DNA of 64,000 nucleotides from Amycolatopsis granulosa (lineage in GTDB: Bacteria; Actinomycetota; Actinomycetes; Mycobacteriales; Pseudonocardiaceae), in contig NZ_JAANOV010000001.1 in NCBI RefSeq assembly GCF_011758745.1, forward strand, positions 372,001 through 436,000. The letters are read 5' to 3'. Below the pieces are notes generated by a model that was not told the origin of the DNA, ran no database searches, and saw only the letters and a list, made by a program, of their open reading frames with translations. Made by a program: the position numbers and the translations under genes. Shown in pieces: positions 1-64,000 of the stretch. Position 1 is the stretch's first letter, and each line of letters starts with the position of its first letter.

Positions 1-879
1 GTCGGGGTGGTCGAGTCCCGCGCCGCGGGCGGTCTCCCGCAGCAGGTTCCCGAGATCCCGGGAGGTCAGCGGGGTGCCGGTGCGGGTGGCGAACAGCCAG
101 CCGGACAGTCCGGCGACCGGGGTGCCTTCCCGGCGGGCGCGGGCGGTGAGGTAGTCGGTGAGCGCGAGGTCGGCGCGGCCCAGGATGTCGGCCGTCTTGC
201 GGTGGCCGCCCTTGTTGACGTAGCGCAGGACCCGGTGGCCGCGGTCGACGCCGAGGTCGCCGTCCGGGCCGCAGCGGGCGTGCAGGATCGCCCCGGACCG
301 CACGGCGGTGGTCGCCATGATCTCCAGGATGGCGAGGTTGCGCAGCGCGGCCTCGGTGCCGGCGCCGGCGGCGCGGCTCCGGGCGTGGCCGAGCAGGGCG
401 AGGAGTTCGTCGTGGGTCAGGGCCCGGGTCTGCGACTCCTGGTCCCGCTTGTGCCGGGGGACCAGCCGGGCGGGGTTGTCGTCGTGGGCCCGGTTGTTGA
501 TCAGCTCGGTGTACCAGGAGCTGACCGCCGCCAGACGCGCGTTGAAGGTGACGGGGCTGCCGGGGTCGAGCAGGGCGATCCAGTCCTTGACGTCGGCGAG
601 CCGGGCAGCCAGCGGGTCCACGCGGTGCCAGTCGCAGTAGGACAGCCACAACCCCAGTCCGCGCCAATAGGAACGGCGGGTCTGGTGGCTCTTCATCTCC
701 AGCAGCCACGACCGCGTCACCCCGCGCGGGCCGAGCTCGTCCGCCGGATCGTCGCGCAGCCCCGGCAGTTCGGCGACCAGCTCGGTCACCAGGCGCCGCA
801 GGACCGGTTTGTCCGGGGCGCGTGCGGGCATCGGCCGCGGCTCGTACGGCGCCAGCTCGACGGCGGGCCCAGCGTTCAT
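1..879 (-). CDS. tyrosine recombinase/integrase, C-terminus beyond window
   Basis: Site-specific DNA recombinase of the phage-integrase family. Read leftward from ATG at 879, the frame stays open for 293 codons to the window edge. A SAM-like core-binding region spans about residues 55-140 (it includes TRRSYWRGLGLW). The catalytic domain starts near residue 152. The motif TTAVRSGAIL carries the first catalytic arginine (about R194), and YVNKGGHRK carries the beta-hairpin lysine (about K223). The HxxR box and nucleophilic tyrosine should lie to the left of the window, so activity cannot be judged. It is divergent from the coiled-coil gene at 1218. Whether it moves an element or is a domesticated recombinase is open. 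Confidence 0.85.
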   Translation of the reverse strand, partial: MNAGPAVELAPYEPRPMPARAPDKPVLRRLVTELVAELPGLRDDPADELGPRGVTRSWLLEMKSHQTRRSYWRGLGLWLSYCDWHRVDPLAARLADVKDWIALLDPGSPVTFNARLAAVSSWYTELINNRAHDDNPARLVPRHKRDQESQTRALTHDELLALLGHARSRAAGAGTEAALRNLAILEIMATTAVRSGAILHARCGPDGDLGVDRGHRVLRYVNKGGHRKTADILGRADLALTDYLTARARREGTPVAGLSGWLFATRTGTPLTSRDLGNLLRETARGAGLDHPD

Positions 880-1217
880 GGCAGCACCATCCCGGTTCAC
901 GGCGATGCGGGTCAGGCTATCGCAGCTGCGGCCGCGTGCACCGGCGGCTCGCGCGCGGGCGGGGGTGGATGCGGTTGTCCTCCTGTCCGGTTGTCGTCAC
1001 CGCTGATCGGGCGCCGCCGCGGGTCTTGACTCGACCATCTCCGACCCCCGGGCATCCAGGTCGTTTCGTCACGGTGACGACCACCCAGTTTTCCGCGCTC
1101 AGGACGAGCTTGGAGAGGCCCGCGATAACCGTGATTATCGCGAGAGGCTGCTTGATCAAGATAGAGAACTCGAACCCGGGGTTTAGGTAATAAAACTCGA
1201 ACTGGTAACCTGCGGCT
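880..1217. promoter_or_regulatory. divergent control region with several palindromes
   Basis: This 338-bp gap between the recombinase and the coiled-coil gene is locally AT-richer than its surroundings, mainly from 1120 to 1210. It holds an inverted repeat with arms CGCGATAA (1121-1128) and TTATCGCG (1135-1142), flanked on both sides by the direct repeat GAGAGGC (1113-1119 and 1142-1148). A perfect 10-bp palindrome CTTGATCAAG lies at 1151-1160, and a 9-bp direct repeat AACTCGAAC occurs at 1167 and 1194. These look like protein-binding sites, either operators or recombinase arm sites. No ribosome binding site is obvious before 1218, so a leaderless message is possible. Confidence 0.5.
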
Positions 1218-2351
1218 ATGCCGGAAACACCACCCCCACCGCGCCGTGATGCAGCCGGGAACCGTGAGCCGATCAGTGACCCCGGGTTGTGCCGGTACTG
1301 CCGGCGCCACCCGCGCAAACAGCCCGGGCCACGCGGTGGCCGGCCCGGGGAGTACTGCACGACGGTGTGGGCGGTGGACGACCGCGGCCGGGAGGTGACG
1401 TGCGCGCGGCTGGACGAGGCGGAGCAGGTCTCGTTCGCCGCCTACGGGCCGGCGCTGCCCGGTCTGGACGTGGCGGCGGTGGGCCGGGACGTGAGCCGGG
1501 CGCTGGCGGAGATCACCCCGCTGCAGCGGACCCTCGCCACGCTCGACGAGCGGCTCGACGCGGAGGTGGCGGACGCGCGGGCGCGGGCCGCGCAGGCCGA
1601 CACCGCACGAGCCGACGCGGAGGCCAGGGCCGAGGCCGCCGAGCAGCGCGCCGCCGATGCGGACGCGGCCGCGGCGGAGGCGGCGGAGCGGGCATCGGCC
1701 GCACAGGCCCGGGCGGACGAGGCCGAGCAGCGGGCAGCGGCCGACCGGGCTCAGGCCCAGCGGGCCATCGCCGACCGGTTGACCGCCGAGGGCGAGATCC
1801 GGCAGCTGCGGGAACGACTCGACGAGCAGGCCGCCGAGCAGCAGCGCGCGACCGAAACCGCGGCGGCGCGCATCGAGGAGCTCACCGCGGCGGCCGCGGC
1901 CCGCGGCAGCGAAGCCGAGGCCGCGCACGCCCGGGCGCGGCAGCTGGAGACGGACCTGCGGGACCTCGCCACCCAGCACCACGCCGACCTCGAAGAGCTG
2001 CGTGCCCGGCACGAGCAGGCACTCGCCGCGGAGCGCGAGCGTCACAGCCAGGCGCACGACCAGTGGCAGTCCGAACGCGACGAGCAGATCGCCGGGCTCC
2101 GCGCCCAGCACGAGGCCGCACTGAGCGAGGCCCGGCACCGCGCCGCCGAACTGGCCACGGCAGCGGCCCGGGCGGACACCGCCGCCACGGAGGCTCGCGC
2201 CGCCGCCGCGGCCGCCGGTCGCACCGCCGAAGCGACCGCCGCGCGGCTGGCGGCGGTGCGGGAGGGTGTGCTGACAGCCCTGGCCGAGCCGCAGACCGAC
2301 CTGCCGGCCCGGTTGCGCGCCCTGCTCGCGGAGACGGCACCCCCGTCCTGA
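1218..2351 (+). CDS. Ala-rich coiled-coil protein with N-terminal Cys cluster
   Basis: Function not recognised. Residues 25-47 hold CRYC, a basic Gly/Arg/Pro stretch and EYC, with a further Cys near 62. This resembles a small zinc-binding or AT-hook-like DNA-contact module. From about residue 100 to the end the protein is a long Ala/Glu/Arg heptad-rich coiled coil (AEARAEAAEQRAADADAAAA is typical), as in KfrA-like or SMC-hinge-free partition proteins. There is no signal peptide or membrane segment. Divergence from a tyrosine recombinase suggests a DNA-associated role, possibly on the palindromes between them. A KfrA-type plasmid/element regulator is the best guess. Confidence 0.75.
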   Translation: MPETPPPPRRDAAGNREPISDPGLCRYCRRHPRKQPGPRGGRPGEYCTTVWAVDDRGREVTCARLDEAEQVSFAAYGPALPGLDVAAVGRDVSRALAEITPLQRTLATLDERLDAEVADARARAAQADTARADAEARAEAAEQRAADADAAAAEAAERASAAQARADEAEQRAAADRAQAQRAIADRLTAEGEIRQLRERLDEQAAEQQRATETAAARIEELTAAAAARGSEAEAAHARARQLETDLRDLATQHHADLEELRARHEQALAAERERHSQAHDQWQSERDEQIAGLRAQHEAALSEARHRAAELATAAARADTAATEARAAAAAAGRTAEATAARLAAVREGVLTALAEPQTDLPARLRALLAETAPPS

Positions 2352-2607
2352 CCTCTGCCCCCGCTGGTGTCCGCCCGGCGCGGGTGGTGCGGCTGGTCGT
2401 GCACCTGCCGCCGGCGGGCTGGAGTCCGACCGCGCAGCGCTGGGCGGGCCACCGTCCCGGTGGAGACTCGCTCGCCCGAACAAGATCCTCGCGTGGGGTC
2501 GAATCGGCGTCGGGCTCCTCGAGCGCTCCACGATCCCCAGCGCCTGGTGAGGAGGGGCCGCACACCTCCGACGTTGTCGGCCGGGGGCACCCGGGTGGGT
2601 CTCGTGG

Positions 2608-3753
2608 TCAGGCCAGGAGTGCGTCAGCGACGGTGTCGGCGATGGCCTGGGCTCCGGCGTCGTTGGGGTGGATGTGGTCGCCGCTGTCGTAGCCGGGGTG
2701 CAGGGCGGCGGGTGCGGCGGGGTCGCGGAGTGCCCGGTCGAGGTCGGCGACCGCGTCGTAGGCCTCGTTGGTGCGGATCCACTGGTTGAGCCGCCGGCGC
2801 ATGCTCTGGGCTTCGGGGGTGTCGAACCCGGGTCCCGCTCCGGCGGCGCCGGCGAACGGGGTGACGGTCGCGATGATGGGCCTGATCCCGTGCCGGCGGG
2901 CGCGGGTGGCGAGCGCCGAGAGTGCGCCGATGAGGTCGGTGACCGGGAGCGCGGGCTCGTTCAGCATCCCGGGCAGGCCGATGTCGTTGAGGCCGAGCTG
3001 GACGACGACGTGGGTCACCCCGGGGGCCGCGAGCACGTCGCGGTCGAACCGGCCGGTGCCGCGTTCGCCGAAGACGTCGCTGAGCAGCCGGTTGCCGGCG
3101 ATGCCGAGGTTGAGCACGGTGGCTCCGGCGGGGTGGAGGCGGCGGGCGAGCAGATCGGGGTAGCGGCGGTGGGTGCCCGGCGTGGTGCCCACCCCGTCGG
3201 TGAGGGAGTCGCCGAAGGCCGCCACCACCGGCTCCCCGGCCGGGCCGAGAACGTCGATGCCGGTGAGGAAGAACCGCGACTCCACCGGTTCGGGCTCGGG
3301 CAGGTCGGGGTGGGCGACGGCGTCACCAGGGCCGACGTAACCGGTCCGCAGGGCGAACGGGTGGTAGTCGCCCGGCCCGGTGGCAGCGGCGTGGTAGCTG
3401 CTGAGGACCAGGTCGGCGCCGGCTGCCGTGGGGAGGTCGACCGGGTCGCTGATCGCTTCCCGCCCGGGCGGGATCGTCACCTGGTGCGCGCCGCCGAAGG
3501 TGACCGCGGTGTCGGTGCCGGGCACGATCGCGGCTGCGGTGCGGTGTGCTGCCACCCGGAGGCGGGCGATGATCAGCGGGTCCTTGCCGTAGTGGTTGCC
3601 GAGCCGGACCCGTAGCCGGGTCCCCGCGCCGCCGACCCGCACGACCTGGCGGAGGGTCTGGTCGTGGAACCCGCGCGGCGGGTGGATGAGGGTCAGCGGT
3701 TCGTGGGGACTGACGGGCGCGGAGCGGAACACCGCCCTCCAGCGGGAGGTCAT
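2608..3753 (-). CDS. SGNH/GDSL hydrolase with N-terminal accessory domain
   Basis: Likely esterase or acyl-carbohydrate esterase of the SGNH fold. The first 160 or so residues form an accessory beta-rich domain. Block I is GDSLTDGVG (nucleophile about S183), block III is LGLND, and block V is DHIHPND near the C-terminus, so Ser, Gly, Asn and His/Asp are all present. At 381 aa it fits two-domain actinobacterial GDSL proteins. No signal peptide is visible, so it is probably cytosolic. It ends the leftward run MFS-SDR-hydrolase, 3 bp after the SDR stop, so it is probably co-transcribed with them. Substrate unknown. Confidence 0.85.
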   Translation of the reverse strand: MTSRWRAVFRSAPVSPHEPLTLIHPPRGFHDQTLRQVVRVGGAGTRLRVRLGNHYGKDPLIIARLRVAAHRTAAAIVPGTDTAVTFGGAHQVTIPPGREAISDPVDLPTAAGADLVLSSYHAAATGPGDYHPFALRTGYVGPGDAVAHPDLPEPEPVESRFFLTGIDVLGPAGEPVVAAFGDSLTDGVGTTPGTHRRYPDLLARRLHPAGATVLNLGIAGNRLLSDVFGERGTGRFDRDVLAAPGVTHVVVQLGLNDIGLPGMLNEPALPVTDLIGALSALATRARRHGIRPIIATVTPFAGAAGAGPGFDTPEAQSMRRRLNQWIRTNEAYDAVADLDRALRDPAAPAALHPGYDSGDHIHPNDAGAQAIADTVADALLA

Positions 3754-3756
3754 GGA

Positions 3757-4563
3757 TCAGTTCTCCGATCGGTGCAGCAGGTGGCCGGTGAGGTCGTGGA
3801 GGCGGTGGGCGGCGCCGGGGTCGAAGGAAGGGTGGTCGAGGCTGATCGGGTCGAAGCGCAGGAACGCGCTGAGCGGCGCCGCCGGCGGGGCGTCGATGCG
3901 GGCCGCGATCGGCTTGATGCCGTCCTGCACGGGCCGGCCGTGCCGTTTCAGGGCGGCGACGTGGGCAGCGGTGGCCGCGTCGTACTGGCCGGCGAACCCG
4001 GTCGCGACCGGGCCGGGGTTGACGAGCACGTACCGGGTGCGTGAGGTGGCGTGGCGGGCGGCGTAGGCGACGCCGAGCAGGTCGTTGGCCCGGCCGGCCT
4101 GCATCTGCGCGGCGACCCCGTCGTAGCCGTGTTCGAGCATGAGGTCGTCCCAGTGGACACGGCCCATCGGGACGCCGGGCCCGGACACGTTGACGATGAC
4201 GCCGGGCTCGTCGAGGCCGTGGCTGAGCAGGAACCGGCTCAGGTACTCCAGCGCGAAGGTCCCCTCGAACCCCTCGGCGGTGACGAACCGGTCCGAGCGG
4301 AAGTACCGGGCGCACAGCACCAGGGCGTCCACGACCGGGTGCCGGGTGTTGATCCGCTCGAGGACCCGCAGGTTCTCGCTGACCAGGCTCAGGTCCGCCG
4401 CGATGAACTCGGCGCCGGGGAGGGCGGCGGCCTTGGCGGCGTCGCGGCCGACGACGATGACGGTGTCGCCCCGGTCCAGATGGGTGCGGGCGAGGGCGTG
4501 GCCCATCCCGTCGGTGCCGCCGGTGATCACGATCGTCTTGGCGCGGCTCTCGGGGTGGATCAC
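3757..4563 (-). CDS. divergent SDR-family protein
   Basis: Short-chain dehydrogenase fold: the N-terminus TIVITGGTDGMGHALA holds the glycine-rich nucleotide motif, and GVIVNVSG marks the beta-5 serine region. The usual active-site YxxxK is not visible: the expected stretch reads QMQAGRAND, with Met and Arg in place of Tyr and Lys. It may therefore be a non-catalytic or altered SDR. The GTG start at 4563 overlaps the MFS stop by 4 nt (GTGA) and has GGAAGG upstream, indicating translational coupling. 268 aa. It lies in the TetR-controlled operon starting at 5987. Confidence 0.8.
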   Translation of the reverse strand: MIHPESRAKTIVITGGTDGMGHALARTHLDRGDTVIVVGRDAAKAAALPGAEFIAADLSLVSENLRVLERINTRHPVVDALVLCARYFRSDRFVTAEGFEGTFALEYLSRFLLSHGLDEPGVIVNVSGPGVPMGRVHWDDLMLEHGYDGVAAQMQAGRANDLLGVAYAARHATSRTRYVLVNPGPVATGFAGQYDAATAAHVAALKRHGRPVQDGIKPIAARIDAPPAAPLSAFLRFDPISLDHPSFDPGAAHRLHDLTGHLLHRSEN

Positions 4564-5987
4564 CGGGTGATCCTTCCGGACATGGCGGGTTGCGCGGCAG
4601 GCGCGGCCGGGCGGCCGGGCAGCAGTGGAACGGCGGCCAGGATCACCGCGAGCACGCCGGCGGTGAGCCAGAAGACACCCTGCACGCCGGTGAGCGGGTC
4701 GTCGGAGGTCTGCAAGATCAGGGTGACCACGGCGACACCGAGGGCCGCGCCGAGCTGGTTGAGCATGTAGAGCACCGAACTGCCCTGGGCGACCATCGGA
4801 CCGGGCAGGCTGCGGTACAGCGACCCCATCGTGGGGGCGCTGAACAACCCCATCCCCAGGCCGAGCGTGAGCGCGACCACCACCGGCCACGTCTCGGCCG
4901 TGCTGGTGCCGACGCGGGTGAAGGCCAGCGCTGCGGCCAGTGCCAGCGCCGCGCCGCCGGTGGCCAGGCCGCGGGGGCCGACCCGGTCCGACAGCCGTCC
5001 GGCCAGCGGCATCGAGATCGCGCCACCGAGCCCCACCGGTGCCATCAGCAGCGCGGCGGCGAACACGCCGTGCCCGTGCGCCCGCTGGTAGTACAGCGGC
5101 AGGACGAACAGCGCGGCGAAGTTGGCCAGCCCGCCCAGCCCCATGATCGCCACGCTCGCGCTGAATCCGCGGCTGCCGAACAGCCGCAGGTCGATCAGCG
5201 GCGGGACACTTCGGCGGCGCCGGGCGTGCGCGGTGTAGCAGGCCAGAAGCACCGCGCCGGCCACCAGCGGGAGCAGCGCCTGCCAGGTGGTGAACGCCGA
5301 CCGTTCGGCTGCCTGCGACAGCGCCAGGACCACGGCGGCGAACCCGGGGGCGAGCAGGGCCAGGCCGAGCACGTCCAGCCCGGGGCGCGCGCCTTCGGCC
5401 GCGGGGTCGGCGGGCAGGACGCGCACCGCGAGCACCAGGGCGGCCAGCCCGACGGGCACGCTGAGCAGGAACATCCACCGCCAGTCCAAGCTGTCGAGGA
5501 CGGCGCCGCCGGCGATCGGGCCGAGCACCGGGCCGAGCGAAAGCACCACGCCCATCAGGCCCATCACGCGCCCGGCCCGTGCGGGACCGGCAGCGCGGGC
5601 GAGCAGGATCAGCACCAGCGGGTCGAGGAGCCCGGCGCCGATGCCCTGCACCGTGCGGAAGGCGATCAGGCTGCCGACGTCCCACGCCAGGCCCGCGGCC
5701 AGCGCGCCGACCGCGAACACCGCCAGGCCCGCCAGCCACAGCCGCCGGCCACCGAACCGGTCGACCGCCCACGTGGTGAAGGGGATCGTGGCGGTGACCG
5801 CGAGCAGGAATCCGGTCGAGGCCCAGCCGACCGTGCTGAGCGAGGCGCCGAGCTCGCCGGCCAGGGTCCCGGTCGCCACCGCCGCCATCGAGCTGTTCAG
5901 GATGCCCAGCAATCCGCCGAGCAGGACCACGCCGATCGTGGCCAGCAGCCGGGCGTCCAGGCGGTCATCCGCACTAGTTGAACTCAT
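4560..5987 (-). CDS. MFS drug-efflux transporter, DHA2-like
   Basis: Inner-membrane proton-driven exporter of the EmrB/QacA type. 475 aa with about 14 hydrophobic segments. The first helix ends in LLGGLLGILNSSMAAVA, and the loop between helices 2 and 3 contains DRFGGRRLW, the MFS motif A region. Helix 5 has the antiporter-type stretch GVVLSLGPVLGPIAGG. The ATG at 5987 was chosen because it starts MSSTSADD and sits inside a TetR-type operator. First gene of a leftward operon with an SDR and a GDSL hydrolase, divergent from the TetR gene at 6066. Probably repressed by that TetR; substrate unknown. Confidence 0.88.
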   Translation of the reverse strand: MSSTSADDRLDARLLATIGVVLLGGLLGILNSSMAAVATGTLAGELGASLSTVGWASTGFLLAVTATIPFTTWAVDRFGGRRLWLAGLAVFAVGALAAGLAWDVGSLIAFRTVQGIGAGLLDPLVLILLARAAGPARAGRVMGLMGVVLSLGPVLGPIAGGAVLDSLDWRWMFLLSVPVGLAALVLAVRVLPADPAAEGARPGLDVLGLALLAPGFAAVVLALSQAAERSAFTTWQALLPLVAGAVLLACYTAHARRRRSVPPLIDLRLFGSRGFSASVAIMGLGGLANFAALFVLPLYYQRAHGHGVFAAALLMAPVGLGGAISMPLAGRLSDRVGPRGLATGGAALALAAALAFTRVGTSTAETWPVVVALTLGLGMGLFSAPTMGSLYRSLPGPMVAQGSSVLYMLNQLGAALGVAVVTLILQTSDDPLTGVQGVFWLTAGVLAVILAAVPLLPGRPAAPAAQPAMSGRITR

Positions 5988-6048
5988 GGGTTCAACATAG
6001 TGGCCTAGTCGGTTCACCCACAACCATTGGGTTCGCAAAGTTGAACCC
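5977..6048. promoter_or_regulatory. two TetR-type operators between MFS and tetR genes
   Basis: Two 20-bp inverted repeats lie in the divergent gap. The first, 5977-5996, has arms GTTGAAC and GTTCAAC around 6 bp and covers the MFS start codon. The second, 6029-6048, has arms GGGTTC and GAACCC around 8 bp. Both contain the half-site TGGGTTCAAC, one on each strand. This layout would allow one TetR protein to control both genes. Confidence 0.7.
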
Positions 6049-6065
6049 AGAAGTACAATCAGTGC

Positions 6066-6758
6066 ATGGTGACGAGGCGTGGCGGCAGCGACCGGCGGCA
6101 GGCGATACTCCAGGGCGCGTTCACCGTGTTCGCGCGCCGCGGCTACGCCCAGGCGTGCGTCAAGGAGGTGGCCGCCGAGGCGGGCGTGGCCAAGCCCACC
6201 GTCTACAACCACCTCACCGACAAGGCGACCCTGTTCCGGCACGCGATGCAGGCCACGGCGCAGAGCGTCCTGGACGAGCGGCTCGCCGCCCTCGACCCGC
6301 TCAAGGACGCGAGCGGCGATCTGCGCGCCGCCCTGCAGGACGTCGGGCACACGCTGCTGCGGCTGCACACCGAGGACCGCGCTTGTGCGCTGCGCCGCCT
6401 GCTCTACTCGGAGATCACCCGGTTTCCCGACGTGCTGGAGATCGTCACGGAGAGCGGGCCGCACCGCCTCGTCCAGGCACTGGCCGACCGGTTCGCCCGC
6501 CTCGCGCTCGCCGGACGGCTCCGCATCACCGATCCCGACCTGGCCGCCGAGCAGTTCCTCGCCCTGCTCACCGGCCCGCTGGAGGCCCGCACCCGGATGG
6601 GCACCCGCCCGATCGACGACACCGCACTACTGGAGCTGGCCCGCGCCGCCGTCGACGCCTTCCTGCGGATCTTCGGCCCGCCGGACACCACCGACGCGGG
6701 GACCGGCATGTCCGCAGTGGCCGGTTCGGACGACCGGGCCCGCCCCGCCGGGAGTTAG
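6066..6758 (+). CDS. TetR/AcrR family repressor
   Basis: DNA-binding repressor. The N-terminal helix-turn-helix spans about residues 12-58 (VAAEAGVAKPTVYNHLTDKA is the recognition region), followed by a ligand-binding domain with a TetR_C-like region. 230 aa, slightly long for the family because of a polar tail rich in Asp, Gly and Ala. It is divergent from the MFS-SDR-GDSL operon, with two matching inverted repeats in the gap, so it probably represses both itself and the exporter. The inducer is presumably an exported compound (inference). Confidence 0.9.
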   Translation: MVTRRGGSDRRQAILQGAFTVFARRGYAQACVKEVAAEAGVAKPTVYNHLTDKATLFRHAMQATAQSVLDERLAALDPLKDASGDLRAALQDVGHTLLRLHTEDRACALRRLLYSEITRFPDVLEIVTESGPHRLVQALADRFARLALAGRLRITDPDLAAEQFLALLTGPLEARTRMGTRPIDDTALLELARAAVDAFLRIFGPPDTTDAGTGMSAVAGSDDRARPAGS

Positions 6759-6833
6759 GCCATCCGGGTGCGCTCGTCCGGCCCGGGCGACGATCCGCGG
6801 GCCGGACGAGCGTGGGCCCGCGGCCGTCGAAGG

Positions 6834-7706
6834 TCAGCGGGAGCCCGGCGTCCATCCGCTGGTGCCGAGCCAGGACCGGAGGCTGGCGAGCGTCGGGTGG
6901 TGGCGACGCAGCGCCGGCACATCGGCGCGGTAGCCCTCGCGGTCGAACCAGCCGAACATCGCGGCCATCTCCGTGCTGATCGCCTGCAACTGTTCGATCG
7001 GCTGCTGCTCGTACCGCGCGGGGATACCGGTCACCTGGGCGAAGACCTCGGCCATCTGCGGCCCGGTGAGTTCGTCCCCGGCGAGCTCGATCTGCCGCCC
7101 GATCCACTGCGCGGGGTCGTCGAACGCGTCCGCGGCGAACACCCCGATGTCGGCGGTGGCGATCAACTGCAGCGGAACCTCGGGCCGCAGCCACAGGCCC
7201 AGTACGAGCTCGCCGTCCACGAGCCGGGGGCCGACGTCGTGGAAGCCGTCGTAGAACATGGCCGGCCGCAACACGGTCGCCGGCAGGCCGAGTGCCTCGA
7301 TGTGCTGCTCGACCTGCCACTTGCTGTCGAAATGCGGCACGCCGCTGTCCCGCTCCGCCCCGCCCACCGAGCTGTACACCAGGTGCGCCACCCGCGCTCG
7401 CGCCGCGGCGTCGGCCACCGCCTTGCCCTGCCGTTCCTCCGCCGCGACCCCACCGGGTCCCTGGAACGTCTGCACGCTGAACACGCCCCGCACCCCGCGC
7501 ATGGCCGCTGCCAGCGACTCCGGATCGTCCAGGTCGCCGTGCACCAGCTGTGCGCCCGCGGCGGCCAGTTCCCGCGCCGCGGGAGCCTCCGCATCGCGCA
7601 CCAGTGCGTGCACGGTGCGACCCCGCCGCAGCAGCTCCCGCGCCACCGCGCCGCCTTGCCGACCCGTGCCGCCGATCACCAGGATCGGCTCGTTGTTCTC
7701 CGCCAT
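6834..7706 (-). CDS. NmrA-like NAD(P)-binding protein
   Basis: Atypical SDR of the NmrA/HSCARG group. The N-terminus ILVIGGTGRQGGAVA holds the GxxGxxG dinucleotide motif; VYSSVGGAERDSGVPH and HFDSKWQVE match the family's central region. These proteins often sense NADPH/NADP+ or act as quinone reductases. The ATG at 7706 has GAGGAGG 8 nt upstream. 290 aa. It is divergent from a MarR gene with CTTG-N6-CAAG boxes in between, so it is probably the target of that regulator. Confidence 0.85.
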   Translation of the reverse strand: MAENNEPILVIGGTGRQGGAVARELLRRGRTVHALVRDAEAPAARELAAAGAQLVHGDLDDPESLAAAMRGVRGVFSVQTFQGPGGVAAEERQGKAVADAAARARVAHLVYSSVGGAERDSGVPHFDSKWQVEQHIEALGLPATVLRPAMFYDGFHDVGPRLVDGELVLGLWLRPEVPLQLIATADIGVFAADAFDDPAQWIGRQIELAGDELTGPQMAEVFAQVTGIPARYEQQPIEQLQAISTEMAAMFGWFDREGYRADVPALRRHHPTLASLRSWLGTSGWTPGSR

Positions 7707-7724
7707 CACACGCCTCCTCGAGCT

Positions 7725-7817
7725 GCTTGGTACCGCAAGCATATTACTTGTTGTGCCAAGTTTATGGATGGGTGTGACGAAGCCCGGGCTGCTACCGGTA
7801 TGGTTGTCGTGCCAAGT
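7725..7817. promoter_or_regulatory. MarR-type operator boxes
   Basis: Two inverted repeats of the form CTTG-N6-CAAG occur at 7725-7740 (GCTTG/CAAGC) and 7746-7761 (ACTTG/CAAGT). Their starts are 21 bp apart, that is on the same helix face. A third, degenerate copy (TTGTCGTGCCAAGT) lies at 7804-7817. They sit between the divergent NmrA-like and MarR genes and are the likely MarR binding sites. Confidence 0.65.
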
Positions 7818-7841
7818 AATGGGGGAGACGGGGAGTTGCGC

Positions 7842-8288
7842 GTGGTCGAACAGGGCGAAATCAGCCGCGGTATCGCGGCCGTTGCCCGGGCACATCTGGC
7901 GGTGGCCGGGCGGCTCCTGCGGGAGTGTGGCCTCTACCCGGGGCAGGAGCTGCTGCTGATGCGGCTGTGGGAGAACGACCACCGATCGCAGACCGAGCTC
8001 GCCCGGGCGCTCGACCTCGACCTGTCCACCGTGAGCCGGACCGTGCAGGCACTGGAGCGCAACGGGTTCGTCGTCCGCGGCTCGTCGCAGACCGATCGCC
8101 GGTCGGTGATCGTCTCGCTCACTCCGGCCGGTCGCGGGCTACGCCCGGCCGTCGAGCGGATGTGGGCCGCGCTGGACGCCGCCACGACCGCCGGACTGTC
8201 CGACCGTCAGCAGGCGGACCTGCTGCGCTTGCTGCGGCGCGTGGAACGCAACCTGCTCAACGCCGACAGCGCGTCCGCCGGCACCTGA
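7842..8288 (+). CDS. MarR family transcriptional regulator
   Basis: Winged-helix regulator of about 148 aa. The core reads LARALDLDLSTVSRTVQAL (recognition helix) and SSQTDRRSVIVSLT (wing). The frame is open upstream to an ATG at 7800, but that start lacks a ribosome binding site and would put an operator copy inside the gene. GTG 7842, with GGGGAG 6 nt before it, is preferred; TTG 7836 is also possible. It is divergent from the NmrA-like gene and probably represses it in response to a small aromatic or redox-active ligand (family inference). Confidence 0.85.
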   Translation: MVEQGEISRGIAAVARAHLAVAGRLLRECGLYPGQELLLMRLWENDHRSQTELARALDLDLSTVSRTVQALERNGFVVRGSSQTDRRSVIVSLTPAGRGLRPAVERMWAALDAATTAGLSDRQQADLLRLLRRVERNLLNADSASAGT

Positions 8289-8303
8289 CCGCCGGCCTCC
8301 TGC

Positions 8304-9278
8304 CTACCTCAGGCCGTCTTGCACGACACGTTCGAGCGCTGCCCGGCCAGCTGGGCCCCATGCCGGTTTGCCGCCGGGCAGGCCGCGGTCTCCGTTCTGG
8401 CCCATGAGCATGAGGAACAGGCATTTCAGAGCAGCCAGGCCGCGAGCGCGCCGGATCGTCGCCGCGTCCACCCGTGGGTACACGTCGAAGAACCGTGAGG
8501 CAGCGCCCGCGGGAAGGACCACCCAGGCGGCCGCGAGGTCCCACGCCGGGTCTCCGGCGAACATGTCACCGAAGTCGATCACGCCCGACAGTGTCCCGTC
8601 CGAGACGATCACATTGGCCGGATGGAGGTCACCGTGCACCCAGACCGGCGGCCCGTCCCACTCGGGCGCGGCGATCGCGTCCTCCCAGACGGCCCGGACC
8701 CGGTCGGCAATGGCGCCCGGGGAAACGGCTTGGAAGAAGTGATCGAAGCCGTCGGTGCACGCCCTGGGGTGAGCGCCGCGGTCCGGACTGACCGGCGCCT
8801 CAACCGGCGCCTCCACGTGCAGCGCCCGGAGGAAGCGGGCCAGGGTGTCAGCCGCGTGATCGGCGCGGGTGAGGGGAGTGGAGTCGAGTGGCTCGCCGGG
8901 AACCCACGTCATGATGGTCCAGGGTTTCGGGAAGCGCGTGGACGGTACGCCGGTGCGCACCGGGTTCGGGACCGGGAGCGGCAGGCGCGGGGCCAGGACA
9001 GGCAGCCACCGGCGCTCTTTGCGCTGGAGCTCCGGAGCACGTTCGGTACGCGGCAGGCGCACGGCCAAGTGGTCCCCGAGGCGCCACTGCTGGTTGTCCC
9101 ATCCGCCCGCTACTTCGCGGACGGTCAGCCCGGCGAGGTCCGGATGCTGCTCCTGAAGCAGGTCATGAACCAGGTCTGCGGTGGTCTCAATCCCGGCGGA
9201 AGCGATGCGAAGTGACAGTACAAGCTCCGGTGTGGACGGCGGGCCCGGCGTCCGGCGGCCAGGCGTCTCCAGCGCCAC
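8304..9278 (-). CDS. aminoglycoside phosphotransferase-like kinase
   Basis: APH/choline-kinase fold. VWVHGDLHPANVIV holds the catalytic HGDxxxxN loop and GVIDFGDMFAGDPAWDLA the metal-binding DFG-like element. The N-lobe contains HLAVRLPR with the likely ATP-contact region. 324 aa from the GTG at 9278; a shorter start near residue 20 is possible. Such proteins phosphorylate small hydroxylated metabolites or antibiotics; an aminoglycoside target should not be assumed. Its 3' end is 15 bp from the MarR stop, convergent. Confidence 0.85.
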   Translation of the reverse strand: MALETPGRRTPGPPSTPELVLSLRIASAGIETTADLVHDLLQEQHPDLAGLTVREVAGGWDNQQWRLGDHLAVRLPRTERAPELQRKERRWLPVLAPRLPLPVPNPVRTGVPSTRFPKPWTIMTWVPGEPLDSTPLTRADHAADTLARFLRALHVEAPVEAPVSPDRGAHPRACTDGFDHFFQAVSPGAIADRVRAVWEDAIAAPEWDGPPVWVHGDLHPANVIVSDGTLSGVIDFGDMFAGDPAWDLAAAWVVLPAGAASRFFDVYPRVDAATIRRARGLAALKCLFLMLMGQNGDRGLPGGKPAWGPAGRAALERVVQDGLR

Positions 9279-9492
9279 AGCAAGCCATCGGATTGGGTGG
9301 TCGTGACCCGATGATCGGTCAGGTCACGCCGTCCTCGGCGAACAACCACGCCGACCTGGCCCGCGCCGATCTGGTCGCAGCGGCCGGCCGGCGCGCCGGA
9401 CGCGCAAGGACTTCAACATCTGAAAGTCCCGCACTGTGACCGAGTTCGCGATGGATCGCCGGTGCCCCGGCACCATCGCTAGCTTCGTGGAC

Positions 9493-10485
9493 ATGACAAC
9501 GATGGTGGCGGTGGTGCACGAAGGTGAGACGGGGCTGACGGGTGTCCGGGCGGCCAAGGTCCCGGCACCGGAGCCGGGAGCGGGGGAGGTGGTGGTCGCG
9601 TTGCGCGCCGCCGGGCTCAACCACCGCGACCTGTTCCTCGTCGGCGCCCGCGGGCCGGGCGACGCGCGCGTGGTGCTGGGTTCCGACGGAGCCGGGGTGG
9701 TCGTCGCCGCGGGCGCGGGGGTGGCGCCCGCCCCCGGCACCGAGGTCGTCATCAACCCGTCGCTGGACTGGGAGGAGCCCGACGACGTCCCGGACGTGCC
9801 GGCGATCCTCGGTGTGCCGACCGACGGCACGTTCGCCGAGTACGTCGTCGTGCCGGCGCACAACGTGGCACCGAAACCCGCGCACCTGGACTGGGCCGAA
9901 GCGGCGGCTCTCCCGCTGGCCGCGCTGACGGCCTACCGGGCGCTGTTCACGCGCGGCGGGTTGCGTCCGGGCGCCCACGTGCTGTTGCCCGGCATCGGCA
10001 GCGGGGTGGCCACCTTCGCCCTGGCGATGGCCAAGGCGGTGGGCGCCACGGTCACCGTCACCTCCCGCAGCGCCGAGAAGTGCCGGCAGGCCCGGGAGCT
10101 GGGGGCCGACCACGCGATCGGCAGCGCGGAGGACTGGACCAGTGCCGTCTCGCAGCCGGTGGACCTCGTGGTCGACAGCGTCGGTTCGGCCACGTTCGGC
10201 AAATGCGTGTCGGTGCTGCGCCCGGGTGGGCGGCTGGTGTCGCTCGGCGCGACGACGGGACCGGACGTGCAGCTGTCGTTGCGGGACATGTTCTTCCGGC
10301 AGATCAGCCTGCTGGGCACCTCGATGGGCAGTGCCCGCGAGTTCGAACGGATGCTCGCCCTGGTGGCCGAGCACCGGATCCGGCCGGTGGTCCACCGCAC
10401 CTTCCCGCTGCCGGACGGTCCGCGTGCGCTTGCCGAACTGGCCAGGGGAGACCAGTTCGGCAAGCTGGTGCTGACCGTGGACTAG
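9493..10485 (+). CDS. MDR-family zinc-type alcohol dehydrogenase/quinone oxidoreductase
   Basis: Medium-chain reductase with an N-terminal GroES-like domain (LRAAGLNHRDLFLVGARG, GSDGAGVVVAAG) and a Rossmann domain (VLLPGIGSGVATFALAMAKA). 330 aa from ATG 9493; an in-frame GTG at 9436 would add 19 residues without a clear ribosome binding site. There is no structural zinc Cys cluster, so it may act without zinc, as quinone reductases do. Its stop codon shares the CTAG at 10482-10485 with the convergent class V PLP gene. Confidence 0.87.
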   Translation: MTTMVAVVHEGETGLTGVRAAKVPAPEPGAGEVVVALRAAGLNHRDLFLVGARGPGDARVVLGSDGAGVVVAAGAGVAPAPGTEVVINPSLDWEEPDDVPDVPAILGVPTDGTFAEYVVVPAHNVAPKPAHLDWAEAAALPLAALTAYRALFTRGGLRPGAHVLLPGIGSGVATFALAMAKAVGATVTVTSRSAEKCRQARELGADHAIGSAEDWTSAVSQPVDLVVDSVGSATFGKCVSVLRPGGRLVSLGATTGPDVQLSLRDMFFRQISLLGTSMGSAREFERMLALVAEHRIRPVVHRTFPLPDGPRALAELARGDQFGKLVLTVD

Positions 10486-11585
10486 GACGAGCCGTGTCCG
10501 GTCGCGGCCGCGAGTGCGCGGACCGCGGCCGCGACGTCGGACTCGTCGTTGAAGTAGTGGAAGCCGAACCGGACCCGGTCGCCGAGCGCGGTGGCGCGCA
10601 CCCCGTGATCGGCCAGCGACCGCGCGATCCGGTCGGCGTTCGCGGTGGCCAGGACCACGATGTGCGAGGCGGGTCCGTCGTGCACCCGGCGCAGGCCGAG
10701 CGCCGCCGCCTCGCCGGTGAGAAGCCCGGCCAGGCCGACCACGTGCCGCTCCACCCGGGCCGGGTCGACGGCGTGGAACAGGCGCAGCGCCGCGCCCGCG
10801 CCGAGCCACGAGAACCAGGCCGGGGACGCGTCGCACCGGGCGGCGTCCGGCGCCAGGTCGAGGGCCCCGCCGAAGTAGCCGTGCGGGGCGGCCGTCGACT
10901 TCCACCCGGGCGCCAGGGGCCGCAGGCCGGGCACCCGGTCCGGTCGCGTCACCAGCCACGCGGCGCCGCGTGGGCATAGCAGCCACTTGTAACCGTGCAC
11001 CGCGAGGTAGTCCGGGCGCACGGCGGCGAGGTCGAACCGCAGAGCCCCGAGCGACTGGGTCAGGTTGACGAACAGGCGGGCGCCGACCCGGTCGGTCGCG
11101 GCGCGCAGCGCAACGAGGTCGAGCCGTTGCCCTTCCCGGCTGGTCACCTCGCTCACCGCGAGCAGCACCACGTCGTCGTCCAGGGCCGCGATCAGGTCCT
11201 CGACCCGGGTGGCGCCGTCCCGGGCCGGCACGCTCACCACGTCGTGCCGGGCCAGCCACGGAAAGCGGTTGCTGCGGAAGTCCTGCTCGGCCACCACGAC
11301 CCGGCCCCGGGGCAGCGACGCGGCCACCGTCGCGGCAGCTTCGGCCAGCGACGACATCGTGGTGACCGTGCCCGCGGGCACGCCGACGAGGTCCGCGAAC
11401 AGCTGCCGCGCCCGCGCCGCGGCCCCGTCCCAGTCGAGCCAGTCGAACGCGCCGGACGACCAGCCCTCCAGCGCCTCCCGCATCACGGTCACCACGGGCT
11501 CGGCTCCCGGCGGCGCTCCCGGGGTGTCCAGCCACACCTGCTCGCGCAGCGCCGGGAACAGCCCCCGGAACTCCTCCGGTGTCAT
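10482..11585 (-). CDS. class V aminotransferase-fold PLP enzyme
   Basis: PLP-dependent enzyme of the cysteine-desulfurase/kynureninase superfamily, 367 aa. The lysine for the PLP aldimine is K200 in VHGYKWLLCPRG. An N-terminal WLDTPGAPPG loop and a C-terminal HYFNDESDV segment fit the fold. Reaction unknown: desulfurase, lyase and transaminase activities all occur in this family. The start overlaps the RidA stop by 4 nt (ATGA), so it is the third gene of the leftward operon beginning at 13311. Confidence 0.8.
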   Translation of the reverse strand: MTPEEFRGLFPALREQVWLDTPGAPPGAEPVVTVMREALEGWSSGAFDWLDWDGAAARARQLFADLVGVPAGTVTTMSSLAEAAATVAASLPRGRVVVAEQDFRSNRFPWLARHDVVSVPARDGATRVEDLIAALDDDVVLLAVSEVTSREGQRLDLVALRAATDRVGARLFVNLTQSLGALRFDLAAVRPDYLAVHGYKWLLCPRGAAWLVTRPDRVPGLRPLAPGWKSTAAPHGYFGGALDLAPDAARCDASPAWFSWLGAGAALRLFHAVDPARVERHVVGLAGLLTGEAAALGLRRVHDGPASHIVVLATANADRIARSLADHGVRATALGDRVRFGFHYFNDESDVAAAVRALAAATGHGSS

Positions 11586-11989
11586 CGGGGCACCGCGGCC
11601 ATCGCCTCGACCTCCACCAGGATGTCCGGCGTGGCCAGCGCGGCCGCCACGATCAGCGACTGGGCCGGCCAGTCACCACCGGGGAACCAGCGGGTGAAGG
11701 TCTGTTTCACCACCGAGCGGAAACCGGGCAGGTGCTCGGTGCCGGCGACCATGCTGAACACCTTCACCAGGTGCTGTGGTCCTGCACCGGCCTGCGCGAG
11801 CAGCCGCTCCAGGTTGGCGAACACGGCCTCGGTCTGGGCCGCGGCGTCCTCGCCCGCCAGCGTGCCGTCCGGCCGCGCGCCGACCTGCCCGGAGATCACC
11901 ACGAGCTCGTGGCCGGCCGGCACCTGCGCCAGGTGGCTGTACATGCCGATGGGTGCGGCGACGGTGCCCGGGTTCCAGCGCCGGATCAT
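11582..11989 (-). CDS. RidA family protein
   Basis: 135-aa YjgF/YER057c/UK114 family protein. Canonical members hydrolyse reactive enamine/imine intermediates released by PLP enzymes and act as trimers. VVISGQVGARPDGTL, the central NLERLLAQAGAG helix and a C-terminal VEVEAMAAV match the family. The usual catalytic Arg region reads FSMVAGTEHLPGFRSV. It is translationally coupled at both ends by 4-nt overlaps, between two PLP enzymes. That placement fits removal of their reactive by-products, or a specific step of the pathway. Confidence 0.88.
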   Translation of the reverse strand: MIRRWNPGTVAAPIGMYSHLAQVPAGHELVVISGQVGARPDGTLAGEDAAAQTEAVFANLERLLAQAGAGPQHLVKVFSMVAGTEHLPGFRSVVKQTFTRWFPGGDWPAQSLIVAAALATPDILVEVEAMAAVPR

Positions 11990-13311
11990 GCGTTCTCCTC
12001 GGTGCGTTCGGCAGCGGTGGTCAGGGCGGTCACGGTGGCCAGGACATCGCGCAGCACCGCGAGGGCTTCGTCCGCCTCGGCGACGGTGACGGTCATCGGC
12101 GGCGTGACGCGCAGGACGTTGCCGTGCAGCCCGCCGCGGCCGATGAGCAGGCCGCGGTCCCGCGCGGCGTCGAGCACCCGCAGGGTCGCGGCGACGGCGG
12201 GCTCGCGGGTGCCGGGCACGACGAGTTCCACCCCGATCATCAGCCCCATCCCGCGGACTTCGCCGATCAGCGGGCAGTCGTCCGCGATCCGGCGCAGGCC
12301 CGCCATCAGGTGGTCGCCGACCTTGTCCGCGTTGGCCTGCAGGTCGTGCGAGAGCAGGTAGTCCAGCGTCGCGAGCCCGGCTGTCGTGGCCAGCGGGTTG
12401 CCGCCGGCGGTGGAGATCGAGTTCGCGCCAAGGCAGTCCATCAGCCCGGCAGGGGCGACGACTCCGCCGATCGCGATGCCGTTGCCGAGGCCCTTGGCGA
12501 AGGTGATGGCGTCGGGAGTCGCGCCGAACCCGGGCATGGCGAAGAACGACCGGCCGGTGCGTCCCCATCCGGACTGGACCTCATCGGAGATCAGCAGGAT
12601 GCCGTAGTCGTCGAGCACCTCCTTCATCGCGGGGAAGAAGCCGTCGGGCGGGGTGGCGAACCCGCCCGCGCCCTGCACCGGTTCGGCGAGCAGGCAGGCC
12701 ACGTCCCCGGCGGTCGAGGTCTCGATGATCGTGCGCAGCTCCTCCGCGCAGGCCGCGACGAACCCGGCGTCGTCGAGGTGGCCGAAGGGGCTGCGGTAGC
12801 GGTAGCCGCTGTGCACGTAGGTGACGGCGAGCGGGCTGAGCGCGGTGGCCGACCAGCCGCGGATACCGGTGGCGGCGACCGTGCCGAACGACCGGCCGTG
12901 GTAGCTGCCGCGGAGGGCGAGCACCTGGTTGGACCGGCGGTGCTGGGTGGCCAGCAGCAGCGCCGTCTCGACGGCCTCGGTGCCGGAGTTGACGAAGAAG
13001 ACCTTGGGATCGTCCAGGCCGGACAGCTTCGCGATCCGCTCGGCGAGTTCGACCTGGCTGCGGATCAGGTAGAGCGTGGACGAATGCAGCAGACGTCCCG
13101 CCTGCGCCTGGATCGCCTCGGTGATCTCCGGGATGTCGTGGCCGACCATGGTCGCCAGCAGGCCGCCGAAGAAATCCAGGTACTCGCGGCCTTCGCCGTC
13201 GGTCACGCGCCGCCCCTCGCCGCGGACCAGTTCGATCGGCTCGTCGTAGTAGAGCTGCATCCAGGCGGGCATGACCCGCTGATGTCGTTGCCACAGCTCG
13301 GCGTGGGACAC
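11986..13311 (-). CDS. class III aminotransferase, AGXT2/omega-aminotransferase-like
   Basis: Fold-type I PLP transaminase. FFVNSGTEAVETALLLA is the cofactor-phosphate region, LISDEVQSGWGRTGRSFF contains the PLP-ring aspartate, and TFAKGLGNGI carries the Schiff-base lysine. 441 aa. The N-terminal FFGGLLATMVGHDIPEITEA is typical of the alanine-glyoxylate/beta-amino-acid group. The GTG at 13311 has GGAGGA 4 nt upstream. First gene of the operon with RidA and a class V PLP enzyme; divergent from the M20-to-MHS operon. Substrate unproven; beta-amino acids or omega-amines are plausible. Confidence 0.88.
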   Translation of the reverse strand: MSHAELWQRHQRVMPAWMQLYYDEPIELVRGEGRRVTDGEGREYLDFFGGLLATMVGHDIPEITEAIQAQAGRLLHSSTLYLIRSQVELAERIAKLSGLDDPKVFFVNSGTEAVETALLLATQHRRSNQVLALRGSYHGRSFGTVAATGIRGWSATALSPLAVTYVHSGYRYRSPFGHLDDAGFVAACAEELRTIIETSTAGDVACLLAEPVQGAGGFATPPDGFFPAMKEVLDDYGILLISDEVQSGWGRTGRSFFAMPGFGATPDAITFAKGLGNGIAIGGVVAPAGLMDCLGANSISTAGGNPLATTAGLATLDYLLSHDLQANADKVGDHLMAGLRRIADDCPLIGEVRGMGLMIGVELVVPGTREPAVAATLRVLDAARDRGLLIGRGGLHGNVLRVTPPMTVTVAEADEALAVLRDVLATVTALTTAAERTEENA

Positions 13312-13480
13312 AGTTCCTCCTCGGGAGACGGGGACGCTGCGCACGCTAGGTCGGGGCGCGGACCGATCCCACCGGCCCCACGGCCGAATTTCAGATAGTC
13401 CAAAAACGGGTTCAGTCTGATGCAATGGTCGCGGCCGAAGCCGCAGAGTGTCGGACCAGCCGACGAACAGGAGGTGACCA
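13312..13480. promoter_or_regulatory. divergent control region of the catabolic island
   Basis: 169 bp separate the two operons. An AT-richer core at 13385-13428 contains TCAGA (13391-13395) and TCTGA (13416-13420) as an imperfect inverted arrangement, with TTCAG in both halves. A strong ribosome binding site (AGGAGGT) precedes 13481. IclR proteins bind such divergent regions, and the encoded IclR gene is in the rightward operon, so this is its likely operator (inference). Confidence 0.4.
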
Positions 13481-14728
13481 ATGCCGCGACCGACCGACGC
13501 GCAGGTACTGGCCCGGGTCGACGCCGTGGCCGAGGACATGCTGTCGTTCCTCGCCGCCACCGTCCGCGAGCCCAGCGAGAGCGGGTGGGAGGACCGGGTG
13601 ACCGGCCGGTACGCCGACTGGTTCGCCGCCCGTGGCTGGCCGCTGGTGCGGCAGCCGCTCGAGCCCACCGGGATGGCCGCCGGCGAACCGCGGTCGGCGG
13701 ACCGGGAGAACCTGATCGCCTGGTACCCGCGGCGCCGCGGGCTGCCGTACCTGGTCCTCAACGGGCACGTGGACGTGGTGCCGGCCGGTGACGAGCAGGC
13801 GTGGTCGCGGCCGCCGCACTCCGGGGCCCGGGCCGGCGGCAAGGTGCACGGACGCGGTTCGGTCGACATGAAGGGCGGCATCGCGGCCGGGCTGTACGCG
13901 CTGGCCGCGCTCGAAGACCTCCGCGTGGACCTGCCGTTCGACGTCGCGGTGCAGCTCGTCGTGGCCGAGGAAACCACCGGGGTGGGCACACGGGCCGCCG
14001 CGCTCGAGGTGCCGGACCCGGCGGCCGCGCTGGTGCTGGAGCCGACCGGCGGCGCGATCGTGCCGGTCAGCACCGGCCTGTTGTTCTTCACCGTCGACGT
14101 CACCGGCGTCGCGGCGCACACCTCCGCCCCGTGGCGCGGGGTGGACGCGTTCGACAAACTGATCCGCGTGCGCGAGGCGCTGGCCGAGCTGGCCCGAAAA
14201 CGCGGCGCGGCCTACCGGCACCCGCTGTTCGCCGACGTGCCCACCGCGATTCCCTTCGCGATCGGTACCGCCCGGGCGGGCAGCTGGCGCGCCGCGGTAC
14301 CCGATCACGCGACCATGTCCGGCCGGATCGGGCTCGTCCCGGGGGAGGCCCCGGCCGAGCTGCGGCAGGAGGTCGAGCGGGTGCTCGCCGAGGTCGCCGC
14401 CACCGACGACTGGCTGCGGGACCACCCGCCCGCCGTGCGCTGGGACCACGAGGGCCTGCCCGGCTGGGAGACGCCCGCCGACCACGAGCTGGTCGCCGCG
14501 CTGCGGTCGGCGCAGCGGGCCGCGACGGGGGAGGAAACCCTGACCGGCTTCACGGCCGGCTCCGACGCCGCCTTCTTCGGAGCGCGGGGGGTGCCGACCG
14601 CGATCTTCGGTCCGGGTGACGTCACGCTGGCGCACGCGCCGGACGAGTGCGTCGCCGAGGCCGACGTCGTGCGGGCGGCGAAGGTGCTCGCGCTGGCGCT
14701 GACCAGGATGGTGGTGCGCGGTGGGTGA
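13481..14728 (+). CDS. M20 family metallohydrolase
   Basis: Di-zinc amidohydrolase or deacylase of the ArgE/DapE/CPG2 group, 415 aa. YLVLNGHVDVVPAG holds the HxD pair, GRGSVDMKGGIA the bridging Asp, and VVAEETTG the catalytic and zinc Glu residues. LAHAPDECV supplies a late His. A dimerisation lid is inserted around residues 190-310. It probably cleaves an N-acyl, N-carbamoyl or amide bond and frees an amino compound for the divergently encoded aminotransferase (inference). An AGGAGGTGACC motif precedes the ATG. Its end overlaps the IclR start by 8 nt. Confidence 0.88.
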   Translation: MPRPTDAQVLARVDAVAEDMLSFLAATVREPSESGWEDRVTGRYADWFAARGWPLVRQPLEPTGMAAGEPRSADRENLIAWYPRRRGLPYLVLNGHVDVVPAGDEQAWSRPPHSGARAGGKVHGRGSVDMKGGIAAGLYALAALEDLRVDLPFDVAVQLVVAEETTGVGTRAAALEVPDPAAALVLEPTGGAIVPVSTGLLFFTVDVTGVAAHTSAPWRGVDAFDKLIRVREALAELARKRGAAYRHPLFADVPTAIPFAIGTARAGSWRAAVPDHATMSGRIGLVPGEAPAELRQEVERVLAEVAATDDWLRDHPPAVRWDHEGLPGWETPADHELVAALRSAQRAATGEETLTGFTAGSDAAFFGARGVPTAIFGPGDVTLAHAPDECVAEADVVRAAKVLALALTRMVVRGG

Positions 14729-15536
14729 GCAGCGCACCACGGTCCTGCACACACTGGAGCGCGGGCTCCAGGTGCTGGAGGCGGTCGCCGCGGCCGACGG
14801 CGGCGCCACGGCGAAGGTGCTCGGGCGGCAGCTCGGCATCAAGATCGGCACCTGCTACCACCTGCTGCGGACGCTGGTCGCGAGCGGCCACGTGATCCGG
14901 CTGCCCGGCGGCTACTACGACGTGGGCCCCAAGGCCGCCTCGCTGAGCAGGCACCTGCAGCGACGCTCCGGTCCCTCGCCCGAGCTCGCGGTCATCCTGA
15001 CCCGGTTGCACAACAAGACACGGGAAACGTCCTACATCTCGGGCTGGAACCATGGGACGCTGATCCTGCAGCACTACCTCGCGGGCCTGCACACCTTGTC
15101 CGTCGGCAACCTCGACGTCGGCTACACCGGCCACCTGCACGCGCGCGCGTCGTGCAAGGCGGTGCTGGCGTTCCTGCCGGACGAGCAGGTTGCGGCGATG
15201 TTCGACGGCGTTCCACTGGAGGCCGTCACGCCCTCCACGATCACCGACTTCGACGCGCTGACCGTGGACCTGGCCACGACCCGCAGACGTGGCTACGCCC
15301 TGGACCTGGAGGAGTTCAGCGACGGTGTCTGTTGCGTGTCGGCGCCGTTCTTCGCCGAGCAGGGCACGCCGGCCGGGGCGTTCACGGTGTCCGTGCCGCA
15401 GCCGCGCTTCACCGAGCGCCGGTCGTGGCTGATCGCGGAGGTGCGGGAGGCCGCGGCGATGGCGACCGGGTTGCTGCGCACCGGCCGGCTCACCGTGCCC
15501 TCGCCGGACCCGCGGACGAACCGGGAGGTGTCGTGA
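14721..15536 (+). CDS. IclR family transcriptional regulator
   Basis: 271 aa. N-terminal winged helix-turn-helix (residues about 8-65: LERGLQVLEAVAAADGG, then LGIKIGTCYHLLRTLVASG) and a C-terminal effector domain with HARASCKAVLAFLP. Starts at GTG 14721 within the M20 gene and overlaps the next SDR by 4 nt (GTGA). Its place inside the catabolic operon suggests it senses the pathway substrate or an intermediate and controls both divergent operons from 13312-13480. Confidence 0.9.
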   Translation: MGEQRTTVLHTLERGLQVLEAVAAADGGATAKVLGRQLGIKIGTCYHLLRTLVASGHVIRLPGGYYDVGPKAASLSRHLQRRSGPSPELAVILTRLHNKTRETSYISGWNHGTLILQHYLAGLHTLSVGNLDVGYTGHLHARASCKAVLAFLPDEQVAAMFDGVPLEAVTPSTITDFDALTVDLATTRRRGYALDLEEFSDGVCCVSAPFFAEQGTPAGAFTVSVPQPRFTERRSWLIAEVREAAAMATGLLRTGRLTVPSPDPRTNREVS

Positions 15537-16312
15537 GGACCCTGGAGCGGGCGCGGGCAGTGGTGACCGGAGCGGGCCGCGGGATCGGGCGTGCGATCGC
15601 GGTGCGGCTCGCCGCCGCGGGCGCGTCGGTCGCCGTCGTGGACACCAACCCCGGCACGGATAACAGCGACACCACCCGCGGGGCGGTCGCGGAACCGGTG
15701 GGTCCGGAGATCGCCGCCCACGGCGTGGACGCGATGGCCCTGCAGTGCGACGTCACCGACCCGGGGGCGGTCGAGGCCGCGGTGGGTGCGGTGATCGCCG
15801 CCTGGGGCGGGGTGGACGTGCTGGTCTGCAACGCCGGTGGCGGCACCGGTCCCATCCACGGCAACCGGGCGTCCGAAGTGGAGCTCGCCGAGCTGGAGAA
15901 GGTGCTGCGGCTGAACCTGTTCGGCACGGTCCACTGCTGCCGCGCGGTCGCCGGGCCGATGCGGCGGCAGCGGCACGGCAGCATCGTGACGATGAGCTCG
16001 GTCAACGGCCTGGCGGCCACCGCGGACGGCGGTTACGCGCACTACGGCGTCGCCAAGGCCGCGGTCGTGCAGTACACCCGCTACCTGGCGCGCGACCTCG
16101 GGCCGCACGGCATCCGCGTCAACGCGGTCGCCCCGGGACGGATCCGCACGGCCCGCCTGCAGGCCCGGTACGCCGAGGCGGGCGAAGACCTCGCCGGCGC
16201 CGGTGAACCCGATGACGTCGCCGCCGTCGTGGCATTCCTGGCCGGGCCCGGCGCCCGGCACGTCAGCGGACAGGTCGTCACCGTCGACGGCGGCCTGCCC
16301 CACTACGCCTGA
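15533..16312 (+). CDS. SDR family oxidoreductase
   Basis: Classical short-chain dehydrogenase, 259 aa. AVVTGAGRGIGRAIA (cofactor), LVCNAGGG (NAG motif), SIVTMSSVNGLA (catalytic Ser) and YGVAKAAV (Tyr and Lys) are all present, and VDTNPG after beta-2 favours NAD(H). The GTG start is coupled to the IclR stop. In this operon it could oxidise a hydroxy-acid or alcohol to the oxo-acid used by the TPP dehydrogenase encoded next (inference). Confidence 0.9.
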   Translation: MRTLERARAVVTGAGRGIGRAIAVRLAAAGASVAVVDTNPGTDNSDTTRGAVAEPVGPEIAAHGVDAMALQCDVTDPGAVEAAVGAVIAAWGGVDVLVCNAGGGTGPIHGNRASEVELAELEKVLRLNLFGTVHCCRAVAGPMRRQRHGSIVTMSSVNGLAATADGGYAHYGVAKAAVVQYTRYLARDLGPHGIRVNAVAPGRIRTARLQARYAEAGEDLAGAGEPDDVAAVVAFLAGPGARHVSGQVVTVDGGLPHYA

Positions 16313-16354
16313 ACCTCGATTTTCCCCTGTGCGAAAAGGAGAGTGGGTACCCCC

Positions 16355-17311
16355 ATGCCCGAAACAGCGGCACTGCTCGCCCATCTGGAGTCGATGCGGC
16401 GGATCCGGTCCTTCGAGGAGGAGGTGACCCGGCTGCGTGCGACCGGCGAGGTCGTCGGATCGGTCCACCTGTGCAACGGCCAGGAAGCGATCTACGTCGG
16501 CGCCTGCGCCGCGCTCGATCTCAGCCGCGACGCCGTGTTCCCCACCTACCGCGGTCACGGCTGGACGCTCGCCTGCGGAGCGCCGCCGCACGCGCTGTTC
16601 GCCGAGCTGCTCGGCCGCGCCACCGGGATCAACGGTGGCCGCGGCGGATCGGCCTACCTCTCCGCGCCCGAGTACGGGATGTACGGCGAGAACTCGATCG
16701 TGGGTGCCGGCGCCCCGATCGCGGCCGGTGCCGCGCTGGCCGCCACCTTCGACGGGTCGGGCCGCGTCGCGCTCGCCGCGTTCGGGGACGGCGCGATGAA
16801 CCAGGGCGCGGTGCACGAGGCGATGAACTTCGCCGCGGTCCGTGCGCTGCCCGTGATCTTCCTCGTCGAGAACAACCACTACTCCGAACTCACCCCGATC
16901 GCCGACATGGTGCGCGTCGACCGGTTGTTCAAGCGGGCCTCCGCCTACGGGATGCCGGGCGCGCGCATCGACGGCAACGACCCGGAGGCGGTGCGCCAGG
17001 CCGTCGCGGAGGCCGTCCGCCGGGCCCGTTCCGGCGCGGGCCCGGTGCTGCTGGAGGCGATGACCCAGCGGATCGTCGGGCACTACATCGGCGACGCACA
17101 GCACTACCGGCCCTCCGGCGACCTGGACGCGGCGCTCGCCGCGGAACCGATCGGACGGCTCGGCCGGGACCTGCTCGGCCTCGGCGTCGCACAGTCCGAA
17201 CTGGACGAACTCGAAGCACGGGTGGCCCGCGAGATCGCCGACGCCTCCGCCCGAGCGCTGGCCGATCCCGTCGCCGACCCCACCACCGTTCTGGAGCACC
17301 TCTATGCCTGA
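16355..17311 (+). CDS. TPP-dependent dehydrogenase E1 alpha subunit
   Basis: Alpha subunit of a 2-oxo-acid or acetoin dehydrogenase. The thiamine diphosphate motif runs from FGDGAMNQGAVHEAMNF to VENNHYSE. N-terminal CNGQEAIYVGACAAL and PTYRGHGWTLACG match the family. AAAAGGAG lies upstream; ATG 16355 is preferred over an in-frame GTG at 16343 that sits on the ribosome binding site. 318 aa. The beta subunit follows with an 8-nt overlap. No E2 or E3 gene is nearby, so it would have to use subunits encoded elsewhere or act alone. Confidence 0.9.
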   Translation: MPETAALLAHLESMRRIRSFEEEVTRLRATGEVVGSVHLCNGQEAIYVGACAALDLSRDAVFPTYRGHGWTLACGAPPHALFAELLGRATGINGGRGGSAYLSAPEYGMYGENSIVGAGAPIAAGAALAATFDGSGRVALAAFGDGAMNQGAVHEAMNFAAVRALPVIFLVENNHYSELTPIADMVRVDRLFKRASAYGMPGARIDGNDPEAVRQAVAEAVRRARSGAGPVLLEAMTQRIVGHYIGDAQHYRPSGDLDAALAAEPIGRLGRDLLGLGVAQSELDELEARVAREIADASARALADPVADPTTVLEHLYA

Positions 17312-18287
17312 GACGAAGAACCTGTCCTACGCCGAGTCGGTCAACGCGGCGCTGCGCCGCGCTCTCGCCGAACGCCCGGAGGCGCTGCTGTTCGGGGAGG
17401 ACGTCGCCGCACCCGGCGGGGTGTTCGGCGTGACGAAGGGCCTGCGCAAGGAATTCGGCGACCGCGTGTTCGACACCCCGATCTCGGAATCGGCCATCCT
17501 CGGCGGCGCGGTGGGGGCCGCGATGTTCGGCCGCCGGCCGATCGCCGAGATCATGTGGGCCGACTTCTCGCTGGTCGCCCTGGACCAGCTCGTCAACCAG
17601 GCCGCCAACGTCCGCTACGTGTCCCGCGGGTCGCTGTCGGCGCCGCTGACCGTGCGCACCCAGCAGGGCAACGCGCCCGGGGCGTGCGCCCAGCACTCGC
17701 AGTCGCTGGAGGCGTTCTTCGCCCACGTGCCCGGGCTGCGGGTGTGCCTGCCCGCCACGCACCAGGACGCCTACGACCTGCTGCTGTCGGCGATCTGGTG
17801 CGACGACCCGGTGATCGTGATCGAGAACCGCACCCTGTACCACGCGGGCAAGCAGCAGGTCCGGCTCGGCGGTGACGTGCAGCCGGTGGGGGGTGCGGCG
17901 GTGCGGCGGCCGGGGCGCGACGTCACCGTGCTCACCTGGGGCGCGCTGCAGCACCGGGTGCTGGAGGCGGCCGACCGGCTCGCCGGGGACGGGATCGAGG
18001 CCGAGGTGCTGGACGCCCGCTGGGTGCGCCCGCTCGACCTGGCGGCCGTGCTGGCAAGCGTGCGCCGCACCGGGCGGCTGGTGGTCGCCCACGAAGCGCA
18101 CACGGTCGGCGGGGTCGGCGGCGAGGTGCTCGCCGCCGTCGCCGAAGCCGGGCTGCCGCTGCGCTGCCCGCCGGTGCGGATCGGTGCGCCGGACACCCGC
18201 ATCCCGGCCGCGCCGGGGCTCGCCGCGGCCGTCATCCCCTCCACCGAGGTGATCGCCGAGGCGATCACCAAGTCCGTCCGAGCCTAG
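17304..18287 (+). CDS. TPP-dependent dehydrogenase E1 beta subunit
   Basis: Transketolase-like beta subunit, 327 aa. LLFGEDVAAPGGVFGVTKGL, DTPISESAILGGAVGAAM and the C-terminal domain with VVAHEAHTVGGVGGEV are characteristic of AcoB/PdhB/BkdA2 proteins. It pairs with the alpha subunit encoded just upstream (8-nt overlap) to form an alpha2beta2 decarboxylase. Specificity for pyruvate, acetoin or branched oxo-acids cannot be read from sequence alone. Confidence 0.9.
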   Translation: MPETKNLSYAESVNAALRRALAERPEALLFGEDVAAPGGVFGVTKGLRKEFGDRVFDTPISESAILGGAVGAAMFGRRPIAEIMWADFSLVALDQLVNQAANVRYVSRGSLSAPLTVRTQQGNAPGACAQHSQSLEAFFAHVPGLRVCLPATHQDAYDLLLSAIWCDDPVIVIENRTLYHAGKQQVRLGGDVQPVGGAAVRRPGRDVTVLTWGALQHRVLEAADRLAGDGIEAEVLDARWVRPLDLAAVLASVRRTGRLVVAHEAHTVGGVGGEVLAAVAEAGLPLRCPPVRIGAPDTRIPAAPGLAAAVIPSTEVIAEAITKSVRA

Positions 18288-18295
18288 GAGGATCC

Positions 18296-19102
18296 GTGAC
18301 CGAACCCGTCGTCGCGATGCCCCCGTTCGCGCCGCTGTACGGCGTGGGCACCGAGACCGTGCAGCTGCGCTGGCTCACCGTCGAGTACCGCACCGACCCG
18401 GAGGTGCTGGCACGGCTGCTGCCCGCTCCGCTGGCGCCGGCGCCGGATCCGCTCGTCGGCATCTGGGTGGCCGAGTTCCTCGGGGCCGGGTTCCACCTGC
18501 CCGACGGCACCGTCGAACAGCGGCCGCCGTACCTGCAGGCCGGGATCAGCGTGCAGTGCCGCCGCCACGACGAGGTGGGCGCCTATCCGCTCACCTTCTT
18601 CATCGAGGGCCTCAACCACGGCACCCTCGGGCGGGAGATCTTCGGGCTGCCCAAGAAACAGGCCCGCGCGGTCACCCTCACCGAGGACGGTGACGAGGTG
18701 ACCGGCCGCATCGTCACCGCCAACGACATCGAGATCGTCACCGTGCGGGCCCGGGCCGCGACGCCCGGCGCCGCGCTCGACCCGATCCCGGAGTGGTTCG
18801 GCCACCACTTCGCGCTGAAGCTGATCCCGAGCGCGGAGGGCACCGGCTACGACATCAGCAGGCTGGTGCGCATCCCGTTCCGCACCTCCCAGCCGACCGG
18901 TGGGTGGGACGGCACAGCGGAGGTGACCCTGCGGCCGTCCGCCGCCGATCCCGTCCACCTGCTGCCGTGTCACGAGGTCACCTCCGCCCGCTATGGCGGG
19001 ATCCGCCTCGACATCGGTTTCGGCACCTATCTCGACCACGTCGACCACGTCCCCGTCGCGGGGACACCGGACTGGGGCAGCGTCGCCCCGTCAGGAAGGT
19101 GA
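18296..19102 (+). CDS. acetoacetate decarboxylase-like protein
   Basis: ADC superfamily, 268 aa. GREIFGLPKKQARAV contains the paired lysines of the family, one of which forms the Schiff base in true decarboxylases. Family members include acetoacetate decarboxylase and aldolase/dehydratase variants, so the reaction is uncertain. AGGAGG lies just before the GTG start, 8 bp after the E1 beta gene. It may decarboxylate or dehydrate a beta-oxo-acid produced in the pathway (inference). Confidence 0.85.
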   Translation: MTEPVVAMPPFAPLYGVGTETVQLRWLTVEYRTDPEVLARLLPAPLAPAPDPLVGIWVAEFLGAGFHLPDGTVEQRPPYLQAGISVQCRRHDEVGAYPLTFFIEGLNHGTLGREIFGLPKKQARAVTLTEDGDEVTGRIVTANDIEIVTVRARAATPGAALDPIPEWFGHHFALKLIPSAEGTGYDISRLVRIPFRTSQPTGGWDGTAEVTLRPSAADPVHLLPCHEVTSARYGGIRLDIGFGTYLDHVDHVPVAGTPDWGSVAPSGR

Positions 19103-19107
19103 ACACC

Positions 19108-20412
19108 ATGACCGTCCAGACCCAGCCGGCCACCGGTGCGCTGCACCGCATCACCGCGGTGCAGCGCAAGTCGATCGTGGCCGCCTGCATCGGCAACTTC
19201 ATCGAGTGGTACGAGTTCGTCCTCTACGGGTACTTCGCGTCGACGATCGCGAAGCTGTTCTTCCCGGCCGGGGACCCGACCGCCGCGCTGCTGCTGACGT
19301 TCGCGCTCTTCGGGGTGAGTTTCGTGGTGCGCCCGCTCGGCGGGGTGGTGTTCGGCTACATCGGCGACCGGCACGGCAGGCGCGCCGCGCTGTCGGCGAT
19401 CATCCTGCTGATCTCGCTGGGCACCGCGCTGATGGCGCTCGTGCCGTCGTACGCCTCCATCGGTGTCGCCGCGCCGGTGCTCATCCTGGTGCTGCGGCTG
19501 GCGCAGGGCGTGTCGGCGGGCGGTGAGTGGACCGGTGCCGTGGCGTACGTGATCGAGACGGCACCCGCCGGCAGGCGGGCGTACTACGGCAGCTGGCAAA
19601 CGATCACGATCGTGCTCGGCATGATGGTGGCGAGTTTGTCCGCGCTGCTGTTCAGCGAGGTGCTCCCACCGGCCGCGCTGGAGTCGTGGGGCTGGCGGAT
19701 CCCGTTCCTGGTCGCGCTGCCGCTGGGCCTGATCGGGCTGTACATGCGGTTGCGGCTGGACGAGACGCCCGAGTTCGCCCGGGTGGCCGCCACGGAGGGG
19801 CACGAACGGGCGCCGCTGCGCGCGACGCTGCGACACGACTGGCGGTCGATCCTGCGCGTGGCCGGGCTGGTGTGCTCGCCGACCATGTGCACCTACGTGC
19901 TGCTGGTGTACGGCCCCACCTTCCTGGTGACCGAGCTGTCGGTGCCGCCGGCGCGGGCGAAGCTCGCCGGGTTCGGCGCGATGGTGGTCATGATGGTGCT
20001 GACCGTGGTGTTCGCCCGGGTGTGCGACCGGGTGGGGCGCAAGCCGTTCCTGATCGCCGGGGCCATCTGGGTGCTGGTGACCGCGCCGCTCGGGTTCCTG
20101 TTGCTGCACCGGTTGTCCTTCGGGTTCCTGGTCGCCGGTCTCGCCCTGGTGGTGATCGGCGAGGCGATGATGCTGGCGCCGCAGCCGGCGATCTTCGCCG
20201 AGCTGTTCCCGACCGCCCGCCGGTACAGCGGGGTCGGCATCGGCTACAACATCGGCGTGGTGCTCTTCGGCGGCGCCGGGCCGCTGGTGGCCACCGCCGT
20301 GGTGGAGGCCACGCGAAGCACCTACGCACCCGCGGGTTACCTGATGTGCGGCGCGCTGATCAGCCTGGTCGCCGCGTTCGTCACCCCGGAGACCCTGCGC
20401 GCCCGCGACTGA
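19108..20412 (+). CDS. MHS-family MFS metabolite:proton symporter
   Basis: Cytoplasmic-membrane importer of organic acids or zwitterions. IGNFIEWYEFVLYGYFAS is the hallmark helix 1 of the MHS family (ShiA, ProP, KgtP), and GYIGDRHGRRAALS is motif A. 434 aa, 12 predicted helices. ATG 19108 has GGAAGGTGA upstream. Last gene of the rightward catabolic operon and the probable uptake system for its substrate. A strong hairpin follows at 20422. Confidence 0.9.
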   Translation: MTVQTQPATGALHRITAVQRKSIVAACIGNFIEWYEFVLYGYFASTIAKLFFPAGDPTAALLLTFALFGVSFVVRPLGGVVFGYIGDRHGRRAALSAIILLISLGTALMALVPSYASIGVAAPVLILVLRLAQGVSAGGEWTGAVAYVIETAPAGRRAYYGSWQTITIVLGMMVASLSALLFSEVLPPAALESWGWRIPFLVALPLGLIGLYMRLRLDETPEFARVAATEGHERAPLRATLRHDWRSILRVAGLVCSPTMCTYVLLVYGPTFLVTELSVPPARAKLAGFGAMVVMMVLTVVFARVCDRVGRKPFLIAGAIWVLVTAPLGFLLLHRLSFGFLVAGLALVVIGEAMMLAPQPAIFAELFPTARRYSGVGIGYNIGVVLFGGAGPLVATAVVEATRSTYAPAGYLMCGALISLVAAFVTPETLRARD

Positions 20413-20421
20413 CCGCACAAC

Positions 20422-20456
20422 GCCGGGCACCGGCCGGCCGCGCGCCGGTGCCCGGC
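20422..20456 (+). terminator. hairpin ending the catabolic operon
   Basis: A perfect 12-bp stem, GCCGGGCACCGG (20422-20433) with CCGGTGCCCGGC (20445-20456), and an 11-nt loop lie 10 bp after the MHS stop. There is no U-tract, as is common in actinobacteria. Confidence 0.7.
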
Positions 20457-20510
20457 ATCCGTCGTACCCTGCGGGTAACGTCCGGGCAGGACCGTGGACG
20501 GGGGTGACGG

Positions 20511-20741
20511 GTGCGGGCGAAGGATCAGCTCAGCCTCTTCGAGGCGCTGCCGTGGTTCGTGCCCGACGTGCCGGCTCCCTTCGCCGACGAGCGGCGGGCG
20601 CACCTGTTCGCCGATGAGCAGCCGTACCTGGGTTACCGGATCGCGCGCTGCGGCGAGCGTCGCCGCATCTGGACGGCGATCGAGCACGTGCCCGGTGGGG
20701 CCGCGGTTCCGCGCTGCGCCGACTGTCTCGCGGTGTCCTGA
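20511..20741 (+). CDS. small hypothetical protein
   Basis: 76 aa from a GTG start with GGGGGTGACGG upstream. Reads MRAKDQLSLFEALPWFVPDV at the N-terminus and ends in a CADC-like pair (CGERRR and CADCLAVS), so a Cys-based metal site is possible. Codon use matches its neighbours. No function recognised. It lies between the catabolic operon terminator and the TRIC-like membrane gene. Confidence 0.55.
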   Translation: MRAKDQLSLFEALPWFVPDVPAPFADERRAHLFADEQPYLGYRIARCGERRRIWTAIEHVPGGAAVPRCADCLAVS

Positions 20742-20787
20742 TCGTCCGTCCACTGCGGAGTCCCCGCGGCGGTTTAGGGTGCCCGGT

Positions 20788-21495
20788 ATGGCGAGTGGGA
20801 CAGCGGTCGAAACGATCAACCAGATCACGCGCTACCTCGACCTGGCGGGTGTGTTCGCCTGCGCGATCCTCGGTGGCGCGGTGGCCCGCAGCGAGCGGCT
20901 GGACCTGTTCGGGTTCCTCGTCGTGGGCAGCGTGTCCGGCCTGGGCGGCGGGGTCATCCGGGACACGCTGCTGCAGCACGGCACGCCGGTCGCGCTGACC
21001 GACTACGCCTACCTGCCCACGGCGCTGGCCGGGGCGCTGCTGTCGTTCGTGATCTCGATCAGCGAAAGCGCGTGGGACAAGTTGTTCACCGCGCTGGACG
21101 CGGCGGTCATCGGGTTCTGGGCGGTGACCGGGGCGCAGAAGACGCTGGCCACCGGCCTGGGCTGGTTGCCGGCGATCCTGCTGGGCACCACGACCGCGGT
21201 CGGCGGCGGTGCCCTGCGTGACGTCCTGCTGCGCCGGGTGCCGGCCGTGTTCGGCGGCAATGCCCTGTACGGGACGGTGGCCGCGGCGGTGGCGGCGACG
21301 ATGGTGGTCTGCAACTACCTGGGCGCGCCGCTGGTGGGGCTGGTGTCCGGGGTCGTCGGGGCGCTGCTCTTCCGGGTCGCGGCGGTCAAGTTCGGGTGGA
21401 ACCTGCCCAACGGCCTGGAGTGGCAGCCGCACTCACGGCTCGCCAGCGCGTGGCGCAGCCGCCGCCGGCGCCGCAACCCGCGCCCGGGCCGGTAA
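20788..21495 (+). CDS. TRIC/UPF0126 family membrane protein
   Basis: Seven-helix inner-membrane protein of the trimeric intracellular cation channel-like family (YvgT/YadS), 235 aa. The family's internal duplication is visible as GLGGGVIRDTLL and AVGGGALRDVLL in two three-helix halves. Bacterial members are implicated in potassium or glycine movement. The C-terminus ends in an Arg-rich cytosolic tail. ATG 20788 follows a weak ribosome binding site. Monocistronic. Confidence 0.88.
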   Translation: MASGTAVETINQITRYLDLAGVFACAILGGAVARSERLDLFGFLVVGSVSGLGGGVIRDTLLQHGTPVALTDYAYLPTALAGALLSFVISISESAWDKLFTALDAAVIGFWAVTGAQKTLATGLGWLPAILLGTTTAVGGGALRDVLLRRVPAVFGGNALYGTVAAAVAATMVVCNYLGAPLVGLVSGVVGALLFRVAAVKFGWNLPNGLEWQPHSRLASAWRSRRRRRNPRPGR

Positions 21496-21513
21496 CGCGG
21501 GCTGCCACCTTCG

Positions 21514-22392
21514 TCAGGGCAGGCGGGCACGCGCGTGGTCGAGGAAGACCCGCGCCGCCGGGCTGATCGGGCCGTCGGCACGCCACAGCAGCGCCAGGCT
21601 GCCCCGCAGCGGCGGATCGGTGATCGCGAGGGCGTGCAGGTCGGACCGCGCGGCGGGCACGGATTCCGGCAGGATCGCCACACCCAGCCCGCGGGCGGCG
21701 AGGTCGCCGAGCACCGTGGGGTGGCCGGCCTCGAACCCGATCCGCGGCGCGAAGCCACGCGCGGCGCACGCTTCGTCCAGCCGGGTCCGCAGCCCGGTGC
21801 CGGCCGGCAGGCTGACCAGCCGGCGGTCGCGCAGCGCCTCGAGCGGAACGCTGTCGCGCCCGGCCCACTCGTCGTCCTGGCCGACCGCCGCGACGATCGC
21901 CTCGTCGGTGAGGACCAGCGCGTTCAGGCCGGGTGGCTGCTCGCCGGTGGCGAGGCTGGCGATGGCGGCGTCGAGCCGGCCGCCGCGGACGTCGCCGGTC
22001 AGCTGCTCGGAGCGGGCCTCGACGAGCGTGATCTCCACGCCCGGGTAGTCGTCGTGGAACGCCGCGAGCAGCCCGGGCACGTCGAAGCTGTGCGAGGTGA
22101 CCATGCCGAACGCGATGCGCCCCCGGACCAGCCCGCGGAACTCGTCGGCCACGAGCCGGGCCCCGGCGACCGCGGCCAGCGCGGCGCGGGCGTAGGGCAG
22201 GACGGCCGCGCCGACCTCGGTGAGCCGCACGGTGCGGCCGGACCGGTCCAGCAGTTCGTGGCCGAGCTCCCGTTCCAGCCGGCGGACCTGCGCCGACACC
22301 CCCGGCTGGGCCACGTGCACGCGTTCCGCCGCGCGGGTGAAGTTGCCCTCCTCGGCGACCGTCACGAAGTACTCGAGCTGCCGCAGTTCCAT
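21514..22392 (-). CDS. LysR family transcriptional regulator
   Basis: 292 aa. MELRQLEYFVTVAEEGNFTR starts the N-terminal HTH, which continues with AAERVHVAQPGVSAQVRRLE. A periplasmic-binding-like effector domain follows (residues about 90-292, with IAFGMVTSHSFDVPGL). An upstream in-frame ATG at 22479 would add an unrelated 29-residue leader and is rejected. It is divergent from the SnoaL-like gene at 22482, its likely target. Confidence 0.9.
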   Translation of the reverse strand: MELRQLEYFVTVAEEGNFTRAAERVHVAQPGVSAQVRRLERELGHELLDRSGRTVRLTEVGAAVLPYARAALAAVAGARLVADEFRGLVRGRIAFGMVTSHSFDVPGLLAAFHDDYPGVEITLVEARSEQLTGDVRGGRLDAAIASLATGEQPPGLNALVLTDEAIVAAVGQDDEWAGRDSVPLEALRDRRLVSLPAGTGLRTRLDEACAARGFAPRIGFEAGHPTVLGDLAARGLGVAILPESVPAARSDLHALAITDPPLRGSLALLWRADGPISPAARVFLDHARARLP

Positions 22393-22481
22393 AACCGCTG
22401 ATTCTAGCGACGAGACCGGGCAGCTCTTGGACTTCTCGTTCCAGCTGGGCGAACCTGGACGTGCCGGAAAGGAGAACAACC

Positions 22482-22838
22482 ATGATCGAGAAGGCCACCA
22501 CGCCGGAAGACCTCGCCGTGATGTTCGTCGAGCGCGCCAACGCCCGCGACGCCGAGGCGCTGTCGGAGCTCTACGCCGAGGACGCCGTGCTGGCGTTCCC
22601 GCCCGGTTCGCAGACGGTGGGCCGGGACGCGATCCGGGAGGTGCTCGAGCGGATGCTGGAGCAGGCGGGCGAGTTCGCCGCCGAGGAACCGATGCCCACC
22701 GTCTACCACGGCGACCTCGCCCTGACCTCCACCCGCCCCGCGGACGGCACGGGCGGCCGGGTGCAGGTGGCGCGACGGCAACCGGACGGCACCTGGCTGC
22801 GGATCATCGACCGCCCGGAGATACGCGGCCCCCGGTGA
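22482..22838 (+). CDS. SnoaL/NTF2-like protein
   Basis: 118-aa alpha+beta barrel protein. The pattern MFVERANARDAEALSELYAE, then DAVLAFPPG and IREVLERMLEQ, is typical of SnoaL-like or ketosteroid-isomerase-like small proteins. AAAGGAG lies 8 nt before the ATG. Divergent from the LysR gene across an 89-bp gap. Function unknown: ligand-binding or isomerase roles are possible. Confidence 0.8.
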   Translation: MIEKATTPEDLAVMFVERANARDAEALSELYAEDAVLAFPPGSQTVGRDAIREVLERMLEQAGEFAAEEPMPTVYHGDLALTSTRPADGTGGRVQVARRQPDGTWLRIIDRPEIRGPR

Positions 22839-22891
22839 CGCTCGCGGCCGGTGCACTAGGGTCTCGATGTCCGGCACGCCGAGGAGAGGAG

Positions 22892-22945
22892 GTGAGTCCC
22901 GTTTCCGCCGTCGTCATCCGGGTGCTCGCCTCCAACGGCCAGTGA
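22892..22945 (+). CDS. putative 17-residue leader peptide
   Basis: A GTG start behind GAGGAG (5-nt spacing) opens a short frame encoding VSPVSAVVIRVLASNGQ and a TGA stop, 36 bp before the methyltransferase gene. The ribosome binding site is stronger than that of the gene it precedes. The frame overlaps mutually exclusive RNA pairings described at 22919-22980. Its last sense codon is Gln before TGA, which is notable because the downstream enzyme family methylates glutamine in release factors. Whether it is translated is unproven. Confidence 0.5.
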   Translation: MSPVSAVVIRVLASNGQ

Positions 22946-22980
22946 GGTCCGAGCGCCCGTTCTTCCCCGGAAAGGCGCTC
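22919..22980 (+). promoter_or_regulatory. candidate translational attenuator
   Basis: Three complementary segments can be seen. Segment 1, CGGGTGCTC (22919-22927, inside the leader frame), pairs over 9 bp with segment 2, GAGCGCCCG (22951-22959), with one G-U pair. Part of segment 2, GAGCGCC, also pairs perfectly with segment 3, GGCGCTC (22974-22980), with an inner TTCC/GGAA stem. The second hairpin buries the GGAAAGG ribosome binding site of the gene at 22982. A ribosome at the leader stop would cover segment 2 and free the site. Confidence 0.5.
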
Positions 22981-22981
22981 C

Positions 22982-23758
22982 ATGTCCACTGACACCGAAA
23001 CCGTCCTCGCCGGCCGCCTGCGGGCCGCCGGCTGCGTCTTCGCCGAAGACGAGGCCCGCCTCCTGCTGGCCGCCGCGCGCACGCCCGCCGAGCTGGACGC
23101 CCTCACCGCCCGGCGGATCGACGGCGAACCCCTGGAACAGGTCCTGGGCTGGGCCGCGTTCCGCGGGCTGCGCGTGCACGTCGAGCCCGGCGTGTTCGTG
23201 CCCCGGCGGCGCACCGAACTGCTCGTCGAGCAGGCGGCCCGGCTCGCCCCCGCCCGGGCGGTCGCGGTCGATCTGTGCTGCGGCTCCGGCGCGGTCGGCG
23301 CGGCGCTGGCCGTGGAAGCCGACCTCGCCGAACTGCACGCCGCCGACTTCGACCCGGCGGCCGTGCGCTGCGCCCGCCACAACATTCCCGGCGAGGTCCA
23401 CGAAGGCGATCTCTTCGACGCGTTGCCCGCGCGGTTACGCGGCCGGGTGGACATCCTGGTCGCCAACGCCCCGTACGTGCCCAGCGACGCGGTCGGGCTG
23501 ATGCCGCCGGAAGCCCGGCTGCACGAACCCCGGCCGGCACTGGACGGCGGGGCCGACGGGCTGGACATCGCGCGGCGGGTGATGGCCGGTGCGCCGGGCT
23601 GGCTCGCCCCGGGCGGTTGGGTGCTGGTCGAGACCAGCGAGCGCCAGGCGCCGGCGCTGCTGCGCGCCGCCACCGGCGCGGGGCTCGCCGCGCAGGTCGT
23701 GACCTCGGCGGAGCTGGACGCGACGGCCGTCGTGGGCCGCGCCGGTCACCCGGGCTGA
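22982..23758 (+). CDS. putative protein N5-glutamine methyltransferase (HemK/PrmC paralogue)
   Basis: SAM-dependent methyltransferase, 258 aa. An N-terminal helical domain includes GEPLEQVLGWAAFRGLRVHV, and VFVPRRRTELLVEQA follows, as in PrmC. Motif I is VDLCCGSGAVGAALA. The catalytic NPPY is NAPYVP here, seen in actinobacterial paralogues, so the target may not be the GGQ loop of release factors. It is not next to a prfA gene, unlike canonical prmC. Its ribosome binding site lies in a hairpin. Its 3' end overlaps the convergent GntR gene by 13 bp. Confidence 0.85.
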   Translation: MSTDTETVLAGRLRAAGCVFAEDEARLLLAAARTPAELDALTARRIDGEPLEQVLGWAAFRGLRVHVEPGVFVPRRRTELLVEQAARLAPARAVAVDLCCGSGAVGAALAVEADLAELHAADFDPAAVRCARHNIPGEVHEGDLFDALPARLRGRVDILVANAPYVPSDAVGLMPPEARLHEPRPALDGGADGLDIARRVMAGAPGWLAPGGWVLVETSERQAPALLRAATGAGLAAQVVTSAELDATAVVGRAGHPG

Positions 23759-24453
23759 TCGAGCGGGGTGCGGGTGGCGGCGGTGCGGACGCCGCACCGG
23801 ACGGGGTCGAGGTTGGCGACGGTCGCGGCGACAGCCGCGTCGGGATCCTGCCGTTCCAGCGCGTCCAGGAGGTCTGCGTGGGCGGGGGAGGAGTCCGGCA
23901 GGTGGGTTTCGTGACGCACCAGGTCGGTGAGGATCTCCCGCAGTACCGGCTCCGCGGCGGTGAACAGGCTGAGCAGGAGGGCATTGCCGGACAGCTCGAC
24001 GACCGCGCGGTGGAAGGCGAGGTCGGCGTCGACGAACACCGCCGGGTCGCTGTCCCGCTCGTCCTGACGTTTCCGCAGACCCTCCCGCAGGCGCGCGACG
24101 TCCTCGGGCCGCACCCGCTGGGCGGCGAGCCGCGCGGCCTCGACCTCCAGCGCGCGGCGCACCTCGTAGACCTCGAGCAGCCGGGCGCGGCGCACCAGCT
24201 GCCGCACGTCACGGGTGGCGGGCGGCTCCCCGGTGGCGACGAAGGTGCCGGAGCCGTGTCGGACGTCCAGCAGGCCGTCCTGGACCAGCAACCGGACCGC
24301 CTCGCGCACCGACGACCGTCCCACGCCGAACTCGGCCGCCAGCCGCACCTCGTTGGGCAGTCGTTCGCCGGGCCGCCAGTCACCGCGGCGCAGGCGCTGC
24401 CGCAGCAGGCTCGCCACCTGGGGCACCACCGGTCCACGCCGCAGCTCCGTCAC
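23746..24453 (-). CDS. GntR/FadR family transcriptional regulator
   Basis: 235 aa. N-terminal winged helix: RPGERLPNEVRLAAEFGVGR is the HTH, followed by SSVREAVRLLVQDGLLDVRH. The C-terminal all-helical FCD domain contains DADLAFHRAVVELSGN, with the Asp and His typical of metal-dependent carboxylate sensing. Its target is not evident; the upstream gap to the DUF1990 gene is 40 bp on the same strand, so it could be read through from there. Confidence 0.88.
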   Translation of the reverse strand: MTELRRGPVVPQVASLLRQRLRRGDWRPGERLPNEVRLAAEFGVGRSSVREAVRLLVQDGLLDVRHGSGTFVATGEPPATRDVRQLVRRARLLEVYEVRRALEVEAARLAAQRVRPEDVARLREGLRKRQDERDSDPAVFVDADLAFHRAVVELSGNALLLSLFTAAEPVLREILTDLVRHETHLPDSSPAHADLLDALERQDPDAAVAATVANLDPVRCGVRTAATRTPLDQPG

Positions 24454-24493
24454 GGCCGCACCGTAACACCGCAGATGTCCGAGGACCGGCCGG

Positions 24494-24982
24494 TCACAGG
24501 GCCCGGAGGTAGCGGTTCGTCATCACGCCCTCGGCGAGGTGCGCCACCGGTCCGGCCAGCCGGGTGAGCAGCGATGCCGGCCGGGAGAAGGCGGTGATCC
24601 GGAAGGTGACGGTCCCGGCGAGCCCGAGCTCCACCACGAAGGCTTCCTCGCCCGATTCGGGATGTCCCGGCAGCGTCCCGTAGCCGAATCCGCGCCGCCG
24701 GTCCTCGTCCAGCACGTACACGACGCGGACCGGTGCGGTCATGCGCAGCGGGCGGGGTCCCAGCCGCAGGTGCGCGACCGCGCCCTCGGTGACGGTGCCG
24801 GCCGCGGTGTCCACCCGCAGCCCGGCGCGCTTCTGCACCTCCCAGTGCAGCAGCGCGTCCGCCGCCTCCTCGAACCGGTCCCGCCCCTGGCCGAGCACGC
24901 GGTGCCGCCGCAGGTGGCGGTAGCCCGCCGGCAGTGCGCCGCGGGTACCGCCCACCTCGGCGTAGGTGAACTCCGGAGGCAT
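24494..24982 (-). CDS. DUF1990 family protein
   Basis: 162-aa protein of unknown function with START/SRPBCC-like character. Recognisable family features are FTYAEVGGTRG at the N-terminus, HRVLGQGRDRFEEAADALLH and FGYGTLPGHPESGEEAF. The ATG at 24982 has GGAG-rich sequence upstream. Sixteen bp after the cupin gene on the same strand, so probably co-transcribed with it. Confidence 0.82.
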   Translation of the reverse strand: MPPEFTYAEVGGTRGALPAGYRHLRRHRVLGQGRDRFEEAADALLHWEVQKRAGLRVDTAAGTVTEGAVAHLRLGPRPLRMTAPVRVVYVLDEDRRRGFGYGTLPGHPESGEEAFVVELGLAGTVTFRITAFSRPASLLTRLAGPVAHLAEGVMTNRYLRAL

Positions 24983-24998
24983 CACCCGACGATAACCC

Positions 24999-25334
24999 CT
25001 ACCCCTCCGGGTAGAAGAGGAACAGCGTGCAGCCGCTGCTCGTCGCGGGCACGTGCCAGGTACCGGCGGGGGCGTGCAGGAACGTGCCGGCGGGGTAGTC
25101 GCGGGCTCCGTCGTTGAACACGCCCGACACCACGTAGACCTCCTCCGGGCCGGGTTCGTGGACATCGCGGCGGGGCCAGGACGAGCCCGCGTCCATCTCC
25201 AGGATGTTGGCGTGCGCGCCGTTCGTGCCCTTCCACAGTGGACGCAGCCGGATCCCGGGGAACACGTCGACGACGGGTGCTTCACTGACGGAGACGGAGG
25301 TGTAGCCCTCCTGGTCGAGGATTTCGGGATGCAT
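24999..25334 (-). CDS. cupin-domain protein
   Basis: 111-aa single cupin barrel. DVHEPGPEEVYVVSG is motif 1 (His, Glu and a late Glu) and PAGTWHVPATSSG contains the motif 2 His, so a metal site is likely. Resembles ChrR-like anti-sigma cupins or small sensor cupins, but no sigma gene is adjacent. ATG 25334 was chosen; the frame extends upstream, but that extension lies in the promoter area of the divergent GlxA gene. Confidence 0.82.
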   Translation of the reverse strand: MHPEILDQEGYTSVSVSEAPVVDVFPGIRLRPLWKGTNGAHANILEMDAGSSWPRRDVHEPGPEEVYVVSGVFNDGARDYPAGTFLHAPAGTWHVPATSSGCTLFLFYPEG

Positions 25335-25404
25335 AACCACACTGTGGCGCGGCCGGTCCGGCCGTCCCAGCGCCAGGAACGACACGATGGGGTACTTTCT
25401 TGCC

Positions 25405-26355
25405 ATGCATCGCGTGGTGGCCCTGGTGCGCCCCGTCCAGTCGACGTTCGAGCTCGGCTGTGCCTCCGAGGTCTTCGGGCTGGTGCGGCGCGGCATCCCG
25501 CAGCACTACCGGTTCGACGTCTGCACCGAGAACCCCGGCCCGGTGGCCACCACCGCCGGCTACGCGATGCACGTGTCCCGCGGGCTGTCCGCGCTCGGGG
25601 ACGCCGATACCGTCATCATCCCCGGCTGGTCCCCGGTGGAGGCACCGCTGTCCGGGCGAGTGCGCCGCGCGCTGCTGCGCGCACACGCCCGCGGGGCGCG
25701 GCTCGTCACGATCTGCGCCGGCGTGTTCGCCCTCGCGCGCACCGGGCTGCTCGACGGCCGCTCGGCGACCACCCACTGGGAGCGCGCCGACCAGCTGCAG
25801 CGTGAGTTCCCGCAGATCAAGGTCGAGCTGGACGTGCTCTACGTCGACCACGGCGACGTCGCCACCAGTGCCGGTGCCGGGGCGGGCGTCGACCTGTGCC
25901 TGCACCTCGTCCGCAAGGACCACGGCGCCGAGTACGCGGCCCTGATCGCGCGCCACATGGTGATGCCGCCGCACCGCGACGGCGGCCAGGCGCAGTTCGT
26001 GCCGCCCGCGCCGCCGGAGGACGACCTCGACGGGCTGCTGGAGTGGGCCGGCGAACGCCTCGGCACGCCGTTGTCGGTTGCGGATCTGGCCGCGCACCTC
26101 AACGTCTCGCCGCGCACGCTGGCCCGGCGCTTCGCCGAACAACTCGGCACCAGCCCCGGCGCCTGGCTGCTGGCGCGCCGGGTGGCCGAAGCCCGCCGCT
26201 TGCTGGAGGAGACCGAGCTGCCGGTGGAGGCCATCGCCGCCCGCGTCGGCCTCGTCTCCGCGGTCAACCTGCGCCGCCGCTTCCGTGACCACGTCGGCAC
26301 CACCCCGGGCGCCTACCGGCAGGCGTTCCGGGTCGCGTTCCGCGCGGCGTCCTGA
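25405..26355 (+). CDS. GlxA-type AraC regulator (DJ-1/PfpI-AraC fusion)
   Basis: 316 aa. The N-terminal DJ-1/PfpI domain covers about residues 1-180, with the nucleophile-elbow region LVTICAGVFALARTGLL and ATTHWERADQL. Two AraC helix-turn-helices follow: SVADLAAHLNVSPRTLARRF and AIAARVGLVSAVNLRRRFRD. Divergent from the cupin-DUF1990 pair, its probable target. A second protein of the same architecture is encoded at 29034. Confidence 0.9.
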   Translation: MHRVVALVRPVQSTFELGCASEVFGLVRRGIPQHYRFDVCTENPGPVATTAGYAMHVSRGLSALGDADTVIIPGWSPVEAPLSGRVRRALLRAHARGARLVTICAGVFALARTGLLDGRSATTHWERADQLQREFPQIKVELDVLYVDHGDVATSAGAGAGVDLCLHLVRKDHGAEYAALIARHMVMPPHRDGGQAQFVPPAPPEDDLDGLLEWAGERLGTPLSVADLAAHLNVSPRTLARRFAEQLGTSPGAWLLARRVAEARRLLEETELPVEAIAARVGLVSAVNLRRRFRDHVGTTPGAYRQAFRVAFRAAS

Positions 26356-26359
26356 CGCT

Positions 26360-26701
26360 CTACATCCGCTCGTCGCGGGGGAGGTGCGTGCTGTGCGCGT
26401 CGAACGCGCGCTGCCGTTCCCAGTCGCTCAGCAGGAACAGGAACGGACGGCCCGCGCACCGCGGGCACACCGTCGCGCACGCCACGTCGTAGCCGTCCGT
26501 CCGGGAGAACACCGACGTGACCACGCGCAGATCATCGGCGGCACCGCAGCCCTCGCACTGCGTGCCGAGCGGGCAGTCCCGGTGCCCGGCCAGGCTCTCC
26601 CGCGGCGGGTCGAAGGCGAGGTTGTCCAGGTCGTCGGCGTCCTGCCACACCGGACGGTGCTCGCGGAGGCGCCGCAGGCGGCTGCGGAGCTTGGTCACCA
26701 T
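26360..26701 (-). CDS. hypothetical protein with Cys-pair zinc ribbon
   Basis: 113 aa. Central CEGCGAADDLRVV and later CPRCAGRPFLFLL form a CxxC-CxxC zinc-ribbon pattern; basic MVTKLRSRLRRLREHRPVW at the N-terminus. ATG 26701 has GGAAGGGGACGAG upstream. Function unknown; an RNA- or protein-binding accessory role is possible. Convergent with the GlxA gene, 4 bp between stops. Confidence 0.65.
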   Translation of the reverse strand: MVTKLRSRLRRLREHRPVWQDADDLDNLAFDPPRESLAGHRDCPLGTQCEGCGAADDLRVVTSVFSRTDGYDVACATVCPRCAGRPFLFLLSDWERQRAFDAHSTHLPRDERM

Positions 26702-26896
26702 CGCGCTCGTCCCCTTCCCGCCGTCGTCACGTCCGGTCCCATGGTCGACCGGCCGGCGACCGGCGGCGGGCACAACACCCGGCCGTGCCGGCGAAACGAC
26801 CTGACCGGGTGACCGCGGGACCAAATGCTCTGGCCCGGCTCAGGGCCCGTGGCTAGCGTCGGTTGTTCCCTCATCGGCCAACCGCAGGAGGCGGGA

Positions 26897-27286
26897 ATGA
26901 GTGGCAAGATCGTGCACTTCGAGATCCCGTTCGACGACGGCGAGCGCGCTCGTGGCTTCTACCGCGAGGCGTTCGGGTGGAACGTGATGGTGATGCCCGA
27001 GATGGACTACACCATCGTCACCACGGGCCCCACCTCCGAGCAGGGCATGCCCACCGAGCCGGGGTTCATCAACGGCGGCATGTTCACCCGCGCCGAGTCC
27101 GCCCCGAAGAACCCGGTGCTCACGATCGACGTACCCGGCATCGACGCCGCGCTGGAGAAGATCGAACGGCTCGGTGGCTCGAAACTGGTCGGGCGCACCG
27201 AAATCCCGGGCATGGGCTACTACGCGTACTTCACCGACAGCGAGGGCAACGTCCTGGGCCTGTGGGAGAACAAGCCGCAGAGCTAG
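26897..27286 (+). CDS. VOC family protein (glyoxalase-like)
   Basis: 129 aa, one pair of beta-alpha-beta-beta-beta units. IVHFEIPFDDGERARGFYRE and YAYFTDSEGNVLGLWEN are typical of the VOC superfamily, with His near the N-terminus and a C-terminal Glu as possible metal ligands. GCAGGAGGCGGGA precedes the ATG. Its stop shares the CTAG at 27283-27286 with the convergent sigma-factor gene. Substrate unknown. Confidence 0.87.
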   Translation: MSGKIVHFEIPFDDGERARGFYREAFGWNVMVMPEMDYTIVTTGPTSEQGMPTEPGFINGGMFTRAESAPKNPVLTIDVPGIDAALEKIERLGGSKLVGRTEIPGMGYYAYFTDSEGNVLGLWENKPQS

Positions 27287-28431
27287 CCGCGCGCGTTGAG
27301 CCGGGCCGCCTGCCGCACGAGGTGGTCGCGCTCGGCCAGCGTGGGCGCCTGCCGCGCGGCCTCGGCGTAGAGCACGGCCGCCCGGCTCAGGTCGCCGTCC
27401 CGCTCGTGCAGGTACGCGGCCACCGCCGGGTATCGCGGCAGGCCCGGGTCGAGCTGGGCGAGCTCGGCGAGCCCGGCCCGGGCGCCGTCGGCCTCGCCGA
27501 CCGCCACCGCCCGGTTGAGCCGGACGACCGGGCTGCCGGTCAGCCGCACCAGCTCGTCGTACCACTCGACGATCTGCACCCAGTCGGTCTCCGCCGCGGT
27601 CGGAGCGTCGGCGTGCAGGGCCGCGATCGCGGCCTGTGCCTGGAACTCACCCAGCTGATCCCGGGCGAGCGCCGCCTGCAGGATCTCGACACCCTCGGCG
27701 ATCAGGCGTGTGTCCCAGCGGCCGCGGTCCTGCTCGGCCAGCGGCACCAGGCTCCCGTCGGGCGCGGTCCGGCTCGCCCGCCGCGCGTGGTGGAGCAGCA
27801 TGAGAGCGAGCAACCCCGCCACCTCCGGATGGTCGATCACGGCCGCCAGCTGCCGGGTCAGCCGGATCGCCTCGGCCGCGAGGTCGACGTCGCCGGAATA
27901 GCCCTCATTGAACACCAGGTACAGCACCCGCAGCACGGTCGCGACGTCACCCGGCTGGTCGAACCGCACCCGGGACACGGTCCGCTTGGCGCGGCTGATC
28001 CGCTGCGCCATCGTCGCCTCGGGCACCAGGTACGCCTGCGCGATCTGACGGGTGGTGAGCCCGCCGACGGCCCGCAGCGTGAGGGCGACCGCGGACGAGG
28101 GCGTCAGTGACGGGTGCGCGCACAGGAAGTACAGGTGCAGGGTGTCGTCCACCGCGACGTGATCGGGCACCGGCTCGTCGGCGACGGCCTCCTCCCGCCG
28201 CCGTCGCGCGGCCTCCGCCCGGGTGGCGTCCAGGAACTTCCGCCACGCGACGGTGACCAGCCACCCTTTGGGGTCACGTGGCGGGTCGGCCGGCCACACC
28301 CGCAGCGCCTCGACCAGCGCGTCCTGCACGGCGTCCTCGGCGGCCGCGAACTCGGCTCCCCGGCGGACGAGGATCCCGAGCACACCGGGCGTGAGGCTGC
28401 GGAGCAGCGTCTCGTCCCTCGGCGTGGTCAT
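27283..28431 (-). CDS. ECF42-type RNA polymerase sigma factor with TPR-like C-terminus
   Basis: 382 aa, about twice a simple ECF factor. The sigma-2 region includes AEDAVQDALVEALRVWPADP and the sigma-4 region LTLRAVGGLTTRQIAQAYLV. A helical C-terminal extension (about residues 190-382) has repeats such as PAVAAYLHERDGDLSRAAVL. That architecture and the adjacent DGPF gene are the hallmark of the ECF42 group. Start ATG 28431 overlaps the DGPF stop by 4 nt. No anti-sigma gene is present; the extension is thought to replace it in this group. Confidence 0.9.
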   Translation of the reverse strand: MTTPRDETLLRSLTPGVLGILVRRGAEFAAAEDAVQDALVEALRVWPADPPRDPKGWLVTVAWRKFLDATRAEAARRRREEAVADEPVPDHVAVDDTLHLYFLCAHPSLTPSSAVALTLRAVGGLTTRQIAQAYLVPEATMAQRISRAKRTVSRVRFDQPGDVATVLRVLYLVFNEGYSGDVDLAAEAIRLTRQLAAVIDHPEVAGLLALMLLHHARRASRTAPDGSLVPLAEQDRGRWDTRLIAEGVEILQAALARDQLGEFQAQAAIAALHADAPTAAETDWVQIVEWYDELVRLTGSPVVRLNRAVAVGEADGARAGLAELAQLDPGLPRYPAVAAYLHERDGDLSRAAVLYAEAARQAPTLAERDHLVRQAARLNARG

Positions 28432-28835
28432 TCGCCGAGGGTGGGCGGCTCGGTCAGGAGGGGACGCAGTTCGAGCCATTCGTGGATCGGCTTGCCGCCC
28501 GCGCCCGGTGCCGCGGACAGCTCACCGGCCAGTTCGACGGCGCGGTCGTAGCCGTCGACGTCGATCACCATCCAGCCCGCGATGAGGTCCTTGGTCTCGG
28601 CGAACGGGCCGTCGGTGACCGGCGGGCGGCCCTCGCCGTCGTAGCGGACCCAGGTGCCCTCCGGCGCCAGCGCCAGCTCGCCGGCGAACTCGCCGGTCGC
28701 CTCCAGGCGGTCGGCGAAGTCACGCATGTACTGCATGTGCGCGGAGAACTCGTCCCGCGTCCACCGGTCCATCGGCACGTTGTTGACCGGAGCCGGCGCG
28801 CCGCGGTAGTGCTTGAGCAACAGGTACTTGGCCAT
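28428..28835 (-). CDS. DGPF/YCII-related protein
   Basis: 135 aa. Contains TDGPFAETKDLIAGW with the namesake DGPF motif, and FADRLEATGEFAGELAL. These small proteins are the usual partners of ECF42 sigma factors. Here the two genes overlap by 4 nt. It is probably the first gene of the pair and the likely target of the sigma factor (family knowledge). Biochemical role unknown. Confidence 0.9.
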   Translation of the reverse strand: MAKYLLLKHYRGAPAPVNNVPMDRWTRDEFSAHMQYMRDFADRLEATGEFAGELALAPEGTWVRYDGEGRPPVTDGPFAETKDLIAGWMVIDVDGYDRAVELAGELSAAPGAGGKPIHEWLELRPLLTEPPTLGE

Positions 28836-29033
28836 CGTGATCTCCGTGTTCTCCTCGATGCGGCCCGGCCCGGTGGTGGGCCGGTGTCACCGCGGGGACG
28901 GAGCCGGCGGCACGTTCTCGACATCCGCCGGGAGTGGTCCGGATGTTACCCGGGACGGCGACGCGGCACGGGTGTCCGGATCTGACAGAACCCGGTCATT
29001 GCCGCCATCGGCTCCGGCGGTCACGATGGATGC

Positions 29034-30017
29034 ATGAGCCTCACCCGCCGCATCGTGATCGCGGTCTTCCCCGACGTCGACCTCCTCGACGTCACCGGCC
29101 CGGCCGAGGTGTTCGCGCTGGCCAACCGGGAGACCGGGGGCGCCGCGGGCTACCGCGTCCAGCTCGCCGGCCCGGTGGCCGGACCGGTCACCACCTCGGC
29201 CGGGGTGCGGCTGGTCACCGACCTCGCCTTCGCCGAGGTCGACGGCGCGGTCGACACGCTCATCGTGCCCGGCGCGGTGGACCCGCACCCGGACGGGCCG
29301 GTCGCCCGGATCGACCAGGACGTGGTGACCTGGGTGAAGGCCGCCGCCCCACTGGCCCGCCGGGTCGCCTCGGTGTGCGTGGGCGCGCACCTGCTGGCCG
29401 CGGCCGGGCTGCTGGACGGCCGCACCGCGACCACCCACTGGTCCACGGCGGCGCAACTGGCCGCCGACCACCCGTCCGTGCGCGTCGACCCCGATCCGAT
29501 CTTCGTCCGGTCCGGCAACGTGTGGACCGGCGCCGGGATCAGCGCCTGCATGGATCTCGCGCTGGCGCTGGTGACCGAGGACCTGGGGGAGGAGGTCGCC
29601 CTGGCCGTGGCCCGCCAGCTGGTCGTCTACCTCAAACGGCAGGGCGGGCAGAGCCAGTTCTCGGTCCCGCTCAGCCGCCCGCCCTCGGCCCGGCGGGACA
29701 TCGACGAGCTGCGGATGTTCATCGCCGACCACCTGGACGACGACCTGTCCAGCGCGGCGCTCGCTGCCCGCATGTGCCTGAGCGAGCGGCACTTCGCCCG
29801 CGTGTTCCGGCGCGAGACCGGCACCACCCCGGCCGCCTACGTCGAAGCGGCACGGGTGGAGGCGGCTCGCCGCCTGCTGGAGAGCACCGACGAGCCGCTG
29901 GACCGGATCGCCGCGGCCTGCGGGCTGGGCTCGGTGGAAACCCTGCACCGGGCGCTGCGCAAGCAGATCGGCACCACCCCGGCGGCCTACCGCCGCCGCT
30001 TCCGCACCACAGCCTGA
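29034..30017 (+). CDS. GlxA-type AraC regulator (DJ-1/PfpI-AraC fusion)
   Basis: 327 aa. DJ-1-like N-terminal domain with VASVCVGAHLLAAAGLL (Cys at the nucleophile elbow) and ATTHWSTAAQL; C-terminal AraC domain with ALAARMCLSERHFARVFRRE and IAAACGLGSVETLHRALRKQ. It shares architecture and many residues with the protein at 25405. The isochorismatase-like gene at 30101 follows after 83 bp and may be its target. Confidence 0.9.
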   Translation: MSLTRRIVIAVFPDVDLLDVTGPAEVFALANRETGGAAGYRVQLAGPVAGPVTTSAGVRLVTDLAFAEVDGAVDTLIVPGAVDPHPDGPVARIDQDVVTWVKAAAPLARRVASVCVGAHLLAAAGLLDGRTATTHWSTAAQLAADHPSVRVDPDPIFVRSGNVWTGAGISACMDLALALVTEDLGEEVALAVARQLVVYLKRQGGQSQFSVPLSRPPSARRDIDELRMFIADHLDDDLSSAALAARMCLSERHFARVFRRETGTTPAAYVEAARVEAARRLLESTDEPLDRIAAACGLGSVETLHRALRKQIGTTPAAYRRRFRTTA

Positions 30018-30100
30018 ACACCCCTGGTGTTCACCCCCGGGCGCGGCCCCCGCCGCGTCCGTGCTGTCCCGTTTTCCCGCAACCGAACAGGAGTTCCGTC

Positions 30101-30703
30101 ATGCCCGTTTCCGCCACCCTGCGCGAGGTTTCCGGCCTCGGCACCGAGCTGCCGCGCCTCGCCGACGCCACGCTCATCATGATCGACTACCAGAACACCT
30201 ACCGCACCGGTGTGATGACCCTGGAGGGAGCCGAACCCGCCGTCGCCGCCGGTGCCCGGCTGCTCGCCGCCGCCCGCGCCGCCGGCACGCCGGTCGTCCA
30301 CGTCGTCAACGACGGCGGCCCCGGCACCCCGTACGACATCCGGGCCGAGATCGGTGCGATCAGCCCCGAGGTCGCCCCGCTCGACGGGGAACCGGTGGTG
30401 GTCAAGCAGGTCCCCAACGCCTTCCACGACACCACCCTGGAGAAGGTGCTGCGCGACCTGGGCGCCGGCCCGGACCTGGTGCTGGCCGGGTTCATGACCA
30501 ACATGTGCGTTCTGTTCACCGCCCAGGGCGCCTTCAACCTCGGCTACCGGCCGACCGTCGTCGCCGAGGCCAGCGCCACGCGGTCCCTGCCGGCACCCGA
30601 CGGAACGCCGGTGGCCGCCGACGCGCTGCACACCGCGGCGCTGACGACCATCGGCGACCTGTTCGGCACAGTCGCTCCCACGGTGGCCGACCTGACCGCC
30701 TGA
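30101..30703 (+). CDS. isochorismatase-like cysteine hydrolase
   Basis: 200 aa. Catalytic triad regions: LIMIDYQNTY (Asp), VVKQVPNAFHDT (Lys), and AGFMTNMCVLFTAQGA (Cys). Family members hydrolyse amides such as nicotinamide or isochorismate; substrate here unknown. ACAGGAG stands before the ATG. Downstream of, and possibly regulated by, the GlxA-type regulator at 29034. Confidence 0.88.
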   Translation: MPVSATLREVSGLGTELPRLADATLIMIDYQNTYRTGVMTLEGAEPAVAAGARLLAAARAAGTPVVHVVNDGGPGTPYDIRAEIGAISPEVAPLDGEPVVVKQVPNAFHDTTLEKVLRDLGAGPDLVLAGFMTNMCVLFTAQGAFNLGYRPTVVAEASATRSLPAPDGTPVAADALHTAALTTIGDLFGTVAPTVADLTA

Positions 30704-30807
30704 CCGGGCGCCGTGGTGGTGCGGCACCGGGCCGATGCCGCACCACCGCCTGCCGGGCTGCCCCAGTCCCAAGTGGACCCGGTCCCAGGTGCACCCCGCT
30801 GGGGGAA

Positions 30808-31555
30808 TCAGCTGTGCGGTGCCGTTCCGGCCGGATCCTGCCGAGCAGTCGTGTGCTGCTGGTGCGGCGGGAACAGGAAGCACAGCAGGGCGGCGGTCAC
30901 CAGAGCCATGGCGCACACCAGGAACGTGAACTGCATGGCGTGGACGAACCCGGTGGCGAACGTGTCGGCGGCGATGCGTTCGTACAGACCGGCCGTGGCC
31001 GGGTCGAGGCCGCCGGGCGACACGGGCGGACCGAAGTGGTGCGCGGCAGCGGCGCTGTCGCCGATGAACTGCCCGCGCAGATCTTCCGGTAGTTGCGCGG
31101 CGCGCTTCCCGGCCTCGCTGTGCAGGGCCGAGGAGAGGCGGGCCGACAGCAACACGCCCACCACGGCGGTGCCGAGGACGCCACCGATCTGCCGCGTGGT
31201 GCTGGAGACTCCGGACGCCGCCCCGGCGAGCCCGGGGCTGACACCGTCCATAGTGGCCTGCTGCAGCGGGGCGAACGTCGCACCGCTGGCCATCCCGATG
31301 ATGACCAAGCCGGGCAGCAGGCTCCACGCGCTGCTGGTCGGCCTGGTAAGGGGCACCACCAGACCGGTCTAGCGCCGAGGCGATGGTGAAGGTGACGACG
31401 CCGATCACGTACAGCCGCCGGTATCCGAAGACGTCTCCCAGCCACCCGGTCGTGACCAGCAGCACCGAGAAGACGAGCAGGTACCCGTCGATCACCCACA
31501 ACACCTCGTCGGAGGAGGCACCGATACTGCCCATCAGGGTGGGGATGGCGGTGGC
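30808..31555 (-). pseudogene. decayed DHA2-type MFS transporter
   Basis: Two pieces of one transporter gene in different frames. The upstream piece (31555-31373) encodes ATAIPTLMGSIGAS, then VLWVIDGYLLVFSVLLVTTG and DVFGYRRLYVIGVV, that is the first helix's end to helix 3. The downstream piece (31359-30808) encodes LLPGLVIIGMASGATFAPLQ onward, the last helices and tail. Roughly 250 residues between them are missing and the frame shifts at about 31371. The normal N-terminus upstream of the first piece is also gone. Confidence 0.85.
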
Positions 31556-31785
31556 GTGGCGGATCGTTCGGCGGATTTGCGTTCCGGCATTCCGGAGACC
31601 TCCCTGCGGGAGCCGTCTGCGGGGTGGTGACCGCGATCAGGCCGCCGGCGCAGCACACGGTCCGGGGCAGAGCCGCCGGAGCGCGGAGAGAACCACACGA
31701 GTGCATGCGCGTCACCACCCAGCTCCCTTGGCGGTCATCGATCACCGCCAGCGCCTGTGGCCCCGATCTTCAACACGGCACGTTC

Positions 31786-31824
31786 CTCTCCTCGGATGGG
31801 CAGCGGGTTCCCATCCGAGGAGAG
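31786..31824. repeat. perfect 15-bp inverted repeat
   Basis: CTCTCCTCGGATGGG (31786-31800) and CCCATCCGAGGAGAG (31810-31824) form a perfect stem with a 9-nt loop. It lies in the otherwise gene-free stretch 31556-31936 between the MFS relic and the tetR stop, 112 bp downstream of tetR. It may be a tetR terminator or an element end. No gene is seen in the rest of that stretch. Confidence 0.6.
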
Positions 31825-31936
31825 TTGGCCACCCCTGAGGGCGGTGAGCCGCTACTGCGCCCTGACCCTGGGGCCCTGATGGTTCCGCGCGCACAGCAAG
31901 GGGCTTCGGGTGGGACGCGGCGGCGGTCCGAGGGTT

Positions 31937-32515
31937 TCAGTCCAGCAGGGCGCGCAGCGCCAGGTCGGCGATCTGCCGCAGCTCGTCGTGGCTGCGGCCA
32001 GCTGCCGCCTGGACGGCGATGCCGTCGGAGATCGTCTGGACGAGGGCCGCCAGGGCGGCCGGTTCATAGCGGGAGGGCAGATCCGTGGCCCGCTCCAGCC
32101 GCCTGCGCAGCGCTGCCTCACCCGCCTTCCGCACCGCGATGGCGTCTTGGCGCACGGTGTGCGCTTCGGGGCCGCGGGCGTGCACGCTGCTGACGCACAG
32201 GCAGCCCTGGGGCGTGTTCTGGCCCGCGGTCAGGCCCACGGCTCCGTGGATCAGCTGCTTGACGACCTCACGGCCGGTCGGCGCGTCCAGGGCGTCGGCA
32301 GTGTAGGCGCCGGGGCCGTCGAGGTAGCGGGCCAGGACCTTGGCGAACAGCTCCTCCTTGTTGCCGAAGGCGGCGTAGAGGCTGGGCTTGTTGATGCCCA
32401 TCGCGGCGGTCAGGTCGGTGAGCGAAGTGCCCTCGTAGCCGTGCTGCCAGAACACCTCCAGCGCGCGGTCGAGCGCGGCGTCGGCGTCGAACGAGCGTGG
32501 ACGTCCGCCGGGCAT
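31937..32515 (-). CDS. TetR/AcrR family repressor
   Basis: 192 aa. HTH region TDLTAAMGINKPSLYAAFGN, then KEELFAKVLARYL. ATG 32515 has GGGAGGA 5 nt before it; an upstream in-frame ATG at 32533 is less well placed. Divergent from the Gfo/Idh/MocA gene at 32631, with two TACC-N4-GGTA palindromes between them, so it probably represses both. Confidence 0.9.
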   Translation of the reverse strand: MPGGRPRSFDADAALDRALEVFWQHGYEGTSLTDLTAAMGINKPSLYAAFGNKEELFAKVLARYLDGPGAYTADALDAPTGREVVKQLIHGAVGLTAGQNTPQGCLCVSSVHARGPEAHTVRQDAIAVRKAGEAALRRRLERATDLPSRYEPAALAALVQTISDGIAVQAAAGRSHDELRQIADLALRALLD

Positions 32516-32547
32516 GCCGTCCTCCCTGATCATGGAACGAGTTTTAT

Positions 32548-32611
32548 ACCTATCGGTAGATTACCTCTTGCGCCCGCATCCCGCGCTGCTTTAGTTTCAT
32601 ACCGAAGGGTA
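32548..32611. promoter_or_regulatory. paired TACC-N4-GGTA operators
   Basis: Two 12-bp inverted repeats of identical design, TACC-TATC-GGTA at 32548-32559 and TACC-GAAG-GGTA at 32600-32611, lie 52 bp apart between the divergent tetR and oxidoreductase genes in an AT-rich stretch. Each is placed to block one promoter. Confidence 0.65.
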
Positions 32612-32630
32612 CATAATTAAGGGGTGTCAC

Positions 32631-33710
32631 ATGATCCGAGTCGGAGTTGTCGGGGCCAGCGGTTGGGCGGACGGCTCGCACCTGCCCGCACTCGCTGCGC
32701 TTGAAGCCTTCGAGGTGACCGCGGTCGCGACCACCAATCAGGCCAGCGCGGACCGGGCGGCCGCAGCGCATGGCGTCCGGCACGCCTTCGCCGACGCGGG
32801 TGAGCTCGTGGCGCACCCCGAGGTCGACCTGGTCGTCGTCTCGGTGAAGGCATCCGGACATGCCGCTGTGATCAAGGCCGCGCTCAAGGCCGGCAAGCAC
32901 GTCGTGTCCGAGTGGCCGTTGGGTGTCGACGCCGACCAAGCGAGCGAGCTGGCCGAGGCCGCCGCGACCGCTGGCGTCGTCCACGCGGTCGTCCTCCAGG
33001 GGCACCACTCGCCGAGCGCCCGCTTCGCCGCCGACCTCCTGGCCGCTGGCCGGATCGGCACGCTCGAATCGGTCGCGCTGGTGGCGGAGGGCGCACCCTG
33101 GGGCGGCAGTCAAATCTCGCCGGAACTGGTGTTCGGCCTCGACCCCTCGGAGGGAACCAACATCCTGACCATCATGGCCGGTCACTTCCTGGCCACGCTC
33201 GAACGGGTCGCGGGCCCCTTGGCCGAGGTCTCGGCACGGCTGCCCCGGACGCACGACCACGTGCTGGTCTCCGGCACGGAGCGCACCGTACCCAATGCCA
33301 CATCCAGCCACGTGCTGGTACACGGGTTGCTGGCCGGCGGCGCGACCGCATCCATCGCCGTGCACGGCGGCAACGGTCCCATCCAGGATGCGTTCCTGCT
33401 CAAGCTCGTCGGCAGTGACGCAACGCTGACCGCCACCCCGGCCCGGCCCGGGACGTACATTCACTGGGGCGACTGGGACATCAGAATCGGAGATGACGTC
33501 CTAGCCCTGCCCGGCACCTACCGCACCGTCCCCGCCGGCGTCCGGTCCGGCCCACCGGCCAACATCGCGGCCCTCTACCAGGAGGTCGCCCGGGCCATCG
33601 CCGAAGACCGGCAGCCACACCCCAGTTTCGAGACTGCGCTGCGCCACCACCGGCTCCTTGCCGCCATCGAACGCTCCGCGGCGGAGGGAATCGCCTCGAA
33701 AATCTCCTAA
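32631..33710 (+). CDS. Gfo/Idh/MocA family oxidoreductase
   Basis: 359 aa NAD(P)-dependent sugar or inositol-type dehydrogenase. The Rossmann start IRVGVVGASGWADGSHLPAL, the AGKHVVSEWPLG box with Glu/Trp-Pro in place of the common EKP, and a C-terminal alpha/beta domain are visible. Loss of the EKP lysine (E-W-P here) could alter catalysis. Divergent from the TetR gene; substrate unknown. AAGGGG precedes the ATG. Confidence 0.87.
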   Translation: MIRVGVVGASGWADGSHLPALAALEAFEVTAVATTNQASADRAAAAHGVRHAFADAGELVAHPEVDLVVVSVKASGHAAVIKAALKAGKHVVSEWPLGVDADQASELAEAAATAGVVHAVVLQGHHSPSARFAADLLAAGRIGTLESVALVAEGAPWGGSQISPELVFGLDPSEGTNILTIMAGHFLATLERVAGPLAEVSARLPRTHDHVLVSGTERTVPNATSSHVLVHGLLAGGATASIAVHGGNGPIQDAFLLKLVGSDATLTATPARPGTYIHWGDWDIRIGDDVLALPGTYRTVPAGVRSGPPANIAALYQEVARAIAEDRQPHPSFETALRHHRLLAAIERSAAEGIASKIS

Positions 33711-33729
33711 CTCGCCCGGCACCGGCGAG
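33711..33729 (+). terminator. short hairpin after oxidoreductase
   Basis: CTCGCC (33711-33716) and GGCGAG (33724-33729) form a 6-bp stem directly after the stop codon. No U-tract. The following 253 bp to the CGNR stop hold no gene that I can support. Confidence 0.45.
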
Positions 33730-33982
33730 GGCGGCTGTGCCCGGTCCGGGGCATTCACGTTCGTGGGTGGCGAGGCGGAATGCCCGAGGGTCACAAGCCG
33801 GGCACAGCCCGACACTCCGGCCGGACTCCGTCGTCGCGGTCAGCGTTCCGCGGGCCGTGGTGACCGCTCGTGGAGCCCGGTGCGGGGGAGACCCAGCTGA
33901 GCGGTGACCCCACGGGCGGGCGTCCAACGGCCGTGGTCTGCTCCTGCTGGCCTCCGGCGCCGCCCCTACCCGGGCACGATGC

Positions 33983-34495
33983 TCAACCGTGCCGCCGGGC
34001 GTGGGCGGCGACGCGGGCGCGGTTGCCGCAGATCCGGCTGTCGCACCAGCGGCGGTGCGCGCGGGCGGAGACGAAGACCTTGTGGCAGCCCTCGCCCTGG
34101 CAGCGTCGCAGCTGCTCGGCCTGCTGACCGAGGAGGAAATCGACGAGCGCCCGGCCGAGCAGGTGCTGCACGGCCTCCGGGCCGGTTCCGTCCAGTGCGA
34201 CGCCGCCGGGCGCGGGCCGTATCAGGAAGCCGGCAGGGGAGAGGCCGGGACCGGTGGCGAGGTCGAGTTCCGCCGCCGGTGGCGGCTCGCCGGCCGCGAT
34301 GCGGTGCAGGACGAGCTGGGTGGCGTCCCGGCGTGCGAGGACGTCCGGCAGATGGTCCGACCGCAGCTCGGCCGCGCAAGCGGCCAGGACGGGCCACGGC
34401 CGGGCCCAGGCGCGGAACCGCTCGAGGGTCGCGATGCGGTCCCGCTCCCGGGAGGACCGGGTGTTGGCGAACGCCAGGGCCAGGGGCTCGGCCAT
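33983..34495 (-). CDS. CGNR zinc-finger regulator (ABATE-type)
   Basis: 170 aa. The C-terminal zinc finger reads CQGEGCHKVF followed by HRRWCDSRICGNRARVAAH, the CGNR signature. The N-terminal ABATE-like domain has LALAFANTRSS. These are putative stress-responsive transcription regulators. Divergent from the fusion protein at 34559 over a 63-bp gap that carries a perfect inverted repeat, so likely autoregulated and regulating that neighbour. Confidence 0.87.
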   Translation of the reverse strand: MAEPLALAFANTRSSRERDRIATLERFRAWARPWPVLAACAAELRSDHLPDVLARRDATQLVLHRIAAGEPPPAAELDLATGPGLSPAGFLIRPAPGGVALDGTGPEAVQHLLGRALVDFLLGQQAEQLRRCQGEGCHKVFVSARAHRRWCDSRICGNRARVAAHARRHG

Positions 34496-34512
34496 GGTCC
34501 GGACTCTAGCAA

Positions 34513-34534
34513 ACTAATGGGTTGACTCATTAGT
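34513..34534. promoter_or_regulatory. CGNR-regulator operator candidate
   Basis: ACTAATG (34513-34519) and CATTAGT (34528-34534) are perfect inverted arms around 8 bp containing TTGACT, a -35-like hexamer. It sits in the 63-bp gap between divergent genes. Confidence 0.6.
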
Positions 34535-34558
34535 TCTCCTCGTGCCAGGCTGCCACTC

Positions 34559-35299
34559 ATGGTGTCGATCTCCCGGGAAGCGGGCGCCCAGACCGAAGCC
34601 CGGCTGCGCGGGGTGTTCCGCACGTCCGCCATCGAGTGGCTGGACGGAGCGTGGACCTTCGTCGAAGGCGCCGACGCGGCCCGTCGCGCGGACGCGATCG
34701 CGCTCATCCGCGACGAGGGGCGGCCGAGCGCCCTCTGTCCGGCCACCGGCGTCGGGGAGCGGTTCGCCGTGTTCCGCGTGGTGCTCCCACGCGGTGCCGA
34801 CGACAGCGGGTTCGTCGGCTGGCTGGCGTCCCGGGTCAAGGCGTCGACCGGGAGCGGGTTGTTCGTGATCTGCGGGCAGGACAGCGACCGTGGCGGGATC
34901 TTCGACTACTACGGGGTTCCCGAACCCGCGGCTGGGGAGGTCCGGCAGGTGCTCGATCGCCTGTCGCGCACCGAGGGCCTCGACGGCGTCGTGTTGCGCA
35001 CCGTGGCGACGGCGGACAACTCCGCCCTGGGCCCGGAGACCGTGTTCTGCTTCGAGCAGCGCGATGACGCGATCACCGCGCGCTACGGCGGCGGCGGTAT
35101 CACCGACGGCTGGCTGGCCGGCACCGTCGACGGCGCACAGGTCCGGTTCCACTACCTGCAGGTGCAGGCCGACGGAACCGTCGACAGCGGCCGGTCGGCG
35201 GGCGAGGTGACCCGGCTGCCCGACGGGCGGTGGAGCCTCACCGAACACTTCACGTGGGCGAGCCGGAAGGGCAGCGGCACCAACCGCTTCGAGGAGTAG
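34559..35299 (+). CDS. two-domain hypothetical protein (DUF6196-like plus NAGS-like small domain)
   Basis: 246 aa. The N-terminal part (about 1-145, MVSISREAGAQTEARLRGVF) resembles small DUF6196-like proteins. The C-terminal part (about 150-246) with GPETVFCFEQRDDAITARYG, VRFHYLQVQADGTVDSGRS and WSLTEHFTWASRKG matches a family of about 100-aa proteins often mislabelled N-acetylglutamate synthase. Both usually occur alone, so this looks like a fusion. Assignments rest on remembered family patterns. Divergent from the CGNR regulator. Its stop is 12 bp from the dif-like site. Confidence 0.75.
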   Translation: MVSISREAGAQTEARLRGVFRTSAIEWLDGAWTFVEGADAARRADAIALIRDEGRPSALCPATGVGERFAVFRVVLPRGADDSGFVGWLASRVKASTGSGLFVICGQDSDRGGIFDYYGVPEPAAGEVRQVLDRLSRTEGLDGVVLRTVATADNSALGPETVFCFEQRDDAITARYGGGGITDGWLAGTVDGAQVRFHYLQVQADGTVDSGRSAGEVTRLPDGRWSLTEHFTWASRKGSGTNRFEE

Positions 35300-35310
35300 G
35301 CCGCCGCCCT

Positions 35311-35338
35311 ACTTGACATAATGTGCATTATCGGCGCA
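35311..35338. other. dif: candidate dif site (chromosome-dimer resolution)
   Basis: On the minus strand this reads as an XerC-side arm TGCGCCGATAA, a 6-bp centre TGCACA and an XerD-side arm TTATGTCAAGT. The 11-6-11 layout and the XerD arm closely match the known bacterial dif pattern (E. coli XerD arm TTATGTTAAAT, XerC arm ending GCATAA). It is intergenic, 12 bp after a stop codon, in a sharp local AT-rich patch. If real it marks the replication terminus and the XerCD/FtsK target. Comparison is from memory of published dif sequences. Confidence 0.8.
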
Positions 35339-35563
35339 TCGGTCAGACGACCTGGCGGCGGCCTTGGACCCCGGAAAGCCGCTGGTAGCCGGCGGATCGG
35401 TAGGTAGCGACCGCGCCCACATTCGCAGCGCGGCCTGCCGGCGCGGATGACCGTTCCGGCGGGCTTGACGGCGAGCACCCGTCCAGCCCGGCTCCTGGCC
35501 CGCACGACGTGCCGCACGGCCGGAATCAGCCTCGCCCGCCGCAGCGAGGTCGCCCGATCGTCG

Positions 35564-35608
35564 GTTTTCCGGGTGGCCCAGGCCACCCGGAAAACGTCAC
35601 GTGACGTT

Positions 35609-35609
<1 letters not shown>
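35564..35609 (-). terminator. tandem palindromes ending uvrA2
   Basis: Immediately after the uvrA2 stop comes a perfect 18-bp palindrome AAACGTCACGTGACGTTT (35592-35609), overlapping a second perfect stem of GTTTTCCGGGTGGCC (35564-35578) with its complement (35581-35595). They probably terminate uvrA2 transcription. The palindrome could also bind protein. The rest of 35339-35563 holds no gene that I can support. Confidence 0.65.
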
Positions 35610-37993
<2,384 letters not shown>

Positions 37994-38054
37994 CGGGACT
38001 CCCTGTCAGGTCGGGCGCTGGTGGCGGCGGGCGGGCCACCACCAGCGTCGCGGG

Positions 38055-38462
38055 TCAGCGCAGTTCCTGGATGCGGATCATGTTGCCCGCCGGGTCGCGG
38101 AAGGCGCAGTCGCGCACCCCGTAGGGCTGCTCGGTCGGCTCCTGGACGACCTCGGCGTCGGTGGCCTGCAGCCGCTCGAAGGTGCCGTCGAGGTCCTTGG
38201 AGGCGAGCAGCAGCGAGCCGAAGGTGCCCTTGGCCATCATCTCGGTGATGGCCTTGCGTTCGTCGTCGGTCAGGCCGGGTGTGGCTTCCGGCGGGTACAG
38301 CACGATGGAGGTGTTCTGGCCGGGCGGGCCGACGGTGATCCAGTGCATGCCGTTGAAGCCGACGTCGTTGCGCACCTCGAAGCCGAGGACGTCGCGGTAG
38401 AAGGCGATGGCGGTGTCGTGGTCGTTGTGCGGCAGGAAGCTCGAGTGAATGGTGATGTCCAT
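38055..38462 (-). CDS. VOC family protein
   Basis: 135 aa. [20 protein letters not shown] and [19 protein letters not shown] are typical of glyoxalase/bleomycin-resistance-like VOC proteins. ATG 38462. Ten bp after the AraC gene and 61 bp before uvrA2, all on the minus strand, so one operon is likely. Next to a UvrA2 it could bind or modify a DNA-damaging compound (inference). Confidence 0.87.
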
Positions 38463-38472
38463 ACCGGTCACA

Positions 38473-38916
38473 CTATTTCCGGGCGGGCGGCCACGCTTCT
38501 CGATTCCTGATCGGTCTGGTGACCTGCTTCGCGACGCACGGGGGCATGCCGGCGGTGGCGTTCGCGGCCTGGGCGCGGTAGGCGCTGGGTGGCATGCCGA
38601 CCAGCTCGGTGAAGCGGGTGCTGAAGGTGCCCAGGGACGAGGAGCCGACGGCGAAGCAGACCTCGGTGACACTCAGGTCGCCGCGGCGCAGCAGTGCCAT
38701 GGCCCGTTCGATGCGGCGGGTCATCAGGTAGGAGTAGGGCGACTCGCCGAAGGCCCGTTTGAACTCCCGGCTGAGGTGCCCGGCGGACATGTTCACGCCG
38801 CGGGCGAGCGCTTCGACGTCCAGCGGCTGCGCGTACTCCCGGTCGATGCGGTCGCGCACGCGGCGCAGCAGGGCGAGGTCGCGCAGCCGCGCTGCTCCGG
38901 CGGAACTAGCGGTCAC
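38473..38916 (-). CDS. AraC family transcriptional regulator, short
   Basis: 147 aa, essentially only the two HTH motifs: LDVEALARGVNMSAGHLSRE followed by FKRAFGESPYSYLMTRRI, and VTEVCFAVGSSSLGTFSTRF. A short basic tail follows. GTG 38916 (VTASS) is preferred over the upstream ATG at 38973. As a SoxS/MarA-sized activator it probably controls its own operon with the VOC and uvrA2 genes. Confidence 0.85.
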   Translation of the reverse strand: MTASSAGAARLRDLALLRRVRDRIDREYAQPLDVEALARGVNMSAGHLSREFKRAFGESPYSYLMTRRIERAMALLRRGDLSVTEVCFAVGSSSLGTFSTRFTELVGMPPSAYRAQAANATAGMPPCVAKQVTRPIRNREAWPPARK

Positions 38917-39007
38917 CCGCGGAATCGTGCCACACCGGTCGCCGCGGCGGCACGGGTTCGCGGCAACCACCACCCCGCGCTACCCGCCGTGACGGCCGGC
39001 GCCGGGG

Positions 39008-39385
39008 TCAGCGCAGCCGTTCCAGCTCGCGGGCGGCCTCGGCCAGTTCGAGGGCCATCCGGCGGAGCTCGCCGCCGTCGGCTCCGTCGTCGGCGGCGGT
39101 GACCACGTCCTCGGCGGCGCAGCGCAGCTGGAACAGGCGGTCCTGCAGTGCGGTCAGCTCGGCGTCGGACAGCACGACGGCGTTCTCGGGCAGCCCACCG
39201 CGCTGGACGGCGAGGCGCCGTTCATAGGCTCGCTGCCGGCAGGACTGGCCGCAGTAGCGCCGCCGCCGGCCGGTGCTCCCCTGCTCGATCCGCCGGCCAC
39301 ACCACCCGCAGTGCAGGACGGCGGCCTGCCGCCGGTGCGGCGGCACGTCACGGGACGTCGCGACCTGGTCCACCTGTGCGCTCAC
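39008..39385 (-). CDS. small zinc-finger protein, function unknown
   Basis: 125 aa from GTG 39385. CGWCGRRI and RRRRYCGQSCRQRAYERRLA form a CxxC-x17-C-x3-C zinc-finger seen in many uncharacterised actinobacterial proteins. The C-terminal half is helical (LSDAELTALQDRLFQLRCAA). Likely nucleic-acid binding. Divergent from the phosphodiesterase gene at 39452. Confidence 0.75.
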   Translation of the reverse strand: MSAQVDQVATSRDVPPHRRQAAVLHCGWCGRRIEQGSTGRRRRYCGQSCRQRAYERRLAVQRGGLPENAVVLSDAELTALQDRLFQLRCAAEDVVTAADDGADGGELRRMALELAEAARELERLR

Positions 39386-39451
39386 GCAGCAGACCCTAAC
39401 CGGCCACCCCGAACTCATGCCGCGGCCACGCCGATACCGCAGACTGGTGGG

Positions 39452-40237
39452 GTGCAGATCAACCACCCGTACCTGAGCGGCACCCGGCCTCGCGCGTTCG
39501 CCCACCGCGGGTGGCACCTGGACGACCTCGACGGGCTGGAGAACTCACTGCCGTCCTTCCAGCGCGCGGCCGCCGAGGGCTACGCCTACGTGGAGACCGA
39601 CGTGCACACCACCGCCGACGGCGTGGTCGTGGTGCACCACGACGCCCTGCTCGACCGCACCACCGACCGGCACGGTCCGATCGCCAAGCAGACGTGGTCG
39701 GCGGTGCGGCAGGCCAAGATCGGTGGCCGCACCCCGGTGCCCCGGCTGGAGGACGTGCTGGAAGAACTCCCCGAGATCCGGTTCAACATCGACGTCAAGA
39801 CCAGCCGGGCGATCGTGCCGTTCGTGCGCGCCATCGAGCGGATGGGCGCCTTCGACCGGGTCGCGGCGGCGGCGTTCTCCGATGCGCGGCTGGCGGCGAT
39901 CCGCAAGCTGGCCGGCCCGAAGCTGATCACGTCGATGGGCCCGCGGTCGGCCGCGGTGCTGTGGGCCCGCGGCTGGCTGCCGTGGGTGCGACGGGACTTC
40001 CGGCAGCGGGGTGAGATGGCCCAGGTGCCGTCCCGGCAGGGCGCGATGACGGTCATCGACACCAGGTTCGTGCGCAGCGCCGAGCGCGCCGGTGCCGAGG
40101 TGCACGCGTGGACGATCAACAACCGGGCTCACATGGAACGGCTGCTCGACCTGGGCGTGCACGGCATCGTGACCGACCGGCCGGACGTGCTGCGCGAGGT
40201 GCTGGCCGCGCGGGGCGCGTGGCCGCCCGCCAAGTAG
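39452..40237 (+). CDS. glycerophosphodiester phosphodiesterase family protein
   Basis: 261 aa TIM barrel. RAFAHRGWHLDDLDGLENSL holds the catalytic HR and Glu; YVETDVHTTADGVVVVHHD holds ExD and the second His. C-terminal VHAWTINNRAHMERLLDLGV and GIVTDRPDVL are typical. There is no signal peptide, so cytosolic. Hydrolyses glycerophosphodiesters to glycerol-3-phosphate. GTG start at 39452; its ribosome binding site is weak. Confidence 0.9.
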   Translation: MQINHPYLSGTRPRAFAHRGWHLDDLDGLENSLPSFQRAAAEGYAYVETDVHTTADGVVVVHHDALLDRTTDRHGPIAKQTWSAVRQAKIGGRTPVPRLEDVLEELPEIRFNIDVKTSRAIVPFVRAIERMGAFDRVAAAAFSDARLAAIRKLAGPKLITSMGPRSAAVLWARGWLPWVRRDFRQRGEMAQVPSRQGAMTVIDTRFVRSAERAGAEVHAWTINNRAHMERLLDLGVHGIVTDRPDVLREVLAARGAWPPAK

Positions 40238-40246
40238 CGGCGGCCG

Positions 40247-40930
40247 TCACCGCGGCCGGGTGCCCGACCAGGCGGCTTTCCACGTCTTGGGGCCCAGGCG
40301 CCCGGAGTCGTTGATGCCGTTGGCGCGTTGCAGGTCGAGCACGGCCTGGCGGGTCTTGTCGTAGTAGCAGCCGGTGCCGGTGAAGCCGTAGCCGAAGGCG
40401 TTCATGCGCAGCTGGAAGACCTTCAGTGCCTCGGCGCAGTCGCCGTAGGCGTAGACGACGCCGGGCCAGGCGGGCACCGCGACGGGCACTGCGACGGGCG
40501 CCGGGGCCGGGGCGTGGCCGCCGCCGATGTAGGCGCTCTCGGCGTAGGTGGGCACCCGCTTGCTGCGGGCGTCCTTGTCCTCGCGCAGGCCGAGCATGCC
40601 GGCGCACTCCCAGGGCTGCCAGCCGCGCATCCGGTAGAGGTACAGCGCGCGGTAGTCCTGCTCGACGGGGGCGGCGAGGTCGGGGCGGCCCTGGCCGCCG
40701 ACGCTGCGCCAGGTGGGCAGGTCGAACTGGTAGGCGCCGTAGTAGCCGTTGCCGGTGTTTGTCGTGTAGCGGTTGCTGGATTCGCACATGCGCAGCTTCA
40801 GCCAGGTCGCGGCGCTCGGGTCGGCGCCCGCGGGTGTGGCGGCGACCAGCTCGGCACCCAGTGCCAGGAGCACCGCGAGCACGAGTCCGGCTCCCCCGCG
40901 GGCCGAGGGTCTCCATCGGTGCCTGCTCAT
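40247..40930 (-). CDS. Rpf-like transglycosylase with C-terminal peptidoglycan-binding motif
   Basis: Secreted cell-wall hydrolase, 227 aa. A basic N-terminus and hydrophobic LVLAVLLALGAELVAATPAGA form a signal peptide. The Rpf/transglycosylase-like domain (about 40-115) has MCESSNRYTTNTGNGYYGAY with the catalytic Glu. After an Ala/Pro/Val linker, the C-terminal repeat FQLRMNAFGYGFTGTGCYYD and VLDLQRANGIN resemble a peptidoglycan-binding fold. Roles in growth restart and wall turnover are known for the family. ATG 40930. Confidence 0.85.
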   Translation of the reverse strand: MSRHRWRPSARGGAGLVLAVLLALGAELVAATPAGADPSAATWLKLRMCESSNRYTTNTGNGYYGAYQFDLPTWRSVGGQGRPDLAAPVEQDYRALYLYRMRGWQPWECAGMLGLREDKDARSKRVPTYAESAYIGGGHAPAPAPVAVPVAVPAWPGVVYAYGDCAEALKVFQLRMNAFGYGFTGTGCYYDKTRQAVLDLQRANGINDSGRLGPKTWKAAWSGTRPR

Positions 40931-40959
40931 GCCCGCACAGTAAGTTCGCACCTCATTGA

Positions 40960-40973
40960 TCACAACTTTCACA
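40960..40973 (-). promoter_or_regulatory. TGTGA direct repeat upstream of the Rpf-like gene
   Basis: On the minus strand TGTGA occurs at 40973-40969 and 40964-40960, a 9-bp repeat 30-43 bp before the start codon, in the AT-richest part of the leader. rpf genes are often under MtrA or Crp control; this could be such a site, but the match to either consensus is incomplete. Confidence 0.35.
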
Positions 40974-41159
40974 GCAAACCCAGCAGAATCACATGTACCA
41001 CCCACCGGCGGCTGCCGCGACACGCTGGCGGACCTGCGGGAGATGCGGGAGAACCGGACAGATCGCACTACTCCCCCGTGATCGGTAGCCGTGGCTGGAC
41101 CTGCGCTGTTTTCACCCGATCAAGGGAGCTCCGGACGTGGCTGGATAGGGTCGTCCGTC

Positions 41160-41915
41160 GTGACCACCCTTGGTGATTCCGACCCGGACCCGACCGACGC
41201 CCTGTCCCCACTGCCCTCGCGCAACGCGACGGGCACGCCGGTGCGGGGCAGGCTGCGGTTCTGCTACGGCCCGATGGACTGCGGGAAGTCCACGCTGGCG
41301 CTGCAGATCGACCACAACCACGCGCGGCAGGGACGGCGCGGGTTGCTGCTGGTGCGCCACGACCGCTCGGGTGAGCCGCGGATCAGCAGCCGGATCGGGA
41401 TCACGCGCCGGGCGACCGAGGTGGGCGAGGACACCGACCTGCGTCAGCTGATCCGCCATCAGTGGGTCGCCGGGCGGCACCTGGACTACCTGATCGTGGA
41501 CGAGGCGCAGTTCCTGTCCGCGGCGCAGGTCGAGCAGCTGGCCGAGCTGGCGGACGAGGTGGCGCTGGACGTGTACTGCTTCGGCATCGCCACCGATTTC
41601 CGCAGCCGGCTGTTCCCCGGGGCGCGGCGGTTGTTCGAACTGGCCGACGAGCTGCAGCCGGTGCAGGTGGAGGTGCTGTGCTGGTGTGGCGCGCCGGGCC
41701 GGTTCAACGCCCGGGTGGCCGGCGGTGAGGTCCTCCGCGAGGGGGACACGGTGGCCGTCGCCGATACCTTTTCGGGGGTAGTTGAAAAGACAAATTCGCC
41801 ACCCTCGGATACGGAACCGGCTACTATCCGTTATCAAGTACTATGTCGCCGCCATTTCCGGCTGGGCGATCTGGGGCCGGCAGCAGCCCGGCACGGGCAG
41901 CTGCGGCTGACCTGA
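41160..41915 (+). CDS. thymidine kinase, TK1-like
   Basis: About 251 aa. P-loop GPMDCGKSTLALQ, VDEAQFLSAAQVEQL with the DEAQF motif, and YCFGIATDFRSRLFPGARRL (lasso and thymidine site) define the family. One zinc pair CWCGAPGRFN is present and the late Cys lies in LCRRHF. The frame is open upstream to 41091; GTG 41160 is chosen. The 3' portion 41761-41850 has AT-ending codons unlike the rest of the gene. Salvages thymidine to dTMP. Confidence 0.87.
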   Translation: MTTLGDSDPDPTDALSPLPSRNATGTPVRGRLRFCYGPMDCGKSTLALQIDHNHARQGRRGLLLVRHDRSGEPRISSRIGITRRATEVGEDTDLRQLIRHQWVAGRHLDYLIVDEAQFLSAAQVEQLAELADEVALDVYCFGIATDFRSRLFPGARRLFELADELQPVQVEVLCWCGAPGRFNARVAGGEVLREGDTVAVADTFSGVVEKTNSPPSDTEPATIRYQVLCRRHFRLGDLGPAAARHGQLRLT

Positions 41916-42059
41916 ACGGCTCAGCCGCTCCCCCGCATGGGGGAATATGCCCAGAAGAACGCGCCATCCGCGTCACGTCGCGCCGCGAATCCCCTCCCAA
42001 CAGAGGAAGCTGTTGCCGAGGGGTGAGCCAGCTCATCGTGAGCGACGACATGGTGCGAT

Positions 42060-42086
42060 GGGAATTCCCAGTTGCCAGAATCCGTT
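42060..42086 (+). promoter_or_regulatory. sigma-R-type promoter for rbpA
   Basis: GGGAAT (42060-42065), 18 bp, then GTT (42084-42086): an exact fit to the GGGAAT-N18-GTT promoter class used by SigR/SigH in actinobacteria. Transcription would start around 42093 and give a leader of about 50 nt to rbpA. The rest of 41916-42143 shows no gene. Confidence 0.75.
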
Positions 42087-42143
42087 GCATAGGGTGAGCA
42101 TCACCCTGGCTCTAGACCCGGAGCCGACTGAAAGGACGTCATC

Positions 42144-42491
42144 ATGGCCGACCGTGTTCTCCGTGGAAGCCGGCTGGGAGCGGTCAGCTACGAGACCGAC
42201 CGCAATCACGATCTGGCCCCGCGCCGTACGGTGCGGTACGCGTGTCCGAAGAACCACGAGTTCGAGGTGCCCTTCTCCGACGACGCCGAGATCCCCTCGG
42301 TGTGGGAGTGCCGCCTGCACGGCAGCGAGTCCGAGATCGTCGATGGCGCGCAGCCCGAGCAGAAGAAGGTCAAGCCGCCGCGTACGCACTGGGACATGCT
42401 GCTCGAGCGGCGGAGCATTCCCGAGCTCGAGGAACTGCTGAACGAGCGTCTCGCTGAGCTGAAGGGACGGCGTACGTCGAAGTCGGCGTAA
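42144..42491 (+). CDS. rbpA: RNA polymerase-binding protein RbpA
   Basis: 115 aa. Binds RNA polymerase and group 1/2 sigma factors, stabilises the open complex and contributes to rifampicin tolerance in actinobacteria. The N-terminal tail GSRLGAVSYETDRN, core VRYACPKNHEFEVPF and WECRLHG (zinc-type Cys pairs), and C-terminal sigma-interaction domain THWDMLLERRSIPELEELLN are complete. AAAGGA before ATG 42144. Behind a sigma-R-type promoter and followed by a strong terminator, so monocistronic. Confidence 0.97.
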   Translation: MADRVLRGSRLGAVSYETDRNHDLAPRRTVRYACPKNHEFEVPFSDDAEIPSVWECRLHGSESEIVDGAQPEQKKVKPPRTHWDMLLERRSIPELEELLNERLAELKGRRTSKSA

Positions 42492-42512
42492 CGCTTCGAC
42501 CCTCCCACGACC

Positions 42513-42547
42513 GAAGGCCCCCGTGTCCTCCCGCCACGGGGGCCTTC
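42513..42547 (+). terminator. rbpA terminator
   Basis: Perfect 13-bp stem GAAGGCCCCCGTG (42513-42525) with CACGGGGGCCTTC (42535-42547) and a 9-nt loop, 21 bp after the rbpA stop. Confidence 0.85.
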
Positions 42548-42755
42548 CGCTGTCCGCGGGCGGCCTCCCGGCGCCTACGGTCGCGTGCTCAGCCGCTGCC
42601 GGGTCGTGGCGGTGGCGATCCCGGGGGTTGACGAGCATCGGAACGAAATCGGCGCTGGCGGACCGATGGGGCTGACGTGGCCGATGCGTGGGGTCTGATC
42701 AATCTTCAGTTCGGTGCGGTAGTGCGCGGTCCAACCCGAACGAGCTCACAGCCAT

Positions 42756-43370
42756 TCAGCGTTCGCCCCTCAGAAGCCTGGTCAGCGCCGCGACATCCTG
42801 GATTGCCGACGCCCGTATGCCTGTTTCGACCACGAGCGTGGGTACGCCACGGATGCCGCGTTCGTCAGCTCGGCGTTCGTCAGCGCGGACGGCGTCGGCG
42901 AACGCGTCGCTGTGCAGGAGTTTGCCGGTCTGCGTGGGATCCAGTCCGGCTTCGGTGGCAAGGGTCTGCAGCACATCGGGGTCGGCGATGTTGCGTCCTT
43001 CGGTGTGATAGCCGTGCATGAGTCGTTCGAGGACTTGATCGGCCAGGCCGCACGAGGCAGCCAGCTGGACCAGCCGATGGGCGTCGAAGGAGTTGACCGG
43101 CCTGGCCTTGTCCAGATTCAGCGTCAGGCCCTCGGCGGCGCCCAGGACCTGGATCCGGGCGACGCGGGCGGCGGCCTGCGCGCGGTCGGGCTGGTGGGCG
43201 CTGATGACTTCGGCCGCTGTTGGCCCGGGAACCGACGAGCCCTCCGGGTCGAGCTCGCGGCTGCGCCAGAGGAGCTCGGCTCCGGGAGCGCCGCGCAGTG
43301 CAGCGGTGAGCCGTCGCTTTCCGATGTAGCACCAGGGACACAAGACATCGAAGTAGACCTCGGCTCGCAT
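42756..43370 (-). CDS. DsbA family oxidoreductase, FrnE-like
   Basis: 204 aa thioredoxin-fold protein without signal peptide, so cytosolic. VYFDVLCPWCYIGKRRL carries the CPWC active site, and RGVPTLVVETGI the cis-Pro loop. FrnE proteins isomerise or reduce thiol compounds and are induced by stress. ATG 43370 has GGGAG 8 nt upstream; ATG 43388, overlapping the MFS stop (ATGA), is the alternative. Third gene of the TetR-controlled operon starting at 45911. Confidence 0.9.
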   Translation of the reverse strand: MRAEVYFDVLCPWCYIGKRRLTAALRGAPGAELLWRSRELDPEGSSVPGPTAAEVISAHQPDRAQAAARVARIQVLGAAEGLTLNLDKARPVNSFDAHRLVQLAASCGLADQVLERLMHGYHTEGRNIADPDVLQTLATEAGLDPTQTGKLLHSDAFADAVRADERRADERGIRGVPTLVVETGIRASAIQDVAALTRLLRGER

Positions 43371-43384
43371 TGACGGTGCTCCCT

Positions 43385-44926
43385 TCATTCGGTGTGGGCG
43401 GAAGGGGTCCCGTCCCGCTGCGCGGGTTCGCGGCAGAACGTGATGGTCAGGATGGCGAGGACCGCCAGGAGCGGGATGAGGATGATCGCGTGAATGTGCA
43501 GGCTGTGCGCGAAGGCGTCCCGAGCGGCCTCGGTCAACGTGACGCCTAGCTCATGGGGAAGACGGCTCGCCACCTCCAGTGCGGCCGGCAGCGTTTCGCG
43601 GGCGGTCGTCACGATGTCGGTGGGGACGTCCGCGGGCAGGTGCTCGGTCAGGTGACGCCCGTAGACGGCGGTGGCCACACTGCCCAGCACGGCGATGCCG
43701 AGAGCACCGCCGAGTTCCGCGCCGGTCTCGGAGATCGCCGACGCGGCTCCGGCGCGTTCGGGCGGCGCGGAGTTCAAGATCAGGCCGCTTCCCAGGGACA
43801 TGAACGGCGTCAGCCCGGCGAACAGCACGACCGAGCCGCCCACCAGGACCAGCGGGCCCCGGTTCACCTGGGTGAGCAGGACCGGGCCGAGGATCGCCAG
43901 GGCCGCTCCGGCGCTCATCAGCACGGCGGGCCGGAAACGTACGGCGAGGCCGGAGACCACCAGAGCAGTCACGGTGCTGAACACCGCCGAGGGCAGTTGC
44001 CACAATCCGGCCTGCAGGGGGCTGAAGCCGAGGACCAGTTGCAGGTACTGCGAGGTGAGCAGGCTCGTCCCGAACAGCAGGAACCCCACCAGCGTCATGC
44101 CACCGGCCGCCACGGCGAAGGCGGGCACGTGGAAGAGACCGAGATCCAGGAACGGGACGGACAGCTGCCGCTGGCGGCGTGCGAAGAACACTCCCGCCAG
44201 CACCCCCACCGCCAGCGTGCCGAGACCCGGCAGGCTCAAGCCCTGCACGGCGAGCTCCTTGATCGCGTACACGGCCACCAGCGGCGTCACCAGTGACAGC
44301 GCGACGCTGGCGGCGTCCGGCCGTGCCGCGCCGGAGCGGGGTGTCTCGGGCAGCAGGAACGGTGCGCAGACCAGCAGTACCACCATGGTCGGGACGGCGG
44401 TCAGGAACATCGAGCCCCACCAGAAGTACTCCAGGAGCACTCCGCCGATCAGCGGGCCGAGCGCCCCGCCGCCCATGAAGCTCAGCATCCAGATCGTGAT
44501 GGCGAGGGTGCGCTGCCGCTCATCGCGGAACATCGTGCGAATCAGCGACAGCGAGGAGGGTGCCAGGCATGCGGCGGCGATCCCCTGAACGGCGCGCGCC
44601 GCGACGAGCCATGCGGCTCCGGGCGCGAAGGCGGCCAGGACCGAGGCGATGGTGAAGGCCACCGCGCCGGCCACCAGGACACGGCGGTGTCCGAGCCGGT
44701 CGCCGAGTGTTCCCAGGGTGACGAGGAAACCGGCGACCATGAAGCCGTAGACATCGATGATCCACAGCAGTTGCGGGCCCGTCGGGTCCAGGTCCGCGCT
44801 GAGGCCGGGCAGTGCCAGGTAAAGCATCGACATGTTCATCATGACCAGCACGGCCGGAACGCCCAGTACGGCTAGTGCGATCCATTCACGGCGCCCGGCG
44901 GTGGCCGTCGGCTGAGGAGCGGGCAC
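43385..44926 (-). CDS. MFS drug-efflux transporter, DHA2 (EmrB/QacA)
   Basis: 513 aa with about 14 hydrophobic segments. VLVMMNMSMLYLALPGLSAD opens helix 1, GDRLGHRRVLVAGA is motif A, and FMGGGALGPLIGGVLLEYF is the helix 5 antiporter motif. GTG 44926 starts 2 bp after the MDR stop. Second gene of the leftward operon MDR-MFS-FrnE divergent from a TetR gene. Likely exports a compound sensed by that TetR. Confidence 0.9.
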   Translation of the reverse strand: MPAPQPTATAGRREWIALAVLGVPAVLVMMNMSMLYLALPGLSADLDPTGPQLLWIIDVYGFMVAGFLVTLGTLGDRLGHRRVLVAGAVAFTIASVLAAFAPGAAWLVAARAVQGIAAACLAPSSLSLIRTMFRDERQRTLAITIWMLSFMGGGALGPLIGGVLLEYFWWGSMFLTAVPTMVVLLVCAPFLLPETPRSGAARPDAASVALSLVTPLVAVYAIKELAVQGLSLPGLGTLAVGVLAGVFFARRQRQLSVPFLDLGLFHVPAFAVAAGGMTLVGFLLFGTSLLTSQYLQLVLGFSPLQAGLWQLPSAVFSTVTALVVSGLAVRFRPAVLMSAGAALAILGPVLLTQVNRGPLVLVGGSVVLFAGLTPFMSLGSGLILNSAPPERAGAASAISETGAELGGALGIAVLGSVATAVYGRHLTEHLPADVPTDIVTTARETLPAALEVASRLPHELGVTLTEAARDAFAHSLHIHAIILIPLLAVLAILTITFCREPAQRDGTPSAHTE

Positions 44927-44927
44927 G

Positions 44928-45911
44928 TCACCCCTCCCGCGGGTTGTCGACGGTCAGCAGTGTCTTGCCCAGTGTGGTGCGGGCCTCGATCGCGCGTTGT
45001 GCCGCGGCGGCCTGGTCCAGGCGGAAGGTCTGCCCGATGAGCGGCCGCAACGTTCCGGCGGCGTTCATGTCCAGCGCATCGGCGATGAGGGCGCGGGCCT
45101 CGGCGGGGCTCGGCGCGGAGGTGAGGCCGATGACCTCGATCGAGCGGGCGCGCAGTTCGGCCGGATCGTGCTCGGCGTCCGTCCCGCTCGCCATCCCGTA
45201 CACGCTGACACGTCCGCCGTCGCGCAGCGCCCGAACGGCCTGGGTGCCGACGGCCCCGCCGACGCCGTCGAAGACCAGGTCGAGACCTCTGCCCCCGGTG
45301 ACGGCGCGGACCCGGTCCAGCCAGCCCGGCCGGGAGTAGTCGACAACGGCGGCGGCTCCCAGGCCCATGACCGGTTCCGCCTTCCACGCGCCCCGGGCCG
45401 CGCCGATGACGCGGGCCCCGTCGGCTGAGGCGAGCTGCACCAGCAGGCTGCCCACACCGCCGGCCGCTGCTTCCACCAGCACGTGCTCGTCGCGGTGCAC
45501 GTTCGCCTGCCGATACAGCCACAACGCGGTGCGTCCGTCGGCGAGCAGCGCGACAGCGTCCCCGAGCGCCACCCCCTCCGGAACCGGAACGAGGTCTTGA
45601 GCCCGAGCCGTCGCCAGCTCGGCGTAACCGCCCTCACCGCCGGTCGTGGTGACCACGATCGTCCCCACCAGCACCGGATCCACGCCGGAACCGACCGCGA
45701 CGACGCGCCCGCCCACGCCGTTGCCCGGCACACGCGGCAGACCGGGCCTGCTGAACGGCCCGCGGCCCGACCGCACCTGCGTCTCGACGAAGGTGATGCT
45801 GGCGTAGGCCACCGCGACCACCACCTGTCCGGGTTGGGGCTCAGGGTCGGGGACCTCGCGTATCCGCAGCACCTCCGGCCCGCCGAACTCCTCCATCACC
45901 ACGGCACGCAT
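44928..45911 (-). CDS. MDR-family quinone/alcohol oxidoreductase
   Basis: 327 aa. GroES-like N-terminus (MRAVVMEEFGGPEVL, ASITFVETQVRSGRG) and Rossmann motif VEAAAGGVGSLLVQLA; lacks structural zinc Cys. Resembles NADPH:quinone reductases such as QOR. GGAGGACTC before ATG 45911. First gene of the operon with MFS and FrnE; two AACGGATAGAA repeats lie in its promoter. Probably detoxifies an electrophile or quinone together with the exporter (inference). Confidence 0.88.
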   Translation of the reverse strand: MRAVVMEEFGGPEVLRIREVPDPEPQPGQVVVAVAYASITFVETQVRSGRGPFSRPGLPRVPGNGVGGRVVAVGSGVDPVLVGTIVVTTTGGEGGYAELATARAQDLVPVPEGVALGDAVALLADGRTALWLYRQANVHRDEHVLVEAAAGGVGSLLVQLASADGARVIGAARGAWKAEPVMGLGAAAVVDYSRPGWLDRVRAVTGGRGLDLVFDGVGGAVGTQAVRALRDGGRVSVYGMASGTDAEHDPAELRARSIEVIGLTSAPSPAEARALIADALDMNAAGTLRPLIGQTFRLDQAAAAQRAIEARTTLGKTLLTVDNPREG

Positions 45912-45920
45912 GAGTCCTCC

Positions 45921-45978
45921 AAACGGATAGAAACCCTCTCGTTTGATCTGCACTATAACGGATAGAACCACTTCGTTT
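45921..45978. promoter_or_regulatory. two TetR operator copies
   Basis: A 24-bp unit, AAACG ... CGTTT with ACGGATAGAA inside, occurs at 45921-45944 and again at 45957-45978 (second copy AACG ... CGTT). The shared ACGGATAGAA is at 45923 and 45958, 35 bp apart. Each copy is an imperfect inverted repeat. They sit between the divergent MDR operon and the tetR gene. Confidence 0.7.
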
Positions 45979-45996
45979 GAGCGCTAGACTGGCGCC

Positions 45997-46701
45997 ATGG
46001 CACGCAAAGCCGCGCGGCACGCCGAGGCCGAACGCAATGATCGGGCCCTGTTGGAAGCCGCGAAGAAGGTCCTATCCAGGGACGGCGCACATGCGTCGAT
46101 GGCGAAGGTCGCGGCCGAAGCCGGAGTGGGGATCGCCACTGTCTACCGTCGCTACCGCACCAAGGACGAGCTGTTCCAGCACATGTGCGCGCTGTCCCTC
46201 GACCAGTGGATCGACGCCGCCGAACAAGGGCTCCGGCACGACGATCCCTGGGAGGGGCTCGTCCACTACGCGACGACCGCCGTCGAGTTCAGCGGAGGTT
46301 CGCTCGGATCGCTGGCGGGCACGATCGCCATCAGCGACGAGATGGCCCGCAAGTTCACGCGTGCGGAGGAGCTGATGGCCGAACTGGTCGCTCGAGCGCA
46401 CGCCGCCGGAGTCCTCAGGAGCGACGCCACACCCCTGGACATCGCACTGCTGATCGAGCAACTCGGCAAGTCACCCCTGGTCGACCAGCTCGAACGGCAG
46501 GGCCGCACCGACCTCACCGACGCGGCGGTCAACGCCCGTGGCCGCGTGATCGCCATCGCCCTCGACGGCCTGCGCGCCGGGAACCCGTCCTTGCCGGGGA
46601 CCGCTCCGACGCCTGACCTCTTCTCCGGTCGCTGGGAACACGACCCAACGACCCAGTCCCCGTCGGCCACCACGAGGCGAAACCTTGCTCACTCCGGGTG
46701 A
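45997..46701 (+). CDS. TetR/AcrR family repressor
   Basis: 234 aa. HTH VAAEAGVGIATVYRRYRTKD and LSRDGAHASMAKVA upstream, followed by a ligand domain. The extended polar C-terminal tail is untypical (SPSATTRRNLAHSG). Divergent from the MDR-MFS-FrnE operon with two operator-like repeats, so its probable repressor. Confidence 0.9.
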   Translation: MARKAARHAEAERNDRALLEAAKKVLSRDGAHASMAKVAAEAGVGIATVYRRYRTKDELFQHMCALSLDQWIDAAEQGLRHDDPWEGLVHYATTAVEFSGGSLGSLAGTIAISDEMARKFTRAEELMAELVARAHAAGVLRSDATPLDIALLIEQLGKSPLVDQLERQGRTDLTDAAVNARGRVIAIALDGLRAGNPSLPGTAPTPDLFSGRWEHDPTTQSPSATTRRNLAHSG

Positions 46702-46900
46702 CCACCACGCGTCTCGTGCTGACGGCTGAAGAGCTCTGCGGGCGTGCGCTTCAGTCGGACTCCGCACCACAGTGGATCAGCGGGGCATCGGCGGCCGCCG
46801 TGCCTGCTCATCGAGGCTCAGCCCGCCTCGCGGTGCCCCGGCCAGCAGCCCGGCGCGTGGGTCGCGCCGCCGCGCCCGACGCCTGGGCGTGTCGGCCTCG

Positions 46901-47011
46901 GTCCGCCGCCGTCTGCTGCCGCTCGGTGTAAGCCTTGACCACCGACACATCAGCGATTCCGAGCTGGCCCGCCAGGTAGTCCGCCACCTCGACCGGGACG
47001 TCCAGCGGATC
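46901..47011 (-). pseudogene. relic of a Tn3-family transposase N-terminus
   Basis: A 37-codon stretch in one minus-strand frame reads DPLDVPVEVADYLAGQLGI and ADVSVVKAYTERQQ. That matches the DUF4158 N-terminal region of Tn3-family transposases (DVP-x-VVDYVAEQLGI-D). The rest of the transposase (about 950 residues), its inverted repeats and resolvase are absent. It sits in the 360-bp gap 46702-47061 which otherwise holds no gene. It marks an old transposon insertion at the edge of the efflux cluster. Confidence 0.65.
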
Positions 47012-47061
47012 GGATTCTCGTTCCGAGTCTGGTCGGCACCCGATCCCCCGCCGGTGATCAG

Positions 47062-47826
47062 TCAGCGGCGCAGCAGCGCCCGCACCTGACCGGCCCGGTA
47101 GCGGGCACCCCACACGCCGACGCGCAGCAGCGCCTCGCGGATGATGGTGCCGCTCATCTTGGACTGGCCGATCTCGCGTTCGGTGAAGGTGATCGGCACC
47201 TCGGCGACGGTGAAGCCGGCGCGGGCGGTGCGCCAGGCGAGGTCGATCTGGAAGCAGTAACCGCGGGAGGCGATCTCCTCCAGTGGCAGCTTCTCCAGCA
47301 CCTCGCGACGATAGGCGCGGAACCCGGCGGTGACGTCCTTGATCCGCACCCCGAGTGCGAGCCGCGCGTAGAGGTTGGCGCCGCGGGAGAGCAGTTCCCG
47401 GTGGCGGGGCCAGTTCACCAGGCTGCCGCCCGGCACGTACCGCGAGCCGAGCACCAGGTCGGTGTCGCCGAGCGCCTCGAGCATGCGGGGCAGGTCCTCG
47501 GGGGCGTGCGAGCCGTCGGCGTCCATCTCGACGATCGTGCGGTAGTCGCGCGCCAGGCCCCAGCGGAAACCGGCGACGTAGGCGGCGCCGAGTCCGGCCT
47601 TCGCACTGCGGTGGAGCACGTGGACGCGGTCGTCGCCGGCGGCGATCTTGTCCCCCAGCTCGCCGGTTCCGTCCGGGCTGTTGTCGTCGACCACGAGGGC
47701 GTGCACCGCGGGTAAGACCCGCTGCAGCCGGTCGAGGATGAGCGGCAGGTTGTCCCGTTCGTTGTACGTCGGGACCACCACCAGCACCGGATCGATCGGC
47801 CGGGCCACCCGTGGCGCGTGCGCCAT
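47062..47826 (-). CDS. ppm1: polyprenol monophosphomannose synthase
   Basis: GT2 glycosyltransferase, 254 aa, transferring mannose from GDP-mannose to polyprenyl phosphate; the product feeds lipoglycan (LAM) and protein mannosylation. [43 protein letters not shown] (DxD) and FREIG-like [16 protein letters not shown] are diagnostic. No C-terminal membrane domain, as in other actinobacterial catalytic subunits. ATG 47826. 26 bp after lnt, so the same operon; in M. tuberculosis the two are one fused gene. Confidence 0.93.
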
Positions 47827-47852
47827 CCCCTTGTTCCTCCCCCGCGGAGTGA

Positions 47853-49442
47853 TCACCCCGCCCTGGTCGCCGTTGTGCTCGTCGCCCGGGTGCGCGAACG
47901 GAGCAGGAGCCCGGTCAGGATCGCGGCGACCGCCGCAACGACGAGCCCGTACTCCGTCCACGCCCCCAGTCGATCCGACAGCGTAGCCTGCGTGCGCAGC
48001 GGCACGGTGCCGACCAGGGATGCGGGGGTGAACTGCCCGGTCGACTGCGTCACGGTGCCGTCCGGCTCGACCAGCGCGCTGACCCCGGTGGTCGAGGACA
48101 CCACCACGGCGCGGCCGTGCTCGACGGCGCGCAGCCGGGCCATGGCCAGCTGCTGGTAGGACATCTCGCTGCGCCCGAACCAGCCGTTGTTGGTGGGCAG
48201 CACGATCAGCTGGGCACCGTCGCGCACCGCGTCGCGGGGGACGTAGTCGTAGGCGATCTCGTAGCAGATCGGCACGGCCACGCGGGTGCCGGCGACGTCG
48301 AGCACCGCGGGTGCGGTGCCGGCCCGCATGTCGCCGGTGTCGTCGACGAACGGGGTGAACCAGCGGGCGATCGCGCGGGCCGGGACGAACTCGGCGAAGG
48401 GCACCAGTTCTTGTTTGCTGTAGCTCGCGCCGCGGCCGGTTACCGGGGTCCACACGAACTCGGTGTTCTGCGTGGGCTGTCCGGGTTCCCGGTACCGGGC
48501 ACCGATGAGGGTGGGCACGCCGAGGTCGCGCACCGCCTGGTCCACGGCGGGATCGGCTCCGGTGAGGTCGGTGGCGGTTTCCGGCCAGACGACCAGGTCC
48601 GGGGCGGGCACGGCGCCGGTGCGGATCTGCCCGGCCAGCACTTCGCTCTGCGTCAAGTGGTTCGCGCGCAGGGTGGGGGCTTCGTTCATCAGGTCGAGGC
48701 CGACGTCGGGCGCGTTGCCCTGCACGATCGCGACCGTGCGGGTGCCGGCCTGTGCGCCGGTGCCGATCGTGGGCCACAGCGCCAGTCCGGCGACGACCGG
48801 CACGACGGTGGCGACAACGGGCAGCCGCAGCCCCCGCCGGTCGCGGCGGGCGGCGCTGGCGAGCAGCGCGGCCAGGCCGAACCCGGTGACGACCACGGCG
48901 AACCCGACCAAGGGCGCACCGCCGATCGAGGCGAGCGGGGTGAACGCTCCCCCGGGCTGGCTGAACGCGACCCGCCCCCAGGGGAACCCGCCGAGGGGCC
49001 ACCAGGTGCGCGGCGTTTCGCTGGCGATCACGACCATCGCCATCCACACCGGGCCGCCGGGCAGCCGCGCGACGACGGTGCAGCAGGCAGCGGCCAGCCC
49101 GAGGTAGGCGGCCAGTGCGCCGGACAGCGCGCCCCACGGCGCGGGGCCGAACCCGCGGCCGAGGAAGTCCTGCAGCCACAGCAGCAGCGGCAGGTACAGG
49201 CCGAGCCCGAACACGAAGCCGTAGCCCAGGCCACCCCAGAACCGGCGCCCGCGCAGCGCGACGCCGAGCCCGGCGAACCCGAGCGGCGCCAGCCACCACA
49301 GGTCGCGGGGCGCGAAGCTGAGGTAGAACACGAACCCCGACGCCGCCGCGAGCGCGAGCCGCAGCAGCCAGGACCGCCAGTTCCGCTTCGTCCGGGCGGG
49401 GGGCGCCGCGGGGGCGGCGGACTGGGCCACTGGTGCTGCCAT
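47853..49442 (-). CDS. lnt: apolipoprotein N-acyltransferase
   Basis: 529 aa inner-membrane enzyme adding the third acyl chain to lipoproteins. Six to seven N-terminal helices ([20 protein letters not shown]) precede a nitrilase-like domain with the E-K-C triad: [12 protein letters not shown] (Glu), [12 protein letters not shown] (Lys), [12 protein letters not shown] (Cys). A C-terminal helix follows. Start ATG 49442. Forms an operon with ppm, the M. tuberculosis order without the fusion. Actinobacterial Lnt activity is typical of mycolata and relatives. Confidence 0.93.
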
Positions 49443-49452
49443 GCGAGCAACC

Positions 49453-51063
49453 TTAGGCCGCGGAGGTGAACGCGTCGTAGAGCACCTGACCCGCGCGGAC
49501 GGTCCGCAGGCAGGTCGGCAGTGGCGCGCCGGGGTCGAGCGGCGGCAGCGCCGGCACCCGGGAGCGCGGGTCGGTGGACCAGCGCTGGACCCGCGAGTCG
49601 GGGGCGGCCACGACGAGGTCGGCGGCATCCCAGATGGCGTAGTGGGCGGGGGCGCCGGGGACCAGGCTGCCGGTGCGGCCGTCGTGGACACCGGCGGCGC
49701 GGTGCCCGCCGCGGGTGTGGGCGGTGAACGCGGCGCGCGCGGACAGGCCGGAGCCGGGAGTGCGGTGGTGGATGGCGGCGCGCACGGCTTCCCACGGCTG
49801 CAACGGGGTGACCGGGCAGTCGGAGCCGAAGGCGAGCAGGACCCCTTCGGCGGCCAGCATCGCGAACGGGTTCATCCGCGCGGCCCGTTCGGCGCCCAGC
49901 CGCTGGGCGTACATGCCCTCGGGCCCGCCCCACAGGGCGTCGAACCGGGGCTGCACCGATGCGGTGACGCCCCAGCCGGCCAGTGCCCTGGCCTGGTCGG
50001 CGTCGATCATCTCGAGGTGTTCGAGGCGGTGGTGGCCACCGGCGAGGGCGCGTTGCCCCACGCTCTTCTCGGCGAGCTGGAAGCCGTGGACGACCTCGGC
50101 GACGCCGGCGTCGCCGATGACGTGGAAGCCGGCCTGGAGCCCGGCTTCGGTGCAGGCGACCAGGTGCGCGGCGATGGCGTCCGCGTCGAGGTAGCGGGCG
50201 CCGGCCGAGCCGGGCTCGTCGAGGTAGGGCTCCTCCAGCGCGGCGGTGCGGGAGCCGAGGGCGCCGTCGACGAACAGGTCACCGGCCAGGCCGCGCAGGC
50301 CGAGGCGGCGGGCGACGTCGACGGCTCCGGGCTCGCCCCAGTAGCCGACGACCTCGGGGTGACCGGGTTCGGCGGCCAGGGCGAGCAGGTCGGCGAGGTC
50401 CTCCTCGCCGGAGATGTCGGGGCCGGCGCACTCGTGGACGCTGACGATGCCGCGTGCGGCGGCCAGCCGGAGGAACGCCTGCTGAGCGCGGCGGCGCTGC
50501 TCGCGGGTGAGCGCCGCCCGGACGGCGGCGCGGACGTGGTGGTGGGCGTCGCGGGTCAGCGGGCCGTCCGCCGACCACCCGGCGGCGTCGCGCGCGGTCG
50601 GCGCGAGGTCCACCAGGGCGGTGGACACCAGTGCGGAGTGGACGTCGACGCGGCTGAGGTAGACGGGCACACCGCCGGCGGCCTCGTCGATCTCGGCGCG
50701 GCTGGGCAGCCGGGGCGCGGACCAGGCGGTCTCGTCCCAGCCGTGGGCGACGAGAACCTCACCGGGGCGGGCGGCGCCCCGGACCGCGGCCAGCAGCCCG
50801 GCGGCGTCGGTGACCCCGCCGAGGTCGACCCCGGCCAGGTGCAGGCCGGTGGCGGTGGCGTGCACGTGGGCGTCGACGAAACCGGGGGCGACGAACGCGC
50901 CGTCGAGGTCGTGGATCTCCGCATCCGGGTGCAGCGCGCGGCCTGGGCCGTCCTGGCCGACCCAGACGATCGTGCCGCCGGTGACGGCCATCGCGGTGGC
51001 ATCGGGGTTGCTGGGCGAGTGGATACGCCCGCCGAGCAGGAGCGTGGTGCTGTCGTCGGTCAC
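49453..51063 (-). CDS. amidohydrolase, YtcJ-like
   Basis: 536 aa metal-dependent hydrolase. N-terminal GAFVAPGFVDAHVHATATGL carries HxH; GSDCPVTPLQPWEAVRAAIH the C-terminal Asp and flanking region; FHVIGDAGVAE the central His. The YtcJ branch typically acts on N-formyl or exocyclic amides. GTG 51063. Gap of 10 bp to lnt, same strand, so it may lead the lnt-ppm operon. Divergent from the kamA-like gene. Confidence 0.9.
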   Translation of the reverse strand: MTDDSTTLLLGGRIHSPSNPDATAMAVTGGTIVWVGQDGPGRALHPDAEIHDLDGAFVAPGFVDAHVHATATGLHLAGVDLGGVTDAAGLLAAVRGAARPGEVLVAHGWDETAWSAPRLPSRAEIDEAAGGVPVYLSRVDVHSALVSTALVDLAPTARDAAGWSADGPLTRDAHHHVRAAVRAALTREQRRRAQQAFLRLAAARGIVSVHECAGPDISGEEDLADLLALAAEPGHPEVVGYWGEPGAVDVARRLGLRGLAGDLFVDGALGSRTAALEEPYLDEPGSAGARYLDADAIAAHLVACTEAGLQAGFHVIGDAGVAEVVHGFQLAEKSVGQRALAGGHHRLEHLEMIDADQARALAGWGVTASVQPRFDALWGGPEGMYAQRLGAERAARMNPFAMLAAEGVLLAFGSDCPVTPLQPWEAVRAAIHHRTPGSGLSARAAFTAHTRGGHRAAGVHDGRTGSLVPGAPAHYAIWDAADLVVAAPDSRVQRWSTDPRSRVPALPPLDPGAPLPTCLRTVRAGQVLYDAFTSAA

Positions 51064-51162
51064 GGTGTCGAGTGTGCACGATCGGGTCGCGACGAAAGCT
51101 TTTCCGTCGTATTCTCACTTTCACCGCAGATTTTGACGTCTGATGGCCGACGAGGAGAAGAG

Positions 51163-52548
51163 ATGACTGCGATCCAGGAAGTCTCCCCCGCCGAGAGCTC
51201 CGAGAGCACCACCGGTGCCGCCGGACAGCCCTACGCCTACCGCCGTACGGAGCTGGTCGAACCGGACTGGCGCCGCTTCCCCGGCTGGCGGGAGGTGACC
51301 GAGGCGCAGTGGCGGGACGCGCAGTGGCAGCGGGTGCACTGCGTGCGCAACATCAAGCAGCTGCGCGCGGTGCTCGGCGACCTCATCGGCGAGCGGTTCT
51401 ACGACGACCTGGCCGCCGACCAGCGCGAGCTGGCGACGATGTCGATGCTGGTGCCGCCGCAGATGCTCAACACCATGTCGGTGGACTCGACCGACGCCTT
51501 CTACGCCGACCCGGTCCGCCGCTACATGCTGCCGGTGCGCAGCGACCGCGACCCGGACTGGCCCAGTCACCCGCACTCCGCGCGCGACTCACTGCACGAG
51601 GCGGAGATGTGGGTGGTGGAGGGCCTGACCCACCGCTACCCCACGAAGGTGCTGGCGGAGCTGCTGTCCACCTGCCCCCAGTACTGCGGGCACTGCACGC
51701 GGATGGACCTGGTGGGCAACTCGACCGACCAGGTCGTCAAGCACAAGCTGGACCTCAAGCCGGTGGACCGCCAGGACGCGATGATCGACTACCTGCGCCG
51801 TACGCCCGGGGTGCGGGACGTCGTGGTGTCCGGCGGTGACGTGGCGAACGTGCCGTGGCACCAGCTGGAGTCGTTCCTGATGCGGCTGCTGGACATCGAG
51901 ACCGTGCGGGACATCAGGCTGGCCACCAAGGCGCTGGCCGGGCTGCCGCAGCACTGGTTGCAGCCCCGGATCGTCGAGGGGCTGGAGCGGGTGGCCGGCA
52001 CGGCGCGGCGCCGCGGCGTGAACCTGGCGATCCACACGCACGTCAACCACGTCCAGTCGGTGACCCCGCTGGTCGCCGAGGCGGCGCGGACGGCGCTGGA
52101 GGTCGGCGTGCGGGACGTGCGCAACCAGGGGGTGCTGATGCGTGGGGTGAACGCCACCCCGGCGGCACTGCTGGACCTCTGCTTCGCCTTGCAGGGCGAG
52201 GCGAACATCCTGCCGTACTACTTCTACCTGTGCGACATGATCCCCAACGCCGAGCACTGGCGCCTGGCGGTGTGGGAGGCGCAGGAGCTGCAGCACGCCA
52301 TCATGGGGTACCTGCCGGGCTACGCCACCCCGCGCATCGTCTGCGACGTGCCCTACGTCGGCAAGCGCTGGGTGCACCAGCTCGCCGAGTACGACCGGGA
52401 GCGCGGCATCTCCTACTGGACGAAGAACTACCGCACCGGGATCGAGCACTCCGACCCGGAGGCGTTGCGCCGCCACTACCCCTACTACGACCCCATCCGC
52501 ACGCTTCCTGCGGACGGGCGAGCGTGGTGGGCGCAGCAGGCGAGCTGA
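51163..52548 (+). CDS. kamA: lysine 2,3-aminomutase family radical SAM enzyme
   Basis: 461 aa. The radical-SAM cluster is C171-x3-C175-x2-C178 in LSTCPQYCGHCTRMDLVGNS. VVVSGGDVANVPWHQLESFL and the PYYFYLCDMIPNAEHWR stretch with an Asp for the substrate amine fit KamA. It uses PLP and SAM to interconvert alpha- and beta-lysine, an osmolyte or antibiotic precursor. AGAAGAG before ATG 51163; the long open frame upstream is antisense to the amidohydrolase. No lysine-acetyltransferase (ablB) gene is nearby, so specificity for lysine is unproven. Confidence 0.88.
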   Translation: MTAIQEVSPAESSESTTGAAGQPYAYRRTELVEPDWRRFPGWREVTEAQWRDAQWQRVHCVRNIKQLRAVLGDLIGERFYDDLAADQRELATMSMLVPPQMLNTMSVDSTDAFYADPVRRYMLPVRSDRDPDWPSHPHSARDSLHEAEMWVVEGLTHRYPTKVLAELLSTCPQYCGHCTRMDLVGNSTDQVVKHKLDLKPVDRQDAMIDYLRRTPGVRDVVVSGGDVANVPWHQLESFLMRLLDIETVRDIRLATKALAGLPQHWLQPRIVEGLERVAGTARRRGVNLAIHTHVNHVQSVTPLVAEAARTALEVGVRDVRNQGVLMRGVNATPAALLDLCFALQGEANILPYYFYLCDMIPNAEHWRLAVWEAQELQHAIMGYLPGYATPRIVCDVPYVGKRWVHQLAEYDRERGISYWTKNYRTGIEHSDPEALRRHYPYYDPIRTLPADGRAWWAQQAS

Positions 52549-52647
52549 CCGCTCGCCCCACGCACGGCGAATCCGGCCCCGGCGCGATCTTCCGACAGCG
52601 CGCCGGGGCCGGATCGTGTCCAGCGGGACACATCGAGATGTATGCGC

Positions 52648-52693
52648 TTGCATCGACTCGCCCGACGTGTATAGTTGGTTTTGTCAAACCAAC
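52648..52693 (+). promoter_or_regulatory. promoter with MarR operator
   Basis: TTGCAT (52648-52653), 16 bp, TATAGT (52670-52675) form a good housekeeping promoter. A perfect inverted repeat, GTTGGTTT (52674-52681) and AAACCAAC (52686-52693) around TGTC, starts on the -10 and covers the expected start point. Binding there would block transcription of the MarR-MDR-NmrA operon. Confidence 0.75.
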
Positions 52694-52714
52694 CTTTTCG
52701 GATGGGGTGTGCGG

Positions 52715-53197
52715 ATGGACCAGGTAGCGGCCGGCAACGGCCTGTCCCGTCCCCAGCGTGAGGCCGTTGACGGAGTGGCGGCCGCCCTGGCCACGGTGGG
52801 CAACTGGATGTTCGCTCCGGCCACCCGCCGCAAGATCATGGCCGCGTCCGGGCTGGACCTGTCGCTGGGCGACTACACCCTGCTGGCCCAGGTGTCGCTG
52901 CACGCGCCGGTGCGACTGTCGGTCCTGGCGGAGCTGATGGAGGTGGACAAGTCCACCCTCTCCCCGCCGGCCAAACGCCTGGAATCACGCGGATTGATCG
53001 AGCGCCGACCCGATCCGGCCGACGCCCGCGCCCAGCTGGTGAGCGTCACCCGGGCCGGGAAACTCGCCATCGGCAAGCTCTGGAAGGCGCGCGCCGCCGC
53101 GGTTGCCGCCCTGCTCGCGGACTGGGACGCGGCCGATGTCGAGCAACTGGCCGCGAGCCTCGGCGCGCTCAGCGAAGCGATCAAGAGAGGGCGCTGA
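52715..53197 (+). CDS. MarR family transcriptional regulator
   Basis: 160 aa. Winged helix with LAELMEVDKSTLSPPAKRLE (recognition) and RRPDPADARAQLVSVTRAG (wing). No cysteine, so it does not use the Cys-oxidation switch of OhrR/HypR types. ATG 52715 after GGATGGGG. First gene of an operon with a quinone-type oxidoreductase and an NmrA-like reductase; the inverted repeat on its promoter makes autorepression likely. Confidence 0.9.
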   Translation: MDQVAAGNGLSRPQREAVDGVAAALATVGNWMFAPATRRKIMAASGLDLSLGDYTLLAQVSLHAPVRLSVLAELMEVDKSTLSPPAKRLESRGLIERRPDPADARAQLVSVTRAGKLAIGKLWKARAAAVAALLADWDAADVEQLAASLGALSEAIKRGR

Positions 53198-53256
53198 GCC
53201 CCTTTCCGTCCGCCACACACCCCGCACGACTTTCGCACATCAAGGAAGTGAGTCGC

Positions 53257-54237
53257 ATGCGTGCCGTTCTGCTGCACGAATTCGGGCCGCCCGCCCAGCT
53301 GCGCGTCGCGGACGTGCCCACGCCGGAACCGGCCGCGGGCGAGGTCGCGGTGCAGGTCGCCGCGGCCGGCATCCAGTTCCTGGAGACGCAGGTCCGCGCC
53401 GGGACCATGCGCGGCGTTCTCGGTGGCGCGCCGCTGCCGGTGATCCTCGGCAAGGAGATCGCCGGAGTGGTCACCGAGGTCGGTCCCGGTGGCGACACCG
53501 GCCTGATCGGCGCCCGCGTCCTGGCCAGCACCACCGGCCTGGGCGGGTACGCCGAGACCGCCGTCGTCCCGGCCGACAGCCTCGTCCCGGTGCGCGACGG
53601 GGTCGAGCTGCCCGAGGCCGTCGCCCTCTACCGGTACGGCGTCACCGCGCAGGGCCTGGTCAGGGCGGCCCGCGTGACCGCCGGTGACCGGGTCCTGGTA
53701 CTGGCGGCCGCGGGCGCCGTCGGCACGATCCTGGTGCAGCTGCTCAAGCGGGCCGGGGCCACCGTCGTCGCGGCCGCTCGCGGGGAGCGCAAGCTCGCGC
53801 TGCTCGGCGAGCTGCGGGCCGACCACGTGGTGGACTACTCGCTCCCCCACTGGACGGCCCGCGTCCGGGACGCCGTGGGCGGTCCCGTGGACGTCGTGTA
53901 CGACCACGTCGGCGGAGCGCTCGGACGTGCCGCGTTCGAGCTGCTCACCCCGGGCGCGGGGCGCCAGATCACGTTCGGCTTCTCCAGCGGCACCCCGCTG
54001 GAGGTGCGGCCCATGGAACTGCTCGGCCGGAGCCTGACCCTGACCGGGTTCAGCGCCGGTTCCCTCTGGAGCCGGCCCGAACTGGCCCGCGACCTGGCGA
54101 CCGAAGTCCTGGAACTGGCCGCGGCCGGCCAGATCCGTCCGGTCATCGGCCAGCGTTTCCCACTGGAGCGGGCAGCCGACGCGCACGCCGCGATCGAAGC
54201 CCGCGACACCGTCGGCAAAACGCTCCTCATCCCCTGA
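53257..54237 (+). CDS. MDR-family quinone oxidoreductase
   Basis: 326 aa. MRAVLLHEFGPPAQLRVADV, GGAPLPVILGKEIAGVV, and the Rossmann LAAAGAVGTILVQLLKRAGA. No zinc cluster. AAGGAAG 9 nt before ATG 53257. Similar in order and sequence to the MDR protein at 44928 (e.g. VVDYS, GFSSGT versus YGMASGT), suggesting related detoxification roles. Confidence 0.9.
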   Translation: MRAVLLHEFGPPAQLRVADVPTPEPAAGEVAVQVAAAGIQFLETQVRAGTMRGVLGGAPLPVILGKEIAGVVTEVGPGGDTGLIGARVLASTTGLGGYAETAVVPADSLVPVRDGVELPEAVALYRYGVTAQGLVRAARVTAGDRVLVLAAAGAVGTILVQLLKRAGATVVAAARGERKLALLGELRADHVVDYSLPHWTARVRDAVGGPVDVVYDHVGGALGRAAFELLTPGAGRQITFGFSSGTPLEVRPMELLGRSLTLTGFSAGSLWSRPELARDLATEVLELAAAGQIRPVIGQRFPLERAADAHAAIEARDTVGKTLLIP

Positions 54238-54303
54238 CCGGGTCGAAACCCCCGCGGACCCGCGGGGCCACGTCAACATTCAGCACGAAGGAGTTCACAC
54301 CTC

Positions 54304-55209
54304 ATGTCCGCTTCCCCCAAGATCTTCGTGGCCGGTGCCACCGGGCTGCTCGGCGGCCAGATCGTCCGGGCCCTGCTCGACCAGGGCGCGTCCGTCCGGG
54401 CGCTGGTCCGGCCCGGGACCAGTGACGAGAAGAAGCGTTCCCTGACCGCCGGGGCCGGCGACGTGGAGCTGGTCGAGGGTGACATCACCGCTCCGGCCGA
54501 GCGCCTGGCCGAGGCGATCGGCGACGCCACCACCGTGGTCTCGGCGGTGCAGGGCGGCCCCGACGTCATCGTGGACGGGCAGGCCAACCTCCTGCGCGCC
54601 GCGGAGAAGGCCGGTGCCCGGCGGTTCATCCCGTCCGACTTCGCCATCGACATCAACAAGCTCGACGACGGCGACAACTTCATGATCGACTGGCGCCGGA
54701 AGGCCGCCGCTGAGCGCACCGGCACCGGCATCGAGGTGGTTTCCGTGCTCAACGGGGCCTTCTACGAGGTGATGGTCGGCTTCATGGGGATCGTCGACTG
54801 GGAGCAGGGCACCCTGTCCCACTGGGGCGACCCCGACCAGCCGCTCGACCTGACCTCGGTGGCCGACACCGCGGCCTACACCGCCGCCGTCGCCCTCGAC
54901 CCGTCGGCCACCGGCACCCTGCGCTTCGCCGGTGACGTCGTCTCGATGCGCGAGTTCCACGAGGCGGTCCAGCGCGGCTCCGGCCGCACCCTGCAACTGC
55001 GTCACCTCGGCAGCGCCGACGACCTGCGGGCGGAGATCACCCGGCAGGCGGCGGTCGCCGAGAACCCGTTCGACTACGTGGCGCTGCAGTACCAGTGGTG
55101 CATGGTCAGTGGCAAGGGCAAGTTCGACCAGCTGGACAACGACCGGTACCCACACGTCAAGCCCCAGTCGGTGGCCGACTTCGTCGCCGCCAACCCGTCG
55201 GCGAACTGA
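54304..55209 (+). CDS. NmrA-like/aromatic alcohol reductase-type NAD(P)-binding protein
   Basis: 301 aa. IFVAGATGLLGGQIVRALLD (GxxGxxG), FIPSDFAIDINKLDDGDNF resembling the isoflavone-reductase-like loop, and IDWRRKAAAERTG where a Lys/Arg occupies the catalytic region. AAGGAG 8 nt before the ATG. Third gene of the MarR operon; ends in a very strong hairpin. Confidence 0.87.
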   Translation: MSASPKIFVAGATGLLGGQIVRALLDQGASVRALVRPGTSDEKKRSLTAGAGDVELVEGDITAPAERLAEAIGDATTVVSAVQGGPDVIVDGQANLLRAAEKAGARRFIPSDFAIDINKLDDGDNFMIDWRRKAAAERTGTGIEVVSVLNGAFYEVMVGFMGIVDWEQGTLSHWGDPDQPLDLTSVADTAAYTAAVALDPSATGTLRFAGDVVSMREFHEAVQRGSGRTLQLRHLGSADDLRAEITRQAAVAENPFDYVALQYQWCMVSGKGKFDQLDNDRYPHVKPQSVADFVAANPSAN

Positions 55210-55210
55210 G

Positions 55211-55255
55211 GGACTGGTTCCGGTGGGCCGGTGCGCGGCTCACCGGAACCAGTCC
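55211..55255. terminator. bidirectional terminator hairpin
   Basis: Perfect 15-bp stem GGACTGGTTCCGGTG (55211-55225) with CACCGGAACCAGTCC (55241-55255), 15-nt loop, starting 2 bp after the NmrA-like stop and 28 bp before the convergent zinc-finger gene's stop. It should serve both strands. Confidence 0.85.
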
Positions 55256-55283
55256 GGCCGCGCGACCTCGTGGCCGGGGCCCC

Positions 55284-55616
55284 TCAGACGTGCCGCAACA
55301 CCTCGTTGAGCAGGTTGCCGCCACGATCGAGGCAGTCGTCGCAGATGACGGCACCGGTCTGGCGGCAGCTCATCCGCCGCAACGACCGGGTGAAACCGAA
55401 GAAACCGCGGCGGTCGCTGCGGTCGCAGAACTCGCACGGCTGCCCGCCGCCGCGGACGCGTTCCAGTTCGGTGCCGCCGCGGCTGACGCGGGGATGCCCG
55501 TCGCGGACCAGGCCGAGCCCGGCCTCCACACAGCGAGCACAGATGGGACCGGCCGGGCCGGGAACCCGCCGCTCGCCGGCCGTGGGCGGGGTGTCGCAGA
55601 ACCTGCACCGCATCAC
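55284..55616 (-). CDS. tandem zinc-finger protein (ClpX-zinc-finger-like)
   Basis: 110 aa consisting of two Cys4 units: CRFCDTPP with ICARCVEAG, and CEFCDRSD with VICDDCLDRG. The second matches the ClpX N-terminal zinc-finger spacing (CxxC, about 20-25, CxxC with a GP-x-ICDEC-like turn). No AAA domain, so perhaps an adaptor or dimerising module. Function unknown. Confidence 0.7.
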   Translation of the reverse strand: MMRCRFCDTPPTAGERRVPGPAGPICARCVEAGLGLVRDGHPRVSRGGTELERVRGGGQPCEFCDRSDRRGFFGFTRSLRRMSCRQTGAVICDDCLDRGGNLLNEVLRHV

Positions 55617-55714
55617 CCGGTTTTCCCCACCCGGTCGCGCCGGAAACCCGCGCGACCGCGGTGGGCCGCGCGTAGCGTGGAACCGGGAGCCCGCTCACCA
55701 ACGGAGGTGAACAG

Positions 55715-56164
55715 ATGCGCAGGAAGCGCCGCGCCCGGTGGGTGCGGATCGAACCGTGGCACATCCCGGTCCGGCTGGTCACCGGCGCCTTCATCCTGAA
55801 CTCGGGCCTGACGAAGCAGACCGCGGACGAGACCGGCGCCACCCAGTTGCACGGCTTCGCCGCCGGTGCCTACCCGCCGGTTAAACAGATCCAGCCGCAG
55901 CGGTTCGTGCAGATGCTCTCCGCCGGGGAGATCACACTGGGCGCCGCGCTGCTGATCCCCGCCGTGCCGCCGCTGGTGGCCGGCGCGGGGCTCGCCGCGT
56001 TCTCCGCCGGACTGCTCGGCCTCTACGCCCGCACGCCTGGCATGCGCAGGGAGCGGTCGGTGCGGCCCACCGAGCAGGGCACCGGGCTGGCCAAGGACGT
56101 GTGGATGTTCGGCATCGGCACGGCCCTGGTGCTCGACCACTTCCTGGGTGCGCACCGCCACTAG
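55715..56164 (+). CDS. DoxX-like small membrane protein
   Basis: 149 aa. Three to four hydrophobic segments (VRLVTGAFILNSGLTKQ, AALLIPAVPPLVAGAGLAAF, DVWMFGIGTALVLDHFLG) and a basic N-terminus. Similar to DoxX/DoxD-like proteins linked to redox or thiol stress. ACGGAGGTGAAC before the ATG. Stop codon shares CTAG (56161-56164) with the convergent glycosyltransferase gene. Confidence 0.72.
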   Translation: MRRKRRARWVRIEPWHIPVRLVTGAFILNSGLTKQTADETGATQLHGFAAGAYPPVKQIQPQRFVQMLSAGEITLGAALLIPAVPPLVAGAGLAAFSAGLLGLYARTPGMRRERSVRPTEQGTGLAKDVWMFGIGTALVLDHFLGAHRH

Positions 56165-57261
56165 ACGGGCTGCCCGGCGAGGGCCCGCAAGGCGTCGTCG
56201 AGGTCGCCGGCCGACTCCAGGTGCCGGGCGGCGGCCTCGGTCATCGTCTTGCCCAGCCCCGGGGTGTCGATCAGCTGCCGGACGGCCGCGGTGAGCTCGC
56301 CGTCGGCCTCGCACACCATCGCCAGCCCGGCTTCGGCCATCAGCCGGGCGTTGGCTCGGCCGTGCGCGGCGATCGGGCGGTGCATCAGCACCGGGCGGGC
56401 ACATGCGAGAGCCTCCAGCCCGGTGGCGCCCCCCGCGTTGGTGACCACCACGTCCGCGGCGACGGTGAACCCGGCCATGTCGTCGGTCCAGCCCAGCACC
56501 CGCAGACGCGGATCGGTCAGCCGCCGCAACGCACGCGCCAGGCGCTCGTTGCGACCGCACACCACCACCGGCACCACCGACGGGTGGGCGGCCAGCAGTT
56601 CCCGCGCCGCGGCCTCCACCTGTCCGAACCCGAGCGACCCGCACGACACCAGCGCCACGAACGCCTCCGGCGGGAGGCCGAGCCTGCGGCGGGCGGCCTC
56701 CCGGTCGCCGGGGCGGAACACGGCCCGCACCGGCGGCGCGGACACCGCGACCGGCGCGTCCGGCACGCACCGCACCGCAGGCGGGATCGCCACCGGATGC
56801 ATCACCAGGTTGCGGTCGATGCGCCCGTACACCCAGAACGGGTGCGGTGCGAAATCCGAGATCCAGGCGCCCACCGGGGACGGCAGCCGGCCGCGCCGGC
56901 GCAACCACTCCAGCCCCGCCGTGCCCAGCGGGTAGGTGGACAGCACCAGGTCCGGCTGCCCGAGGACCCGCGCGAGCCGCCGGCCGCACCACGCGCCGGT
57001 GAAGCGTTTGCAGGCGGCGGCGAACCAGCGCCACCGCCACAGCGCCCAGTAGAAGAACTCGTACAGCCACGGGGTGCGGCGCACGTTGGTGACGTAGATC
57101 TGCCGGAACAGCGGTCCCACGCCCGGGCCCATCACGTCCAGCGCGTCGAGCCAGCGGATCTCCGCGTCCGGCCACAACCGGTGCACGGCCTCGGCGAGGG
57201 CACGGCCGGTGGCGTTGTGGCCTTCGCCCATCGTCGCGGACAGCACCAGGACCTGTTTCAC
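56161..57261 (-). CDS. MGDG-synthase-like glycosyltransferase (GT28 type)
   Basis: 366 aa. N-terminal QVLVLSATMGEGHNATGRAL is the lipid-acceptor-loop motif of monogalactosyldiacylglycerol/UgtP-type synthases; C-terminal VVVTNAGGATGLEALACARP is the nucleotide-sugar binding motif. A cytosolic membrane-associated enzyme adding a hexose to a lipid. GTG 57261 overlaps the DMT gene's stop by 4 nt, so coupled to a transporter. Confidence 0.88.
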   Translation of the reverse strand: MKQVLVLSATMGEGHNATGRALAEAVHRLWPDAEIRWLDALDVMGPGVGPLFRQIYVTNVRRTPWLYEFFYWALWRWRWFAAACKRFTGAWCGRRLARVLGQPDLVLSTYPLGTAGLEWLRRRGRLPSPVGAWISDFAPHPFWVYGRIDRNLVMHPVAIPPAVRCVPDAPVAVSAPPVRAVFRPGDREAARRRLGLPPEAFVALVSCGSLGFGQVEAAARELLAAHPSVVPVVVCGRNERLARALRRLTDPRLRVLGWTDDMAGFTVAADVVVTNAGGATGLEALACARPVLMHRPIAAHGRANARLMAEAGLAMVCEADGELTAAVRQLIDTPGLGKTMTEAAARHLESAGDLDDALRALAGQPV

Positions 57262-58145
57262 CGGGACTCCTCGTGGGTCAGGCGCGCCGCGCGGGCGGAC
57301 AGCACCACGATGCCGGCGACGACGACCAGCCCGGCCAGGCCGGCGCCGGCGAGCGCGCCCGGGTCGTGGTTGACGGTCTCCCCCAGCCACCACACGCCGA
57401 TCGCCACACCGACGAGCGGGTCGAGGGCGGTGATCACCGCCAGCGCCGGCGTGAGGAACTCGCCGCGCTGGAAGGTGTTCTGGCTCAGCAGGAATCCGAG
57501 CGGGCCGACGATGCAGACGACGTAGAGCACGGGATGGGTGAACGGCTCGGCAAGGCTTTCGCGTGCCTGCCCGGCGACGACCTTCATCAAACCCGCCGTC
57601 ACGCCGTAGAGCACGCCGGTGGCGACGGCGAGCCCGAGGACACGCGACGCGCCGTGCCGCAGCACGGACACGGCGAGCCCGACCACGGTGAGCCCGGCCA
57701 GGGTCAGCGCCAGCACCACCGGGGCCGGCCCGGACACGGCGGGCGTGCCGTCCTCGCCGGGCCGCGTCAGCACCAGCACCGCGGCCAGCCCGGCCACGCA
57801 CATCAGCGAGCCGGCGCCGAGCACCGCGTCCGGGCGGCGGCGGTCCAGCCGGTCGGCGAACAACCCGGCGAAGATCAGCGAGGTGACCAGCAGCGGCTGC
57901 ACCACCAGCAGCGGCGCGAACGCCAGCGCCACCAGCTGCAGCGCCAGCCCGGCGACCGTGGCGACGATCCCGGCGAGCCACAGCGGGCGGTGCGCCAGGT
58001 GGGTCAGCAGCGACGGGTCGAGCGTGCGGGCGACCTCCACCTGTTTCGTGGCGCGCGCCTGCGCGGCGCTGGCCAAGCCCATCAGGGCCGCACCGACCAC
58101 GGCGGCCGGCACGGCCACCTCCAGCGCGCTCGGTCCTGTCGGCAC
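57258..58145 (-). CDS. DMT-superfamily transporter
   Basis: 295 aa, about 9-10 hydrophobic helices in two halves (VAVPAAVVGAALMGLASAAQ at the start; LVVVAGIVVLSARAARLTHE at the end). EamA/NIPA-like. GTG 58145 has GGGGGTGA upstream; the longer frame is rejected because it runs into the promoter of the divergent gene. Coupled to the lipid glycosyltransferase, so it may move a nucleotide-sugar, lipid or glycolipid precursor (inference). Confidence 0.82.
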   Translation of the reverse strand: MPTGPSALEVAVPAAVVGAALMGLASAAQARATKQVEVARTLDPSLLTHLAHRPLWLAGIVATVAGLALQLVALAFAPLLVVQPLLVTSLIFAGLFADRLDRRRPDAVLGAGSLMCVAGLAAVLVLTRPGEDGTPAVSGPAPVVLALTLAGLTVVGLAVSVLRHGASRVLGLAVATGVLYGVTAGLMKVVAGQARESLAEPFTHPVLYVVCIVGPLGFLLSQNTFQRGEFLTPALAVITALDPLVGVAIGVWWLGETVNHDPGALAGAGLAGLVVVAGIVVLSARAARLTHEESR

Positions 58146-58242
58146 CTCACCCCCTCGGTTCTCCTCCGACGGTAGCCCGCAGCGACGATCACCGCAGCGG
58201 GTTTCACCAGGGCTTTGACCGCGCTTCTCTAGACTGCCACCG

Positions 58243-59319
58243 GTGCGGCGGTTTCGGTGGTGGATCGGTGGGGGCGTTTCGCTCCTCGTCCTGGTGCTGG
58301 TGGCGATCTTCGTGTTCGCCGGGCCCGGCACGCCACCCGGCCCGTTGCACCGGCCCGGGCCGCCCGGCATCGGTCCGCTGACGATCGTGTCGATGGGCGA
58401 CAGCACCCTGTCCGGTGAGGGCGCCGGGGACTACACGGCGGACACCAACGGCACCGGCGGCGATTGGTGCCACCGCTCCCCGCACGCCACGGTGGCCGAG
58501 GTCGACGTGCCGGGAATCGTGGAGAAGGTCAACCTCGCCTGCTCGGGCGCACCGTCGGCGCAGGTCGGGCTGGGTGAGGTGCGGCAGTGGACCGAGCCGT
58601 CGCAGGCCGCGCGGCTGGCGGAGCTGGTGAAGACCCACCGGGTCGCCGCGGTCGTGGTGGCCGTGGGCGCCAACGACGACCCGCACTTCTCGCAGCTGAT
58701 CTCGCAGTGCTTCCAGGCGTGGTTCGTCGCCGGCAGCCCACCCTGCCGCACCGCGATCGGCCCGGGCTGGCAGCAGCGCATCGACGCGATGGTGCCGAAG
58801 GTGGTCTCGGCCCTGGGCGACATCAAGGCGGTGCTCGCCCGCGCCGGGTACCAGCCGGAGGACTACCAGCTGGTGCTCCAGTCCTACGCGGCGCCGATCG
58901 GGCCGGGGATCCCGGCGAACCTGCAGAACCTCAACGGCTGCCCGTTCCGCACCGAGGACCTGCACTGGGTGGTCGAGGAGGGGGTGCCGGTACTCTCGCG
59001 CGGGCTCGCGGCGGCCGCCGCGCAGGCCGGCGCGCGGTTCCTGGACCTGGCCCGGGCGGGACTGGGGCACGAGGCGTGCAGCGGCGGCCCCGATGCCTCG
59101 AAGGAATGGTTCAGCCGGCTGACGCTGCAGCTCAACGACCTGGCCGACGCCGACCGCGCCAGCCATGCCATTCAGGAATCGTTCCACCCGAACGCGAACG
59201 GGCACGGCGAGTTCGGCCGCTGCCTGAGCGAATTCCTGGTGACCGACGGTCCCCGGGCCGCCTGCCTTGCCGGGCAGGACGGGCACCTCCACCCGGCGGC
59301 GCCGGTCACCGCGGGGTGA
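58243..59319 (+). CDS. SGNH/GDSL hydrolase, membrane-anchored/secreted
   Basis: 358 aa from GTG 58243. One N-terminal helix (VSLLVLVLVAIFVFAGPGTP) as signal-anchor, then SGNH blocks: IVSMGDSTLSGEGAGDY (nucleophile Ser), VVVAVGANDDPHF (Gly/Asn), SFHPNANGHGEFG (His). Several Cys pairs fit an extracytoplasmic location. Resembles Rv0518-like lipases of mycobacteria. Its 3' end overlaps the convergent MerR gene by 14 bp. Confidence 0.87.
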   Translation: MRRFRWWIGGGVSLLVLVLVAIFVFAGPGTPPGPLHRPGPPGIGPLTIVSMGDSTLSGEGAGDYTADTNGTGGDWCHRSPHATVAEVDVPGIVEKVNLACSGAPSAQVGLGEVRQWTEPSQAARLAELVKTHRVAAVVVAVGANDDPHFSQLISQCFQAWFVAGSPPCRTAIGPGWQQRIDAMVPKVVSALGDIKAVLARAGYQPEDYQLVLQSYAAPIGPGIPANLQNLNGCPFRTEDLHWVVEEGVPVLSRGLAAAAAQAGARFLDLARAGLGHEACSGGPDASKEWFSRLTLQLNDLADADRASHAIQESFHPNANGHGEFGRCLSEFLVTDGPRAACLAGQDGHLHPAAPVTAG

Positions 59320-60346
59320 CGCCGGGCCCGGGTCGGTCCGCGGCGCGCCGGTCGACCACGTCGGCGAGGGCCGCGGCGACCAGGGCGACCGACCGGTCGT
59401 CGTCGTGGGCCAACCGGCGCAGCAGCCCCTGCGCACTGGTCCCCGGCATCTCCGCCAGTGCCTGGGCCAGGCGTATCCGCACGGCGGCGTCCGTGGGGTG
59501 CGCGTCGACCTCGCCGGCCAGGGCGGTCATGATCCGCTCCGCGCACGCCGGGTCCCGCGCCAGCGTGCCCAGGACCTCGGCCGCCTCGATGTCGTTCGGG
59601 CCCTCGACCACCATGCCGACCAGCGTCGGCACGGCCGTGGTCGCGCCCCGCGCGCCCAGGGCGAGCGCGGCGTGCTTGCGCACCGTCGCGTCCGGGTCCG
59701 CGAGTGCGTCCGCGAGCACCGCGGCCGCCTCCGCGCCGGGCATCGCGGCGATCGCCAGGACCGCGCGGCGGCGGACGTCAACATCCGCCGAACGCATCCC
59801 CGCGGCCAGGGTCGGGACGACGTCGCCGTCCGCGCGTGCGAGGGCCCAGCGCAGCGCGCCGGCGACATTCGGATCGGATTCGGCGAGGACCGCTTCGGCC
59901 AGCACCTCAACGGGAACCGGCACGTCCTCGGCGGGGGCCAGGACGGTCTGCTGCCGGCGGGCGGCACTGGCCGAGGTGAGACCGTGCAGCAGCTCGACGA
60001 GGCGCAGGACGTCCGGCCAGCGGGCGGGTGCCGAGGCATCGACCGCACGCAGCCGCTCGAGCAGCTCCTGCTCCCGCTTCAGCCGCTCTTCGGTCCGCCG
60101 GATCAGGTCGGCGACCAGTGCGGACGGTGCGAAGGCGGGGTCGTCGAGCACCCGCCCGATCTCCCGCAGGGACAACCCCAGCGACCGGAGGCTCTCCACG
60201 TGGAAGATCCGGCGGATGTCCTCGGCGGAGTACTCGCGGTAACCGCCCACCGTCCGGCCGGTGGGGCGCGCCAGCCCGAGGGTGTCGTAGTGCCGCAGCA
60301 TCCGCGTGCTCACCCCCGAGCGGCGCGCCACCTCGCCGATCAGCAC
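59306..60346 (-). CDS. MerR-family regulator with HEAT-repeat C-terminus
   Basis: 346 aa. N-terminal MerR HTH: LIGEVARRSGVSTRMLRHYD, GLARPTGRTVGGYREYS. Coiled coil about 85-110. Residues about 150-340 are HEAT/armadillo-like repeats (ADVDVRRRAVLAIAAMPG; PDATVRKHAALALGARG; DAAVRIRLAQALAEMPG). A HEAT effector in place of the usual small-molecule domain suggests a protein ligand. Overlaps the stop of the HEAT gene upstream by 7 nt, same operon. Confidence 0.9.
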   Translation of the reverse strand: MLIGEVARRSGVSTRMLRHYDTLGLARPTGRTVGGYREYSAEDIRRIFHVESLRSLGLSLREIGRVLDDPAFAPSALVADLIRRTEERLKREQELLERLRAVDASAPARWPDVLRLVELLHGLTSASAARRQQTVLAPAEDVPVPVEVLAEAVLAESDPNVAGALRWALARADGDVVPTLAAGMRSADVDVRRRAVLAIAAMPGAEAAAVLADALADPDATVRKHAALALGARGATTAVPTLVGMVVEGPNDIEAAEVLGTLARDPACAERIMTALAGEVDAHPTDAAVRIRLAQALAEMPGTSAQGLLRRLAHDDDRSVALVAAALADVVDRRAADRPGPGVTPR

Positions 60347-61026
60347 GTTGTTTCCCCGGCCCGTTCCGGTCCGAGCGCGACGACCCGTTTCGCCTCGTCA
60401 AGAGCCGGCCCGAAACCGGCGTCCGGGTCGCGCAGGAGCCGCTCCGTCGCGTGCGCGTGGGCGCGCACCGTCACATCGGCGCTCCCGAGCGCCCGGCGCA
60501 GCACCGGCTCGATCACGTCCCCGAGCGCGACGAGCGCGCGGCTGAGGCTCAGCTGCACGGTCCGGTCGCCGCGCCCCAGTTGCGCCGCCAGCTCCCCGGC
60601 GAGTGCGGCCTCCTGCCCGGCCGGCACGAGGATCACGGCGGCGCGCCAGGCGCTGCGCGCGACCTCGTCGTCGGCGTCACGCAGGAACGAGCTGGTCAGC
60701 GCCGGCCACGCGCTCTTGTCCCCGATCTTGGACAGGGTGTGCAACGCCTGACTGCGCGCCTGCGCACGCTGCGAGCCGAGCTCCGCCAGCAGCCTGGGCA
60801 CCGTGATCTCCCGCGGGTGCCGGGTGAGTGCCCAGGTGAGCATGTCGCGGACGAAGAAGTCCGGCTCGACCGCGCAGCGCGCCACGAGCGGATCGACGAG
60901 ACCGGGGACGGGGTGCGTGCCCGCGGCCAGTGCGGCCTGCAGCCGCGTCGAGGAGTCCGCGGCGGCCAGCGCGTCGAGCGGGCCCGGGTGCGATGGGTTC
61001 CTGGGTGTCGGGTCGATGACGATCAC
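60340..61026 (-). CDS. HEAT-repeat protein
   Basis: 228 aa. Four or more helical repeats (PDFFVRDMLTWALTRHPREI; QRAQARSQALHTLSKIGDKS; DEVARSAWRAAVILVPAG; RTVQLSLSRALVALGDVIEP). GTG 61026 is preferred over GTG 61044: the -10 of a MerR-type promoter sits at 61043-61038, so the message would be nearly leaderless. Translationally coupled to the MerR-HEAT gene downstream; it may bind that regulator. Confidence 0.8.
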   Translation of the reverse strand: MIVIDPTPRNPSHPGPLDALAAADSSTRLQAALAAGTHPVPGLVDPLVARCAVEPDFFVRDMLTWALTRHPREITVPRLLAELGSQRAQARSQALHTLSKIGDKSAWPALTSSFLRDADDEVARSAWRAAVILVPAGQEAALAGELAAQLGRGDRTVQLSLSRALVALGDVIEPVLRRALGSADVTVRAHAHATERLLRDPDAGFGPALDEAKRVVALGPERAGETTC

Positions 61027-61037
61027 CTCCAGCGCCC

Positions 61038-61068
61038 AGTGCACTCCTTGTCACAGTGTCAAGGTCAA
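61038..61068 (-). promoter_or_regulatory. MerR-type promoter with 19-bp spacer
   Basis: On the minus strand TTGACC (61068-61063), exactly 19 bp, then TGCACT (61043-61038). The long spacer contains CCTTG and CAAGG as an inverted pair. MerR regulators untwist such over-long promoters, so this probably drives the HEAT and MerR-HEAT genes under autogenous control. Confidence 0.65.
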
Positions 61069-61088
61069 GGGCTGCGGCGCGGGGCCGG

Positions 61089-61388
61089 TCACAGATCGAG
61101 CGCGGCGCGGAGCGCGATGTCCACCTGTTCCTGCGTCTGCTGGTCGATCTCGGCGATGCGGTCGACGAGCCAGCCGCGGTAGAGGCGGGTCAGGAACAGC
61201 GTGGAGATCCAGAACCGGCTGTCCAGGGCGACGCCGAGGATGTCCTGCGGGTCGTCCTCGAGCAGTTCGGTGCCGATGAGCCAGGGGCGTTCCGATTCGT
61301 TCACCCCGTCGGACGACAGCAGCAGCACGGTGCGCTCCCGCGCGGGTTGGGTGGGCGGCTTGTACGCCCAGATCTCGCCCTTACGCAC
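61089..61388 (-). CDS. PemK/MazF-like toxin
   Basis: 99 aa. MRKGEIWAYKPPTQPARERT, VLLLSSDGVNESERPWLIGT and FLTRLYRGWLVDRI match the MazF/PemK fold, though the core PxxxR...H/T catalytic pattern is diffuse, so RNase activity is uncertain. Starts at GTG 61388 inside the antitoxin's last codons (8-nt overlap), the usual order antitoxin then toxin. Confidence 0.75.
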   Translation of the reverse strand: MRKGEIWAYKPPTQPARERTVLLLSSDGVNESERPWLIGTELLEDDPQDILGVALDSRFWISTLFLTRLYRGWLVDRIAEIDQQTQEQVDIALRAALDL

Positions 61389-61602
61389 CCAGGTCCTGTT
61401 CCGCCGCGATCAGTTCCGCCTCGTCCGCCGTCGCGAGTGCCTCCGCGTCGTGCGGCCGCGCCCGGTAGCCGGTGCGGACGGCCTCCCGCCGCGCGGCGCG
61501 GGACAACCACGCCGACAGCGAGATGCCGTGCGCCTTGGCGGCGCGCTCGGCGTACTCGATGGCCGCCGTGTCGAGCGAGAGCGTGACCTTACGTGTTGCC
61601 AT
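61381..61602 (-). CDS. ribbon-helix-helix antitoxin-like protein
   Basis: 73 aa. KVTLSLDTAAIEYAERAAKA and HGISLSAWLSRAARREAVRT form an RHH (MetJ/Arc-type) DNA-binding domain; the acidic C-terminal tail (ATADEAELIAAEQDLGA) would bind and neutralise the toxin encoded next. ATG 61602 after AAAGG. Probably represses its own operon. Confidence 0.8.
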   Translation of the reverse strand: MATRKVTLSLDTAAIEYAERAAKAHGISLSAWLSRAARREAVRTGYRARPHDAEALATADEAELIAAEQDLGA

Positions 61603-61633
61603 ACCTTTTATCGTACTCCTCGCCCGGCGATTG

Positions 61634-62086
61634 TCACACCGTCGGTGGACGGCCTTCGAACGGGGTCGACAGCACCACCGTCGTGCGTGTCGACACCTTC
61701 GCCGCCTCCCGGATCCGGCGCAGCAGGTCCTCCAGGTCCCGCGGTGAGGCGACCCGCACCAGCAGGATGTAGGACTCGTCACCGGCCACCGAGTAGCACG
61801 ACTCGATCTCCCGGATGTGCTCGATCCGCTGCGGGTAGTCGTCCGGCGCCGCCGGGTCGTTGGGCGTCAGCGAGATCAGCGCGGTCAGCGGCAGGCCGAT
61901 CTGCTCGCTGTCCAGCCGCGCCACATACCCCTGGATCACGCCGCGCTGCTCCAGCCGCCGCACACGCTGGTGCACCGCCGACACCGACAACCCCACCCGC
62001 TCGGCCAGGTCGGTGAAGGAACAGCGGCCGTCGACCGCCAGCTCCCGCGCGATCGCCTGGTCCAGCTGCTCCAGCGGGCCGCTCAC
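61634..62086 (-). CDS. Lrp/AsnC family transcriptional regulator
   Basis: 150 aa. N-terminal HTH (RCSFTDLAERVGLSVSAVHQ, RVRRLEQRGVIQGYVARLD) and C-terminal RAM domain (CYSVAGDESYILLVRVASPR). GTG 62086 overlaps the M24 peptidase stop by 4 nt, so co-translated with it. Probably senses an amino acid released by that peptidase or made from its product. Confidence 0.9.
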   Translation of the reverse strand: MSGPLEQLDQAIARELAVDGRCSFTDLAERVGLSVSAVHQRVRRLEQRGVIQGYVARLDSEQIGLPLTALISLTPNDPAAPDDYPQRIEHIREIESCYSVAGDESYILLVRVASPRDLEDLLRRIREAAKVSTRTTVVLSTPFEGRPPTV

Positions 62087-63225
62087 GAGTCGAGCACGAC
62101 GAGCTCGTGCGGGCGCTGGTTGAGTGCTTCGACCCCGTCCGCGGTCACCACCACGATGTCCTCGATCCGGGCGCCCCACCGTCCCGGCTGGTAGATGCCC
62201 GGTTCGACGCTGAACGCCATGCCCGGCTCCAGCACCAGGTCGTTGCCCTCGACGATGTAGGGCTCCTCGTGCACGTCCAGGCCGATGCCGTGCCCGGTGC
62301 GGTGGATGAAGAACTCCCCGTACCCGGCGTCGGAGATGATCTCCCGCGCCACCCCGTCGATCGACTGCGCGGTGAGCCCGGGCCGCACGGCCTCGACCGC
62401 GGCCCGCTGTGCGCGCTCGAGCACCGCGTAGGTCCGCGCCACGTCGGCGTCCCGCGGCTCGCCGATCGCGTAGGTGCGCGTGGAGTCGGAGTTGTAGCCC
62501 TCCGGGAGCGGCCCGCCGATGTCGACCACGACCACATCGCCCCGCTCGATGACCCGGTCGGACACGTCGTGGTGCGGGCTGGCGCCGTTCGGGCCGGAAC
62601 CGACGATGACGAAGTCGGCGTGCAGGTGCCCCTCCGCCACGATGGCGTCGGCGATGTCGGCCCCCACCTCCGCTTCGGTGCGGCCCGCGCGAAGCCACTC
62701 CCCGACCCGCGCGTGCACCCGGTCGATCGCGGCACCGGCGCGGCGCAGCGCGTCGATCTCGGCGGCGTCCTTGCGCATCCGCAGCTCGCGGAGCACCGGT
62801 CCGGCCAGGGTCTGCTCGGCGGAGCCGAGCGCGGCGCGGAAGGCCAGCACGTGCAGCGCGATCAGCCCGTCGCTGACCGCCACCCGGCCCGGCTTGCCCA
62901 GCCGGCCGGCCACCATCCGGTACGGGTCCTCCCCGTCGACCCAGGTGACCACCTCGACACCGAGCGCGTCGGTGGGCACCGCCGCGTAGCCGGGCGCCTC
63001 CAGTTTCGGCACCACGAGGGCCGGGGTGCCCTCGGCCGGCACCACGAGGGTCGTCAGCCGCTCGAAGGAACCACCGGCCGCACCGATCAGGTACCTCAGG
63101 TCCGAGCCCGGCGCGATGAGCAGCGCGTCGGTGCCGGCGGCCGCGGCGGCGGCGCGGGCGCGGTCCAGCCGTGCGCGCAGGGTGTCCGGGGCGAGGGCGG
63201 GGCTCTCGGGTGAACGGGAGGACAT
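62083..63225 (-). CDS. M24 aminopeptidase P/Xaa-Pro peptidase-like protein
   Basis: 380 aa. Creatinase-type N-terminal domain followed by the pita-bread fold: VVVDIGGPLPEGYNSDSTRT gives the metal Asp pair, HRTGHGIGLDVHEEPY the His, VLEPGMAFSVEPGIY and GARIEDIVVV the two Glu, so the di-metal site is complete. Cleaves X-Pro bonds at peptide N-termini. ATG 63225; divergent from the exonuclease gene. Confidence 0.92.
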   Translation of the reverse strand: MSSRSPESPALAPDTLRARLDRARAAAAAAGTDALLIAPGSDLRYLIGAAGGSFERLTTLVVPAEGTPALVVPKLEAPGYAAVPTDALGVEVVTWVDGEDPYRMVAGRLGKPGRVAVSDGLIALHVLAFRAALGSAEQTLAGPVLRELRMRKDAAEIDALRRAGAAIDRVHARVGEWLRAGRTEAEVGADIADAIVAEGHLHADFVIVGSGPNGASPHHDVSDRVIERGDVVVVDIGGPLPEGYNSDSTRTYAIGEPRDADVARTYAVLERAQRAAVEAVRPGLTAQSIDGVAREIISDAGYGEFFIHRTGHGIGLDVHEEPYIVEGNDLVLEPGMAFSVEPGIYQPGRWGARIEDIVVVTADGVEALNQRPHELVVLDS

Positions 63226-63278
63226 GGCACGCAGCGTAGCTGGCCCGCGCGCGGAACGCGTCTGGCAGGCTGTGCTCC

Positions 63279-64000
63279 GTGACACTTGCCCTGCTGGACT
63301 CCGCGAGCCTGTACTTCCGCTCGTTCTACGCGCTGCCCGAGTCGATGACGGCGCCGGACGGCACGCCGGTCAACGCGGTGCGCGGGTTCACCGACACGCT
63401 GGCCCGCATCGTCACCGACCGGCGCCCCGGCCGGCTCGTCGCGTGCCTGGACGCGGACTGGCGCCCGAAGTTCCGCACCGATCTGCTGCCCAGCTACAAG
63501 GCGCACCGGGTGGCCGACGCCGCGGCGAACGCCGAGGAGGTCCCGGACACCCTCACCCCGCAGGTGCCGATCATCCTGGAGCTGCTGGAGGCGTTCGGGT
63601 TCGCCACCGCGGAGGCGCCCGGGTACGAGGCCGACGACGTGATCGGCGCGCTGACCGCGCGGGAGGAGGACGACCCGGTCGAGGTGATCACCGGGGACCG
63701 GGACCTGTTCCAGCTGGTGCGCACCGAGCCGACGCCCGCATCGGTGGTCTACGTGGGCAAGGGCTGGGCGAAGGCCGAGGTCCTGGGACCGGCCGAGATC
63801 GCCGGGCGCTACGACGTGCCGGTCGCCAACGCCGGGGCGGCCTACGCCGAGATGGCGGTGCTCCGCGGCGACCCGTCGGACGGGCTGCCCGGGGTGGCCG
63901 GGATCGGCGAGAAAACCGCGGCGAAGCTGATCACCCGGTTCGGGTCGCTGGACGGCCTGCTCGCCGCCGCCGCGCAGGGCGACAAGGACGTGCCGCCGAA
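63279..64000 (+). CDS. 5'-3' exonuclease, N-terminal part
   Basis: PIN/FEN-type nuclease related to the N-terminal domain of DNA polymerase I; truncated by the window after about 240 codons. [36 protein letters not shown] (metal Asp/Glu), [12 protein letters not shown] and [20 protein letters not shown] (helix-3-turn motif) are present. GTG 63279. In actinobacteria such stand-alone genes act in RNA-primer removal and repair. Confidence 0.92.

Follow-up and report, generated by a model that had tools for sequence, protein, structure and literature searches.

In E. coli, FtsK loaded by polar motifs moves to dif and activates XerD, and XerD together with XerC resolves dimers (PMC5357621; here and below, papers cited by accession are cited from the part of their text available to us). 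For the Actinobacteria, the available part of a 2011 survey (PMC3025954) records no experimentally confirmed dif sequence at that time; it also gives a suggested dif for Frankia alni. In Corynebacterium aurimucosum (PMC2830990) and C. ulcerans (PMC3164646), dif was located with architecture-imparting sequences. A literature search on Pseudonocardia, dif site and replication terminus found no paper, and PMC2587704, which came from a search on dif in Streptomyces, linear and circular chromosomes and XerC, makes no mention of dif in the part available.

The 28-mer described in this work, almost certainly a dif site, can be set against each of these systems. It has 26 of its 28 bases in common with the suggested F. 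alni dif, including the same centre and XerD-side arm; the first two bases are TG here and CA in F. alni (PMC3025954). With E. coli dif it shares the 11-6-11 layout and the terminus position, and in both genomes polar motifs on the leading strand increase toward the site, whereas the XerC-side arm differs and so does the polar motif, KOPS being GGGNAGGG in E. coli (PMC5357621). As in the two Corynebacterium species, the octamers G(A/T/C)GGGGGA and (T/C)GGGGGAG reverse their polarity at a 28-bp site some 180 degrees away from oriC (PMC2830990, PMC3164646). The differences from those species are that the flip here can be narrowed to 2 kb and that, within 500 kb, every sampled copy of GGGGGAG is oriented the right way. 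We computed the sequence, uniqueness and position of the 28-mer, the conservation of its 28 bp between diverged flanks, the motif flip, and candidate genes for three proteins.

The 28-mer and its place on the chromosome

The window, that is, the whole stretch of 64,000 nucleotides analysed, covers C1:372001-436000 of a single-contig genome of 5,623,989 bases, and the 28-mer lies at 407,311-407,338 of this contig (C1). On the minus strand, from window position 35338 down to 35311, it reads TGCGCCGATAA TGCACA TTATGTCAAGT: two 11-bp arms and a 6-bp centre, as in dif-type anatomy (Table 1). The initial annotation had proposed this XerCD-type structure, and all 28 bases were found where it placed them. 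It put the XerD-side arm two positions off that of E. coli; TTATGTCAAGT shows two differences from TTATGTTAAAT, the arm of the gamma-proteobacterial consensus (PMC5993296). The 28-mer is not the lone AT-rich patch it was taken for, since 22 clusters in the window (its own counted) reach its 16 A/T per 28-mer.

Table 1. Features on either side of the 28-mer, in window coordinates
Feature	Position	Strand	Basis or remark
Predicted dif site, 28 bp, TGCGCCGATAATGCACATTATGTCAAGT	35311..35338	-	unique in genome within 3 mismatches; core in 110/120 family genomes (own included)
Presumed XerC-side arm TGCGCCGATAA	35328..35338	-	sequence; side by analogy with E. coli dif
6-bp central region TGCACA	35322..35327	-	sequence
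Presumed XerD-side arm TTATGTCAAGT	35311..35321	-	sequence; 2/11 differ from gamma-proteobacterial consensus arm
ORF, DUF6196 protein	34559..35299	+	ends before the predicted dif site; neighbour only
UvrA-like ABC ATPase gene	35609..37993	-	convergent neighbour, other side of the predicted dif site
rbpA	42153..42464	+	about 7 kb from the predicted dif site
Eight GGGGGAG (starts 7821, 9582, 14341, 14527, 23884, 26377, 29585, 33884)	7821..33890	+	pointing to the predicted dif site
Nine GGGGGAG (starts 35888, 40891, 41071, 41928, 47837, 48947, 51183, 53842, 57378)	35888..57384	-	pointing to the predicted dif site

A 24-base actinobacterial core pattern, compared with the F. alni sequence printed in PMC3025954, has its sole match in the window at the 28-mer site when up to three mismatches are allowed; at the same setting it matched none of 100 dinucleotide shuffles. 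Across 42 related sites, the second and third bases of the central TGCACA are variable. The invariant columns of the core in this set are partly so by construction, because the sites were pulled by a pattern fixing most of the core, and eight among them were collected by exact match.

The full 28-mer has one copy in the genome at up to three mismatches (5,623,989 bp scanned), which is the single copy per chromosome of a dif site, and the reversed 28-mer, used as a control, has no match in the whole genome at that setting. The initial annotation had named several copies, or a better dif match elsewhere, as evidence against its reading. As there is no second copy within three mismatches, the genome offers neither at that setting. 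A Pfam domain match places dnaA at 3,261,725-3,262,210, so that the 28-mer and dnaA are 0.508 of the circle apart. In 80 sampled bins of 20 kb, GC skew is positive in 31 of the 40 bins of one replichore and negative in 28 of the 40 bins of the other, and both the two-level changepoint and the maximum of cumulative skew fall at 440 kb. The 28-mer is about 33 kb (0.6% of the circle) from this sampled switch, in agreement with the earlier expectation of a copy at the skew switch opposite dnaA. We rejected GC skew alone as a terminus locator: it is too coarse, the bootstrap 5-95% range of the switch being 420-600.5 kb, a span of 180 kb. The sampled DNA comprised 80 stretches of 20 kb and the window, with two 10-kb gaps left between 160 and 640 kb.

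The unique copy, its place opposite dnaA and its closeness to the skew switch all fit the original proposal of a candidate dif site and terminus, as does the flip of GGGGGAG described below. Its sequence and surroundings make it almost certain that the 28-mer serves as dif on a circular actinomycete chromosome, and the location of the replication terminus in the window is supported. Clear-cut but ordinary, the site belongs to a well-known class and is in itself what the field would expect; the geometry that supports it is unusually clean. Through it, several lines of evidence pin the terminus of replication down to 28 bp of this chromosome, and tests of Xer recombination in actinomycetes have a ready substrate.

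Conservation in relatives

When the 22-base core was sought at up to two mismatches in 120 genomes of the family (own included), exactly one match was found in 110 and the reversed control matched in none of the 120. A looser pattern, with much noise (it matched 28 times, and its reversed control 9 times), gave what looks like a diverged dif in 4 of the 10 genomes without a core match (G050, G082, G102 and G071) and nothing convincing in the remaining 6. At the level of the class, 304 of 394 genomes (own included) match the core at up to two mismatches and 90 are without a match.

The distance from dnaA was compared as well. Among the 109 relatives with a match, dnaA was searched in the 36 that have the site on contig C1, and six (G017, G019, G069, G077, G095 and G112) were left out of the geometry, their assemblies being in several pieces or the two loci on different contigs. 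In the 30 relatives and our own genome, 0.505 +/- 0.033 of the circle separates the site from dnaA, the genome sizes of the relatives being rounded to 0.1 Mb, and in 28 of the 31 it falls within 0.05 of the point opposite dnaA; the exceptions are G003 (0.649), G042 (0.553) and G052 (0.555). The orientation of the site relative to dnaA was discarded as a signal, as it is not conserved (20 of 31 the same, 11 opposite).

In four genus-mates, identity over the 28 bp is 0.89-1.00 and falls to 0.22-0.39 in the flanks (ungapped, 100 bp per side); the 28 bp have thus been kept as a unit independent of their neighbours. The identical 28-mer is found, again with different flanks, in eight named records, from Frankia (2), Blastococcus, Streptomonospora, Microterricola, Homoserinimonas (2) and a Microbacteriaceae bacterium.

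Some genomes in these surveys stand apart. G003, where the site misses the point opposite dnaA by 0.149 of the circle, is the only strong outlier among the 31. The class survey found a match in 117 of 138 genera, and genus g71 (family f21) lacks the pattern in all 39 of its genomes (hand count; 5.8-11 Mb, listed as 100% complete); one might guess that these have linear chromosomes of the Streptomyces kind. The same survey gave several dif-like matches per genome in G384, G197 and G399 (two each) and G477 (three), and the extra ones could reflect a second replicon, an integrated element, chance or assembly effects.

Polarity of the GGGGGAG motif

Hendrickson and Lawrence, in 2006, are reportedly the source of the architecture-imparting motif. 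GGGGGAG forms the core of the actinobacterial architecture-imparting sequences (AIMS) already described (PMC2830990). When 6- to 8-mers were counted in the 80 bins, it ranked first among heptamers for leading-strand bias, with 215 of 231 copies, a count that is partly circular because the motif was chosen on the same sampled DNA with the 28-mer and dnaA as boundaries. The fine position of the flip, the loci of relatives and the published octamers are more independent.

Within 500 kb, all 116 sampled copies of GGGGGAG are directed at the 28-mer (22+21+37+21+15 by distance class). All 93 copies sampled between 160 and 640 kb are consistent with one polarity switch at 405,884-407,888, and this 2-kb interval contains the 28-mer. 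The density of the motif is 2.20 per 10 kb within 50 kb of the site, against 0.55 beyond 2 Mb. GGGGGAG thus has the leading-strand excess, the flip of polarity and the rise in density near the site by which motifs of the AIMS/KOPS type are recognised. The window has no excess of it (17 copies, where shuffles average 22.7), and its signal there is polarity, not frequency. Of 1,130 heptamers that occur 60-140 times in the zone from 160 to 640 kb, the runners-up, CGGGGGA and GGGGAGC, overlap GGGGGAG and make 11.8% and 18.2% errors, and the best heptamer without overlap, GCAAGGC, makes 25%. For the published octamers, 151 of 162 copies in that zone point toward the 28-mer and the best switch is unchanged; over all the sampled DNA the figure is 362 of 403.

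The pattern extends to other genomes. At 42 of their dif loci, which played no part in the choice of GGGGGAG and were gathered with a core pattern that admits one further base choice, the motif is directed toward the site in 137 of 139 copies: 32/32 in the four genus-mates, 43/44 in the eight named records and 62/63 in thirty family loci, the motif being present in 25 of these. Other G-rich heptamers fall short of this in the same 42 loci, with GAGGGGG (the letters of GGGGGAG backwards) toward the site in 7 of 28 copies, GGGGGTG in 17 of 66, GGGGGCG in 29 of 78, AGGGGGG in 3 of 8, GGAGGGG in 30 of 51 and GGGGAGG in 51 of 66; the polarity is therefore particular to GGGGGAG. By analogy with known systems, GGGGGAG is probably the FtsK loading sequence in actinomycetes, unlike the KOPS of E. 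coli, and its flip would mark dif within about 2 kb. If true, dif could be mapped in actinomycetes, and made functionally testable, from polarity alone. Neither our literature searches nor the available parts of PMC13277299 and PMC11898615 showed a proven actinobacterial FtsK loading motif.

Alternative explanations

Elements that use the host XerCD carry dif-like sites (PMC5357621), and an integrase-type tyrosine recombinase is present at the left end of the window. One might therefore ask whether an IMEX, a plasmid or a phage using the host XerC and XerD left the 28-mer behind as its attachment or resolution site. We consider this very unlikely. The 28-mer is single within three mismatches, so that there is no flanking second site at that setting, and the genes on either side of it match ordinary families. 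In relatives, too, there is just one site of this kind, close to the terminus, and the four whose flanks were compared have unrelated sequence there. On both arms, the sampled polar motifs point to the 28-mer.

The position just behind a stop codon, the partly palindromic sequence and the 22 clusters of equally AT-rich 28-mers in the window would all be in keeping with a chance AT-rich spacer, an operator or a terminator between genes. Such an origin is extremely improbable given that no shuffle of 100 matched the actinobacterial core, that the 28 bp are conserved as a unit between diverged flanks in four genus-mates, and that the same 28 bases occur with other flanks in the eight named actinomycete records.

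Candidate recombination genes and proposed mechanism

If the 28-mer is dif, the proteins to act on it appear to be at hand, as the genome encodes candidates for XerC, XerD and an FtsK with a gamma domain. A 308-aa protein passes the NCBI XerD model (352.1 bits against a cut-off of 329.6). XerC is the best NCBI model for a 330-aa protein, which nevertheless scores 319.9 bits, below the cut-off of 335.15. In the 830-aa FtsK candidate, the Pfam motor, alpha and gamma domains are all over their cut-offs, and its score of 441.9 on NCBI's 1355-position FtsK model is far below the cut-off of 1566. Elsewhere in the genome, four other integrase-type matches score 61.8-107.5 bits, and three that are short score 26.9-30.2 bits.

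In the mechanism that we propose, Xer binding, the sequence in which strands are exchanged, the activating role of FtsK and its recognition of GGGGGAG are carried over from known Xer/dif systems. When sister chromosomes fuse into a dimer, septal FtsK would be loaded by polar G-rich motifs, most likely GGGGGAG, and would pump the DNA of both arms toward dif. There its gamma domain would switch on XerD. With two dif copies aligned, strands would be exchanged across the 6-bp centre first by XerD and then by XerC, which would turn the dimer into two monomers before cell division.

Genes around the site

The preceding ORF ends at 35299, which leaves a gap of 11 bp to the 28-mer and not the 12 bp given in the initial annotation. 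On the other side, the UvrA-like protein is short (794 aa), its 694.1 bits falling below the NCBI UvrA cut-off of 729.8, and it is probably a UvrA paralogue. The gene rbpA, named earlier as a neighbour, is indeed present in the window, and a distant locus, C1:5558179-5558490, holds the second of the two RbpA-family matches in the genome. The integrase-type tyrosine recombinase, a 382-aa frame with a match to Pfam Phage_integrase, occupies window positions 1-423 and runs off the left end (C1:371869-372423), about 35 kb from the predicted dif site.
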